Assembly: GCA_002746255.1 (NCBI GenBank)
Contig: NVWO01000008.1
Location: 1 to 47,236, forward strand
Direction of reading: 5' to 3'
Source: Rhodospirillaceae bacterium
GTDB lineage: Bacteria > Pseudomonadota > Alphaproteobacteria > GCA-2746255
Length of the DNA stretch: 47,236 nucleotides
Each line of letters begins with the position of its first letter. Position 1 is the first letter of the stretch. Below the pieces are notes generated by a model. That model saw only the letters and a list, made by a program, of their open reading frames with translations. It ran no database searches and was not told the origin of the DNA. The position numbers and the translations under genes were made by a program. Shown one piece after another: positions 1-47,236 of this stretch.

Positions 1-53
1 CTTTTGCCGCCGGGACATTGGCTGGCGTGCGATCGGGAAATAGTTTTCCGCCG

Positions 54-467
54 CTACGCTGCCTCTTTCGCCGCATCTTTCATCGTCGTGGCCAGCAGCA
101 CATAGGCCTCTGTCCACGCAGATTTGACCTCTGGCGTAAAGGCATCGCCCAGGCCCTGCCCGAGAGTCCAGAGCAGCGCTTCGCCGACCGTGTCGTAGTC
201 TTGTGCCTTAACGCCATAGTCAATATGTCGCACACCAAGGTTGCGTACGGCAGGCACGATTTCGTCGAGCTTGTCCAGCCCGTTCACCGCCGTTGCAAGC
301 ATTGCCATCAGCTTTTTCCCTTGCCCCACCATTTCACCCTTGAAAAGGGCCTTCAGTTTGGGGTTCAGTTCGAAGAGACGGGCATAGAACATGGCCGCTG
401 CATCTTCGGCGATCGGCACAACTTTCTGAAACGTGCTTTGCACGAGTTTGATTTCTTCCGGGGACAT
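54..467 (-). CDS. Single-domain globin (globin 1)
   Basis: A 137-residue haem-binding globin. The expected ligand residues are visible: a B10 Tyr at about 28 (FYARLF), an E7-position Gln at about 49 (GQGKKLM) and the proximal F8 His at 81 (VRHIDY). This set resembles the globin domain of flavohaemoglobins and Vitreoscilla-type haemoglobin, but no FAD/NAD reductase domain follows. The likely role is oxygen or nitric oxide binding or detoxification in the cytoplasm with a separate reductase; that role is inferred. It lies 175 bp downstream of a second globin on the same strand and aligns with it without gaps over most of its length, so the pair looks like an old duplication. The chosen ATG follows an aggag-like site (aaaggagttaagaggaa). 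Confidence 0.88.
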   Translation of the reverse strand: MSPEEIKLVQSTFQKVVPIAEDAAAMFYARLFELNPKLKALFKGEMVGQGKKLMAMLATAVNGLDKLDEIVPAVRNLGVRHIDYGVKAQDYDTVGEALLWTLGQGLGDAFTPEVKSAWTEAYVLLATTMKDAAKEAA

Positions 468-642
468 TTCCTCTTAACTCCTTTTGTGCTGCGATGCGCG
501 CCATTGTCGTTAAGGGTCGTTAAGGAAGCGTAAGGAAGGGGCGGATAATTTGCCAAAAAGCAGCAAAAAATCAGACGATAATATGAGGGGGCTAGCGCTT
601 TGGGGGGCGTCTTGATGCGCTAACGCATCCCGGTTTTGCGCG
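468..642. other. Intergenic region between the two globin genes
   Basis: No gene is seen here. The stretch holds three TTAAGG/GTAAGG-like blocks close together around 509-535 and two copies of a TGCG-CTAA-CGCA-like motif around 616-627 and 637-650, the second overlapping the stop of the upstream globin. It may carry a promoter for the downstream globin. No recognised Fnr or NnrR box was found by eye. Confidence 0.3.
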
Positions 643-1074
643 CTAACGCACGACATCCTTGCCCGCTTCTTTCATCAGGTTTGCGATTTCCCCATAGAGC
701 TGGTTCCAGGCATTGCGTGCCTCAGGCGTAAAATCCGGCCCAAGTTCCAGCGCCAGCATCTCCAGAAGGGCTTCGCCGAAAGCCGTGTAATCGGTTGGCT
801 TCACATGGAAGCGAACGTGCTGGATGCCTAAATTTTCGATGGCGGGCGCGATGGCGTGAAGGCTGTCGGCGGTTTTCGCAATCATCCGCAACATCGCCAT
901 CAGCTTCTGTCCCTGCTCCCGGATATCGCCGAGGAAAAGCTGCCGCAATTCCGGGTTACGCGTGAAAAGCCGTTCGTAAAAAACAGCCGTGGCGCGGTCT
1001 GCTTTTTTTTGCAGAATCGCGAGGGTTGTCTGAACACATCTTGTTTCCTCAGGCGTCATTGAATGTTCCGTCAT
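643..1074 (-). CDS. Single-domain globin (globin 2)
   Basis: A second globin of about 140 residues. Numbered from the inner MTPEE start it has Tyr28 (B10), Gln49 (E7) and His81 (F8), the same set as its neighbour. Two starts are possible: MTEHS at 1074, or MTPEE at 1059, which aligns exactly with the start of the downstream globin. A longer non-ATG start at 1080 is less likely. It begins about 20 bp after the stop of the tadA-like gene, so the three genes may be co-transcribed. Compared with the other globin it has more Lys/Arg around the B-C region, which may mean a different partner or ligand. Its function is inferred from the fold only. Confidence 0.86.
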   Translation of the reverse strand: MTEHSMTPEETRCVQTTLAILQKKADRATAVFYERLFTRNPELRQLFLGDIREQGQKLMAMLRMIAKTADSLHAIAPAIENLGIQHVRFHVKPTDYTAFGEALLEMLALELGPDFTPEARNAWNQLYGEIANLMKEAGKDVVR

Positions 1075-1095
1075 CAGCACGTTTTTCCACAGCCG

Positions 1096-1566
1096 TTATA
1101 GCGTGTCTTTGCGGCGTTCGGCGAAAAAGGCCACCAGCGTGGCCTTGCAGGCGGCTTCATCGATGCCGCCGGTGACTTCCGGGCGATGGTGGCAGGTAGG
1201 CTGGGAAAAAATACGCGGCCCGTGATCGACGCCGCCGCCCTTGGGGTCATAGGCACCGAAAACCAGTCGGCGCACACGCGCAAAGGAAATTGCAGTTGCA
1301 CACATGGGACAGGGTTCCAGGGTGACGTAAAGGTCGCAGGAAGGAAGCCTGGGGCTGCCAAGTCTGCGCGCGCCTTCGCGAAGGCAGAGCATTTCGGCAT
1401 GGGCGGTTGGGTCGCAAAGTTCCTCCGTCCGGTTGCCGAAGGCGGCCAGCACGGTGTCTGTCCGGCTATCGACAAGGACGGCACCGACCGGGATTTCACC
1501 TCGTTGTCCTGCGGCGTCGGCCTGTTTTTGCGCCTCTGCGAGGGCCGGAAATTTTCGTGTCCCCAT
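1096..1566 (-). CDS. tadA: TadA-family nucleoside/tRNA adenosine deaminase
   Basis: A zinc-dependent cytidine-deaminase-fold enzyme. From the MGTRK start the zinc and catalytic motifs are H56-A-E58 and P-C86-P-M-C89, with the usual VTLEPCPMC context. TadA makes inosine at the wobble position of tRNA-Arg(ACG). The C-terminal half (GGGVDHGPRIF and HHRPEV segments) belongs to a nucleoside-deaminase branch common in alphaproteobacteria, so a free nucleoside substrate is also possible. The open frame extends further upstream to 1629, with an internal ATG at 1590, but conservation begins near 1566. It is divergent from the amidotransferase gene and upstream of the two globins on the same strand. 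Confidence 0.8.
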   Translation of the reverse strand: MGTRKFPALAEAQKQADAAGQRGEIPVGAVLVDSRTDTVLAAFGNRTEELCDPTAHAEMLCLREGARRLGSPRLPSCDLYVTLEPCPMCATAISFARVRRLVFGAYDPKGGGVDHGPRIFSQPTCHHRPEVTGGIDEAACKATLVAFFAERRKDTL

Positions 1567-1658
1567 CGGGCGAGAGTGAACAGCCGCCATGGGCCCGTCA
1601 AGTGGGCGGGCGGGTAGGAGTTGCCCCACGCCCCATGGGCGTCTTACATTCCCTTCCC

Positions 1659-2375
1659 ATGAGATCGCCGATCATTGGAATAACCCTCGACTGGGAAGCG
1701 CCGGGAAGCTATTCGAAGCTTCCATGGTACGCGCTTCGTGAAAACTACGTCAGCGTGCTTGTGGACCGGGGTGCCATTCCCTTCCTGCTACCGCACGAAC
1801 CGGAATTGGTGGACCGCTATCTGGAGCGGATCGACGGGCTGGTTGTAACTGGCGGAAATTTTGACGTCGATCCGGCTTATTTCGGGGCAGAGACACGTCA
1901 CCAGACGGTGATGACAAAGGACCGGCGAACGGCATTTGAACTGGCCATGACCCAAAAAGCTCACACGCAGGACTTGCCGCTGTTGGGCATCTGTGGGGGG
2001 CAGCAGCTTTTGAATGTCGCCCTTGGCGGGACGCTGATCCAGCATATTCCAGATGCGGTGAAAAACGCCCTTGCGCACGAGCAGCCAAATCCCAGGGACG
2101 AACCGGGCCATGATGTGGCGATCACGCAAGGCACGTTGTTGCATCGCATTGTGGGCACGCGGCGCCTTGCCGTGAACAGCGCCCATCACCAGGCAGTGGA
2201 TATGATTTCTGGAAATGTGGTTGTCAATGCGACGGCGTGCGATGGCGTCATCGAAGGGATCGAAGATCCGACCCGGCGCTTTTGCCTTGGGATCCAGTGG
2301 CACCCGGAATATTTGATTAGCGAGGGGGATGGAAAAATTCTTTCCGCCTTCCTTGCCGCCGCTGCAGAAAAATGA
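1659..2375 (+). CDS. Class I glutamine amidotransferase (peptidase C26, PuuD-like)
   Basis: About 238 residues. It shows the nucleophile elbow GICGGQQ (Cys112), the HHQAVD segment and the QWHPEY catalytic His/Glu motif near the C-terminus. These define the gamma-glutamyl hydrolase/C26 family, which includes PuuD (gamma-glutamyl-GABA hydrolase). The substrate cannot be fixed from sequence. The start at MRSPIIG is chosen because strong family similarity begins there; another ATG lies eight codons upstream at 1635. The stop overlaps the start of the pseudouridine synthase gene by four bases (ATGA), so the three plus-strand genes here look translationally coupled. Confidence 0.85.
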   Translation: MRSPIIGITLDWEAPGSYSKLPWYALRENYVSVLVDRGAIPFLLPHEPELVDRYLERIDGLVVTGGNFDVDPAYFGAETRHQTVMTKDRRTAFELAMTQKAHTQDLPLLGICGGQQLLNVALGGTLIQHIPDAVKNALAHEQPNPRDEPGHDVAITQGTLLHRIVGTRRLAVNSAHHQAVDMISGNVVVNATACDGVIEGIEDPTRRFCLGIQWHPEYLISEGDGKILSAFLAAAAEK

Positions 2376-3139
2376 CCAAAGCAAAAACAGCAAAAACAGC
2401 CGCCGTGGTTCCCGGCGAGCGGCTTGCAAAACGCATCGCGCGCGCCGGCCTTTGTTCGCGGCGCGAGGCAGAGCGCTGGATCGAGGCGGGCCGCGTCGCC
2501 ATTGACGGGAAAACCGTCGCCAGCCCGGCCATCAATGTCCGCGACCAAACCCCCATCACAGTGGATGGCAAGCCGCTTCCCAAGGCGACGCATGCCAGAC
2601 TTTGGCTGTACCACAAGCCACGGGGTCTGATGACGACCCATCAGGACCCAGAGGGCCGGCCAACCGTTTTCGCGCATCTGCCGCCGGAACTGCCCCGGGT
2701 GATTTCGGTTGGCAGGCTGGATCTGAATTCCGAAGGCTTGTTGCTGCTGACAAACGATGGCGATCTTGCCCGTCAGCTTGAACGCCCAGCCAACGGTTTG
2801 CAGCGGTGTTACCGGGTGCGGGCTTTTGGCCGGATTGAACCGGCGGCCCTCAACCGGCTGGCAAAGGGGATCACGGTAAACGGCGTGCGCTATGGAAAGA
2901 TCACGGCAAAGATCGAAAAACGGCAAGGGGCGAATGTCTGGCTTGGTTTCGACATTTCCGAAGGAAAGAACCGGGAAGTTCGAAAGGTGCTGGAGCATCT
3001 TGGCCTGCGGGTGAACCGATTGATCCGTGTCGCCTATGGGCCGTTTCAGCTTGGCCAATTGCCCCAGGGGCGGGTGAGCGAAGTGCCAAAGCGGATCCTG
3101 GAAAAATGGATGATGGGAAAGGAACCACGCAAAAAATGA
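2372..3139 (+). CDS. rluB: Pseudouridine synthase, RluB/RsuA family
   Basis: A 255-residue enzyme that isomerises a uridine in rRNA to pseudouridine; RluB acts on 23S U2605. An N-terminal S4 RNA-binding domain (about residues 15-65, with RLAKRIARAGLCSRREAERWI-type features) precedes the catalytic domain, in which the motif GRLDLNSEGL carries the catalytic Asp117. The TNDGDLA and KNREVRK segments typical of the RsuA/RluB/E/F branch are also present. It overlaps both neighbours by four bases (ATGA junctions), in line with a small rRNA-modification operon with rsmD. The RluB assignment, as opposed to RluE/F, rests on the S4 domain and length. Confidence 0.9.
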   Translation: MTKAKTAKTAAVVPGERLAKRIARAGLCSRREAERWIEAGRVAIDGKTVASPAINVRDQTPITVDGKPLPKATHARLWLYHKPRGLMTTHQDPEGRPTVFAHLPPELPRVISVGRLDLNSEGLLLLTNDGDLARQLERPANGLQRCYRVRAFGRIEPAALNRLAKGITVNGVRYGKITAKIEKRQGANVWLGFDISEGKNREVRKVLEHLGLRVNRLIRVAYGPFQLGQLPQGRVSEVPKRILEKWMMGKEPRKK

Positions 3140-3744
3140 CGCTTCGCATCATTGCCGGAAAGCATCGACGGCGGCGGTTGACGGGGCCGAAGGATCAGCA
3201 CATCCGGCCAACCTTGGAGCGCGTCCGCGAGGCGGCCTTTAATGTGCTTGCCCACGGTGTGCCGGGTTCAGAGGGTCCGCCCCTGCCGGAGGGCGCGCGC
3301 GTCCTCGATGTGTTTGCCGGAAGCGGTGCCATGGGGTTCGAAGCCCTTTCCCGGGGGGCGGCCTTCGTCACCTTTCTGGAGGGGGACGCTCAGGCGCTTG
3401 CCCTGCTGCGTGAGAACGCTGCCGTCCTTGGTGAGACGGCGCATGTTGCGATTTTACGTTCTGATGCGACCAAGCCCGCGCTCGCCCGTCCGGGTCGCGC
3501 GCGGGACGCAGTGGGTGTGGCTTTTCTGGACCCACCCTATGGCATGGGCCTTGGCGCACCGGCGTTGATCGCTCTGCGCGACGCGGGATGGTTTCTGGAA
3601 GGCGCCGTTGTGCTTATCGAAATGGCGGCCAAGGAAGCGTTTGCACCGCCGCCGGGGTTTCGGCTGTTTGATGAACGCCGTTACGGAACGACGCGACTTG
3701 TTTTTTTACGTTATGAAACAGCGGGACATGAAACGGCGGCGTAA
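3136..3744 (+). CDS. rsmD: 16S rRNA (guanine966-N2)-methyltransferase RsmD
   Basis: About 202 residues from the MTLRIIAGKHRRR start, a hallmark N-terminus of RsmD. The SAM-binding motif VLDVFAGSGAMG is at about 57-68 and the catalytic DPPY tetrad at 132-135. RsmD methylates G966 of 16S rRNA in the assembled small subunit. The ATG overlaps the rluB stop (ATGA at 3136-3139), which decides the start over the longer frame opening at 3106. An inverted repeat containing the stop codon separates it from the convergent small membrane protein gene. Confidence 0.93.
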   Translation: MTLRIIAGKHRRRRLTGPKDQHIRPTLERVREAAFNVLAHGVPGSEGPPLPEGARVLDVFAGSGAMGFEALSRGAAFVTFLEGDAQALALLRENAAVLGETAHVAILRSDATKPALARPGRARDAVGVAFLDPPYGMGLGAPALIALRDAGWFLEGAVVLIEMAAKEAFAPPPGFRLFDERRYGTTRLVFLRYETAGHETAA

Positions 3745-3756
3745 TTTTACGCGCCG
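3734..3756. terminator. Possible bidirectional terminator between convergent genes
   Basis: Inverted repeat CGGCG(G)CGTAA, TT, TTACGCGCCG with one bulged G. It contains the stop codons of rsmD (plus) and of the small membrane protein (minus). There is no good T-run on either side, so termination strength is uncertain. Confidence 0.4.
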
Positions 3757-4031
3757 TATTGATCCGTCTCGTCGAAATCGGATTTTTCCTGGGTGATTTC
3801 CGGGATGGTTTCCGGTTCGTCTTCCCGAAGGTAGGCTCGCAAACAGGGCAGCCACCAGGCCAGGGTTGCGGCAGCGATCAGCAAAAGTGTCGTTGCGCGT
3901 AGCTCGAAAAGAAAAAGATCAATGACGAGCAGGACGATTGCGCCGAGGGAGATCAGCTCGACCTTTGTTCGCGAGGCAAGAAAATCGCGAAAGGCTTCGA
4001 GAAAATGTTTGTCCGGTGGTGACGTTTCCAT
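3747..4031 (-). CDS. Small two-helix membrane protein, unknown function
   Basis: A 94-residue protein with two hydrophobic segments at about 24-45 and 48-66, a basic-acidic N-terminal tail and a strongly acidic C-terminus (REDEPETIPEI... DFDETDQ). The family was not recognised. It starts 8 bp after the mutL stop and is the last gene of the long minus-strand run, so it is probably expressed with mutL. The compact design suggests an inner-membrane accessory protein, but no role is visible. Confidence 0.7.
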   Translation of the reverse strand: METSPPDKHFLEAFRDFLASRTKVELISLGAIVLLVIDLFLFELRATTLLLIAAATLAWWLPCLRAYLREDEPETIPEITQEKSDFDETDQYGA

Positions 4032-4039
4032 GGGGTTTT

Positions 4040-5812
4040 TTAGCGCCTTCCGAACAGGCGTTCAATGTCCTGTAATTTTAGCTCAACATAGGTCGGGCGG
4101 CCATGGTTGCATTGGCCGGCATGGGGCGTTTTCTCCATCTGGCGAAGAAGGGCGTTCATTTCGTCCGCTGTCAGCCGCCGTCCGGCCCGGACACTGCCGT
4201 GACAGGCCATGGTTGCGGCAACGTGGTTCAGACGTTCGCGTAAATTCAGGCTGTCGTCAAATTCCTCAAGATCGTCCGCCAGGTCCTGGAGCAGGCCTTG
4301 TGGGTCGGCCTTGCCCAGAACCGCCGGGATTTCGCGAATGACGATGGCGCCGGGCCCGAAAGATTCGACGATCAGCCCAAGTTCGGCCAATTCTTCGGTG
4401 CGTTGAAGAACGCGCGCGGCTTTTGCCTCGGTCATTTCGACGACTTCGGGAATCAGCAGAATTTGCCGCGCAATTCCTTTGGCTTTCAGCCCTTCCAGCA
4501 TGCGCTCCAGCACAATGCGTTCATGGGCGGCATGTTGATCGACGATGACGATGCCGTCTTGCGTCTGGGCGACAATATAGGTTTCGTGAAGCTGGCCGCG
4601 GGCGGCCCCCAGGGGATAGGCGGTCGCGGCGTCCGCGTCCGCATCTTGGGGAGAAAAACCGGCTTCCACCACTCGCGCACCCGGGGCGTCCATGCCTGAA
4701 AACTGGGCACGGTAGGCCGGTGCGGGCGCGTTCAGCGTCCCGGGGGTCCCCATCCCGGGTTCCGGGCGCAACGCACCAAGGGCGGCGTCGGCAACGGTTG
4801 AAGCGGCTCGGTGGCCGGCCTCGCGAAGCGCGTGGCGCAGCGCGCCGACGACAAGCCCGCGCACGACCCCCGCATCCCGAAAGCGGACTTCGGCCTTCGC
4901 TGGATGGACGTTGATGTCGACAAGTTCGGGGGCTATTTCAAGAAAAAGGGCAAGCAGGGGGTGCCGGTCATGGGCCAGCACGTCCCGATAGGCTCCGCGC
5001 ACGGCACCAAGGAAGAGAGGGTCGCGTACCGGTCGGCCATTGACGAAGAAATATTGCATGCGCGAATTTGCCCGGTTCAGGGTCGGCAACCCGATCTGGC
5101 CGGTCAGCGCCAGCCCTTCGCGGGCGGCTGCAATGGGAAGCGCATTTTCCCCAAAGGCGCGCCCAAGAATTTTGGCGAGCCTGACGGCGCGCGCGTCAAA
5201 CAATTCGCCGGAACAGGCATCGAAGCGAAAGATATCGCGCGTGCCTTCGGAAAACCGGAAGGAAATTTCAGGATGGGCCATTGCCAGCCTGCGGACGGCA
5301 TCGACGGCGTGATGCAATTCCGTCTGCGGCGTTTTCAGAAATTTCAGGCGTGCCGGTGTTGCGAAAAAAAGATCGTGCAGCTCGACGCGCGTTCCCGGCG
5401 TGCCGGCCGCCGGCATGACGGCGCCTTTCTTGCCGCCTTCGATGGCGAGGCATGAAGCGGAAGACGCGTCGCGTGTCCGGGTGGTGATCGTCAGGCGTCC
5501 GACGGCACCGATGGATGGTAGCGCTTCGCCCCGAAAGCCAAGGGTGACGATGTTCTGAAGGTCATCGTCGTCCAGCTTCGAGGTGGCATGGCGCGCGACG
5601 GCAAGGGAAAGCTCGTCCGCCGTCATGCCAATGCCGTCATCGGTTATGGCGATACGGTCGCGTCCACCATTCGTCATCACGACATCGATGCGTGTGGCAC
5701 CGGCGTCGATTGCGTTTTCGACAAGTTCCTTGACGACGGAAGCGGGCCGTTCGATCACTTCGCCGGCGGCAATCCGGTTGACGGTCGTTTCCGGAAGTTG
5801 GCGGAGCGTCAT
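4040..5812 (-). CDS. mutL: DNA mismatch repair protein MutL
   Basis: A 590-residue MutL. The N-terminal GHKL ATPase motifs are present: NRIAAGEV and ELVENAIDAGA (N-box), DDGIGM, and GFRGEAL. The C-terminal dimerisation domain carries the endonuclease metal motif DQHAAHERIVLE at about 425-436, matching DQHA-x2-E-x4-E. It is therefore predicted to be a nicking MutL of the type found in bacteria that lack MutH. Late motifs HGS and NHGRPT follow near the C-terminus. The start overlaps the end of pgi by four bases. Confidence 0.97.
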   Translation of the reverse strand: MTLRQLPETTVNRIAAGEVIERPASVVKELVENAIDAGATRIDVVMTNGGRDRIAITDDGIGMTADELSLAVARHATSKLDDDDLQNIVTLGFRGEALPSIGAVGRLTITTRTRDASSASCLAIEGGKKGAVMPAAGTPGTRVELHDLFFATPARLKFLKTPQTELHHAVDAVRRLAMAHPEISFRFSEGTRDIFRFDACSGELFDARAVRLAKILGRAFGENALPIAAAREGLALTGQIGLPTLNRANSRMQYFFVNGRPVRDPLFLGAVRGAYRDVLAHDRHPLLALFLEIAPELVDINVHPAKAEVRFRDAGVVRGLVVGALRHALREAGHRAASTVADAALGALRPEPGMGTPGTLNAPAPAYRAQFSGMDAPGARVVEAGFSPQDADADAATAYPLGAARGQLHETYIVAQTQDGIVIVDQHAAHERIVLERMLEGLKAKGIARQILLIPEVVEMTEAKAARVLQRTEELAELGLIVESFGPGAIVIREIPAVLGKADPQGLLQDLADDLEEFDDSLNLRERLNHVAATMACHGSVRAGRRLTADEMNALLRQMEKTPHAGQCNHGRPTYVELKLQDIERLFGRR

Positions 5813-7146
5813 GACGCGGTGTTTTCCATGGCGGAAATTTTCTTTAGCGTGTCGCGCATCAGCCGCTTGCTTTCTTCGACGGCGGGTTGGGTGAAGGCGT
5901 CCACGCCAAGCAGATTGGCGGTGAGAATGGTTTCCAGCATGAAATGCATGAGCAGCGCGCCAAGGGTGGTTTCATTGACGGCGGAAAAATGAAAGAGGCG
6001 CACCGGGCGGCCATGCCTGGCCAGGGTTTTGGCGGTGGCTTCGCCGGAAGCGGCCAGCAGGTCGCCCATCCTCCGCCCCGCCAGCCAGTCAAGGGACGGA
6101 TCGTCCGCAAGGTCTTTGGGGATCAGCGGCCCCTTGCCGCGGCTTTTTGCAAGCAGCAGCGTGAAGAATTTGTCGCGCGGTCCATCGAGATAGAGTTGCA
6201 GCTGGCTGTGCTGGTCAACGGTGCCGCGCGCGTGGACTGGTGTTGTGCCGTGCCCGTCCTTGCCCAGGCTTTCTGCCCATAATTGCCGGTACCAGAGCCC
6301 GAAAGGGGCCAGACGGTCGCAATAAGGCATGAAGACGGCCTGATGGGCCGCCCGGGTTTCGGCCAGGGCGACGTGCAGGGCGGCGCCGATTGCCGGTTCG
6401 GCCCTGGCAGGGTCCGTGGTGCCAAGGGTCGCGTCCAGAACCTGGCGTGCGCCTTCGCGCACGGCAAGGGGATCGACGCCGGCGATCATGGCCGGCAGCA
6501 GCCCGACAAGGGACAGCACGGAAAAGCGACCGCCGATCCCGGGGTCGTGATCAAGGCAGGGGATCGACCAGCGTTCGCCCTGACGGCGCAGCGCATTGCT
6601 GCCCGGTTCCGTGACGATGGTGAAATGTTTGGCCAGGCTTGCGTCGCTTCGCTGCGTGCGCATCCAATCAAGGGCGGCGAAGAACTGGGCGAGGGTTTCC
6701 GCCGTGCCGCCGGATTTCGAGATGACAAGGAATGCCGTTTCTTCGGCAGGCAGACTGCAAAAGAGACCCGTGAAGCTTTGCGGGTCGATGTTGTCCATAA
6801 AATAGAGACGGGGCGCATCTTGGGGGGGGGCAAATTCGCTGGTGCAAAGCGCCGCCAGGGTCTGGCCGCCGAGGCTGGACCCACCCGTGCCGAGAATGAC
6901 AATATGTTTAAAATCTTGCCGGTGGCGGCTGGCGATGGCGGCAAGTTTGGCCAGATCGTCCTTGGCCTCAGGCAGGGTAAGCAGTGCCAGGCTTCCCCTG
7001 GCGCGATGGGTGCGCAGGCCGTCTATTCCGGCGGTCGTTTTTGCAAGGGTGCTTGCGAATGCGTCTTGGCAAAGCCCGCCTTCGCCGATCGTCGCGTCGA
7101 AGCAGGTTTCAATGGCTTGCTGATAGGGCATTTCCGGAGGGTCCAT
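5809..7146 (-). CDS. pgi: Glucose-6-phosphate isomerase
   Basis: A 445-residue cytoplasmic enzyme interconverting glucose-6-phosphate and fructose-6-phosphate. The two SIS-type sugar-phosphate loops are visible (GTGGSSLGGQ and SKSGGTAET), and the active-site GGRFSVLS segment is present in the middle. It is shorter than the E. coli enzyme (about 550) and closer to compact bacterial PGIs. A second ATG (MPYQQAIE) lies at 7131. It is followed by mutL with a four-base overlap and preceded by the non-catalytic M16 gene, a gene order seen in several Rhodospirillales (recalled, not checked). Confidence 0.93.
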   Translation of the reverse strand: MDPPEMPYQQAIETCFDATIGEGGLCQDAFASTLAKTTAGIDGLRTHRARGSLALLTLPEAKDDLAKLAAIASRHRQDFKHIVILGTGGSSLGGQTLAALCTSEFAPPQDAPRLYFMDNIDPQSFTGLFCSLPAEETAFLVISKSGGTAETLAQFFAALDWMRTQRSDASLAKHFTIVTEPGSNALRRQGERWSIPCLDHDPGIGGRFSVLSLVGLLPAMIAGVDPLAVREGARQVLDATLGTTDPARAEPAIGAALHVALAETRAAHQAVFMPYCDRLAPFGLWYRQLWAESLGKDGHGTTPVHARGTVDQHSQLQLYLDGPRDKFFTLLLAKSRGKGPLIPKDLADDPSLDWLAGRRMGDLLAASGEATAKTLARHGRPVRLFHFSAVNETTLGALLMHFMLETILTANLLGVDAFTQPAVEESKRLMRDTLKKISAMENTAS

Positions 7147-7212
7147 TGCGTGGCGTCTCGTCCAGATCAGCCTACCAGAAGGCCGGGATGCGGAAAAGGC
7201 GGCGTGCGCCGG

Positions 7213-8595
7213 CTATTCGGTGGCCGGGGCGGGGGATGTGAGCCCTTCCGGTTTTCCGACGATGACGACGTTAAGGACGTCGGGTTTCAACAGCCGTCTG
7301 GCGACGCGGGCAACGTCCTCGACCGTCACCGCCGCGATGTAGGCGTTGCGGCGTGTGAGATAGTCGATGCCAAGGCGGTTTTTCTGAATGGCGATGAGAA
7401 CCCCGGCAACCCGGCTGGTGCTGTCGAGGGAAAGGGGGAAGGCGCCGGTAAGATAGGTCTTGGCGTCCGCGAGTTCCGTTTTCGAAACACGCGTCTCAGC
7501 CATGCGTTTCCACTCGGCGCGGACGAGTTCCAGGGCAAGGGCCGCCCGGTCGTTGCGGGTCGCGAGACGGCCCATCAACAGCCCAACGCGGTCGAGGGGT
7601 TGGAGGGTGCTGTAAACGTAATAGGCAAGACCGCGCTTTTCGCGAATTTCCTTCATTAGTCGGCTGCCCATGCCACCGCCAAGCAGGTGGGTCATGACAT
7701 AGGCGGCGTAGTAATCCGGGTCCGTCCGCTTGACGCCGATTTGCCCGAAGGTGATGACGCTTTGCGGGATCGGTTTTTCGATCACTGTTACGTCGCCCTT
7801 GCCCTTGACGACGGCATCACCAAGGGGTGTTTTGTTCTTGGGGCGAGCTGGAAGGGCACCGAAGGTTTGGTCGAGAAGGGGGCCAAGTTCCGCAGGCGAA
7901 ATGTCTCCGGCAACGCCGACAATCAGATTTTCACGTGCGAGATGGCGGCGCGCAAAGTCGCGCAGGGCCGGGGCATCGATTGCGTGAAGGCTTTTCTCCG
8001 TCCCGCGTCGTTGTTTCCCATAGGCGTGATTCGGAAAAGCGGTGCGAAGCCAAATGCGCTGGGCGATGGCATCGGGATCGTTTTCCAGATGGGCCAGGCT
8101 TGTCAGAACCTGGTTGCGGATGCGTTCAATCGCCGGCTTGTCAAAACGCGGTGCCACCAGCGCCAGACGCAAGAGATCAAACGCTATTTCGCGATTTTCC
8201 CGGAGCGTCTTCAGGCTTCCGGAAAAATCGTCGCGACCGGCATCGAAGCGCAACGAAATGGCATTTTCTTCGAGTGTCTGGCGAAAGTGTTGCGAATCAA
8301 GTGGCCCCGCGCCTTCGTCAAGAAGCCCGGACACAAGATGGGCAAGCCCTTCCTTGCCCTTCGGGTCCACGGCGCTGCCGCTTCCCCGAAAGAGAATTTT
8401 TACAGAGATGACGGGAACGGATTTGTCGCGTGCAAGCCAGGCTTCGATGCCACCGGCGCTGACAACGCGTTCGATGGAAAGTGCCGAAACGCTGCCCGGG
8501 GCAAGCAAGGCAAAGGCAACGCCAAGCATGCTGAGGCTGCGTTGCAGGCGGCCTCGGGTGCGCAAAATTTTGGGAATCCTTTTTTGAAAAATCAT
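7213..8595 (-). CDS. M16 family protein without zinc motif (non-catalytic partner)
   Basis: About 460 residues with an N-terminal signal-like hydrophobic stretch (MLGVAFALLAPGSVSA) and the two-lobed pitrilysin/insulinase fold. The position of the catalytic HxxEH holds HLVSGLLDEG, so the zinc ligands are missing. The C-terminal Arg/Tyr substrate-binding motif is kept (RGLAYYVYSTL). This is the expected pattern of the inactive subunit in M16B heterodimers, in which one chain supplies the metal site and the other the R/Y pair. The start overlaps the end of the catalytic partner by four bases, supporting a 1:1 periplasmic complex. Confidence 0.9.
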   Translation of the reverse strand: MIFQKRIPKILRTRGRLQRSLSMLGVAFALLAPGSVSALSIERVVSAGGIEAWLARDKSVPVISVKILFRGSGSAVDPKGKEGLAHLVSGLLDEGAGPLDSQHFRQTLEENAISLRFDAGRDDFSGSLKTLRENREIAFDLLRLALVAPRFDKPAIERIRNQVLTSLAHLENDPDAIAQRIWLRTAFPNHAYGKQRRGTEKSLHAIDAPALRDFARRHLARENLIVGVAGDISPAELGPLLDQTFGALPARPKNKTPLGDAVVKGKGDVTVIEKPIPQSVITFGQIGVKRTDPDYYAAYVMTHLLGGGMGSRLMKEIREKRGLAYYVYSTLQPLDRVGLLMGRLATRNDRAALALELVRAEWKRMAETRVSKTELADAKTYLTGAFPLSLDSTSRVAGVLIAIQKNRLGIDYLTRRNAYIAAVTVEDVARVARRLLKPDVLNVVIVGKPEGLTSPAPATE

Positions 8596-10013
8596 GGGCG
8601 ATTCCCGCTTTCCATTGCGGGCGCTTCGACTGGAAGCAGCAGGCCGGTTGCGGAGCGGTCAATGCGCAAGACGTTTTTGGCGGCTTTTAGAACCTGGGCT
8701 GCCGTGACCTTCTCGATGCGCTCCGGCCAGCGTTCGACATCGGCAATCTGAAGCCCGACGGAAAGCGTCGCGCCCAGCATCTGGGCACCGGTATCGAGGC
8801 TGTCGCGGGCATAAATGGCGCTTGCACGCAGGCGGCGGATCGCACGCGCGACCTCTTTCTCTTCGACGCCATGGCGTAGCAGCTTTTCAATTTCTGTGTT
8901 CACCGCCGTTTCGATGGCTTCGATGGTCACACCGGGCACCGGCGAGCTGTAGATTGAGAAACTGGCCGGGCCACGGGTCACCGGGTCGTAATAGGCACCG
9001 GCTGCGGCGGCGAGTTTCTGCTCGACGACAAGTTGCCGGTAAAGCCGGCTGGTGCCGCCGCCGCCAAGAATTTCAGCCAGCACCTCAAGCGCCTGGGCTT
9101 CATCCGCCGCTGCGCTCGACTGGTTCGGTGCGAGATAGCGGCGGAGGAAGGAAGGCTGGCGCACTTCGGTTGAGTGCATCACGACCCGGCGCGCTTCCTT
9201 GGTGCCGGTTGTTTGTGCCGTTCCACGGGGGCCGATTTCACGCCGGGGGATGGGCCCATAAATTTTTTCTGCAAGCGGCCGCAGTTTTGCCGCCGTGACG
9301 TCGCCGGCAACCACAAGAATGGCGTTGTTCGGCGCGTAGTAGCGTTGATAAAAGGCCAGCGCGTCTGCCGTCGTCAGGCTTGCAAGCTCATCGGCCCAGC
9401 CGATAACCGGTTTCCCGTAGGGGTGCTTGCCGTAAAGCGCCTCGGCGACTTTCAGGCTTAGCTTTGCTGCCGGGTTGTTCTCGAATCGCGAGCGGCGTTC
9501 CTCCAGCACAACGTCGCGTTCCGGCAGGACAATCGGATCTGTAAGGACTAAATTCTGCATCCGGTCCGCCTCCATCTTCATGACGCGTTCCAGGTGATCG
9601 CTGGCGATCGTTTGATGGTAGGCGGTAAAATCTTGAGAGGTGAAGGCGTTGTCGGTTCCCCCAAGGCGGGCCACAATTTTCGAAAACTCGCCTGGGGCCA
9701 TCGTCTTCGTGCCCTTGAACAGCAGATGTTCGAGGAAGTGCGCCAGCCCGGATTTCCCCGGGGCTTCGTCCATTGCGCCGATTTTGTACCAAACCATGTG
9801 GGTGATGGCGGGGATTCGCGGATTGGGGATCACGACGACGCGAAGGCCGTTTTTTAAGGTAAAGCTTTCTGGGTTGAAAATGGCTGCTGAGGCCGGCGAA
9901 GACGTAAAAAGGAAAAAAGAAAACAGACTGAGAAAGGCAACGCGGGCCGCGATCTTTCGATGGGAAAAGCAGCCAAGTCTATTCGTAGCCAAAAGCACCG
10001 CCGCTGTCGTCAT
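8592..10013 (-). CDS. M16 family zinc peptidase (catalytic subunit)
   Basis: About 473 residues from the MTTAAVLL start. A signal-like hydrophobic segment (VAFLSLFSFFLFTSSPASAA, about 25-44) suggests export. The inverted zinc motif HFLEH is at 92-96, followed by a downstream Glu in the ALYGKHPYGKP region. It degrades peptides or small proteins in the periplasm; the substrate is unknown. The longer frame to 10148 would overlap the lipoprotein gene heavily. The chosen ATG at 10013 still overlaps it by 35 bp, so a shorter start is possible. It pairs with the zinc-less M16 gene immediately downstream. Confidence 0.9.
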   Translation of the reverse strand: MTTAAVLLATNRLGCFSHRKIAARVAFLSLFSFFLFTSSPASAAIFNPESFTLKNGLRVVVIPNPRIPAITHMVWYKIGAMDEAPGKSGLAHFLEHLLFKGTKTMAPGEFSKIVARLGGTDNAFTSQDFTAYHQTIASDHLERVMKMEADRMQNLVLTDPIVLPERDVVLEERRSRFENNPAAKLSLKVAEALYGKHPYGKPVIGWADELASLTTADALAFYQRYYAPNNAILVVAGDVTAAKLRPLAEKIYGPIPRREIGPRGTAQTTGTKEARRVVMHSTEVRQPSFLRRYLAPNQSSAAADEAQALEVLAEILGGGGTSRLYRQLVVEQKLAAAAGAYYDPVTRGPASFSIYSSPVPGVTIEAIETAVNTEIEKLLRHGVEEKEVARAIRRLRASAIYARDSLDTGAQMLGATLSVGLQIADVERWPERIEKVTAAQVLKAAKNVLRIDRSATGLLLPVEAPAMESGNRP

Positions 10014-10554
10014 CGGTTTCCGTTCCGGGTGCAGACGGCACGGGCTGGCCGTAGATTCGCCGGTATTCTTCAACCGGATCAAGCAACGCCTCCTCCTTTT
10101 GTTCTTCCTCGCCCATGAACAACAAGGTCTCAGTGAGGGAGCGTTCAACCTGCGCCGGTGCGCCGCTTTCTGTGTTCAGGAGGCGGCGGATCTCCGGGTC
10201 CGCGCGCAGGCCGCCTGCTTGTTTTAAAAGGACGAGCTCTCCGCTTGAGCGGGTGGCGGCATTGGCGTCGTCCATCCCATATGGCCGGTCGTCCTTGATC
10301 CCAAAGACGGTCTTGCGACTGCTTTCTGCCGGGTCAACTTTGTTCGGGCGGGCAGCGCCGGGCTTTGGCGGTCGTAGGCCATAGTTCGGCGGCATGCTCA
10401 ACGGGGGCTGGTTTACCACCTGGAATTCATCCGGGGGATTGCTTTTTGTGCCGTAAATGAGGTCGTTTACGATCTGGCAGCCGGAAATCGCCGGTACGAG
10501 ACCAAGCAGGAGGAAGGACAGGCAGGTGCGGTAACGGGCCACGAATTTCCTCAC
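9979..10554 (-). CDS. DUF3035 lipoprotein, BamF-like
   Basis: A 191-residue lipoprotein. The signal peptide ends in the lipobox ISGC with the modified Cys at 26; the +2 residue is Gln, favouring the outer membrane. After it comes a segment NPPDEFQVVNQPPLSMPPNYGLRPP, typical of DUF3035, the alphaproteobacterial family linked to the BAM outer-membrane assembly complex (BamF in Caulobacter, related to a motif of BamC). The rest is low-complexity and polar. It sits directly after lspA, whose product processes such lipoproteins, and before the M16 peptidases. The BamF name is from recalled family knowledge. Confidence 0.8.
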   Translation of the reverse strand: MRKFVARYRTCLSFLLLGLVPAISGCQIVNDLIYGTKSNPPDEFQVVNQPPLSMPPNYGLRPPKPGAARPNKVDPAESSRKTVFGIKDDRPYGMDDANAATRSSGELVLLKQAGGLRADPEIRRLLNTESGAPAQVERSLTETLLFMGEEEQKEEALLDPVEEYRRIYGQPVPSAPGTETDDDSGGAFGYE

Positions 10555-10583
10555 TTCTTCCAGGAGGCTTTCAGGATGCCTCT

Positions 10584-11057
10584 TTATTTAGGCAATTCTC
10601 GCCGTTCCAGCAAGGTATCGATCACGATCATCGTGACACCGGCGCTGATGGCCGCATCGGCCAGGTTGAAAGCTGGCCAATGGGCGCCAAGCACGTGAAA
10701 ATCCAGAAAATCGAAAACGGCACCATAGCGTAGCCGGTCCACCGCGTTGCCAAGGGCACCGCCGACGATAAGGCCGACGCCCCAGCCGGTCCAGGGCCGG
10801 TGCGTACGCCCAAGCCAGATCATCAGCAGGAAGGCGGCGCTGAAGGAAAAAAAGGCGAGCAGCATGGGCGCCGGTGCGCCCTCGCCACCCAGGATTCCAA
10901 AGCTGATTCCCTGGTTCCAGACGCGGACAAGGTTGAAGAAGGGGGCGAGGGGAAGAAAGCCATCCGGCCCCGTCAGCACCTGGTTCAAAATCCACCATTT
11001 GCTCGCCTGATCGAGAACCAGAACAAGGGTGGCAATCCATAGGCCGGTCCGGATCAT
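10584..11057 (-). CDS. lspA: Signal peptidase II (prolipoprotein)
   Basis: A 157-residue inner-membrane aspartyl protease with four hydrophobic helices that cleaves signal peptides from lipoproteins. The catalytic Asp residues lie in GNAVDRLRYGAVFDF and FNLADAAISAG. Start MIRTGLW at 11057 is chosen because it overlaps the ileS stop by four bases; the open frame upstream of it lacks family similarity. Position between ileS and a lipoprotein gene matches the common ileS-lspA linkage. Confidence 0.95.
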   Translation of the reverse strand: MIRTGLWIATLVLVLDQASKWWILNQVLTGPDGFLPLAPFFNLVRVWNQGISFGILGGEGAPAPMLLAFFSFSAAFLLMIWLGRTHRPWTGWGVGLIVGGALGNAVDRLRYGAVFDFLDFHVLGAHWPAFNLADAAISAGVTMIVIDTLLERRELPK

Positions 11058-13900
11058 GACGACGGCGTTTCTTCTACCGGGTCGCGGTTCCTGACACTTT
11101 CGGCGCAGCGGTGGCACAAATCGTCATAGCCGGCATCGGTTCCGACTTCTTCGAGGACTTTCCAGCAGCGCTCGCATTTTGTTCCGGGGGCGGTCTTTGG
11201 CACGACGGCAATGCCGGGCACTTCGGCAAGGCAAAAGGCATCTTTTGGCGGCGTGCCTTCCGTCAATTCGGCGCTGGAGGTGATGAAGCAATCTGCCGCG
11301 TCGATGCCTTGCATCGCGGCCAGGTGGTCGGCGTCCACATAGACAAGGGGGGCCGCCGCCAGGGAGGAGCGGATTCGTTTCTCGGCGCGCTCGATTTCAA
11401 GCGCGCCGGTGACGACGCGGCGGACATTGCGGATTTTTTCCCATTTTTCGGCCAGCGCATCGTCGCGCCACGATTCTGCGATTTCCGGGAAGAGGTGAAG
11501 GTGCACGCTTTCTTCTTCGCCGGGAAAGCGTGTGCGCCACGCTTCTTCTGCCGTGAAGCAGAGAATGGGCGCCAGCCAGAGGGTCAGGCAATGGAACAAA
11601 TCGTTCATCACCGTCCGGGCGGCGCGTCGGCGCATGCTTTCGCGGTCGTCGCAATAGATCGCATCCTTGCGGATGTCGAAATAGAAGGCGGAAAGTTCAA
11701 CCGAGCAGAAATTGTGAAGGGCAATGGTAATGCCGGTGAAATCGTAATCGGCGGAACGCTTCCGGATTTCCTGGTCAAGTTCCCAAAGGCGATGGTGAAC
11801 CCAGCGTTCAAGCTCCGGCATGTCGGCGATTTCAAGCCGCTCGGTTTTGTCGAAACCCTTCAGGCTGCCGAGAAGATAGCGCAGCGTGTTGCGAAAACGC
11901 CGATACATATCGGCCTGATGCTTCAGAATTTCCTGACCGATTCGAAGGTCGCCGGTGTAATCCGACGTGCCGACCCAAAGCCTTAGAATATCGGCCCCGT
12001 ATTTTTCGATGACTTCCTGGGGCGAGACGACGTTGCCTAGGGATTTCGACATTTTATGGCCGTCCTCGCCGAGAACGAAACCATGGGTCAGTACGGCTTT
12101 AAACGGTGCCCGCCCGCGCGTGCCACAGGATTCAAGCAGCGAAGACTGAAACCAGCCGCGATGCTGGTCAGACCCTTCGAGGTAAAGGTCGGCCGGCGCG
12201 GAAAGGTTTTCGCGGGCTTCCAGAACAAAGGCATGGGTTGCGCCGCTTTCAAACCACACGTCGAGAATTTCGTAGATGGGTTCGAAATCATCGGGCGAAT
12301 AGGCGTCACCCAGGAAACGTTCCGGGGGGCTGGTAAACCACGTATCGGCCCCGTCTTTGGCAATGGCTTCGACGACGCGGTTCATCACGCCTTCGTCGCG
12401 CAATGGCTCGCCGGTTTTTTTGTTGACGAAGACGGCGATTGGAATGCCCCAGGCGCGTTGACGCGACACGCACCAGTCGGGGCGATCCGAAACCATGGCG
12501 AACATCCGGTTGCGGGCCTGTTTCGGAATCCATCGGGTGGTGTCAACGGCTTCCAGCGCTTTTTTGCGCAGGCCGTTCGTTTCCATGCTGATGAACCATT
12601 GCGGCGTCGTTCGGAAGATCAGCGGCGCCTTCGATCGCCACGAATGGGGATAGGAATGCGTGATCTTTCCGGCCCAGAGCAGCGCGCCCGTCTTTTCCAT
12701 GGCGCTGAGGATTTCCGGGTCGGCCTTGAAAATATGTTTTCCAGCGAACAGCGGCACGTGCTCGTAGAAGCGCCCGTCACCGGCCACCGTGTCGGGCACT
12801 TCAAGCCCGTGGGACTGGCCGACTTCGAAATCCTCGGCCCCATGGCCGGGGGCGATGTGAACAAACCCGCTGCCCTGGTCCACCGTCACATGTTCACCGG
12901 CCACCAGCGGCACCTCGAAATCATAGCCCTGGTCGAAAAGGGGATGCCGCAGGGAAATTCCGGAAAGATCGTCGCCCTTGAAGTGGGCCAGAACCTTGTG
13001 GCTGGCGATGCCGGAATCCTTCAGGCTGGCGTCAAGCAGCGCATCGGCAAAAAGCAGTTTTTCGCCTATTTTTGCGAGGCTTTTGGCTTCCAGTCCGGTG
13101 GCTTCCAGTCCGGTGACTTCGATCAGGGAATAATCGGTGGTTTTGCCATAGGCCACGGCGCGGTTGCCGGGCAGCGTCCAGGGCGTCGTCGTCCAGATGA
13201 CGACGCTGGCATCAGTTAGTGCGGCGTCTGAGGCCGATGCAATCGGAAAGCGCACATAAATCTGCGAAGATTTGTGATCGTGATATTCCACCTCCGCTTC
13301 CGCCAGCGCCGTCTTTTCGACGACGGACCAGAGGACCGGCTTCTTGCCCTTATAAAGGCCGCCGTTCAGAAGGAATTTGCCGAGTTCCTCGACGATCTTC
13401 GCCTCCGCCTCGAAGGTGATCGTCATGTAGGGGTTTTCCCAATCGCCAAGCACGCCCAGGCGCTGAAACTCCTGCCGCTGGATGTCGATCCATTGGCGGG
13501 CAAATTCGCGGCATTCCTCGCGGAAGTCGATCAGCGGCACGGCGTCCTTGTCCTTGCCGGCGGCCCGGTATTTTTCCTCAATTTTCCATTCGATCGGAAG
13601 GCCGTGGCAATCCCAGCCGGGGACGTAGCGGGCATCTTTTCCCTGCATCTGGGCAAAGCGGTTGACGACATCCTTCAGGATTTTGTTGAGAGCGTGGCCG
13701 ATATGCAAATGGCCGTTTGCGTAGGGGGGGCCATCGTGAAGCACGAAGGGCTCACGGCCTGCGGCCTGTTCGCGAAGCCGCTGGTAAAGACCGATGCGGT
13801 CCCAGTGCTTCAGAAGGCCGGGCTCAAGTTTGGGCAGGCCCGCCTTCATGGGAAAGGTGGTCTGGGGAAGAAAGACGGTTTCTTTGTAACGGCTGGCCAT
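11054..13900 (-). CDS. ileS: Isoleucyl-tRNA synthetase
   Basis: A 948-residue class Ia synthetase charging tRNA-Ile. HIGH is at 66-69 (GHLHIGHAL) and KMSKS at about 616-620 (DGHKMSKSLGN). The CP1 editing domain lies between them (WTTTPWTLPGN region). The C-terminal zinc finger is visible as CERCWKV and CHRC near residues 900-930. A short internal repeat ATGLEATGLEAKSL at about 265-280 in the editing-domain region is a small in-frame duplication not needed by the family. It begins 11 bp after ribF, so it is probably transcribed with it. Confidence 0.98.
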   Translation of the reverse strand: MASRYKETVFLPQTTFPMKAGLPKLEPGLLKHWDRIGLYQRLREQAAGREPFVLHDGPPYANGHLHIGHALNKILKDVVNRFAQMQGKDARYVPGWDCHGLPIEWKIEEKYRAAGKDKDAVPLIDFREECREFARQWIDIQRQEFQRLGVLGDWENPYMTITFEAEAKIVEELGKFLLNGGLYKGKKPVLWSVVEKTALAEAEVEYHDHKSSQIYVRFPIASASDAALTDASVVIWTTTPWTLPGNRAVAYGKTTDYSLIEVTGLEATGLEAKSLAKIGEKLLFADALLDASLKDSGIASHKVLAHFKGDDLSGISLRHPLFDQGYDFEVPLVAGEHVTVDQGSGFVHIAPGHGAEDFEVGQSHGLEVPDTVAGDGRFYEHVPLFAGKHIFKADPEILSAMEKTGALLWAGKITHSYPHSWRSKAPLIFRTTPQWFISMETNGLRKKALEAVDTTRWIPKQARNRMFAMVSDRPDWCVSRQRAWGIPIAVFVNKKTGEPLRDEGVMNRVVEAIAKDGADTWFTSPPERFLGDAYSPDDFEPIYEILDVWFESGATHAFVLEARENLSAPADLYLEGSDQHRGWFQSSLLESCGTRGRAPFKAVLTHGFVLGEDGHKMSKSLGNVVSPQEVIEKYGADILRLWVGTSDYTGDLRIGQEILKHQADMYRRFRNTLRYLLGSLKGFDKTERLEIADMPELERWVHHRLWELDQEIRKRSADYDFTGITIALHNFCSVELSAFYFDIRKDAIYCDDRESMRRRAARTVMNDLFHCLTLWLAPILCFTAEEAWRTRFPGEEESVHLHLFPEIAESWRDDALAEKWEKIRNVRRVVTGALEIERAEKRIRSSLAAAPLVYVDADHLAAMQGIDAADCFITSSAELTEGTPPKDAFCLAEVPGIAVVPKTAPGTKCERCWKVLEEVGTDAGYDDLCHRCAESVRNRDPVEETPSS

Positions 13901-13911
13901 GGGTAGGGTTC

Positions 13912-14862
13912 CTACGCGGGATCGGTCGTCTTCGCAAGAACCTCGAAGGCCTGGGCCCGGTCTTTCGCCATCTGAAGCTTCAGGGTTTCCGCGTCTGCAA
14001 AGGTTGCGTCTTCTCGCAGGTAAGCGATCAACTGCACCCGAAGCTGCTTGCCGTACAGCGTGCCGGGGGCGTTGAAAAAATTAACCTCAAGGCGCAGCGA
14101 CTGGCCATCGAAGGTGGGGCGCGTTCCAAGATAGGCGACGCCGTCTTGCCAAACAGTGTCCTTGCCGGCGTCGCACCCGGCGCGAACGGCGTAGATACCA
14201 GCCTTGGGGCGCAAATGGTCGCCAAGCGCCAGATTGGCGGTTGGAAAGCCAAGGTCGCGGCCTAACCCGGCGCCGTGCTCGACGCGCCCGGTGATTTCCC
14301 AGTAACGGCCAAGCAGTTTTGCGGCTTCGCCGGGCCGGCCATGGCGAAGGTGGTCGCGAATTTTCGTCGAGGAGAAGGGGTCCCCCTGCGCCATGACCGG
14401 GGCCACGGCCGTGTACCCAAAGCCGAACCGCGTTGCTAGGGCCTGGAGCATCGCCGCATCCCCTTTGCGTCCCTGACCGAAGCGAAAATCGGAACCCGTC
14501 ACGGCATGGGCAATCTGCAGGTTTTCGGCAAGTTCGTGTTCGGCAAAACTTTCCGCCGAGCGGGCCGCAAACGCGGCGTCGAAATGCCGGACGATCAGGA
14601 AATCAATGCCGAGACGTTCAAGTGCGTGCGCCTTGTCGCGAAGGGACGTTAGCTGGAAGGGTGGCGCCTCAGGCGCGAAAAAGCTTCGCGGATGCGGATC
14701 GAAGGTAAGAACGGCGGTGGCGGTGGCAAGGGCTTGCGCCTGGCTCCGCGCTGCGTCGAGAACGGCGCGGTGTCCACGATGGATGCCGTCGAAATTGCCA
14801 ATGGCAACGACCGCCCCCTTTGCTTCGGGTGGAACGTCGTAGGTATGGCGGAGAATACGCAT
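13912..14862 (-). CDS. ribF: Bifunctional riboflavin kinase / FAD synthetase
   Basis: A 316-residue two-domain enzyme making FMN from riboflavin and then FAD. The N-terminal adenylyltransferase domain has AIGNFDGIHRGHRAV and the later TKIRDHLR loop. The C-terminal riboflavin-kinase domain has GRDLGFPTANL and the downstream VNFF and LRVQLIAYLRE segments. Gene order ribF-ileS-lspA is widely conserved. It starts 15 bp after the MaoC-like gene. Confidence 0.96.
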   Translation of the reverse strand: MRILRHTYDVPPEAKGAVVAIGNFDGIHRGHRAVLDAARSQAQALATATAVLTFDPHPRSFFAPEAPPFQLTSLRDKAHALERLGIDFLIVRHFDAAFAARSAESFAEHELAENLQIAHAVTGSDFRFGQGRKGDAAMLQALATRFGFGYTAVAPVMAQGDPFSSTKIRDHLRHGRPGEAAKLLGRYWEITGRVEHGAGLGRDLGFPTANLALGDHLRPKAGIYAVRAGCDAGKDTVWQDGVAYLGTRPTFDGQSLRLEVNFFNAPGTLYGKQLRVQLIAYLREDATFADAETLKLQMAKDRAQAFEVLAKTTDPA

Positions 14863-14877
14863 TGGCGGTGGCGGCCT

Positions 14878-15324
14878 CTAGGAGGCGGTGGCGGCCTGGT
14901 TTTTTGGCGTGACCATGACGATGGCCTCGCCATCGACGACGATCTTTTCGTTAACCAGGCACTCCGTTTTCAGATGAACGCGTTTCTTTTCCAGGATGAT
15001 TTCCGTGACCGTTACCCTGGCCCATACGGTGTCCCCTGCCTTGACCGGCGCCTTGAAGCGCAAATTCTGGCTTAGATAGATACAGCCGGGACCGGGCAGC
15101 TTCGTGCCGATCACCGTCGAGATGAAGCTGGCCGTGAGAAAGCCATGGGCGATGGTTCCTTTAAACACCGTCTGGCTTGCAAATTCGTTGTTGAGGTGGA
15201 CCGGGTTCGTGTCGCCGGAAATGCCAGCGAACAGGACGATATCCGTATCCGTAATCGTCTTGGCATAAATGTCGGACATGCCGACAGCAAGGTCTTCAAG
15301 GTAATAACCGTGCAGGTCTTTCAT
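14878..15324 (-). CDS. MaoC-like (R)-hydratase / hot-dog dehydratase
   Basis: About 148 residues. Start MKDLHGYYLEDL is taken because the hot-dog fold similarity begins there; upstream frame is not conserved. The MaoC/PhaJ hydratase signature is visible as DTNPVHLNNEFA with the catalytic Asp/His pair, followed by GTIAHGFLTASFIS. Such enzymes hydrate trans-2-enoyl-CoA to (R)-3-hydroxyacyl-CoA, or act as dehydratases in fatty-acid or PHA metabolism. The exact substrate is unknown. It leads the ribF-ileS-lspA run. Confidence 0.88.
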   Translation of the reverse strand: MKDLHGYYLEDLAVGMSDIYAKTITDTDIVLFAGISGDTNPVHLNNEFASQTVFKGTIAHGFLTASFISTVIGTKLPGPGCIYLSQNLRFKAPVKAGDTVWARVTVTEIILEKKRVHLKTECLVNEKIVVDGEAIVMVTPKNQAATAS

Positions 15325-15500
15325 GAATTGGGTTCCAAATTTGGTTGCGGCTGCCGCCGACGCGTATGATTGCGGCGCAATATACCGGAAGCCCCCCCTT
15401 TGCAGCAAGCTGCACCCTTGCCCCGCCTGACAATCGCGAGATTAACCCGGAATTAATGGAAAGTGGCGTATTTTCGGGGCTGGAGAAAGGCGTCGTCTTT

Positions 15501-15746
15501 ATGAGCGAAATCAGCAAGCATCACATACCGCGAAGGCCCCCGAGAATTCCGAAGATTCAGGAGCGCGTCGAAATCACCATGAGCGATGGCGCGGTGTTGA
15601 CGGGCCACGTTTTCATCGAGGCGACGATGCGGATCCAGGATCTGCTGAACGATGCGCCCCGTTTCTTTCCCCTGATGGATGATAACGCCGAGGTGCATCT
15701 GATCAGCAAAGCCGCCATTGCGCGCGTGCGTCCTTACGACGGCTGA
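15501..15746 (+). CDS. Small conserved-looking protein, unknown function
   Basis: About 81 residues starting MSEISKHHIPRRPP. An SD-like GGAGAAAGG sits about 10 bp upstream; another ATG is at 15456. After a basic Pro-rich head there is a compact beta-rich part: VEITMSDGAVLTGHVFIEATMRIQDLLND, FFPLMDDNAEVHLISKAAIARVRP. This pattern suggests a single small barrel-like domain. The family was not recognised with certainty. Its 3' end overlaps the convergent hydroxylase gene by 13 bp. Confidence 0.6.
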   Translation: MSEISKHHIPRRPPRIPKIQERVEITMSDGAVLTGHVFIEATMRIQDLLNDAPRFFPLMDDNAEVHLISKAAIARVRPYDG

Positions 15747-16588
15747 GACTGACTGTCAGGATTGTTTCGGCTTTCCAGACGGTTTTCGGCAACCTCCTTC
15801 CGAAAAGGCAGCAGCAATAAATTGCCAAGGCCAAGCCTGGCAAAGTTGCGATAGGCGTTAAGGCCGATTTCCACCCCCAGATGCCCCCTTGCCGGTGCCT
15901 GCTGATAGGTGCCGCAGAGGCGATCCCAAATGGAAAGCGCGAAGCCGAAATTCCGGTTTGTTTCGGCGCTGTCCGTCGAATGATGGATGCGGTGCATCTC
16001 CGGGGTAACGACCAGAAAACGCAAGCCGTGTTCCAGCTTCGCCGGCAGGCGGACATTGCCGTGATTGAAAAGCGCCGTCCCGTTCAGGATCGCTTCGAAG
16101 AGAAGAACGGCCAGCGGATCGGCACCGATGGCCGCGACGAGTCCTACCTTGAAGACCAGGGACACAAGAATTTCGACGGGATGAAAACGGATGGCGGTCG
16201 TCGTGTCGAAATCCATGTCGGAATGGTGAACCTGATGCAGTCGCCAGAAGACGGGCAGGGCGTGGGAAAGAACGTGCTGAAGATAAATTGCGAAGTCGAG
16301 GAAGACGATCGCTGCCGCAATCTCGATCCAGCGCGGCCAGTCGAGAACGTTCAGCAACCCCCACCCGGCGGCCTCCGCATGGATGGCCATGGCGTAAGCT
16401 GCCGCCCCCAGGGTGAGGCGTACGGCAAGGGCATCGACGAGAAGCATACCTAAATTCGCCGTCCAGCGTTTGGTCTTCGACTGGGTTAAGACGCGGCGCG
16501 GCGCGGCCACTTCCCACAGCGCCATGACGGCGAAAATCGCAAAGAAAGCGCCAAGGCGAATCCAGGCTTCCATTGGCCATGCGTCCAT
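15734..16588 (-). CDS. Membrane di-iron hydroxylase (sterol desaturase / fatty acid hydroxylase family)
   Basis: A 284-residue membrane protein with several hydrophobic helices. The histidine clusters of the family are all visible: HVLSH, HQVHHSD and HRIHHST, plus a further His (FNHGN) in between. These bind a non-haem di-iron centre that hydroxylates or desaturates lipids using oxygen. The true substrate is not fixed by sequence. A divergent gene (tandem DUF547) starts about 185 bp away, and both promoters must lie between. Confidence 0.88.
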   Translation of the reverse strand: MDAWPMEAWIRLGAFFAIFAVMALWEVAAPRRVLTQSKTKRWTANLGMLLVDALAVRLTLGAAAYAMAIHAEAAGWGLLNVLDWPRWIEIAAAIVFLDFAIYLQHVLSHALPVFWRLHQVHHSDMDFDTTTAIRFHPVEILVSLVFKVGLVAAIGADPLAVLLFEAILNGTALFNHGNVRLPAKLEHGLRFLVVTPEMHRIHHSTDSAETNRNFGFALSIWDRLCGTYQQAPARGHLGVEIGLNAYRNFARLGLGNLLLLPFRKEVAENRLESRNNPDSQSQPS

Positions 16589-16773
16589 GGGAACGGGTCT
16601 CCTTTAAGCGTTGCACAGCCTAATGTGAGGGCACATGTGGGGCAAAGGCAAGTGGGCAAAGGCAAGGCGGCTTTTGGCATCTCAGGCAGGCGGGATGTTT
16701 GATCCATCAACGGATTGTGAAGGCCGCCCTTCGTCCTTCGGGGGTAAGTTTGCAGGATAGAGGGAGAATGAGG

Positions 16774-18465
16774 ATGGTTCGTCGGTTTTCGTTTTTTTTG
16801 GCCGCGTTGCTGCTGGGGCTCACGCTTTCCACCGCCAGGGCCGGATTTGTTGATGACCTTTTTGCACCCAAGGTGGAGCCATGGGCGCAGTGGGAAGCCT
16901 TTGACCCAGATTCGAAGATCCGGGTCAGCCATCTCGCCTGGGCCCGTTTTCTTGCAAAATATGTTGAATTGACCCCGGACGGGATCAACCGTGTCGCGTA
17001 TCACAAGGTCACCGAAGCAGACCGGGAAAAGCTTGAAAGCTATCTTGCAGCCCTTGGAAAAACGGCCGTGCCGGCGCTTCGCCGTGATGAACAGCTCGCC
17101 TATTGGATCAATCTCTATAACGCGCTTACCGTGAAGGTCATCCTCGATCACTATCCGGTGGCCAGCATTCGCGACATCGACATTTCGCCGGGCCTGTTTG
17201 CCGACGGCCCGTGGGACGCAAAACTGGCCAGCGTTGGGGGGCTGGAACTTTCCCTGAACGATATCGAGCACCGCATTCTGCGCCCCATCTGGAAAGACCC
17301 GCGCGTTCACTACGCAATCAATTGTGCGTCGATTGGCTGTCCGAATCTTCAGACCTTTGTTTTCGAAGGCGACAAGATCGACGAAATGCTGGATGAGACG
17401 GCGTTTGAATATATCAACCATCCGCGCGGCGCGCGGGTTGAAGAAGGCGCGTTGATTGCTTCCAGTATTTTCGTTTGGTTTAAAGACGATTTTGGCGGCG
17501 ACGCGGGCGTATTGCGCCATTTGCAAAGCTATGCCGACCCGGCATTGAAGGCTGCCCTCGCCGGGATCGTGGCCATCGACGACGACGACTATGACTGGTC
17601 GCTGAACGACGTCGCTGCTTACGAAGCGGCCATCGGGGGCCTCACACCCCAAGGGGGCTATACGGCGCCCGAGGCCGTTGCGCTTGCGCAATGGGAGGTG
17701 CACGCGCCCAAGTCGACGGAAACAATCGACCATGCCGCCTGGGGGGCTTTCCTTGCCAAATATGTTGCCCCGGGGGAGGACGCGATCAACCACGTCGATT
17801 ATGGCGCGGTGACGGAGCCGGATAAAAAAGCGCTTAAAGCCTATATCAAAGGGCTGGCAGCGACCCCGATCGAACACTACAGCCGTGCCGAGCAATTCGC
17901 CTATTGGGTTAATCTTTATAACGCGGCCATTGTCGAACTTGTTCTCGATCATTACTGGCTGGGCAGCATTCTCGACATCGATGGCGACCTCGCCGCCGAT
18001 AACGGACCATGGGACGCAAAGCTTGTCACCGTTGCGGGGGTGAAGCTGTCGTTTAATGACATCGAAAGCGGCATCCTGCGGCCCATCTGGAAAGACCCGC
18101 GGGTTCACTACGCATTAAGTTCGGCGGCTTATGGATGTGCGGATCTCCAACGCGTTCCATTTACGGCGGCGAACAAGGAAGCCCTGCTGGAGAAAGCTGC
18201 GGCTGCGTATGTAAATCATCCGAGGGCTGCGCGCGTCCGCCAGGGTCAGTTGATCGTTTCCGCCATTTACTCCTGGTATCTGGAGGACTTTGGCGGCGAT
18301 GATGAAAGCGTACTGCGCCACATCCGGAAATATGCATCGCCGGAATTTGGCCGGGAACTCGCCGGGATCGAACGCGTCGCCAAAATTGATTACGACTGGT
18401 CTTTGAACGATGCCGGGCGGGCGCCATGGTCGGAAACAAAAAGCCTCGGGAGCTATACGAAATAA
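16774..18465 (+). CDS. Exported protein with two tandem DUF547 domains
   Basis: About 563 residues from MVRRFSFFLAA; this ATG follows AGGGAG at a 7-base spacing and opens a clear signal peptide ending near TARAGF. Two homologous halves follow, at about residues 35-282 and 304-545. They share WE-led starts, FLAKYV, EQ(L/F)AYW(I/V)NLYNA, DGPWDAKL-like, LRPIWKDPRVHYA, NHPR(G/A)AR and YDWSLND motifs. The function of DUF547 is unknown. Copy 1 keeps the conserved NCASIGCPNL motif; copy 2 has SSAAYGCADL, losing the first Cys. It is followed, with a 40-bp overlap, by two glycosyltransferase genes, which hints at an envelope-related role. Confidence 0.88.
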   Translation: MVRRFSFFLAALLLGLTLSTARAGFVDDLFAPKVEPWAQWEAFDPDSKIRVSHLAWARFLAKYVELTPDGINRVAYHKVTEADREKLESYLAALGKTAVPALRRDEQLAYWINLYNALTVKVILDHYPVASIRDIDISPGLFADGPWDAKLASVGGLELSLNDIEHRILRPIWKDPRVHYAINCASIGCPNLQTFVFEGDKIDEMLDETAFEYINHPRGARVEEGALIASSIFVWFKDDFGGDAGVLRHLQSYADPALKAALAGIVAIDDDDYDWSLNDVAAYEAAIGGLTPQGGYTAPEAVALAQWEVHAPKSTETIDHAAWGAFLAKYVAPGEDAINHVDYGAVTEPDKKALKAYIKGLAATPIEHYSRAEQFAYWVNLYNAAIVELVLDHYWLGSILDIDGDLAADNGPWDAKLVTVAGVKLSFNDIESGILRPIWKDPRVHYALSSAAYGCADLQRVPFTAANKEALLEKAAAAYVNHPRAARVRQGQLIVSAIYSWYLEDFGGDDESVLRHIRKYASPEFGRELAGIERVAKIDYDWSLNDAGRAPWSETKSLGSYTK

Positions 18466-19904
18466 CGGTTCCCCACACGCAAACAATCGTCCGGGCGGCC
18501 TGGATCGCGCTCGGGCTTGCGTTGGTGGGCGCACAGATTTTTCTGCTGGACCTTTCGGAGGATTTTGAAGGCGCGTACCGAATCCCCGTGCCGGCGACGT
18601 TGCGCCTTGTCGCTCTCGGCATCACGGCAGGGGTTCTTTTTCTTACCCTGCCATTGCTTATCCGGCGGACGGTAAAAGCGCCGGCGCTTTTCTTCTGGAT
18701 GCTTGGCGCCGGCCTTGCCATGCGCCTCGTTCTTCTTCCCTCGACGCCCATCCTGGAAGACGATTACCACCGCTATTTTCTTGATGGTGCCGTCGTTGCG
18801 CTTGGGCACAACCCTTATCAATATGCGCCGTCCGATTTGTCCAAAGGGGCGGCACCGGAAATTACGGCGCAACTCGGGCCGCGCGCCAGCGACGTTCTGG
18901 AACGCATCAACCACCCGGAAATACGAAGTATCTATCCAGGCCTGGCGCAAGTCTTCTTTGCCGGCTCCCACGGGCTTATGCCCTTCTCTCTGGAGACTTG
19001 GCGGGGGGTGCTGTTGCTTGCCGACATGGTTTCCATGGCGTTGCTGCTGGTCTTGCTGAAAAGCCTTGGGCGGGGGCCGTTTTGGGCCGCGCTTTTCTGG
19101 TGGAATCCGCTGCTTGTCAAAGAATTGATCAACGCTGCCCACATGGATGGCTTGTTGCTTCCCTTTCTGATCGGCGCGCTTCTTCTTCTGCTACGCCGAC
19201 GGCATTGGCTTGCGAATTTTGCCCTGGCCTGTGCTGCGGGGGTAAAACTTTGGCCCATTGTGTTGTGGCCGTTCTTTCTGCGTCCCTATTTCGAAAAACA
19301 GGGGGATGAAAAGCAGGGCTTCAAAACCCATGGCGCGTTTTTCCTTGCCGTCCTGTTCTTTGCGGTCCCCTTCGGTCTTTTTCTTTTGCCCCAGCTTCTG
19401 GCGGGCCTTGATGAAGGGGCCGGCCTTGTCGCCTATGGGCGGCAATGGGAGATGAACGACGCTCTTTTTCCTCTCGTGCTGGGTTTTGCAAAAGGGATGC
19501 TGGCGCCCTTTTCGTTTTCAGGTCTGGCACCGGATGTGGCGCGCGGGCTGGTTCTTTTCGCCGTTCTTGGGGCCAGTTTCTGGCTGGCGCGCGGGCGTGG
19601 CGACGCGACAATTTGTTGCGGCATGCTTCTTGTGACCGCCCTGCTTTTCCTTTTAAGTCCGGCGGTTTTTCCATGGTATTACGCTTGGCTTCTCCCTTTT
19701 CTTGTGCTTTGCCCCCGGCTTTCGCTGCTTGTGCTGACGGCGACGCTGCCGCTCTATTCGTTACGCTTTGTGTTTGCCGATGCCGGCTTTGCCGATCTTT
19801 TCGATTCCTGGATCGTCTGGGTTGAGGTGGGGCCCGTCCTGGCGTTGTTTGCATGGGAGATGCGTGGCCGATGGCAAAAGAAGCGGGGCTTTCATGCGGC
19901 ATGA
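18426..19904 (+). CDS. Polytopic membrane glycosyltransferase (GT-C, DUF2029/GT87-like)
   Basis: About 492 residues with around ten or more hydrophobic helices. The first extracytoplasmic loop carries LEDDYHRYFLDGAVVALGHNPY, the acidic-pair plus Tyr-Arg-Tyr pattern of GT-C enzymes that use polyprenyl-phosphate sugars. It is probably a mannosyl- or similar transferase acting at the periplasmic face of the inner membrane; donor and acceptor are unknown. The ATG at 18426 lies within the end of the DUF547 gene. No better start is visible before the first helix. It overlaps the GT2 gene that follows, which could supply the lipid-linked sugar donor. Confidence 0.8.
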   Translation: MVGNKKPRELYEITVPHTQTIVRAAWIALGLALVGAQIFLLDLSEDFEGAYRIPVPATLRLVALGITAGVLFLTLPLLIRRTVKAPALFFWMLGAGLAMRLVLLPSTPILEDDYHRYFLDGAVVALGHNPYQYAPSDLSKGAAPEITAQLGPRASDVLERINHPEIRSIYPGLAQVFFAGSHGLMPFSLETWRGVLLLADMVSMALLLVLLKSLGRGPFWAALFWWNPLLVKELINAAHMDGLLLPFLIGALLLLLRRRHWLANFALACAAGVKLWPIVLWPFFLRPYFEKQGDEKQGFKTHGAFFLAVLFFAVPFGLFLLPQLLAGLDEGAGLVAYGRQWEMNDALFPLVLGFAKGMLAPFSFSGLAPDVARGLVLFAVLGASFWLARGRGDATICCGMLLVTALLFLLSPAVFPWYYAWLLPFLVLCPRLSLLVLTATLPLYSLRFVFADAGFADLFDSWIVWVEVGPVLALFAWEMRGRWQKKRGFHAA

Positions 19905-20628
19905 GATGCGCATCGGCGTTGTCATCCCGGCGCGGGACGAAGCGCTAGCCATCGGCAGGGTCATCGCGGCGATCCCTTCCTGGCTGGACGAAATTGTCGT
20001 TGTGGACAATGGATCGAGAGATGGCACGGCGCAAATTGCGCGCGCCACGCGTGCGCGCGTCGTTGCCGAGCCCAGACGTGGCTATGGCCGCGCTTGCCAG
20101 CGGGGCTTGCGCGCGCTTGGGTGCGTGGACGCTCCCATGGATGTCATTGTCTTTCTCGACGGGGATTTCAGCGATTACCCGGAAGCGATGGCCGATCTGG
20201 TGGACCCGATTTTAGAGGGCCGTGCGGAACTCGTCCTTGGTTCGCGTGTTTTGGGCGCAGCGATGAAAGGCGCGCTTACCCCGGTTCAACGATGGGGAAA
20301 CTGGCTTGCAACATCGCTGATCCGGTTTTTTTACGGGGCTGATTTTACGGATATCGGCCCCTTTCGGGCAATTCGGCGCGACGCACTGGCGCGCCTTGCC
20401 ATGGCGGACCCCGATTATGGCTGGACGGTGGAAATGCAGATAAAGGCGGCGAAAATGCGGCTGGCCTGGATGGAGGTCCCGGTCCGCTATCGCCCCCGGA
20501 TCGGGGTTTCGAAAATTTCGGGCACGTTTTGGGGAAGTTTCCTGGCAGGAAAGAAAATTCTTTTCCTTATCCTGCGCGAGCATTTTTGGCCGTCGCCGTT
20601 GCGCGCGCACCCTTTGGAGGATGGATGA
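19894..20628 (+). CDS. Family 2 glycosyltransferase (polyprenyl-phosphate sugar synthase-like)
   Basis: About 244 residues. GT-A fold motifs are clear: VVIPARDEA at the start, VVDNGSRDGT, the metal-binding FLDGDFSD (DxD), and GPFRAIRRD near the acceptor site. The closest functional class is dolichol/undecaprenyl-phosphate mannosyl- or glucosyltransferases without C-terminal membrane helices. Starts at 19894 (MRHEM) or 19906 (MRIG) are both possible. Overlap with the GT-C gene suggests that one makes the lipid-linked donor and the other uses it. Confidence 0.85.
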   Translation: MRHEMRIGVVIPARDEALAIGRVIAAIPSWLDEIVVVDNGSRDGTAQIARATRARVVAEPRRGYGRACQRGLRALGCVDAPMDVIVFLDGDFSDYPEAMADLVDPILEGRAELVLGSRVLGAAMKGALTPVQRWGNWLATSLIRFFYGADFTDIGPFRAIRRDALARLAMADPDYGWTVEMQIKAAKMRLAWMEVPVRYRPRIGVSKISGTFWGSFLAGKKILFLILREHFWPSPLRAHPLEDG

Positions 20629-20677
20629 TGTCTGCGACCATCGCGGTCGCGCGCGTTGAATCATGCGCGAAAAAGAT

Positions 20678-20764
20678 TGGTGCCCCCAGGGAGACTCGAA
20701 CTCCCACGTCCTTACGGACAACAGATTTTGAGTCTGCCGCGTCTACCGGTTCCGCCACAGGGGC
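20678..20764 (-). tRNA. tRNA-Leu (CAA)
   Basis: Read on the minus strand the molecule starts GCCCCTG and ends GGGGGCACCA, with the CCA encoded. The seven-base anticodon loop is CTCAAAA, giving anticodon CAA, which reads UUG. A long variable arm (class II) is formed by TTGTCCGTAAGGACG. The T-arm GGGAGTTCGAGTCTCCC is perfect. The acceptor stem has two G-U pairs at positions 6 and 7. An open frame across this gene on the plus strand is a shadow. Confidence 0.97.
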
Positions 20765-20907
20765 TATGGCAGCCTATCCTAGTCTTCCAGTGGGCGCGGT
20801 CAATGGCGAGACGCGGCCAAGGCTTGAGGGCTTGCACGCGCCCGGCCTTCGGCGTTTGATTGGGGCCAAGCGAAGCCAGAGGCTGCTTGGATCAGGAGGT
20901 GCGAGAC

Positions 20908-21489
20908 ATGTTTGATGCGCTTTATGCCCGCACGATGCGGCTTGCCGCCGGGCGTCGCGCGCCGGTCGTGCTGGCGGCGGTTTCTTTTGCGGAAAGCTCG
21001 TTTTTTCCGGTGCCGCCGGACCTGCTGCTGGTTCCCATGTGCCTGGCGTCGCGCCGTCGCGCCTTTTTCTTTGCGGGGATCTGCACGGTTCTGTCTGTCG
21101 TCGGCGCGCTTCTCGGCTATGGCATAGGCTTCTTTTTTTACGAGACAATCGGCCGTCCGGTTCTGGAACTTTATGGCTTCATGGAAGCCTTCACGGAATT
21201 TCAGGGCCATTACCGCGAATGGGGCATCTGGATTGTCGCCGGGGCCGCTTTCACGCCTTTTCCCTATAAGGTGATTACGATTGCAAGCGGCGTTGTCGGC
21301 ATGAGCCTTCTTCCCTTTGTGCTTGCGTCTTTTGTGGCGCGCGGCCTTCGCTTCTACATTGTCGCGGGGCTGGTCTGGTATTTTGGTCCGCGGGTCCAGG
21401 GCTTTGTCGAAAAAAACCTGGCGCCGCTTTCCATTCTCGCCTTTCTGGTGGCGATTGGGTTGTTTGTTCTTCTGGGGTACGGGATATGA
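20908..21489 (+). CDS. YqaA/DedA-like membrane protein
   Basis: About 193 residues with four to five hydrophobic helices. The segment FAESSFFPVPPDLLLVPM, followed later by GAAFTPFPYKVITIASG, is the paired reentrant signature of the DedA/VTT (YqaA) superfamily. Members are inner-membrane proteins linked to lipid scrambling and membrane homeostasis. Start at 20908 is decided by an AGGAGG site 8 bp upstream (20894-20899). The stop overlaps the dsbB-like start by four bases. Confidence 0.88.
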   Translation: MFDALYARTMRLAAGRRAPVVLAAVSFAESSFFPVPPDLLLVPMCLASRRRAFFFAGICTVLSVVGALLGYGIGFFFYETIGRPVLELYGFMEAFTEFQGHYREWGIWIVAGAAFTPFPYKVITIASGVVGMSLLPFVLASFVARGLRFYIVAGLVWYFGPRVQGFVEKNLAPLSILAFLVAIGLFVLLGYGI

Positions 21490-21974
21490 CCCTTACGCCA
21501 AGGCCAGTGTTTCTTGGGTTTTTGGGTGCCAGCCTGGCTGTGCTGGCGACGGCCTATGGCTTTGAATTTCTGGGCGGGCTAAAGCCCTGCATCCTTTGTC
21601 TGTATCAGCGTGTGCCCTACGGCCTGGCAGCGGGCATTGCCCTTGGTGCCTTTTTTTTCTCGCCCCATCGCCGTGCGGCGGTCGGGGTGTTGTTTCTCCT
21701 TGCCATTCTCTTTTTCGCCAATGGCCTGCTTGCCTTTTATCATGTGGGCGTTGAGCGTGGCTGGGTTGCGGCCTCCTGTGGTGGTATCGATGCCAGCGAA
21801 AGTCTGGACGCGCTGCGGCAATCCCTTTTAAACACGCAACCGGCGCCGTGTGATGAAATTGCCTGGTCCTTTCTGGGCCTGTCGATGGCAGGGGTTAATG
21901 CTATTGTGTCCATTGGTTTGGCAATCTGCGCCATGACGGTGGCCTGGATTTTTGAAAAAAGGTCAGGGGCGTGA
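21486..21974 (+). CDS. dsbB: DsbB-like disulfide bond formation protein
   Basis: A 162-residue, four-helix inner-membrane protein that re-oxidises DsbA and passes electrons to quinone. The first redox pair is CILC in a KPCILCLYQRVPYG context. The second periplasmic pair is SCGG and PAPCDE further on, with the usual spacing around a loop. It overlaps yqaA (ATGA) and coq7 (the GTG start of coq7 lies at its stop). The link to a ubiquinone biosynthesis gene fits the quinone acceptor used by DsbB. Confidence 0.9.
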   Translation: MTLTPRPVFLGFLGASLAVLATAYGFEFLGGLKPCILCLYQRVPYGLAAGIALGAFFFSPHRRAAVGVLFLLAILFFANGLLAFYHVGVERGWVAASCGGIDASESLDALRQSLLNTQPAPCDEIAWSFLGLSMAGVNAIVSIGLAICAMTVAWIFEKRSGA

Positions 21975-22549
21975 CGTCCAGCGGAAAAGAAAAGCCTAGC
22001 AATCAAAAAAAATTCATGCGGTTGCCGGGTGACCCTTCGCCGGAAGAGGAAATTGCGCGCATGATCCGCGTCGATCACGCCGGCGAATATGGGGCAGTTC
22101 GGATCTACGAGGGCCAGATGGCCGTGCTTGGCCGCTCGGGTCAGAAAGACGTCTTGCAGCACATGCTGGATCAGGAACGCGCGCATCTGGAAGTCTTTGA
22201 AAAATGGATTGTCGATCGCCGTGTGCGACCGACGTTGCTTGCGCCCTGTTGGCACGTCGCCGGTTATGCCCTGGGGGCGGCGACGGCGCTTTTGGGGGAA
22301 CGGGCGGCGATGGCGTGTACGGCTGCCGTCGAAGAAGTGATTGGCGAGCATTATCAGGGACAGATCGACCGGCTTGGCGAGGACGAGAAGGAATTGAAGG
22401 AAACCATTGTCGCATTTCGGGCTGACGAGCTGGCCCATAAGGACACCGCCATTGCCCATGGTGCGCAAGATGCACCGGCCTATGGTGTGTTAAGCGGTGC
22501 CATCAAGAGCGCTTCGCGTCTGGCAATCTGGCTTTCGACACGGGTCTGA
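21971..22549 (+). CDS. coq7: Demethoxyubiquinone hydroxylase Coq7
   Basis: A 192-residue ferritin-like di-iron monooxygenase of ubiquinone biosynthesis that hydroxylates the demethoxyquinone ring. Iron ligands are visible in RVDHAGEYGA, DQERAHLEVFE (ExxH), AAVEEVIGEHY and FRADELAHKDTA (ExxH). The start is GTG at 21971, overlapping the dsbB stop. It is membrane-associated and lacks transmembrane helices. Its presence shows that this organism makes ubiquinone. Confidence 0.93.
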   Translation: MTSSGKEKPSNQKKFMRLPGDPSPEEEIARMIRVDHAGEYGAVRIYEGQMAVLGRSGQKDVLQHMLDQERAHLEVFEKWIVDRRVRPTLLAPCWHVAGYALGAATALLGERAAMACTAAVEEVIGEHYQGQIDRLGEDEKELKETIVAFRADELAHKDTAIAHGAQDAPAYGVLSGAIKSASRLAIWLSTRV

Positions 22550-22599
22550 GTGCAAGCGTGTATCTCGGCGGTTGCAGCGCGGCGTTTGCGTTTTGGCGC

Positions 22600-23280
22600 T
22601 TATGCCTCGTCGGCGGCGTCGAAGGCAGCCACAAGAAAATGTCCGCCAAGGGCCAGTCCGGCCGGATCAATGCCATGGCCAAGCCCTTTTGAAATATGAG
22701 ATTTTACGCGAACGCCGACGCCGGTGAGGGCGTTTTCCGTCATCGTCTGCGCCTGTACAGGGATCAGGGGATCCTCTGAGCCATGGATCAGAAGAACCGG
22801 GGGCCTCGCCAGAATTTCGTCAGCCAGATGCTCGGGCCCGACCAGCATGCCGGAATAGCCGATGATGCCAGCGGGTGCCTGCACCCGGCGAAGCCCGACA
22901 TGAAGGGCCAGCATCGTGCCCTGGGAAAAGCCGATGAGAACGAGGTCGCGCTCGGTAAGGCCGCGTTTTTCAAGCTCGGAATCGAGGAACGCATCCAACG
23001 TTGGCGCCACCGTTAAGGCACCTTCATGCATGCGCTCTAAATCAAGGTCGCCGACCGGAAACCACTGGCGACCGCCTGGCAGTTCGTCGCAGGCCTCGGG
23101 CGCATTGGGCGAAATAAATTCCGCATCCGGGATCATCTCTGTCCAATGGGACGCCAGTCCGATCAGGTCGTGCATATCGGCACCATAGCCGTGCAGCAAC
23201 ACGACAAGCCGTTTTGCCGGTTCCCCATTGGCGGGAAGGTGGGTGGCGGTTTCAAGATCGGTGGCGGGTATGTTTGACAT
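22600..23280 (-). CDS. Alpha/beta hydrolase, carboxylesterase/phospholipase family
   Basis: A 226-residue esterase. The oxyanion-side motif LLHGYGAD is near 29-35, the nucleophile Ser119 lies in GFSQG, the Asp in HGSEDPLIP and the His in GHGIDP near the C-terminus. These define the carboxylesterase 2/ acyl-protein-thioesterase family. Substrates are likely short acyl esters. It is convergent with coq7 and shares a short 46-bp upstream gap with ctaA, which is on the same strand. Confidence 0.88.
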   Translation of the reverse strand: MSNIPATDLETATHLPANGEPAKRLVVLLHGYGADMHDLIGLASHWTEMIPDAEFISPNAPEACDELPGGRQWFPVGDLDLERMHEGALTVAPTLDAFLDSELEKRGLTERDLVLIGFSQGTMLALHVGLRRVQAPAGIIGYSGMLVGPEHLADEILARPPVLLIHGSEDPLIPVQAQTMTENALTGVGVRVKSHISKGLGHGIDPAGLALGGHFLVAAFDAADEA

Positions 23281-23326
23281 GATGACGTTATGTAGGCTCC
23301 TCGATGAAAATGGAAGGGGGCATGTC

Positions 23327-24367
23327 TTATGCCGGGCGCATTTCCTTGTCTGCCCATAGGGCGAGGGTCAGGAGAAGAAGCGCCCCCGCCTGATGGGCAA
23401 CACCAAGTGGCACCGGCACAACAAGAAGAAGCGTGGCGATGCCAAGGCCGACTTGCAGAATGACCATGGCGAAAAGAAGCGTTAGCGCCGTGCAGGCGCG
23501 TTTTGAAAGCGTTTCGCGCCAGGAAAAAAGCCAGGCGGCACCAATGCTGACCAGGCTGAATATGCCAAGGAGCCGGTGGTTGAACTGGACGCTTGGGATA
23601 TTCTCGAAGAAATTGCGCCAGGCAGGTTCCAGCGCCCAATAATCTTCCGGAACGAGGCCCGCCCCCATCCGTGGAAAGGTATTGTAGGTAAGGCCGGCAT
23701 CGGTTCCGGCAACGAAGGCGCCGGCAATCACCGTCAGGGCAACGACTCCCAGAATGCCACGCAGGACGGTTTGGAAAAGAGCGCGCGGCACGGTGTCTCT
23801 CGGCAGATGAAGAAAGCTGAGGCCGATGCGGAAGAGAAACGCATAGATGCAAAGCGCCAGGGTTAGATGGGCGGCGAGGCGATAAGGGCTAACGTCCGGG
23901 CGATCGACCAGGCCGCTTTGCACCATGTACCAGCCAAGCCAGCCTTGCAGCGCGCCAAGGGAAAAAACCCCAAGCAGCCGGGGGATGTGCCTGGCGTTGA
24001 TTCTTCCCCGAAACCAGAAATAGAGAAATGGGAAAAAGAAGGCAGCGCCAATCAGCCGGCCCCATAGGCGGTGCACATATTCCAGCCAGAAGATCGCCTG
24101 GAATTCGCCAAGGGTCATGCCGAAATTGCGCGTCTGATATTCAGGAAAATTTTGATAGGTCGCGAAGGTTTCCTGCCATTCGGTTTCTGACAGCGGCGGC
24201 AGAATGCCGATCAGCGGTTTCCATTCCACCATGGAAAGCCCGGCCTGGTTCAGCCGGGTGGCGCCGCCCAGTATGACCATGATGAAGACAAGCCCCGCAC
24301 ACAGGAAAAGCCAGATCGCGAGCGGTCGTTCGCGCACGGCGCTCTGGATCGGAACATTGCTTGCCAT
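23327..24367 (-). CDS. ctaA: Haem A synthase CtaA
   Basis: A 346-residue integral membrane protein with eight hydrophobic helices, the COX15/CtaA type 2 form. It converts haem O to haem A for aa3-type cytochrome oxidase. Visible signatures are GGATRLNQAGLSMVEWKP, EYVHRLWGR and FNHRLLG, in which the conserved His residues bind haem, and the closing HQAGALLLL segment. It implies an aa3 terminal oxidase in this organism. The start lies at the edge of an AT-rich divergent promoter region. Confidence 0.95.
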   Translation of the reverse strand: MASNVPIQSAVRERPLAIWLFLCAGLVFIMVILGGATRLNQAGLSMVEWKPLIGILPPLSETEWQETFATYQNFPEYQTRNFGMTLGEFQAIFWLEYVHRLWGRLIGAAFFFPFLYFWFRGRINARHIPRLLGVFSLGALQGWLGWYMVQSGLVDRPDVSPYRLAAHLTLALCIYAFLFRIGLSFLHLPRDTVPRALFQTVLRGILGVVALTVIAGAFVAGTDAGLTYNTFPRMGAGLVPEDYWALEPAWRNFFENIPSVQFNHRLLGIFSLVSIGAAWLFSWRETLSKRACTALTLLFAMVILQVGLGIATLLLVVPVPLGVAHQAGALLLLTLALWADKEMRPA

Positions 24368-24507
24368 TCTTTTTCCAATTCTAAAAAAATAAATTTTTTA
24401 AGGAAGCAATGCGATTGCAACTACTTTGGGTTTATCTATTTTATATGGGTGTGTGCAAGTAAAGCTGTATGGTCTCGCATGGTTCATGGTCGCTGGAGAA
24501 GCAAGGT
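24368..24507. promoter_or_regulatory. AT-rich divergent promoter region, ctaA / receiver gene
   Basis: This 140-bp stretch separates ctaA from the receiver gene. It has an A/T-rich inverted run (about 24381-24400). On the plus strand a weak candidate -35 TTGCAA (24415-24420) lies 16 bases ahead of TATTTT (24437-24442). Promoter calls are by eye and tentative. Confidence 0.35.
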
Positions 24508-24846
24508 ATGCCATTAAAACGCCTCCTGGTTATTGATGACGAACAGGAAATCTGCAACCTCATTCGCGAGGTTGCCGAGGGCGAGGGTTTCGAGGTTTCA
24601 ACGACGGTCGATCCCGAGGTGTTTAAGACGGCGGTCGCGAGCTTCAAGCCAACGGTCCTTGTTCTGGACCTTGTGATGCCGGAAACCGGATGCAAGATTC
24701 CAATCCTGGTGATGAGTGGCTATAGCGGCAAATTGCTGGAAAGCGCCCGTTCTCTGGGCGATGCCTTCGGCCTTCCCTGCGTGCAAAGTCTTAAGAAGCC
24801 AATTCGCATCAAGCTCCTGCGCCAGGCTCTCAGCGACATTTCCTGA
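24508..24846 (+). CDS. Receiver-only protein with internal deletion
   Basis: A 112-residue stand-alone response-regulator receiver. The acidic pair D10-D11 (VIDDEQE), the phospho-acceptor D54 (LDLVMPE), S70 (VMSG) and the Lys-Pro (KKP, 97-98) are all present. Only 15 residues separate D54 from S70, against about 30 in CheY-like receivers. The DG(I/L)-led loop and alpha-3 helix that normally follow MPET are missing; the chain jumps from PET directly to GCKIPILVMSG. The frame is kept, so this looks like a clean in-frame loss of about 14-15 codons near 24683-24690. The fold is probably damaged. No output domain follows. Either a recent loss or an unusual variant. Confidence 0.75.
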   Translation: MPLKRLLVIDDEQEICNLIREVAEGEGFEVSTTVDPEVFKTAVASFKPTVLVLDLVMPETGCKIPILVMSGYSGKLLESARSLGDAFGLPCVQSLKKPIRIKLLRQALSDIS

Positions 24847-25111
24847 AACAAAAACGCCGAGCCCTGAAACGGGCGCGGGCCTTCCGCTAAATCGAAGGGG
24901 GCTCAAACGCCTGCCGGAACGCTCTTGGGCTTGGTCCTTTCTTATAGAAGGCAGGCCGTTCCACATAAAATATAAGTAATTTTCATGGAAACTACATTGA
25001 TATATGTTATCTTTTCTTTAAATAACCACATACATATGTGGATAGAATTAATTTAACGTTTTTATTTTGTTAAATAGGCCTTGCCGCAGCATCGGCTAGG
25101 ATGGCGCCGAA
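24847..25111. promoter_or_regulatory. AT-rich leader of the cys operon with palindrome
   Basis: This region is far richer in A/T than its surroundings. It contains a perfect 16-bp palindrome, CCACATA-CA-TATGTGG, at 25026-25041, about 70 bp ahead of cysH. It also has an outer TTCCA/TGGAA pair at about 24959-24989. The palindrome is a candidate operator for control of sulfate assimilation; no known regulator site was matched. No gene is seen. Confidence 0.45.
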
Positions 25112-25840
25112 ATGACAGAGATTTTGCAGACAGAAGCCCAGGCCGCCGCGCGTGCTGCGACCCTTATGGAGACTTACGGGGATTTTGACGGGCTGGCGCT
25201 TCTCCGCGCCATGCTCGCGCGCGAATTTCCCGGCCGGATTGCCCTTGCGTCCTCTTTTGGGGCGGAGGCGGCGGTGCTGCTGGATATGGTCGCAAGCGTT
25301 GATCCGGAAACGCCGGTCTTTTTTTTAGATACGGGAAAGCTTTTCGATGAAACCCTTCGCTACCGGGATGCACTGGTTGCGCAGCTGGGGTTGCGCGACG
25401 TTCGGGTGATCCGGCCCGACGTGGCGGAACTTGCGGCGGAAGATTCCGATGGCGAATTATGGTCACGCGATGGGGACGCCTGTTGCGACCTTCGCAAGGT
25501 GCGACCGCTTGACCGGGCCCTTTCCGGTTTTGATGCGTGGATCACCGGTCGCAAGCGGTTTCATGGCGACGTGCGTTCCGCTTTGCCGACGGTTGAGGCT
25601 TCGGATGGAAAAATTAAAATCAATCCGCTGGCGCGCTGGACCCCGGATGAAATCGCTAGCGCGTTCAAGGTTCGGAATCTGCCGCCCCATCCCCTGGTCG
25701 CAGATGGTTATCTTTCCATCGGTTGCACACACTGCACGCGGCGGGCAAACCCGGGCGATGCGGCGCGTGCCGGCCGCTGGGCGGAAAACGGCAAGACGGA
25801 ATGCGGCATTCACAAGGCAAGCTGGGCCAGGAACGAATGA
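25112..25840 (+). CDS. cysH: Assimilatory APS/PAPS reductase CysH (iron-sulfur type)
   Basis: A 242-residue reductase that turns activated sulfate into sulfite using thioredoxin. The cysteine pairs C124-C125 and C205-x-x-C208 mark the [4Fe-4S]-containing form, which in characterised cases prefers APS over PAPS. The catalytic C-terminal Cys is at 231 (ECGIH). The P-loop-like [14 protein letters not shown] starts the nucleotide-binding fold. The stop overlaps cysD by four bases. See the finding about its partner CysNC, which carries an APS kinase domain. Confidence 0.95.
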
Positions 25841-26637
25841 ATCACCTCGACGCACTGGAAAGCCAAAGCGTTTATATCTTTCGGGAAGCTTTCAACAAGA
25901 TCGACAAGCTGGCGATGCTGTGGTCGGTCGGAAAGGACAGCAACGTGCTGTTGTGGCTGGCGCGCAAGGCATTCCTTGGCCATGTGCCTTTCCCGGTCGT
26001 GCATATCGACACCTCCTATAAAATACCTGAGATGATCGAATTTCGGGACCGCATGGCAAAGGAATGGGGCTTGCAACTGATTGTCGGTCAGAACAAAAAA
26101 GCCCTGGCGGATGGCATGGGGCCGGAGAAGGGGCGCGTTACCTGTTGCAGCGCTTTGAAGACGGAAGGCCTGAAGCAGACACTTGCGGCGCATGGTTTCA
26201 CCGGCGTCTTTGCCGGCATTCGTCGCGATGAGGAAGGCACGCGCGCGAAAGAGCGTGTTTTTAGCCCGCGCGGCAAGCATGCGGAATGGAATTTCCGCGA
26301 CCAGCCGCCGGAATTCTGGGATCAGTTCAAGACGGATTTTGAGCCGGGAACGCATCTTCGCATCCACCCGCTGCTGCATTGGACGGAAATAGACATTTGG
26401 CGCTACATCCGGCGTGAAAAGATTCCGGTGGTTGATCTTTATTTTACGAAGGATGGCAAACGCTACCGCTCGCTTGGATGTGCGCCCTGCACGGGCACCA
26501 TTGTTTCCACGGCGTCAACCCTTGACGAAATCATCGAAGAACTTGAAACGACAAACGTCTCGGAGCGTGCCGGTCGCGCCCAGGACAAGGAATCGGAAGA
26601 CGCTTTCGAGCGGCTCCGGGTAGAAGGCTATATGTAA
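25837..26637 (+). CDS. cysD: Sulfate adenylyltransferase subunit 2 CysD
   Basis: About 266 residues. It is the catalytic ATP-pyrophosphatase subunit that forms APS from sulfate and ATP together with the GTPase CysN. The PP-loop is visible as [27 protein letters not shown] and [16 protein letters not shown] are hallmark segments. MNHLDALE at 25837 is chosen over the longer frame because it overlaps the cysH stop (ATGA). Its stop is directly followed by the cysNC ATG. Confidence 0.97.
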
Positions 26638-28581
26638 ATGTCCGATCGTGTACCTGAACGCTCATTGGGGGGGGAACCCCTTCGCGTCGTCATTGTCGGC
26701 CATGTCGATCATGGCAAGTCAACCCTCGTCGGTCGCCTCTTCCATGACACGGGCTCGCTTCCGGAGGGAAAGCTCGAAGAAATCAAGGCCATGTGTGAAC
26801 GCCGTGGGATGCCGTTTGAATGGGCTTTTCTTATGGACGCGTTGCAGGCCGAGCGCGACCAGGGCATTACAATCGACGTTTCCCATATCTGGTTCAAGAC
26901 GACGAAACGCGACTACGTCATCATCGATGCCCCCGGCCATAAGGAATTCCTGAAAAACATGGTCAGCGGTGCCGCCAACGCCGACGCGGCCCTGCTTGTG
27001 ATCGATGCTCATGAAGGCGTTCAGGAACAATCCCGCAGGCACGGCTACCTTCTGCACCTTCTCGGTGTTCGTCAGGTTGTGGTGGCGATCAACAAAATGG
27101 ACCTGGTGGGTTATTCCCGCGACCGCTTTGTGGCGGTTGAGGAGGAATACCGCAGCTACCTTGCCGGGATCGGCGTCGAGGCTCAGCATATCGTGCCGGT
27201 TTCTTCGCGTGAGGGCGATTGCATTGCCACGCGTTCCGATAAAATGAACTGGTACGAGGGGCCGACGATTGTCGAGGCCCTGGACGGGTTTCAGACGCCG
27301 ATGCCGCAAACGGAACTGCCCTTGCGGCTTCCAATTCAGGACGTTTATAAATTCGACAACCGTCGGCTTATCGTTGGGCGCATTGAAAGTGGCCGCCTGC
27401 GTGTCGGCGATACGCTGGTGCTTTCGCCCTCGAACAAATCGGCCAAGGTGGCCAGCATTGAAAGCTGGAACCTTGACGCACCGATCCTTGCCGCCAGTGC
27501 CGGCCAGTCCGTCGCCATTACCCTTCAGGAACAGATTTTTGTCGAGCGCGGCCAAATTGCGAGCCATGAAGAAAACCTGCCGGTCGAAACGAACGTCTTT
27601 CGCGCGAATATTTTCTGGTTGGGGAAAAATCCGTTACGGGTGGGCAGCCGTTACACGTTGAAACTTCACACCGGTCAGCATCGGGCCGAAGTGCAGTCCA
27701 TTGACCGGATTGTTGACGTGGCCGATCTTTCTTCTAGCGAAGGGGGCGAGGTTCCGAAAAATGCCGTCGCAGAAATAACATTGCGCACCCGTGGCCTGGT
27801 TGCGCTGGACGAGTTTACCGACAATGTCCGAACCGGCCGCTTTGTCCTGATCGAGGATTACACCATTGTTGGCGGCGGCATTATCAACATGGACGGCTAT
27901 CCCGACCAACGCCAGGCCGTAACGCGAAGGGCTACGAACGTCTTCCAGGTGGTTCATCGTGTGGCGTCGGCGTCTCGGTGGGACATGAACGGCCATCACA
28001 GCGGCGTCCTTTGGCTGACCGGCCTTTCCGGGTCCGGGAAAACGACCCTCGCCATCGAACTTGAAAGCCAGCTCTTTCGTAAGGGCTATCAGGTCTACGT
28101 TCTTGACGGCGACAATCTGCGCAACGGTCTGAACGCCAATCTTGGATTCACGCCCGAGGACCGGGCGGAAAACATCCGTCGTGCCGGCCAGGTGGCGGCC
28201 CTTTTCGCTGAAGCCGGTTTTATTGTTATTACCGCCTTCATCTCGCCCTATCGGGCCGATCGCGACCGGGTGCGCGCCATCGCGCCGGATGGTTTCCACG
28301 AGGTCTATGTGAAGGCGTCTCTGGAAACCTGTGAGCGTAGGGACCCAAAGGGCCTCTACCAGCGGGCCCGAAGCGGCGAGATTGCTGACTTCACAGGCGT
28401 TTCCTCGCCTTACGAAGCGCCGGGCACGCCGGAACTGACCGTCGATACGGACACGCTTACCGTCGAAGAGGCGGTCGCCAGCCTGCTCGACTATGTCGAG
28501 AAGAACCTGATTGCCGGCAAGGGCTGGAAAGAGCCGGGTTCGCAGGATTCCGTCAGCCAATTGGCGGCACCCGATATTTAG
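26638..28581 (+). CDS. cysNC: Bifunctional sulfate adenylyltransferase subunit 1 / APS kinase CysNC
   Basis: A 647-residue fusion. The N-terminal CysN GTPase has GHVDHGKS (21-28), DAPGHKEF and NKMD; beta-barrel domains follow. The C-terminal APS kinase starts near residue 455 with a Walker A GLSGSGKT (462-469), and carries the [13 protein letters not shown] and [10 protein letters not shown] segments typical of CysC/NodQ. It activates CysD and can phosphorylate APS to PAPS. NodQ-like fusions are common in alphaproteobacteria. Confidence 0.96.
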
Positions 28582-28602
28582 AGCGGGTTTTTTGTTGTTT
28601 TT

Positions 28603-28631
28603 CTTGACAGGCACCCCAGGCTTACTTAGAT
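28603..28631 (+). promoter_or_regulatory. groESL promoter, RpoH-like
   Basis: CTTGACA at 28603-28609 and CTTAGAT at 28625-28631. This fits the alphaproteobacterial RpoH pattern CTTG, 17-18 bases, CYTATNT with one mismatch. The same TTGACA could also serve a housekeeping sigma factor. Confidence 0.6.
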
Positions 28632-28633
28632 GA

Positions 28634-28660
28634 TTGGCACTCGAACACGAAGAGTGCCAA
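28634..28660 (+). promoter_or_regulatory. CIRCE operator for HrcA
   Basis: TTGGCACTC, nine bases, GAGTGCCAA: a perfect 9-bp inverted repeat that differs from the classic CIRCE (TTAGCACTC) by one compensated pair. It lies just downstream of the groESL promoter, so HrcA should block transcription at normal temperature. Confidence 0.92.
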
Positions 28661-28722
28661 GAGTGGCAGCGCGCACGACGTGCGGGTTGCCTGGAATGAA
28701 CGCTTTTTAAGGAGAATCCACC

Positions 28723-29034
28723 ATGAATTTTAGGCCGCTACATGATCGGGTGCTGATCAGAGCGCTGGAGTCGGAAGAAAAGTCGGCTGGCGGTATCATT
28801 ATACCCGATACAGCGCAGGAAAAGCCTCAAGAGGGAAAAGTCATTGCAGTTGGCTCTGGCACTCGTAACGAAGCGGGCAAGCTTGTCCCGCTCGATGTCA
28901 AGGTTGGCGACCTGGTCCTTTATGGAAAATGGTCCGGTACTGAAGTGAAGGTTGACGGCGAAGATCTCTTGATCTCGAAAGAATCCGACATTTTGGGGAT
29001 CGTGACCGGCGCGAAAGCAAAAAAGAAGAAATAA
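28723..29034 (+). CDS. groES: Co-chaperonin GroES
   Basis: A 103-residue 10-kDa chaperonin that caps GroEL. It starts [12 protein letters not shown] and has the mobile-loop segment [20 protein letters not shown], both typical. The ATG is preceded by AAGGAG. It is the first gene of the CIRCE-controlled operon with groEL 33 bp downstream. Confidence 0.97.
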
Positions 29035-29067
29035 CGAAGTCCGTCAGGACAAGAGGAGTCGAAGACC

Positions 29068-30702
29068 ATGGCTGCGAAGGAAGTTATATTTAATGTGGAC
29101 GCGCGCACACGGATGTTGCGCGGCGTTGAAACGCTTGCAAATGCCGTTCGGGTGACGCTGGGGCCAAAGGGCCGCACGGTCGTTCTGGACAAGGCATTTG
29201 GCACGCCCCGCATCACCAAGGACGGTGTGACGGTTGCCAATGAAATTGAGCTGGAAGACAAGTTTGAAAACATGGGCGCACAGATGGTGCGTTCGGTTGC
29301 AAGTCGTACAAATGATGAGGCCGGCGACGGCACGACGACGGCGACCGTGCTTGCCCATGCGATCCTGCGGGAAGGCGTGAAGGCGGTTGCCGCCGGCATG
29401 AACCCAATGGATCTTCGTCGCGGGATTGACCTGGCCGTTGAGGCCGCCGTTGAGGACATTCAAAAGCACGCAAAGAAAGTTTCGACCAGCAAGGAAGTCA
29501 AGCAGGTCGGCACGATTTCGGCGAATGGCGAAGCAGAAATCGGCGATAAAATTGCCGAAGCCATGGAGCGGGTTGGCAAGGAAGGCGTAATCACCGTCGA
29601 AGAGGCACAAGGCCTGAACGATGAACTGGATGTTGTTGAAGGCATGCAGTTTGATCGGGGCTATGTTTCGCCTTATTTCGTCACCAACCCGGATCGCATG
29701 GTCTGTGAGCTGGAAAATCCTTACATTCTTATCAATGAAGGCAAGCTCACCAGCCTGCAGCCAATTCTGCCGCTTCTCGAAGCAGCAATGCAGGCGAACC
29801 GTCCGCTCGTGCTGATCGCCGAAGATATTGAAGGCGAGGCGCTTGCGACCCTGGTTGTCAACAAGCTGCGTGGTGGTCTTAAGGTTCTTGGCCTGAAGGC
29901 ACCCGGGTTTGGTGATCGTCGGAAAGCCATGCTTGAAGATGTTGCCATTTTGACCGGTGGTCAGGTGATTTCCGATGATCTGGGGATCAAGCTCGAAAAC
30001 GTTACGCTTTCGATGCTTGGTACCGCCCGGAAGATCAGCGCGACAAAGGACGATACGACGATCATCGATGGTGCCGGTAAGAAAAGCGGCATCAAGGCAC
30101 GTTGCACGCAAATCCGTACTCAGATCGAGGACACGACGTCCGAATACGATAAGGAAAAGCTGGCAGAGCGTCTGGCCAAGCTTGCCGGCGGTGTTGCGGT
30201 TATTCGCGTTGGCGGCGCAACGGAAGCGGCCGTGAAAGAGCGGAAAGACCTCGTTGACGACGCGTTGAATGCGACGCGTGCGGCGGTTGAGGAAGGCGTT
30301 GTCCCCGGTGGTGGTTCGGCGCTTCTTTACGCAACGCGTGTGCTTGACAAGGTAAAGACCAGCAACAACGACCAGAAGGTCGGTGTTGCGATCGTTCGTC
30401 GGGCGCTTGAAGCTCCGGCTCGCCAGATTGCCGCCAATGCAGGCGAAGATGGCGCGGTTATCGCGGGCAAGCTTCTCGAGGGCAAAGACCCCAATCTTGG
30501 TTTCAATGCCCAGACGGGGAAATACGTCAACATGATCAAATCGGGGATCATTGATCCTGCGAAGGTCGTGCGGATTGCCCTTCAGGACGCAGCATCGATC
30601 GCCGGTCTTATGGTGACGACGGAAGCCATGGTTGCTGAAAAGCCGGAAGAAGATGCAGGCAAGATAGCACCGCCGATGATGCCGCAAGAGCCGGCATTCT
30701 AA
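29068..30702 (+). CDS. groEL: Chaperonin GroEL with atypical C-terminal tail
   Basis: A 544-residue 60-kDa chaperonin forming the folding chamber with GroES. Nucleotide-site motifs VTLGPKGR and [14 protein letters not shown] and the apical/intermediate segments are intact. The C-terminus ends [13 protein letters not shown] and lacks the Gly-Gly-Met repeats of most bacterial GroEL tails. Several usual alphaproteobacterial positions also differ (for example [19 protein letters not shown]). It may therefore be a specialised paralogue, with another groEL elsewhere in the genome; that part is inference. Confidence 0.97.
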
Positions 30703-30729
30703 GGCAGAAAAAAATATAATCTGAAGATT

Positions 30730-30758
30730 GGGTCGCCCTTCGGGGCGGCCCTTTTTTT
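30730..30758 (+). terminator. Intrinsic terminator of groESL
   Basis: GGGTCGCCC, TTCG loop, GGGCGGCCC, then seven T residues (30752-30758). The nine-pair stem has one G-T pair. It stands 27 bp after the groEL stop. Confidence 0.93.
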
Positions 30759-30768
30759 GGTGCGGTGG

Positions 30769-31884
30769 TTATTTCGGATCGCGGTGGGCGGCACCTATGG
30801 CTTCGCTAACATGGGCAAAACCGTCGCGGCGGAGAAGCCGGGCAAGGTCGGCCTTGATGCGTTGGACCAGCCCCGGCCCTTTATAGATCAACGCCGTATA
30901 AAGCTGCACCAGCGACGCGCCGGCGCGAATTTTTTCATACGCCGCTTTGCCGCTGGCGATGCCGCCGGTGCCGATCAAAGGCACGCGTCCTTCTGTCAGC
31001 CGGTAGAAATCAAAAAGGCAGGCGGTGGCAAGGGGAAAAAGGGGCAGGCCGCTTAGGCCGCCGGTTTCCGTTCGCTGCGGGCTTTGCAGATGTTCGGGCC
31101 GGGAAAGGGTCGTGTTGCCAATGATCAGGCCGTCGATGCGCCCCGCAAGGGCAAGGTCGGCAATGTCTGCGCGCGCTTCGGCATTTAGATCCGGGGCGAC
31201 TTTCAGAAGCAGCGGCGTTTTTTTTTCGGGGGTTTTGGCCATTGCGGTCTTGGCCGTTACGGCCTCGGTTCTGGCGAGAATGTCTTCAAGTTTTTCTTTT
31301 GCCTGCAAGTCGCGAAGCCCGGGCGTGTTTGGGGACGAGACGTTCAGCACCAGATAATCGGCCAGATCGGCCATGCCCTCTGCGCCAAGGGCGTAATCGT
31401 TGGCCGCATCTTTGGTGTCGCGGTTCTTGCCGATATTGACGCCGACAAGACCGCTGGGGGCGGCTTCTTTCGCGCGATACTTCCGCAGCCGTGCAACGGC
31501 CCGGGCCATGCCTTCGCCGTTGAAGCCCAGACGGTTGATGACGGCACCGTCCTCGACAAGACGAAAGAGGCGCGGGCGCGGGTTGCCGCTCTGGGGAAGC
31601 GGCGTCACCGTGCCAATTTCGACAAAGCCAAAGCCAAAGCGAAGCATGGCGTCCATGGCTTGGGCGTTCTTGTCGAACCCGGCGGCAAGGCCAACGGGAT
31701 TGGACAGTGGCAGGCCCAGAAATTCGGTGGCAAGGATGGGGTCGTCGGGCGCGCATGTCCGAGGCACCAGACCCATAGAAAGGGCGCGGATGGTCAAGGC
31801 ATGGGCCGTTTCCGGCGGCAAATGCCTAAGCAAAGGCGCGATGGCCTCAAAAAATCTGGAAAGTCCGGAAACACCCAATGCCAT
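30769..31884 (-). CDS. pyrD: Dihydroorotate dehydrogenase (quinone), class 2
   Basis: A 371-residue membrane-linked flavoprotein of pyrimidine synthesis. The N-terminal helical extension of class 2 is present (ending before the barrel at NPVGLAAGFDKNAQ). The barrel has FMN and substrate motifs GFVEIGTVTP, VNIGKN and VSSPNTPGLRDLQ with the catalytic Ser. The 5' end (first 50 bp of the gene) and 39 bp upstream are repeated 1302 bp away, at the far side of the toxin-antitoxin-like insertion. Confidence 0.96.
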   Translation of the reverse strand: MALGVSGLSRFFEAIAPLLRHLPPETAHALTIRALSMGLVPRTCAPDDPILATEFLGLPLSNPVGLAAGFDKNAQAMDAMLRFGFGFVEIGTVTPLPQSGNPRPRLFRLVEDGAVINRLGFNGEGMARAVARLRKYRAKEAAPSGLVGVNIGKNRDTKDAANDYALGAEGMADLADYLVLNVSSPNTPGLRDLQAKEKLEDILARTEAVTAKTAMAKTPEKKTPLLLKVAPDLNAEARADIADLALAGRIDGLIIGNTTLSRPEHLQSPQRTETGGLSGLPLFPLATACLFDFYRLTEGRVPLIGTGGIASGKAAYEKIRAGASLVQLYTALIYKGPGLVQRIKADLARLLRRDGFAHVSEAIGAAHRDPK

Positions 31885-31923
31885 AACGCCGCCAGCCTAG
31901 CGGAAAGCGCCGCTTCTGGATAG
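31835..31923. repeat. 89-bp direct repeat, left copy (pyrD 5' end)
   Basis: It covers the first 50 bp of pyrD (31835-31884, in reverse) and the 39 bp ahead of its start. Compared with the right copy it differs at three positions, all upstream of the start codon. Likely an attachment or recombination site. Confidence 0.9.
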
Positions 31924-32062
31924 CGAACGCGCGGGGGGTAGGGGGGGGGGTAGTTTGATGCCTAAGTAGGCTTCAATTTTATCACCAGCGCAAACCGCCT
32001 CACCATAAAACGAAAGACGGCTGAACTAGCTGGGCGTCCGAGCCATCCCTTAGGTTGAGTTG
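31924..32062. other. Non-coding stretch with G-tracts
   Basis: No gene is seen. A G6-TA-G10-TA run lies at 31933-31952, on the plus strand, between the left repeat and the antitoxin-like gene. It could be a quadruplex-prone or slippage-prone tract, or a read error hotspot. Confidence 0.4.
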
Positions 32063-32521
32063 TTATGCTGCGATTGGACGATAGTTGCTTGGGTCGCTGG
32101 CATCAATTTGGATTAGCGGATTTTTTGCAGTTTGCACACACCACTCGGTTATTTTCTCAATGGGTGCATCAAGCTCGAGGTTTAAGCGTTCAGCTGTAAC
32201 CAGGCGGATGATCGCTTCGGCATTGGGATCATCCTCGAACTCGCCTCGCTCCCATCGTCCGATGGTCTGCGCTTCGCGATTTACTATCTTCCCAAGTTCC
32301 GCTTGAGTTATCCCCATTAGGGTACGCAGGAACTTAAGTTCTGCCCCCATCATCCCACTGCGTCGCTTAAGAATATCCGCTGCGATTGCGTTATGCAGCT
32401 TGTTGATGCTGGGAATGATCACGCACTCTTCCCCATGGTCATCCGTGCATTTTTTTAAGTCCACGAGGACGACGTTATCCAGGCCGCTGGCTGTGTAACG
32501 ATATGCGTTGTCCATCTTCAC
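32063..32521 (-). CDS. HTH antitoxin-like regulator (MqsA/YgiT-like C-terminal domain)
   Basis: A 152-residue protein. The N-terminal part begins YRYTASGLDNVVLVDL, a head found in XRE-type antitoxins that pair with DUF4258 proteins. The helix-turn-helix follows at about 80-110 (LRTLMGITQAELGKIV... QTIGRWERG). No zinc-binding Cys pairs of true MqsA are seen. Its start overlaps the stop of the DUF4258 gene by four bases, the toxin-first order. It probably binds the palindrome upstream of the pair and represses it. Confidence 0.75.
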   Translation of the reverse strand: MKMDNAYRYTASGLDNVVLVDLKKCTDDHGEECVIIPSINKLHNAIAADILKRRSGMMGAELKFLRTLMGITQAELGKIVNREAQTIGRWERGEFEDDPNAEAIIRLVTAERLNLELDAPIEKITEWCVQTAKNPLIQIDASDPSNYRPIAA

Positions 32522-32883
32522 CCTCCAAACATGTTTTCATCGTCCCACATCACCGTAATAATTTTTACTGCCACAGGCTGCATGGACGGAACGACAATAA
32601 TATTCACTGTTCGCCTATCTGAATTCGGAGTCGTGCATTGTATCTCGTATTTAAAATAGCCTTGCTGGGTTGCCGACTCAGGATTGTTATAAGTGAATCC
32701 GTTCTTCAGCACGTATAGGACATCAGGTGTGCTGATATTTCTCTCCTTCATCTGGTTTTCAGCGTGTTTAGCCAGCGCAAACTCAAGGTGCTCACACCCT
32801 GCTATCCATCGGATGCGTTCTGTCGCTTGTGCTGGCGACCACGGCTCTGGCAGTTCAGTAGGTTGGCGCGCACCGTTTAGCAT
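32518..32883 (-). CDS. DUF4258 protein, probable toxin of a toxin-antitoxin pair
   Basis: A 121-residue protein. The DUF4258 core is visible: FALAKHAENQMKERNISTPDVLYVLKNG, followed by beta strands YFKYEIQCT, RTVNIIVVP and VKIITVMWD. DUF4258 is related to RelE-like folds, so RNase activity is plausible but not shown. The start lies 8 bp from a perfect palindrome. Paired with the HTH gene by overlap. Confidence 0.75.
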   Translation of the reverse strand: MLNGARQPTELPEPWSPAQATERIRWIAGCEHLEFALAKHAENQMKERNISTPDVLYVLKNGFTYNNPESATQQGYFKYEIQCTTPNSDRRTVNIIVVPSMQPVAVKIITVMWDDENMFGG

Positions 32884-32891
32884 GGGTGCTT

Positions 32892-32918
32892 ATGTATCAC
32901 TGTGATACATTGTGTCAA
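32892..32918 (-). promoter_or_regulatory. Promoter and palindromic operator of the toxin-antitoxin-like pair
   Basis: ATGTATCAC-T-GTGATACAT (32892-32910) is a perfect 9-bp inverted repeat. On the minus strand a consensus -35 TTGACA lies at 32918-32913 and a weak -10 TACATA at 32896-32891, so the palindrome covers the spacer and the -10. Binding by the HTH protein would block the promoter. Confidence 0.75.
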
Positions 32919-33136
32919 TGGATTAGAATTCAAATAGCTTCACGAAAAGTTAATAGGGCGCACAATGAACACCTTAATCTATATATGGTGTTTAACTGCC
33001 ACTTTAACCCCTATAAAGAGATCATAACTTCTAGTGATTTTTGGTGGTTTTTCGGACAATTTTGTCGAGATTTTTTGGTCGAAAAAGCCTTTGCCTTCGC
33101 ATTCCCATCTTTGATGGTTGCTACGGCTGGTTGAAG
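32919..33136. other. Non-coding stretch with a nested stem-loop
   Basis: No convincing gene. An AACACC/GGTGTT inverted repeat lies at 32968-32992. A nested structure lies at 33048-33086: outer TTTTTCG/CGAAAAA arms and an inner GACAA-TT-TTGTC hairpin. It could be an RNA structure, a recombination site or a terminator. Confidence 0.4.
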
Positions 33137-33225
33137 GGCGCGATGGCCTCAAAAAATCTGGAAAGTCCGGAAACACCCAATGCCATCACGCCGCCAGCCT
33201 AGCGGAAAGCACCGCTTCTGGGTAG
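33137..33225. repeat. 89-bp direct repeat, right copy
   Basis: 86 of 89 positions match the left copy at an offset of 1302 bp; the pyrD coding part is identical (50/50). After the start-codon-equivalent position the sequence inside the insertion diverges at once, so this is a broken pyrD 5' end. Confidence 0.9.
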
Positions 33226-33282
33226 TAATGCGGCTGCGGGAAAAGGTTTCGGTAAGGAATTTCCGTTACGCTCCATTCCGTT

Positions 33283-33486
33283 ATGGAAAACCCGTTCGGT
33301 AGATCTGGCACAAGCGGCCCGTATCGTCTCTCGCTTGATCTGTTCGCGGCCTATCAGCGCGTGGGCATTTTGCTGGTTGAGGCCGAGCCTTCGGAAAAGA
33401 AAATTTCAGACGGCATCGCCGCTGGGGCGTCCTCGGCGGAAAGTGCGATTGCCATCTACAAGGCGATGACCCGGGCTGGAAAGTAA
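33283..33486 (+). CDS. Small protein, unknown, at the left edge of the phage region
   Basis: A 67-residue frame, MENPFGRSGTSGPYRLSL..., without a clear ribosome-binding site. It contains a hydrophobic-amphipathic middle (DLFAAYQRVGILLVEAEP) and an Ala/Ser-rich end. It ends one base from the convergent holin gene. It may be real; no family recognised. Confidence 0.4.
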   Translation: MENPFGRSGTSGPYRLSLDLFAAYQRVGILLVEAEPSEKKISDGIAAGASSAESAIAIYKAMTRAGK

Positions 33487-33487
33487 C

Positions 33488-33979
33488 TCAGCGCCCGCCC
33501 ATTTTTTCATTCGACCGCTTGTAGACGTAAATCCCAAGGACCGCGAGGCCCACGCTCCAGATCGTACTTAAGGAAGCCATGGCGCCGATGACGGCCCCGG
33601 CGCGCGCCGGATCAAAGGCGATCACATAGGCGACGGCCAGCATCTGGGCAAGCCAGGTCGCGGCCAGAATATAGCCGAATGTGGGGCGCATCCGCCGGAC
33701 AAAGGGGTCGTTTGAATGCACTTCGGTTCGGATCGTCGCGTTGATTTCGCGGAGGATTTTTGTTTCCCGGTCGGCATCTATTTTCGCCATGCGTTCGACA
33801 TGCCGGTTTGCTGCGCGCACGGCTTCCGGCGGGATCGCGCCTTTCGCAATGGCGTTGCCGACATTTTTCAGCGCATCAGCGGCCGATTTTGCCGCCGGGT
33901 GATCGACCATGCCAAGGGCGCTGCCGACCGTGTTGATTAAAAGCGGAAGCCCGATCTGGGCAAGCAGGGCGGCCAGCAT
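33488..33979 (-). CDS. Phage holin (3TM type)
   Basis: A 163-residue protein. It has an N-terminal hydrophobic segment (MLAALLAQIGLPLLINTVGSAL), a charged middle and two more membrane helices (YILAATWLAQMLAVAYVIAFD and the ASLSTIWSVGLAVLGIYVY end). This three-helix layout matches the phage 3TM holin family. It forms the membrane lesion that lets the endolysin reach the wall. It follows the endolysin on the same strand. Confidence 0.75.
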   Translation of the reverse strand: MLAALLAQIGLPLLINTVGSALGMVDHPAAKSAADALKNVGNAIAKGAIPPEAVRAANRHVERMAKIDADRETKILREINATIRTEVHSNDPFVRRMRPTFGYILAATWLAQMLAVAYVIAFDPARAGAVIGAMASLSTIWSVGLAVLGIYVYKRSNEKMGGR

Positions 33980-34405
33980 CTAGATTTCCTCCCGATAATA
34001 AAGATGATCGCCAATCTCGGCGACGGGCGTGCATCCCCTGGCCCAGACCGGAAAGCGGTCGTGCGGGTGAAACCGGATGGCGCCCTCGGTCGGGTCAACA
34101 AGCACGCCGGCAAGGGCGCGGGTGGCAATGCGAAGGGCAATGCGGAACAGCGGTGTGTCCGCACCCGGTGCAACCGGGTGGGCGGCCAGATTTTCGCGGC
34201 AAATCTGAGCGCAACGATTCCCGGGCATCCCGTTTTGCCTTTCCCGGGCGGCGCGGTTCAGGATCGTGGCCGCAATGGCCTCCATGTCGCGGACATTTCC
34301 CGGATGGGGATTGGCGTGGGTCGCCTGGCTTTCTGCACAGATTGTCGTTGCTAGCAGGCGGGCAAGCTGCCGCGTGCTTTTGCGCGCGTCTTCCCGGGCG
34401 GTCAT
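33980..34405 (-). CDS. Endolysin, SleB-type cell wall hydrolase
   Basis: A 141-residue protein starting MTAREDARKSTRQL. The family signature is visible: TTICAESQATHANPHPGNVRDMEAIAATILNRA, with the catalytic Glu at about 25, and a C-terminal GAIRFHPHD...W segment. It cleaves the glycan or its cross-links. The start overlaps the stop of the Rz-like gene by four bases. The long frame upstream to 35068 is an artefact. No signal peptide is visible, so release would depend on the holin. Confidence 0.82.
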   Translation of the reverse strand: MTAREDARKSTRQLARLLATTICAESQATHANPHPGNVRDMEAIAATILNRAARERQNGMPGNRCAQICRENLAAHPVAPGADTPLFRIALRIATRALAGVLVDPTEGAIRFHPHDRFPVWARGCTPVAEIGDHLYYREEI

Positions 34406-34704
34406 CGCCGTCTCGCGATCTGGTTGTCGAGCTTGTCTTCGATCCGCTGCAAATGCCGCGTGATCCGGTTTTCGACATCCTTGAGCAGCGCGATCGACGC
34501 GTAAGATTTTGCGACTTCCAGTTTGAAGGCGGCAAGGGTATCGCGATTGGCATCGATCCCTTCTTCGAAGATGCGGTGCAGGCGTAGAAGCGATTCCTGC
34601 CACTCGCCCCGAGCCCGCCAGATAAGCCAGAACAAACCGGCCAGTGCTGGAATTTCGACGGCGGTAATCCACCAGATAAGATCGGCGTTCCAATGAGGTT
34701 GCAT
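34402..34704 (-). CDS. Small membrane/coiled-coil phage protein (Rz-like spanin candidate)
   Basis: About 100 residues from MQPHWNAD; AGGAGA lies just ahead of this ATG. It has one N-terminal transmembrane helix (IWWITAVEIPALAGLFWLIW), then a long charged helical part that looks like a coiled coil. That shape fits an inner-membrane spanin, and the location next to endolysin and holin agrees, but no family match was certain. It overlaps the endolysin start. Confidence 0.55.
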   Translation of the reverse strand: MQPHWNADLIWWITAVEIPALAGLFWLIWRARGEWQESLLRLHRIFEEGIDANRDTLAAFKLEVAKSYASIALLKDVENRITRHLQRIEDKLDNQIARRR

Positions 34705-34718
34705 GTGGGTCTCCTGGT

Positions 34719-36191
34719 TCAAACCTTAAAATCAATTTTCGCGATGACATTTGCGCTGCCGCGCCAGTCCTGACGGTTTGGCGCCGGGGTGACGGGCAGG
34801 CGGACGGGTTCGGCAAGCAAACAGCCGCTGACGGCATCGAGGCCGTCGTCTTGAACGCGCAGGCCGGGTTGCCATTCACGCATTTCGATAATGAACGGGG
34901 TTTCCCAGACGCTGCGATGGGCATGCAGGGCACCTGCTGCAAGCACGGCGTCGAACGCATCGAGAATGCGCCGGTCTTTGGAGCGGGTCGAAACGGCCTC
35001 AAGAACGCTGGTGCCAAGGCCGTCTTTTGCAACCTCGCGCCGGAGCAGCCCGGGCAGAAAACGCCCAAGCCCGTTCGTTTCCAGATGCATGCTCGGCAGG
35101 TGCAGTTCTTTTAGAAATTTCGTTACCTGGCGGCAAAGCTGGGTTGCTTCATCGTCTTTTGATCGCGGGTCCCAGACGAAATAACGCACGCGATGCAGCC
35201 AATAGCCGCCTTCCTCATCCGTATAAACGGCGGCAATGACGTTCTTGTCCCCGCGTTCCGGCGCGCCAAAGGCGGGGTCCCACCAACAGCTTGCGGAAAC
35301 CAGCCGCTTTCCTTCAAGGGTCAGGGTCGCGACGCGGTTCGATTCGCGGTAATTTAATTCGCCGTCGTAAAGGCGCAGGCGGTCCGGGTCGAGGCGGCTT
35401 TCCATTATATTCACCGAGCGCAGCAACATCTGGCTGGCAAATTTATTGGGCCCGCTACGGCGCTTGATGGCGGCAATCTTTTGCGCGGAAAAGCGTTCCG
35501 GCCAGCGGCTTTTCCCCTTCGCGTCCAGCAGCGGCAGTTCCAGACGCTTGAAGCCCTCAAGGAACGCCCGGGTTTCACCGGCTTCCGGCTGTGGGTGTTC
35601 CGCATAGACGGTGTAATAGGTGTGTGGCGTTCCGATGTAGAGCTGCAGGCCGTTTGGCACCAGCACATAGTCGATTTCGGCAAGCTTCACACGCAAATCC
35701 ATGCGCTTTGGAAGTGTGCCACAGGTGTTTGGCACTTCAACGTCGTCGCAAAGAACAAGGTCCGCACGGCTTCCGGTCACATTCGCATTGATGCCGCGCC
35801 CAAGCATCGATGGGTCGCGAAGCCGCATCATTCGGTTGACGGTAAACCGGGACGCGGCCCATTGGTCCGCTCGCTTTGGTTTCAGGCTCCGGGTCAGGGG
35901 GTGGCGTTCGATGATCTGTTTGACGTTGCGCACCATCTTGTTTGCCAAATCCTGTTCGGCGGCAAGCACGAGGATGCGCAAATTCCGGTTGTTGCTAAGC
36001 AGCCAGGCGGCAAACAGCCCGACGAGTGTCGATTTCCCACTGTCGCGGAAGGCAAGCAGAAGAAGTTCGCGATCGCCTGCCTGCCAGCGTGCGTCCAGCC
36101 AGGTTGCCATCTCCAGATGCAGCTTTGGCGTGGACAGATTTTGCAGGCGATTCCAGATCCAGATGAATTCCGGAAATGTCGGCCTGCTCAT
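34719..36191 (-). CDS. Phage terminase large subunit
   Basis: A 490-residue motor-nuclease that packages DNA. The ATPase has a Walker A-like FRDSGKST at about 48-56 and Walker B ADLVLCDDVE at about 143-152. The nuclease half carries CWWDPAFGAPERGDKN, a metal-binding Asp motif. This is the T7 gp19-like group. The presence of an intact-looking terminase shows that packaging capacity may remain. Its start overlaps the small gene upstream by four bases. Confidence 0.9.
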   Translation of the reverse strand: MSRPTFPEFIWIWNRLQNLSTPKLHLEMATWLDARWQAGDRELLLLAFRDSGKSTLVGLFAAWLLSNNRNLRILVLAAEQDLANKMVRNVKQIIERHPLTRSLKPKRADQWAASRFTVNRMMRLRDPSMLGRGINANVTGSRADLVLCDDVEVPNTCGTLPKRMDLRVKLAEIDYVLVPNGLQLYIGTPHTYYTVYAEHPQPEAGETRAFLEGFKRLELPLLDAKGKSRWPERFSAQKIAAIKRRSGPNKFASQMLLRSVNIMESRLDPDRLRLYDGELNYRESNRVATLTLEGKRLVSASCWWDPAFGAPERGDKNVIAAVYTDEEGGYWLHRVRYFVWDPRSKDDEATQLCRQVTKFLKELHLPSMHLETNGLGRFLPGLLRREVAKDGLGTSVLEAVSTRSKDRRILDAFDAVLAAGALHAHRSVWETPFIIEMREWQPGLRVQDDGLDAVSGCLLAEPVRLPVTPAPNRQDWRGSANVIAKIDFKV

Positions 36192-36484
36192 TCTTCATCA
36201 ACCCTTTCCGTCAGGGCGGTGCGTGCTTCGGTAATCAGCTTTTCCATGTCTTCATTCGTTTCCTCACCATCGCTTTCATTTGTTTCTGCCCAACGCGCGA
36301 GTCGAACCAGCAATTCCATGTGGGAAAGTGCGGCGCGACATGCGGCGTGATGGGCGGCAAACCCTTTGGGGTCCCGTGGCTGCGTTTCGGCGGCAAAATG
36401 GCGATAGCCGATCAGCGCCTTTTCCATCAGACCGGGAAGGGCGGCATGTATCTGCCCGCGCAGGGTGCGCATTTTCTTTGGCAT
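36188..36484 (-). CDS. Probable terminase small subunit
   Basis: A 98-residue, mostly helical, acidic-ended protein directly ahead of the large terminase and overlapping it. T7 gp18 (small terminase) is of similar size and place. No helix-turn-helix is obvious. The assignment rests on position and size. Confidence 0.5.
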   Translation of the reverse strand: MPKKMRTLRGQIHAALPGLMEKALIGYRHFAAETQPRDPKGFAAHHAACRAALSHMELLVRLARWAETNESDGEETNEDMEKLITEARTALTERVDEE

Positions 36485-37620
36485 CAGGCAGGATCCGTGG
36501 CGAACAGCAGGATGGCGATGTTGCGCGTACTAGTGAGCCTGTTTTCGATGTACAGCTTGCCGTCCGTATGGGTCGAATAGGTGACGGTGTTTGTGTTTCC
36601 CGTTGTGCCGGTCAAGGCGCCGGTGGTTGCTTCGACACCGGTGATGTTTGCGATCAAATCGCAAAAGCGGAACCCATCCGTTCGCCAGGAGAAGAGCGCG
36701 CCGCCCGAATCGCCAAACTGGTTCAGGCCAAACGCAAGGGCGATGCCACTGTTTTTAGGAGGGGTGAAGCTTATCGCCGAATCCGTCGCAATCGCGAAGG
36801 TCTGAAAATCAACCTGAGTGCCGGCAAGGGTCTTTAGGGTTTCCCAGCCGAGGTTTGTTCCAGCGCCGTTGACCTTCAGCACCTGATCGACCGTGCCCAG
36901 TGCCAGACGTTCTGGCGTTGAGACACCCTGGGAAACAAGGTCCCCTTGGGTGGTGAGCAGATCAAGCTCGGTGCCGGAAAGGGTAATTTCATTTGCATCT
37001 GCGGCAAGGCCGACGCCACTGCCGGCAATCAGGGATTTGAAGCGCAGGGTCACCCCGGATTTCTGTGCAAAGACGCCTTCACCGCCGCCCAGATTGAGAC
37101 CCTCATTCGACTCGCCGCCAAGGTTGGGGTCGGCCTCCGTCGCGGCGCGGTCAAAGGCTGCGGGTTCGCCAAACTGTCCAAAGCCAAGCAGCTTGTTTGC
37201 TCGTGTTGCAACCGGCGGCAGGGTCATGTCGGTGTCGATGTCGTGGGTTTTCTGGCGCAGGGCGTCTTGCGCAGTGCTTGCAACCGTTTGCACGAACATC
37301 GTCAGTTTATCGAGTTCTTCGTTGATGGCGGCGGCTCGAAAATCGCCGCCTTCCTGAAAATCCGTGCTGCGTTCGACTGGTGCATCGCGCCGGATGGTAA
37401 TGCGGATGCTATTTGTGGGTGGCGCATCGAAAACGACGGTGCCGCCATTGCTGTTGCCGATTCCGGTAATTGTGTGGGACGTCGGCGTTGCACCATCGTC
37501 GAAAAACACTTCGAGATCGGCGGCGTCAAAAATTGGGAAGGGATAGGTGAAAATTGTCTGTGTGCCATCGGCCGTATATTGCACGCGTGGCCGCACGTCA
37601 CCGACGGTGAGTTCAGTCAT
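36484..37620 (-). CDS. T7-like tail fibre (short)
   Basis: A 378-residue protein. The N-terminal VQYTADGTQTIFTYPFPIFDAADLEVFFDDG and the following strands match the T7 gp17 tail-attachment domain (roughly residues 1-150). The remaining part is a repetitive beta region with a distal end (HTDGKLYIENRLTSTRNIAILL). It is shorter than T7 gp17 (553) and might be a trimmed fibre. It would bind the host receptor. Confidence 0.75.
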   Translation of the reverse strand: MTELTVGDVRPRVQYTADGTQTIFTYPFPIFDAADLEVFFDDGATPTSHTITGIGNSNGGTVVFDAPPTNSIRITIRRDAPVERSTDFQEGGDFRAAAINEELDKLTMFVQTVASTAQDALRQKTHDIDTDMTLPPVATRANKLLGFGQFGEPAAFDRAATEADPNLGGESNEGLNLGGGEGVFAQKSGVTLRFKSLIAGSGVGLAADANEITLSGTELDLLTTQGDLVSQGVSTPERLALGTVDQVLKVNGAGTNLGWETLKTLAGTQVDFQTFAIATDSAISFTPPKNSGIALAFGLNQFGDSGGALFSWRTDGFRFCDLIANITGVEATTGALTGTTGNTNTVTYSTHTDGKLYIENRLTSTRNIAILLFATDPA

Positions 37621-37658
37621 GCTTGAAACCTCTTTCGGTTATAGGGGGTGTTTTGGGG

Positions 37659-38132
37659 TTAGCGATCAAACAGCGACGTGCCGGCTTTTTGCAGGAGAGG
37701 GATGCCTCTTTGAAGCGTGCGCAGACGCCCGCGCGCCCTGGCGTCCGCTGCCTGCAAAAGGTCGATGCGGCCCCTTGACAGCCGCACCGCTTCCAACTCG
37801 CGGATGCGTTCGTTGCGAAGGAAGGCATCTTCCCGGTTTGCCAGCTTGCTTTCTTCTGCCAGTCCGCCAAGGACTGCGGCGGCAGACCCGTCGCTGGACG
37901 CAAGCCCCCGCCCAGCAAAACGGGCGCGTCGTGCGGCGGTTTCTTTTTCCAGAAGATCGCGGCGGCGTTGTTCCTCAATCGCGCCGGTTCTCTGAAGCGT
38001 GGCAATTTGTGCCTTGGCGTTGGCGTCGTTCGCGGCAAATTGCGCCAGGTTCTGTTGGGACTGGGCGCGTGCCTGCTGTTGTGAGGAAAAAATATTGAGA
38101 CCGAGCGTTGCAATCGTAGCTAAAGCTGCCAT
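37659..38132 (-). CDS. Small virion-like protein (gp14-like position)
   Basis: About 157 residues from MAALATIATLGLN; the longer frame to 38207 begins inside the tail tubular B gene. A short hydrophobic head is followed by a long Ala/Gln/Arg-rich helical part with ARGLASSDGSAAAVLG in the middle. T7 gp14, a small internal virion protein, sits in the same place. No sequence family was recognised. Confidence 0.6.
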   Translation of the reverse strand: MAALATIATLGLNIFSSQQQARAQSQQNLAQFAANDANAKAQIATLQRTGAIEEQRRRDLLEKETAARRARFAGRGLASSDGSAAAVLGGLAEESKLANREDAFLRNERIRELEAVRLSRGRIDLLQAADARARGRLRTLQRGIPLLQKAGTSLFDR

Positions 38133-40036
38133 TAGTCGTTCACCATGGTTTCGGTTGTGACGGACAAAAGGGTGAAGGGAACCGGCGTGTCCTGTGCAAT
38201 GCGCCAAAGGGGGGCGATCCCCGTTCTTTTCCAGCCGAGAGCGCGGACCCGTTTGTTGCCGGTAAAGGCGACGGGGGCGGCGTCCAGAATGCTGGGGACA
38301 CCCAGTGCCTTGAAGGAAAGTTCTTTTAATCCGTTGCCGACATCGACGTGCATCGCCTTCGTCTCGTGGAGATGGAAGACGGCCTCGATAAGGCGCAGGG
38401 CAGCCCCCTGACGGTTTCCGAACGGTCCGTCGAAGGTGGGTGGCAGGGGTTCGATAACATGCGTGTAGGGCAGGCCGATTTCGACGCTTGATGCCGGTTC
38501 GTCCAGGGTAATGCTGCCGCCGGTTACGATGGCGTCTTGTTGGAAGATCCCATCGGCAATAATTTTTACCGTCGTTCCTTCCAGATGGTCCAACCCGCTC
38601 CAGGTGGTTGTGGGCGTACCGCTTTGACCGCTAAGCGCTGAATCGGTGTAGAAACTTTCGTCGAACTGTTCGATCAGGATGCCGCTGGCGCGCTGAACAA
38701 GGACGTAAACGTCGTTGCCAACCACCGCGACGGAAAGAAAATTTCCATCCGTTTCCTGTAGTGTCCAGGCGGTCACCTGCTCGGCCCGAAAGGCGGTTAC
38801 CGTGGCAAGGCTGCCATCGTTCATCACGATGTGCACAAGCCGGCGGGATTGATCGAAATCCTGATCGACGGGCGTGTTCATCAAATGTTGGGATAGCAGG
38901 GCCAGGTCGTTTGCCTGATAGGCCTGCTCGACATCCGTGAAAAGAAATTCCCGTATTTCCTTGTTGTTCCGGGCCAGAAATAGCGTTGCACCATCGACGT
39001 TGATTGGTGGCAGGCTGCGGTCGATGGGGGAGCCGATACGGGTTTGGCGGCGCAGCTGCACGGTCGTTGGTGTCAGCGGGTCGCCCGTTACCATCCATTC
39101 GGCGCCAGAGGTAAAGACCTGCAAATGCCGGCCCGAGAAGACCGCGCGAATGGCGTTGACCTGATCGGAAAGGATTCCAAATTCGATGGCTTCATCGTCA
39201 AGCCCGGTGCCGACATTGAAGTTGAAGATGTCGGAGGATTTTGACATCCAGAGCCGGTTTGGAAGGTTCCTGGACCCGCCAACGATCAGCCGGTCCTGAT
39301 GGAAGGCAACGGAAACCGGATAGCCGTAAACCTTGGAAAAGGCGGGTTCGTCCCAGTTCTTGGTGGAATTGGTTGAGTTCAGAGTTTCCAGGACGCTGGC
39401 GGTCGCCTGGGTTGGGGACGTCACGCCGAGGATCGTGACTTCCTTCTCCTCAATTCGAAAACGCGTCCCGCCATGGTCGCTGACGAAGACGTCGCCCGTG
39501 GCCGTCAGGGTGATGGCGCCGGTCGTCGCGCTTGGCTGTATCTGAATGGCTTCGTTGACGAACTTGAAATAAGGCTGATGCATGCCTTCGGCATCCATCA
39601 CGTAACTCCACGAATCAATTGCCCATGCGGTATCCGATGTCCGGGTAATGTTTTGTGGCGGAACGTCCGGGTGAACGACAAGAAGGGTGTCGGCGCTCTG
39701 CGTCCAGTTGATCTGGGGGAGCATCGCGGCGCTCCAGGGTGTCGTGATCCCGGCAACCCGCTGCCCGTCGCGGTAAACATCTATCTGAAAATCGGTAAAG
39801 ACGAGCAGGTAGACCTGCTCGGTGTTGAATTCGAAGGCGATTAACCTGCCGGTGCCTAATGCCGTGTCGATGAAACGCAGTCCGGCCCGCCGTTGCACGC
39901 CGCCCGTTGGAAAGATAAACGTGTTGCGCAGTTTTGCCGCCCCATTGGCATAGGCGCGGAGGTCGCTGCGGCCATAAAGAAGTGGCGATAGCTCGCCTGC
40001 GGTGAAACTCGCTTTTGTTTTGTGAATGCGGGGCAT
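38132..40036 (-). CDS. Tail tubular protein B-like structural protein
   Basis: A 634-residue protein. The N-terminus FTAGELSPLLYGRSDLRAYANGAAKLRNT...GGVQRRAGLRF is a recurrent signature of podoviral tail proteins of the T7 gp12 type. It is rich in beta strands and likely forms the tail nozzle. It follows tail tubular A by position and shares one base with the next gene. Confidence 0.8.
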   Translation of the reverse strand: MPRIHKTKASFTAGELSPLLYGRSDLRAYANGAAKLRNTFIFPTGGVQRRAGLRFIDTALGTGRLIAFEFNTEQVYLLVFTDFQIDVYRDGQRVAGITTPWSAAMLPQINWTQSADTLLVVHPDVPPQNITRTSDTAWAIDSWSYVMDAEGMHQPYFKFVNEAIQIQPSATTGAITLTATGDVFVSDHGGTRFRIEEKEVTILGVTSPTQATASVLETLNSTNSTKNWDEPAFSKVYGYPVSVAFHQDRLIVGGSRNLPNRLWMSKSSDIFNFNVGTGLDDEAIEFGILSDQVNAIRAVFSGRHLQVFTSGAEWMVTGDPLTPTTVQLRRQTRIGSPIDRSLPPINVDGATLFLARNNKEIREFLFTDVEQAYQANDLALLSQHLMNTPVDQDFDQSRRLVHIVMNDGSLATVTAFRAEQVTAWTLQETDGNFLSVAVVGNDVYVLVQRASGILIEQFDESFYTDSALSGQSGTPTTTWSGLDHLEGTTVKIIADGIFQQDAIVTGGSITLDEPASSVEIGLPYTHVIEPLPPTFDGPFGNRQGAALRLIEAVFHLHETKAMHVDVGNGLKELSFKALGVPSILDAAPVAFTGNKRVRALGWKRTGIAPLWRIAQDTPVPFTLLSVTTETMVND

Positions 40037-40605
40037 TAGCTTCGCACCCCGACGAGTGTAAAATCCTCGATTGCGGCGGGCGTTTCTTGCTGCGAATCAA
40101 TCATTCGTGCATTTCGGATTTCTTTTTCTGCAAGGCGAAAAAGCGCTTCAGAGCGACTCGTGCTTTCGGTAATGGGAATGGTGAATTCTGCGGCAAGCCT
40201 GGCAATCAGCGCCTGGTCGAAGAAGGGCGGAAAGGTCGCTTCGCCGGGACGAAAGACGTAGGTCAGGGTGACGGTTGCCGCATTCGCATGAATGCGCTGT
40301 TCAGCAATCCGGTACGTCACACCCCGGCCGCGGCCGCCATCGCCCACGGAAAGGGCGCGCAGAAAATCCGGTGGCAGTTGAAAGGCGTAAATAAAATCAG
40401 CGACCGGCTCTGCAACCAATTGTGGAAGGGCCATCTGACCGGTCGCAAAGGTCCATGGGTGAATGGAAAGAAGGGCATCCCGCACAGAAGGGTAGAGGTT
40501 GGCGGCCACATCCGCTTCTGCCGTTCCTTCGTCGAACGCGGAAATAGGATTTGAGCCGATCTTGATAAGCGCACGCGAGCAAAGCGCGATGCTGCTCAAC
40601 GCCAT
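40036..40605 (-). CDS. Tail tubular protein A-like
   Basis: A 189-residue protein starting MALSSIALCSRALIKIG; a GGAGG site lies 6 bases upstream. The middle PWTFATGQMALPQL and FIYAFQLPPDFLRAL segments are typical of T7 gp11-like adaptor proteins that join the head to the tail. Upstream stands the capsid-proximal terminator, so this is the first gene of the tail block. Confidence 0.8.
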   Translation of the reverse strand: MALSSIALCSRALIKIGSNPISAFDEGTAEADVAANLYPSVRDALLSIHPWTFATGQMALPQLVAEPVADFIYAFQLPPDFLRALSVGDGGRGRGVTYRIAEQRIHANAATVTLTYVFRPGEATFPPFFDQALIARLAAEFTIPITESTSRSEALFRLAEKEIRNARMIDSQQETPAAIEDFTLVGVRS

Positions 40606-40622
40606 GGGAAACCTCCAATCTT

Positions 40623-40664
40623 GGAAAAAGGAAGGCCCCGCAGCAAAAGCTGCGGGGCCAAAAG
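40623..40664 (-). terminator. Terminator after the capsid genes
   Basis: On the minus strand GGCCCCGCAGC, TTTT loop, GCTGCGGGGCC (40659-40634), then TTCCTTTTTCC. The 11-bp stem is perfect. It stands between the capsid block and the tail block, as the T7 T-phi terminator does, and probably lets part of the transcripts pass. Confidence 0.85.
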
Positions 40665-40695
40665 ACAAGGCAAGTTGCGAGGGGGCGTTTTGGAC

Positions 40696-40965
40696 TTAGT
40701 CCGTGTCCGTGCCGCCGAAGGCCGTAATGTCGTCGATGTCGACGACCGTGCCCGTGTTGCTTGATACGAGGAACATGCCGGCCGCCATCGTGCCGCCGGT
40801 GTCCACATTTGCAAGCACCATGTCACCGACACGGATGACATCGGCAGCGTCGTTGAAATAGCCGGATGTGTCGACCGTTGCTGCCGTATCGGTTGTGGTG
40901 TAGTGCCAGAGGGTAAAGCCATTGGCATAGCCGATGACGCTAAGATCTTGTGTTTTAAAAGCCAT
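40696..40965 (-). CDS. Small capsid-associated protein
   Basis: An 89-residue protein starting MAFKTQDLSVIGYANGFTLW. It is beta-rich and placed 2 bp after the capsid gene. Proteins of this type occur after capsid genes in many T7-like phages and could be a head decoration. The exact role is unknown. Confidence 0.65.
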   Translation of the reverse strand: MAFKTQDLSVIGYANGFTLWHYTTTDTAATVDTSGYFNDAADVIRVGDMVLANVDTGGTMAAGMFLVSSNTGTVVDIDDITAFGGTDTD

Positions 40966-40967
40966 GT

Positions 40968-41786
40968 TTAACTCTCCAGGCAGCGCATGACGACGATGCC
41001 GGTGGTGTCAACCAGGCACGCACCTTGCGACATCGAACTGTTGATGAAGTGGGCGGCGCGGTCGCCATGCCAGCTGACATCGGTGGTGATATCGGAACCG
41101 CTGGCGTGACCAATGGCCGTCTTGTGGTACCAGAAGCAGGACCGTACGCTGGTGCTTAGCGTCAGCCCGGAATGCGGCATCCATAGGGTGCCGAGCCAGA
41201 ATTTGGCCTGGGTACCGCGCCAGGGGAGTGCGTCGTCACCGACGAAATCCGCGTTTGCGAATTCCGGGATCTCCAGCAAATCGCTCCACTGTTTCCAGCC
41301 GATGATGGCATGGCGCTGACCGTCATCGGGAACGTCCGATTCACCAAGCATCTCGAACGCCGTCAACACTTTTGCCTTTGTCAGGCCATCCGTGTTGCCA
41401 CCTGCGTAGTTGGTGGAGGTGTCAAATTGCGTGATGATCAATTCGTCCGTCTTGCGTCCCAGCGCAAAAGCGCCGGCATTGGCAATGACGTGACGCTTGT
41501 CGATGTTGGTCTTCAGCTCATCTAATTTATCAACCCAGTCGCCGGCGTAATAATCCGCCAACGTGCACTCGACCGGCGTGTGGTCGATGTTCATCACGGG
41601 CACTTGACCATGACGTGCTTTTGTTGATGCGGTTCCTTTGCCAACTTTCTGGAACACGGTGGAAGATCCACGGACGTTGCTTTTCGTGCGAACGGTGTTG
41701 CGAAGCTTGCTGCCCATTCGCTGGTACGATTCGTGGACCTCCCGTTCGAACTGCTTGATAAAGGCTTGATCGATCGTTGTGGCCAT
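40968..41786 (-). CDS. Probable major capsid protein
   Basis: A 272-residue protein with a helical N-terminus (FIKQFEREVHESYQRMGSKLRNTVRTK) and a beta/alpha body ending VVMRCLES. It follows the scaffold gene, which fits the head gene order. It is shorter than T7 gp10A (345), so it would be a compact HK97-fold shell protein. Confidence rests on order and composition. Confidence 0.75.
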   Translation of the reverse strand: MATTIDQAFIKQFEREVHESYQRMGSKLRNTVRTKSNVRGSSTVFQKVGKGTASTKARHGQVPVMNIDHTPVECTLADYYAGDWVDKLDELKTNIDKRHVIANAGAFALGRKTDELIITQFDTSTNYAGGNTDGLTKAKVLTAFEMLGESDVPDDGQRHAIIGWKQWSDLLEIPEFANADFVGDDALPWRGTQAKFWLGTLWMPHSGLTLSTSVRSCFWYHKTAIGHASGSDITTDVSWHGDRAAHFINSSMSQGACLVDTTGIVVMRCLES

Positions 41787-41920
41787 AATGGTCCTCTTAT
41801 TTCAGGGGGGACGGAGTTACAACGCACGTAAAATCACCCGGTTCTCGCGGTGCGGCCGGGGTTCACGCAAATGTCCCTGGGGCCCGGTTGGGTTCTCCCT
41901 GGACGGAAAAGGGTTAAAAG
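41787..41920. other. Gap between scaffold and capsid genes
   Basis: No gene is seen. It includes a C/G-rich part around 41805-41890 and the upstream region of the capsid gene. A minus-strand ribosome site is seen just ahead of the capsid ATG (AAGAGGACC). A promoter for the capsid gene could lie here but was not identified. Confidence 0.3.
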
Positions 41921-42733
41921 TCAGGTTTCGGACGGCTCTGGGTACAGTTCCTGAAAGCCGTTGGCGACGCGGTCGATGAAGTCGGGGTCACGATCTCGCC
42001 AATAGCGCGGATCCTTCATCATTGTGTGCAACTGGCTCTCGCCATTTGTGCCGGTGGCGCTGCTGTTTGATCGCAGGATTGCAGGCTCGCCTTCCGTCAT
42101 CATTCGATGCATGACGAGAATGCCTTCGGCGGTTGAAGAGAGTGCGCCCATGATGTTCTCTGAAAGATGTGCCTTTCCCCAGGAGGCAAGCTGGCTCGAC
42201 ATCTCGCGCCATTTTTCCGTGCCGCCGAAATGCGTTTTCAAATGCGCCGTCTCGCGTTCCGCTTCAAATTCAGCGCCAGCGTTTTCAAGGATGGGAAGCA
42301 CTTTTTCCACAGCAAGGTCATAGACAAGCTGGGCCTGTTTTGAGGTAAAGCCTGCTTGAAAGAGCTGCTGGTTGACGTCGGGGTCCTGGGTGATTGCCTC
42401 GTTCTTGATATCCAACTCGTATTCTTCGGGTGAATCGGGGACGCCAAGCGCCTTTCGGAAAATGCGCATTTCATCTTCCGTCGTATTCTCGTTTGGCAGG
42501 CTGATCATGGTGCCGAGTTTGCGTTCGAGCGCCTGATAGGATTTGACAAGCGCATCGACGCGCACTTCACCGGTTTCGGGGTTCTGAAACTTTTCCGGAA
42601 TGTCCTCCGCCGGGGTGGATGGCGTTGCTTCGGCCTGTTCCGAAGGGGCTTGTTCCATGGGCGGCTGTTCCGGGCTGTCCTGGGGGGCTTCCATCTCCGC
42701 CTCTGGCGGGGTCGCTAAAAGATTCGTGTCCAT
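41921..42733 (-). CDS. Phage scaffolding protein
   Basis: A 270-residue protein. The N-terminal third is Pro/Glu/Gln-rich and acidic; the middle has the VKSYQALERKLGTMISLP and KALGVPDSPEEYEL segments typical of T7-like capsid assembly proteins; the end is helical. It guides shell formation and leaves the head. It lies ahead of the capsid gene. Confidence 0.85.
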   Translation of the reverse strand: MDTNLLATPPEAEMEAPQDSPEQPPMEQAPSEQAEATPSTPAEDIPEKFQNPETGEVRVDALVKSYQALERKLGTMISLPNENTTEDEMRIFRKALGVPDSPEEYELDIKNEAITQDPDVNQQLFQAGFTSKQAQLVYDLAVEKVLPILENAGAEFEAERETAHLKTHFGGTEKWREMSSQLASWGKAHLSENIMGALSSTAEGILVMHRMMTEGEPAILRSNSSATGTNGESQLHTMMKDPRYWRDRDPDFIDRVANGFQELYPEPSET

Positions 42734-43101
42734 AACGATTTCCTTTTTTTATCGTTTTGTGATGAGTCCATAACGGGTTCGGGATCGGGTTTGATCCGAC
42801 CGCCGCCGCGTTCAATCATGGTGGCGAGATAGGCGACAAGCTGACGTTGTCCTTCGAGATAACGAAGGGCGGCGTCGGATGCGTTTGGTCCAAGGTGGCG
42901 ATGATGCGTTCGTGCCATGAGGTGGCGGAGAACGGCGCGCCCGCGCCGCCGCTTGTTTTCGATCGCCGTTGCTTTGGCGGCCGTTTTGGCTGCCGCGTTG
43001 GCCGTTGCTGAATCCGTCGTCTGCACGGTGGCGGGTAGGGGAGCCGGCGGAAAAAAGCGTGCCGGCGGTAGCGGTCTTGGAGAGCGAAACAAACTGGCCA
43101 T
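42715..43101 (-). CDS. Small protein ahead of the scaffold gene, unknown
   Basis: About 128 residues from MASLFRSPRPLPPARFF, with an AGGAGG at 6-7 bases upstream. It is Pro-rich at first, then Ala/Lys-rich with a basic RRRGRAVLRHL segment. In T7-like phages the portal (about 500 residues) normally stands here; this protein is far too short to be one. Its end overlaps the scaffold start by 19 bp. Confidence 0.6.
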   Translation of the reverse strand: MASLFRSPRPLPPARFFPPAPLPATVQTTDSATANAAAKTAAKATAIENKRRRGRAVLRHLMARTHHRHLGPNASDAALRYLEGQRQLVAYLATMIERGGGRIKPDPEPVMDSSQNDKKRKSLWTRIF

Positions 43102-43127
43102 CAACAGCCTCCTCTTTGAAAGGCAGG

Positions 43128-43167
43128 TGAAAAGGAAAGCGCCTCCCGGGGGGGGCCGGGAGGCGCT
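43128..43167 (-). terminator. Strong hairpin terminator ahead of the late genes
   Basis: On the minus strand AGCGCCTCCCGG, CCCCCC loop, CCGGGAGGCGCT (43167-43138), then TTCCTTTTCACC. The 12-bp stem is perfect. It separates the two leading genes from the scaffold-capsid block and shares its U-rich tail style with the capsid terminator. Confidence 0.8.
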
Positions 43168-43218
43168 GCGTGTTTAATTTGGGGAAATGGGGATGATAAA
43201 AAGGAATCTAATCCTAAT

Positions 43219-43686
43219 TTATCGACCCGTCAAGGGAAAAATATTTGTTAAATGGCGTCGCCTGTTTCGTAAGCCAAGGTGGTGATAAAGCTGCCATGGC
43301 GTAAAAATGGTTGTTGCCCGAATGCTCAATACGCGCTTCACCGCTTCGACGCAGGTAAAGGGGCAAATCGGAAAAAGCGCCCAGGGCCGCAAACCATGCC
43401 GTGGCGGCGGTTCCGGCTGGATCGTTGTTGCGACGACGCGAAACCCGTGGGCGCGGTACCAGATCGCAAGGTCAAAATCCAATGGCAGGTCGAGCGCGGT
43501 GATTTCGGTTCGGCGGACAAGCGGGTCGTAGATGAGCCAGCGGGAGCCCTGAAGGATTGCCAGGAAGCAATGGCGGAAGCCATGCCTTAGAAGGCGTAGC
43601 CAGGGAAGGTCCGTCTGGTCGGAAAAAATGACGAGGGCGTGAAGCGATTTTTCATGCCCGTTGTCTGCAGCCTTGCCCGCGTTCAT
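43219..43686 (-). CDS. Unknown protein with His-then-Cys pattern
   Basis: A 155-residue protein. It has HGFRHCFLAILQGSRWLIYDP early and later TCVEAVKRVLSIRATTIFTPWQLYHHL. A His followed much later by a Cys at a helix start is the order of circularly permuted NlpC/P60-like (YiiX/LRAT) folds; this is only a suggestion. It overlaps the upstream gene by four bases (ATGA). Confidence 0.65.
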   Translation of the reverse strand: MNAGKAADNGHEKSLHALVIFSDQTDLPWLRLLRHGFRHCFLAILQGSRWLIYDPLVRRTEITALDLPLDFDLAIWYRAHGFRVVATTIQPEPPPRHGLRPWALFPICPFTCVEAVKRVLSIRATTIFTPWQLYHHLGLRNRRRHLTNIFPLTGR

Positions 43687-44048
43687 TGGACGATGCCTTT
43701 CCTGCGCAAGACCTGCGCCAGACGGTCCAGCGCCTCCTGCCACAGAAAGGCGGCCCTTGCTTCCCTGGGATAGGTTGCATCGGGCGGCAGCAATTTTTCG
43801 CCATATTCTGTCAGCACCAGAAGATGTTCTCGCAGCAACCGGCGCTTGCGGTAAAGGCGGTTGACGACCGCAAGCACATCGTCGGGGTCGCAAGGGCGCG
43901 TGGTCTCGCCGCACCCGGCCTGGATTCGCGCGCCCTCCCGGCGTGCCTGAAAACATTGCACGAACCAGAACCAGGCTTCCTCCGCTGAAGAAAAAGGCTC
44001 GTCGATGAGGGGGAGGTAAGGCTTGGGGGCATAGCGTTCGCTGCGCAT
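43683..44048 (-). CDS. Unknown protein, first gene of the leftward transcript
   Basis: A 121-residue, mostly helical protein. Notable segments are SSAEEAWFWFVQCFQARREGARI, an AGCGETTRPCDPDD loop with two Cys residues, and a basic VVNRLYRKRRLLREHLLVL. Its family was not recognised, though similar proteins are recalled beside repressor genes in alphaproteobacteria. It starts facing the repressor gene, with the operator region in between. Confidence 0.65.
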   Translation of the reverse strand: MRSERYAPKPYLPLIDEPFSSAEEAWFWFVQCFQARREGARIQAGCGETTRPCDPDDVLAVVNRLYRKRRLLREHLLVLTEYGEKLLPPDATYPREARAAFLWQEALDRLAQVLRRKGIVQ

Positions 44049-44106
44049 GGTGGTGGGTCCTCACAGGCAAGGAGGCCACGGCGTGGTGCCGGCCCCGTTG
44101 CCACCC

Positions 44107-44135
44107 AGAAAAGAAGGAATATATTCCCCTGTCAA
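44107..44135 (-). promoter_or_regulatory. Leftward promoter candidate with operator O1
   Basis: On the minus strand a consensus -35 TTGACA (44135-44130) with a weak -10-like TTTTCT (44112-44107) at a 17-base spacing. Palindrome GGAATATATTCC (44116-44127) lies between them. It would drive the genes at 44048 and beyond. Confidence 0.55.
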
Positions 44136-44193
44136 GAAAAATAAGAAAATATTCCTGATGAGATTGTGGGAAAATTATAAGAAAATGTTCTTA
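44117..44193. promoter_or_regulatory. Three operator-like sites GAA-N4-TTC
   Basis: O1 GAATATATTC (44117-44126), O2 GAAAATATTC (44145-44154), O3 GAAAATGTTC (44181-44190). The last lies in the perfect palindrome TAAGAAAATGTTCTTA (44178-44193) that ends at the repressor start codon. Centres are 28 and 36 bp apart. They probably bind the repressor itself. Confidence 0.7.
44152..44181 (+). promoter_or_regulatory. Repressor promoter candidate
   Basis: TTCCTG (44152-44157) and TATAAG (44176-44181) at an 18-base spacing. The elements overlap sites O2 and O3, so the repressor could control its own gene. The -35 is weak. Confidence 0.4.
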
Positions 44194-44825
44194 TGCTGCG
44201 GCATAGCGACATCTGGACGGCTATCGATAGTTTTGCCCGGGCCCATGGGCTTTCACCTTCCGGCCTGGCGCGACGTGCTGGCTTGGATTCAACAACCTTT
44301 AACAAAAGCAAGCGAACCTCGCGGGAAGGGAAGCTGCGTTGGCCCAGCACGGAAAGCATCTCGAAAATTCTTGCGGCGATGGATTGCAGCTTTGGCGATT
44401 TTCTCATCTACCTTGGGGGCGATGCCGCAGAGGGTCTGGCGCAACGTGTTCCGGTCATCGGTTTTGCCGAGGCGGGCGATCAAGGGTTTTTTGACGACGC
44501 CGGTTATCCAACCGGCTGCGGCTGGGATGAGACGGTTTTTCCAAAAAGCCGTGACCCGCACGCTTATGCGCTGGAGATCAGCGGCGACAGCATGCAACCG
44601 ATTTATCGCGACGGCGATATTGTCGTTGTTTCGCCACAGGCAAACATTCGCCGGGGCGATCGGGTCGTTTTAAAAACAAAGGAAGGCGAAGTTTTAGCGA
44701 AGGAGCTAAAGCGTCAGAGCAGTAAGCAGATTGAGCTTCTTTCTCTCAATCGCGCCTATGGGGATCGCATCATTCCCATCGAAAACGTTGAATGGATGGC
44801 CCGCATCGTTTGGGTGAGTCAATAG
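44193..44825 (+). CDS. S24-type self-cleaving repressor (CI/LexA-like)
   Basis: A 210-residue protein. The N-terminal helix-turn-helix (about 8-70) has LSPSGLARRAGLDSTTFNKSKR. The peptidase part has a possible cleavage bond Ala94-Gly95 (GFAEAG), the catalytic Ser133 in ISGDSM and Lys170 in VLAKEL. The Ser-Lys gap of 37 residues equals that of LexA (119 and 156). It should fold as a dimeric repressor that inactivates itself on RecA activation. It is divergent from the leftward structural genes and adjoins lysS. Confidence 0.88.
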   Translation: MLRHSDIWTAIDSFARAHGLSPSGLARRAGLDSTTFNKSKRTSREGKLRWPSTESISKILAAMDCSFGDFLIYLGGDAAEGLAQRVPVIGFAEAGDQGFFDDAGYPTGCGWDETVFPKSRDPHAYALEISGDSMQPIYRDGDIVVVSPQANIRRGDRVVLKTKEGEVLAKELKRQSSKQIELLSLNRAYGDRIIPIENVEWMARIVWVSQ

Positions 44826-44899
44826 GCAGCCAGTCGTCACTGGCCAGAGCAAGCAACAATTACCATCGGCGTGAACCGCGCGGCCTTGTCTGGCGGTGT

Positions 44900-46492
44900 C
44901 TAATCTGTTGGATTTCCCTGAACAAGTTCGCCGGCCAGCGCCTGGCGGATCAGGGCGCGGGTTTCATCCAGGCCGTAAAGGGCGATAAAGGATCCCATGC
45001 GCGGCCCCTGGGATTGGCCAAGAAGGATTTCATAGAGGGCCTTGAACCACGCTCTCAGATCGGGGAAGGGGTGACGTTTGCCGATTTCATAAAGTTCCGT
45101 CTGGATGGTTGCGGAATCGGCATCGGATGGTAGGGCTTCAATCGCCTTGGCGAGGTCCTGAAGGGCGGCTTGTTCTGTTGGGTCGGGTGCCCGGTAACGC
45201 TTCGCCGGTTTAACGAAGTCCTGATAGTAATGGACGGCATGTTTCGTGAGCGCGTCAAGAATAGGGGCGTTCTGCGGGTTTGCCTTTGGCCGGTATCTGG
45301 AAAGATATTCCCATATAACGGTGCTTTCTTCAGCGTGGCAGACATTCGCAAGATTTAGCAAAATCGAATAGGTCAGATGAAAATCTTCTTTCGGCGGGGT
45401 CCCGTTGTGAATGTGCCAAACCGGATTTATCAAGCGTTCGTCCGGGTTCTGCTCCGGGTATTTTTCCAGAAAGCTTAGATAATCGTCCACATTCCTGGGG
45501 ATCACGTCGAAATAAAGGCGTTTTGCCTTTTTCGGTGATTGAAACATGAAAAGTTTGAGGCTTTCCGGTGGGGCGTAGCGAAGCCATTCGTCAACGCTTA
45601 TGCCGTTTCCCCGTGACTTCGATATTTTCTCGCCATTCTCGTCGAGAAAAAGTTCATAGGTAAAGCCTTCGGGCGGCGTGCCGCCGAGAATGCGGCAGAT
45701 GCGATTGCCCAGGCGCACGGAATCGATCAGGTCTTTTCCCGACATTTCGTAATCGACATCCAGCGCCGTCCACCGCATCGCCCAATCCACGCGCCATTGC
45801 AGTTTGCAATGCCCGCCCGTGACAGGAAGTTCGGTCTGCGTCCCATCTTCGTCCACAAAGGTGATTGTGCCCGCCGTGGTATCCCTTGCGATGATGGGCG
45901 TTTGCAACACACGGCCGGTCTTTGGGGAAATGGGAAGAAAAGGGCTGTAGGTGGCTTTCCGTTCGCTTCCAAGAATTGGCAGAACGACGTTCAGGATGTC
46001 GTCATAACGTTCGAGAACCTGGCGCAGGAAGGGATCGAAGCGGCCGCTTTGATAGCATTCCGTGGCGCTCTGGAATTCATAGTCGAATCCGAACGCATCC
46101 AGGAAACTGCAAAGGCGGGCATTGTTGTGATGTCCAAAACTTTCGTGGGTTCCAAACGGATCTGGGATGGCGGTTAGTGGCTTGCCCAGATGTTCGGTCA
46201 GCATCGCCTGATTTGGGACGTTGTCCGGCACCTTGCGAAGTCCGTCCATGTCGTCGGAAAAGGTAAAAAGACGGGTGGGGATGTCTGTCAGCGTTGAAAA
46301 GGCGCGCTGGACCATTGCCGTGCGCACGACTTCCGCGAAGGTTCCTATATGGGGAAGCCCCGAGGGGCCATAGCCGGTTTCGAAAAGGACATATCCCTTT
46401 TCAGGGCATTTCCCGTGAAGGCGTTCGAGGATGCGCCGTGCTTCTTGAAACGGCCAGGCCTTGCATGCGGTTGCAGCCTCGCGATTGGACAT
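44900..46492 (-). CDS. lysS: Class I lysyl-tRNA synthetase
   Basis: A 530-residue class I enzyme (LysK type), unrelated to the class II LysRS of most bacteria but usual in alphaproteobacteria. The HIGH-like motif is HIGT at 48-51 ([10 protein letters not shown]) and the KMSKS motif is KISKSRG at about 289-295. It charges tRNA-Lys. It lies back-to-tail with the repressor gene, so it may mark the chromosomal side of the phage cassette. Confidence 0.97.
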
Positions 46493-46640
46493 GGTTCAAC
46501 TCATTCCCATAAGCGCCAGATTTTCCGGTTTTTCCGGTTTTTCCGGGCAGCGACGGGGAACCTAGGCGTCGGATGACGTGTCGTCAACCAACGCAATCAA
46601 GGACATGCCTGTCGATTAAGTATCTGAAGATGTGGCGGGG
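46493..46640. repeat. lysS upstream region with short tandem repeat
   Basis: It holds three tandem copies of a (T)TTTTCCGG unit at about 46520-46545. No gene is seen. Possibly part of the lysS promoter region. Confidence 0.4.
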
Positions 46641-46994
46641 TTAGGCGCGGACGCTTAGGGGCGCAAAGGGCGAGGAAAGGGGAAGGTCGGACACCTCAAT
46701 CTTTTGGTAGGCCAAGACGCCCTTGCGGTGCTGATGCGGCCCGCCGGCGGCTGGAAAAAAGGGCGTTTCCTGGGCGATTTGCTGCGCCGCAAAGGGAAGG
46801 GGCGTGTGCAGAGAAAGACGCGGTTCCTGGACAAGAACGGGCAGCCGCGTGGTGACGCCCGGAAGATCGGTGGCGTCGACAGGATTTCGTTCACCCTGGG
46901 CTGCGAAATTTCTTTCCCGCTCAGGCGAGCGATGCAAAAAATGTACAGAGGCAACCGATTGAACTGGGCCTCTTTCCGTTCCGAATGTTTCCAT
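46641..46994 (-). CDS. Small hypothetical protein, weakly supported
   Basis: A 117-residue frame starting METFGTERGP. Its second half, TRLPVLVQEPRLSLHTPLPFAAQQIAQETPFFP, reads like a real protein, while an overlapping frame (46655-47062) is basic and low in quality. A weak GGAG lies 13 bases upstream of the ATG. No family recognised. Confidence 0.4.
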   Translation of the reverse strand: METFGTERGPVQSVASVHFLHRSPERERNFAAQGERNPVDATDLPGVTTRLPVLVQEPRLSLHTPLPFAAQQIAQETPFFPAAGGPHQHRKGVLAYQKIEVSDLPLSSPFAPLSVRA

Positions 46995-47236
46995 CGTTTC
47001 GGCGTTTCTCCGGCTTCATTAAGCAGTTTTTTGATTGGACTGCTTTGTGAGAAAGATTGCACATGATCACAACTGCAGAAATTATAGACGATCGACGAAA
47101 AGTCTTTAAATGGTTTCTATCCATTAACCATAAGAAATAATGAACACGTTAACCAAGATGTGCGCCGGCATAGGTACACGCATGAAAAAAGATTGGTTAA
47201 TCTGCGGGAAATGACGCGAATTAATCCTTTGTAAAG

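Follow-up and report, generated by a model that had tools for sequence, protein, structure and literature searches.

The stretch of DNA analysed here (the window) comprises the first 47,236 nucleotides of contig NVWO01000008.1 from a Rhodospirillaceae bacterium (assembly GCA_002746255.1, genome G000). Between pyrD and lysK its minus strand carries a block of phage particle genes which measures 10.6 kb from the holin to the first gene (33488-44048) and in which the frames are open (Table 1). An earlier note made from the sequence had described a near-complete late block in T7 order, and all genes named there were recovered in that order: scaffold, capsid, gp11, gp12, gp14, fibre, TerL, holin and endolysin, accompanied by an S24 repressor, which almost all complete relatives have at the corresponding end of their block. 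The structural proteins are of the T7 (podovirus) type (PF05396, PF19821 and phrog_376/394/1640 here, and portal PF12236 in the sister species G002); the particle genes are derived from a tailed phage, as in a gene transfer agent (GTA). The invariant residues of TerL are G52 K53 S54 T55, D149 D150 E152, D305, E371 and D448 D449 D452.

Table 1. Genes and sites of the particle block and its chromosomal flanks (positions in the window).
Feature	Position	Strand	Evidence and remarks
pyrD, chromosomal flank	30769..31884	-	flank conserved across families
Small convergent ORF	33283..33486	+	kept at same place in G002
Holin, GTA_holin_3TM family	33488..33979	-	PF11351 6.6e-13
Endolysin (Hydrolase_2), cell-wall hydrolase	33980..34405	-	PF07486 1.5e-7; ATG at 34405 overlaps p106 stop
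p106, spanin-like (judged by eye)	34402..34722	-	apparent N-terminal membrane helix and coiled coil; phrog_29007 4.5e-28
Terminase large subunit (TerL)	34719..36191	-	phrog_38 1.4e-70; ATPase and nuclease motifs intact
p98, putative small terminase by position	36188..36484	-	phrog_31793; immediately ahead of TerL in relatives
Tail fibre, T7-type N-terminus	36484..37620	-	phrog_1640 8.9e-33
gp14-like internal virion protein	37659..38132	-	phrog_418 1.4e-5 (weak); position conserved
Tail tubular protein B, gp12-like	38132..40036	-	phrog_376 5.9e-151
Tail tubular protein A, gp11-like	40036..40605	-	phrog_394 3.9e-45
p89, small conserved head gene	40696..40965	-	phrog_18004; also in Pelagibacter phage Hodr
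Major capsid protein	40968..41786	-	PF19821 3.8e-84, phrog_3437
Scaffold / T7 capsid assembly protein	41921..42733	-	PF05396 1.9e-14
p128, fusion ORF	42715..43101	-	PF25181 match begins only at position 9
Intrinsic terminator	43138..43167	-	12-bp stem, T tract; separates p155 from structural genes
Third operator-like palindrome	43202..43215		overlaps -35/-10 pair (43233-43205) upstream of portal position
p155, second operon gene	43219..43686	-	conserved; invariant H39, C40, C112, P130; model pLDDT 85
p121, first operon gene	43683..44048	-	conserved; predicted helical, pLDDT 87
Operator-like palindrome	44115..44128		overlaps repressor promoter -10; GGGAATATATTCCT on block strand, 1 mismatch to AGGAATATATTCCT
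Second operator-like palindrome	44143..44156		rep/p121 intergenic region
Divergent repressor, HTH and Peptidase_S24 (LexA/CI type)	44193..44825	+	PF00717 4.8e-26, HTH_26
lysK (class I lysyl-tRNA synthetase), other chromosomal flank	44900..46492	-

The palindrome overlapping the repressor promoter is conserved in G001 and G002 and is a putative repressor site. The terminator hairpin downstream of p155 is also present in G002; 20 of 87 loci have it, where 0.6 would be expected. The first operon gene, p121, is paired with the repressor gene (rep) in 76 loci and has no match in 50,697 phage records. For p121 and p155, no PDB sequence was matched by profile search, and neither predicted model significantly matched a PDB fold (for p121, phage-21 Q antiterminator structures appeared only at E 1.5 and worse). 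That p121 might act as an antiterminator is only an idea drawn from its model.

The block contains no portal gene, as the earlier note had observed, and a profile search of the whole G000 assembly (2.1 Mb, 99.8% complete) found no T7-type portal (PF12236) at E<=1 either. A portal close outside the window, which the note would have taken as the sign of an ordinary prophage, is thereby absent as well. The 128-codon ORF that the note had placed at the expected portal position is explained by comparison with G002, which has this block at the corresponding site (pyrD...lysK) but with a 513-aa portal in place of the ORF. At its N-terminus the ORF matches the 72-aa ORF preceding this portal, and at its C-terminus the Bbp19-like gene that comes after. 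Judged from these alignments, the ORF is an in-frame fusion of the two neighbours of the portal, left by a deletion of ~1.7 kb (junction ~42940-42960) that includes the whole portal gene. The portal lies between the same neighbours in G002 and most relatives, and nearly all relatives have a portal of their own, mostly inside the block. Only G000 and G001, out of 27 TerL carriers, are without a near-relative portal, and the portal part of G001 is unassembled.

The deletion is known from one draft assembly of 33 contigs, and an assembler might have skipped a portal that is present in the organism: in the sister G001 the block is interrupted by the ends of contigs C2 and C3, and the G003 contig ends just beyond the repressor. 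We nevertheless consider an artefact unlikely. Across the junction the reading frame stays open, and the resulting fusion ORF has a start and a ribosome-binding site of its own. A repeat, if there is one at that point, spans a few bases only (too short for a k-mer shortcut), and no other contig of this almost complete genome carries the portal.

Between G000 and G002, dN/dS amounts to 0.04-0.18 for all block genes except the endolysin (0.44), with 0.08-0.23 for the host genes groEL, lysK and pyrD. The capsid, TerL and tail genes, for which the earlier note had proposed this measurement, are thus under purifying selection, and the block is kept by selection in the way of a GTA. No rate acceleration of block genes is seen on the G000 branch; together with the low dN/dS this fits a recent loss, and the absence of the portal in G000 is a local in-frame deletion that is probably recent. 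The dS values are about 1-2 and saturated, so relaxed selection cannot date the deletion.

It might be argued that the block functions without a portal (through empty shells, tail parts or lysis) or takes the portal of another element, given that the remaining genes are all intact, with purifying selection acting on them up to the sister-species divergence, and that operators and terminator are kept. This is very improbable: a near-relative portal is wanting in those two genomes only, one of them incompletely assembled there, G000 has no second T7-type portal, the sole other TerL region found in it belongs to a distant phage, and with saturated dS a recent loss would leave no signal of relaxed selection. 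Borrowing of a portal from elsewhere, as suggested in the earlier note, is rejected on the absence of PF12236 from the G000 genome, and nearly all relatives have a portal of their own. Since the portal gene is removed and the genome holds no other of T7 type, the G000 block probably no longer packs DNA; the complete particle gene set of a GTA is not present in this genome.

Large internal virion proteins, integrase, replication genes and polymerase had likewise been reported missing, and this was confirmed for the block. No integrase was found on the 87-kb contig (C8) that carries it, and among the block ORFs (the longest of 634 aa) there are no replication or integration genes and no RNA polymerase, which together with replication genes would characterize a T7-like phage. 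Across 36 loci no pair of gp15/gp16 size was found, the gap between gp12 and TerL being at most 4.6 kb. The absence of gp15/gp16, integrase and replication genes is common to the lineage and does not reflect decay in the window strain.

Of 314 good alphaproteobacterial genomes, 49 have a near-relative TerL, nearly always in a single copy. Its divergence follows that of RpoB (Mantel r=0.77, P<=5e-5, 25 genomes, clades shared), and the chromosomal place is conserved in related genomes: besides the shared site in G002, the TerL half has pyrD as its neighbour in the genus of the window, in several further families, in seven Azospirillum and in Telmatospirillum, and at 16 of 78 loci the repressor has lysK no more than 3 kb away. 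Like a GTA, the block is thus inherited with its host, although prophages of great age could account for part of the co-divergence and of the site sharing. All Azospirillum genomes examined have the T7-type block, either in one piece or divided into two halves, which lie far apart in several of them; in two the distance is 260-310 kb, so that an element without replication and integration genes of its own cannot move the whole gene set.

An ordinary T7-like prophage in decay, that is, a temperate podovirus that integrated here and of which only the late genes were kept, would account for the phage type of the genes and for the missing portal in G000. We regard this explanation as clearly improbable, as other families have this reduced gene set, with a portal, at the corresponding chromosomal place, TerL follows RpoB, evolution is constrained, the contig has no integrase and the halves are retained when separated. 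A lone decaying prophage is largely refuted by the class-wide distribution, together with place and rates; the earlier note had linked simple decay to a block confined to this strain and under relaxed selection, and the block is found in relatives under purifying selection. A phage satellite (PICI-like) with its own capsid genes and dependent on a helper phage would also be compact and without replication genes, but is scarcely credible given the lack of an integrase nearby, the single copy at conserved places and the dispersed halves in Azospirillum.

Conserved place, single copy, co-divergence, purifying selection, dispersal and the lack of an integrase all argue for the domesticated or GTA-like module that the earlier note had offered as its other reading, without the borrowed portal. 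The block, known from its genes, is probably a podovirus-derived, host-inherited, GTA-like element of Rhodospirillales-type and other early-branching alphaproteobacteria that was disarmed in G000 by the portal deletion. If so, Alphaproteobacteria would have evolved gene transfer through host-owned particles repeatedly, and it would be common in Azospirillum and Magnetospirillum relatives, in orders without RcGTA.

RcGTA-like elements (Rhodogtaviriformidae) are similar in being single-copy, vertically inherited, phage-derived particle clusters (roughly 14 kb) of alphaproteobacteria, without replication and integration genes, and with lysis genes, dispersed parts and purifying selection. Their structural genes are siphoviral, however, whereas the block is of T7/podovirus type (PF12236 portal, PF19821 capsid, gp11/gp12, T7 fibre) and sits in genomes without RcGTA. 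The RcGTA-type tail protein GTA_TIM (PF13547) occurs neither in G000-G003 nor in any of the 27 TerL carriers; within 142 genomes these carriers show no overlap with the 14 carriers of GTA_TIM. Mutual exclusion with RcGTA is suggestive only (chance roughly 0.05 by estimate, confounded by phylogeny), and a published survey did not find RcGTA clusters in these orders. The closest phage, Pelagibacter phage EXVC031P Hodr, shares with its relatives (T7-like pelagiphages) the order portal, Bbp19-like, scaffold, capsid, p89, gp11, gp12, and its capsid is 51% identical. Hodr differs in being a 34-kb phage with many genes beyond those of the block. Its TerL belongs to another family, it has two large internal virion genes past gp12 (783 and 1247 aa, the larger gp16-like, phrog_342), and p121, p155 and the S24 repressor were not found in the part compared. 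The Bartonella GTA and VSH-1 also represent host-inherited, phage-derived gene transfer (PMC9662315 and general knowledge) but by description have a different phage ancestry. The proposed GTA classification has three families, none of them podoviral (PMC9662315), and we found no report of a T7-type or podoviral GTA in the literature searched, which mostly left out subscription journals and preprints.

In its complete form, the S24 repressor would repress both the p121-p155 operon and the portal operon at their promoters via AGGAATA-type operators, and its self-cleavage would release them. Scaffold and capsid protein would then assemble on the portal, and TerL with p98 would pack DNA, presumably that of the host, given the lack of replication and integration genes in the block and the frequent separation of its halves. 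A short tail would be formed by gp11, gp12, gp14 and the fibre, after which holin and endolysin would lyse the cell. In G000, where the ~1.7-kb in-frame deletion appears to have taken the portal gene and fused its neighbours, shells, tail proteins and lysis proteins should still be made, but packed particles should not.

According to PMC3899980 (citing Boyer 2008), Azospirillum lipoferum 4B and B510 release particles with random host DNA of ~10 kb, whose genes were never assigned in that account; its authors guessed at an RcGTA-like four-gene run. The same genus carries the T7-type block, as seen in Azospirillum genomes other than 4B and B510, which makes the block a candidate for the genes of these particles and gives this long-standing physiological observation a defined set of genes that can be deleted. 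Whether the block represents an unrecognised T7-type GTA family, old in Alphaproteobacteria, complementary to RcGTA and the source of the Azospirillum particles, with the window as a freshly disarmed copy, we judge to be an even call. As a natural knock-out, the portal deletion can be used to ask why such elements stay intact. Structural genes are also interrupted in two relatives (the portal in G054, the capsid in G018) and TerL is split in one small-genome genus, which may mean that the element is being lost in some lineages.

The block of T7-type particle genes lies between pyrD and lysK; starting at its right end, its genes are p121, p155, a 128-codon ORF, scaffold, capsid, p89, gp11, gp12, gp14, fibre, p98, TerL, p106, endolysin and holin. 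As the earlier note had described, the late genes follow the T7 order in open frames: every block frame is open, ORF lengths approximate those in sister species, and TerL retains its ATPase and nuclease residues. The HTH and DUF4258 genes beside pyrD look like a toxin-antitoxin pair and are not found there in G002, a sister species whose block includes the portal.

Coordinates of the block and neighbouring features in the window
Feature	Position	Strand	Remark
HTH and DUF4258 genes	32063-32883	minus	between pyrD and block
Block	33488-44048	minus	p121 through holin
128-codon ORF	42715-43101		
Strong terminator	43138-43167		between p155 and structural genes
AGGAATATATTCCT-like palindromes	44115, 44143, 43202		on repressor/p121 and portal-operon promoters
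HTH-S24 repressor	44193-44825		divergent from block

The missing portal, for which the note had reported only the 128-codon ORF, is confirmed by comparison to G002. Here a matching block occupies the same lysK-to-pyrD place (a comparison the note had proposed), and the position of the 128-codon ORF holds a 72-aa ORF, a 513-aa portal (PF12236 at 1.4e-142) and a Bbp19-like gene. Base alignment shows that the 128-codon ORF starts as the 72-aa ORF and ends as the Bbp19-like gene; relative to G002 about 1.7 kb is absent between the two parts, with the reading frame preserved. At the level of the assembly the portal is deleted, and the window genome would no longer package DNA. A portal borrowed from elsewhere, as the note had also suggested, is not borne out: the proposed search, run at a cut-off as loose as E<=1, found no PF12236 protein elsewhere in the assembly. 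Among 27 genomes with a close TerL, a close portal is absent in only two, the window genome and sister genome G001, which is unassembled at the portal position (contig C3 stops past p155, contig C2 begins within the fibre gene). Assemblies of G001 (C2/C3) and a further sister genome (G003:C173) stop inside or beside the block, possibly due to strain variation or coverage.

Of 314 good alphaproteobacterial genomes, 49 carry a close TerL, almost always as a single gene. The portal search gave at least 558 loci; the 80 retained include Azospirillum, Magnetospirillum, Paramagnetospirillum, Caenispirillum, Telmatospirillum, Terasakiella, Defluviicoccus, Rhodovibrio, Micavibrio and many MAGs. In relatives' loci the gene order is unchanged and accompanied by p121, p155 and the repressor. 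pyrD adjoins the TerL half in several families and in 7/7 Azospirillum examined, and lysK lies within 3 kb of the repressor in 16 of 78 loci (a few loci in these neighbourhood counts being one genome fetched twice). Portal and TerL halves are separated on one replicon in Azospirillum TSH64 (~308 kb) and A. oryzae (~261 kb).

TerL and RpoB distances are correlated (Mantel r=0.77, P<=5e-5, 25 genomes), with several clades in common. The dN/dS against G002, a measure the note had called for, is 0.04-0.18 for most block genes and within the range of groEL, lysK and pyrD, while the endolysin evolves faster (0.44). Averaged across nine block genes, dN on the branch is 0.100 for the window genome, 0.111 for G001 and 0.090 for G002. 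Distribution, conserved order and place, TerL-RpoB co-divergence and low dN/dS reject a stray prophage, and argue against the note's decayed prophage that kept only these genes.

The note was right that gp15/gp16, integrase and replication genes are missing, though as a feature of the lineage and not as the strain's own decay, since none of 36 chromosomal loci has room past gp12 for the large gene pair found there in Pelagibacter phage Hodr (783 and 1247 aa, the latter gp16-like), and the 87-kb window contig holds no tyrosine integrase. Hodr shares the portal-to-gp12 order with the chromosomal element, and its capsid is 51% identical. TerL of isolated phages is distant (about 30%), and p121 matches none of 50,697 phage records. 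Human faeces yielded a 5-kb contig labelled 'bacteriophage' (MT838907.1, L407) that carries the element's small ORF-portal-p128-scaffold-capsid-p89-gp11-gp12, with a 57% identical capsid. A 38-kb contig of G001 (C7, L092) carries a capsid and a separate T7-like portal (31% to that of G002), and is possibly a real podovirus of the window's genus.

The window holds three AGGAATATATTCCT-like palindromes against 0.7 expected. Between repressor and p121, 40 of 76 relatives' loci match at >=11/14, against 1.3% of shuffles; the motif was derived from the window's genus, whose own sequences match by construction. A terminator occupies the p155/structural-gene position in 20 of 87 loci (0.6 expected). 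The S24 protein would repress the promoters and its cleavage would relieve repression and induce the element.

The block bears the marks of a gene transfer agent, which the note had offered as one of its alternatives. Its particle genes are podoviral, whereas the particle of RcGTA is siphoviral; the RcGTA marker GTA_TIM co-occurs with the block in 0 of 142 genomes. In a published survey (PMC6821227), Azospirillales, Rhodospirillales and Rickettsiales yielded no RcGTA-like clusters. Particles filled with random host DNA of 10 kb are reported for A. lipoferum 4B and B510, their genes being unidentified (PMC3899980); the block is a candidate source. In its complete form the element would package host DNA.

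Some relatives carry interrupted copies. In an Azospirillaceae-clade genome, a ~17-kb stretch (G054:C2:1263357-1280209; L093, L094) interrupts the portal gene within the motif that is most conserved, and a tyrosine integrase lies just inside the stretch; it is possibly an element using the portal as attachment site. In another genome the capsid gene lies in two parts on different contigs (G018:C9:264897-266141, L097; G018:C14, L029), with an integrase directly after the first part and a 14-base word common to the break ends. In a genus whose genomes measure 0.9 Mb, TerL is divided into one ORF for the ATPase and one for the nuclease (G071, L045:5800-10577); the halves are ~3.3 kb apart in three genomes, G206 and G376 being similar by coordinates.
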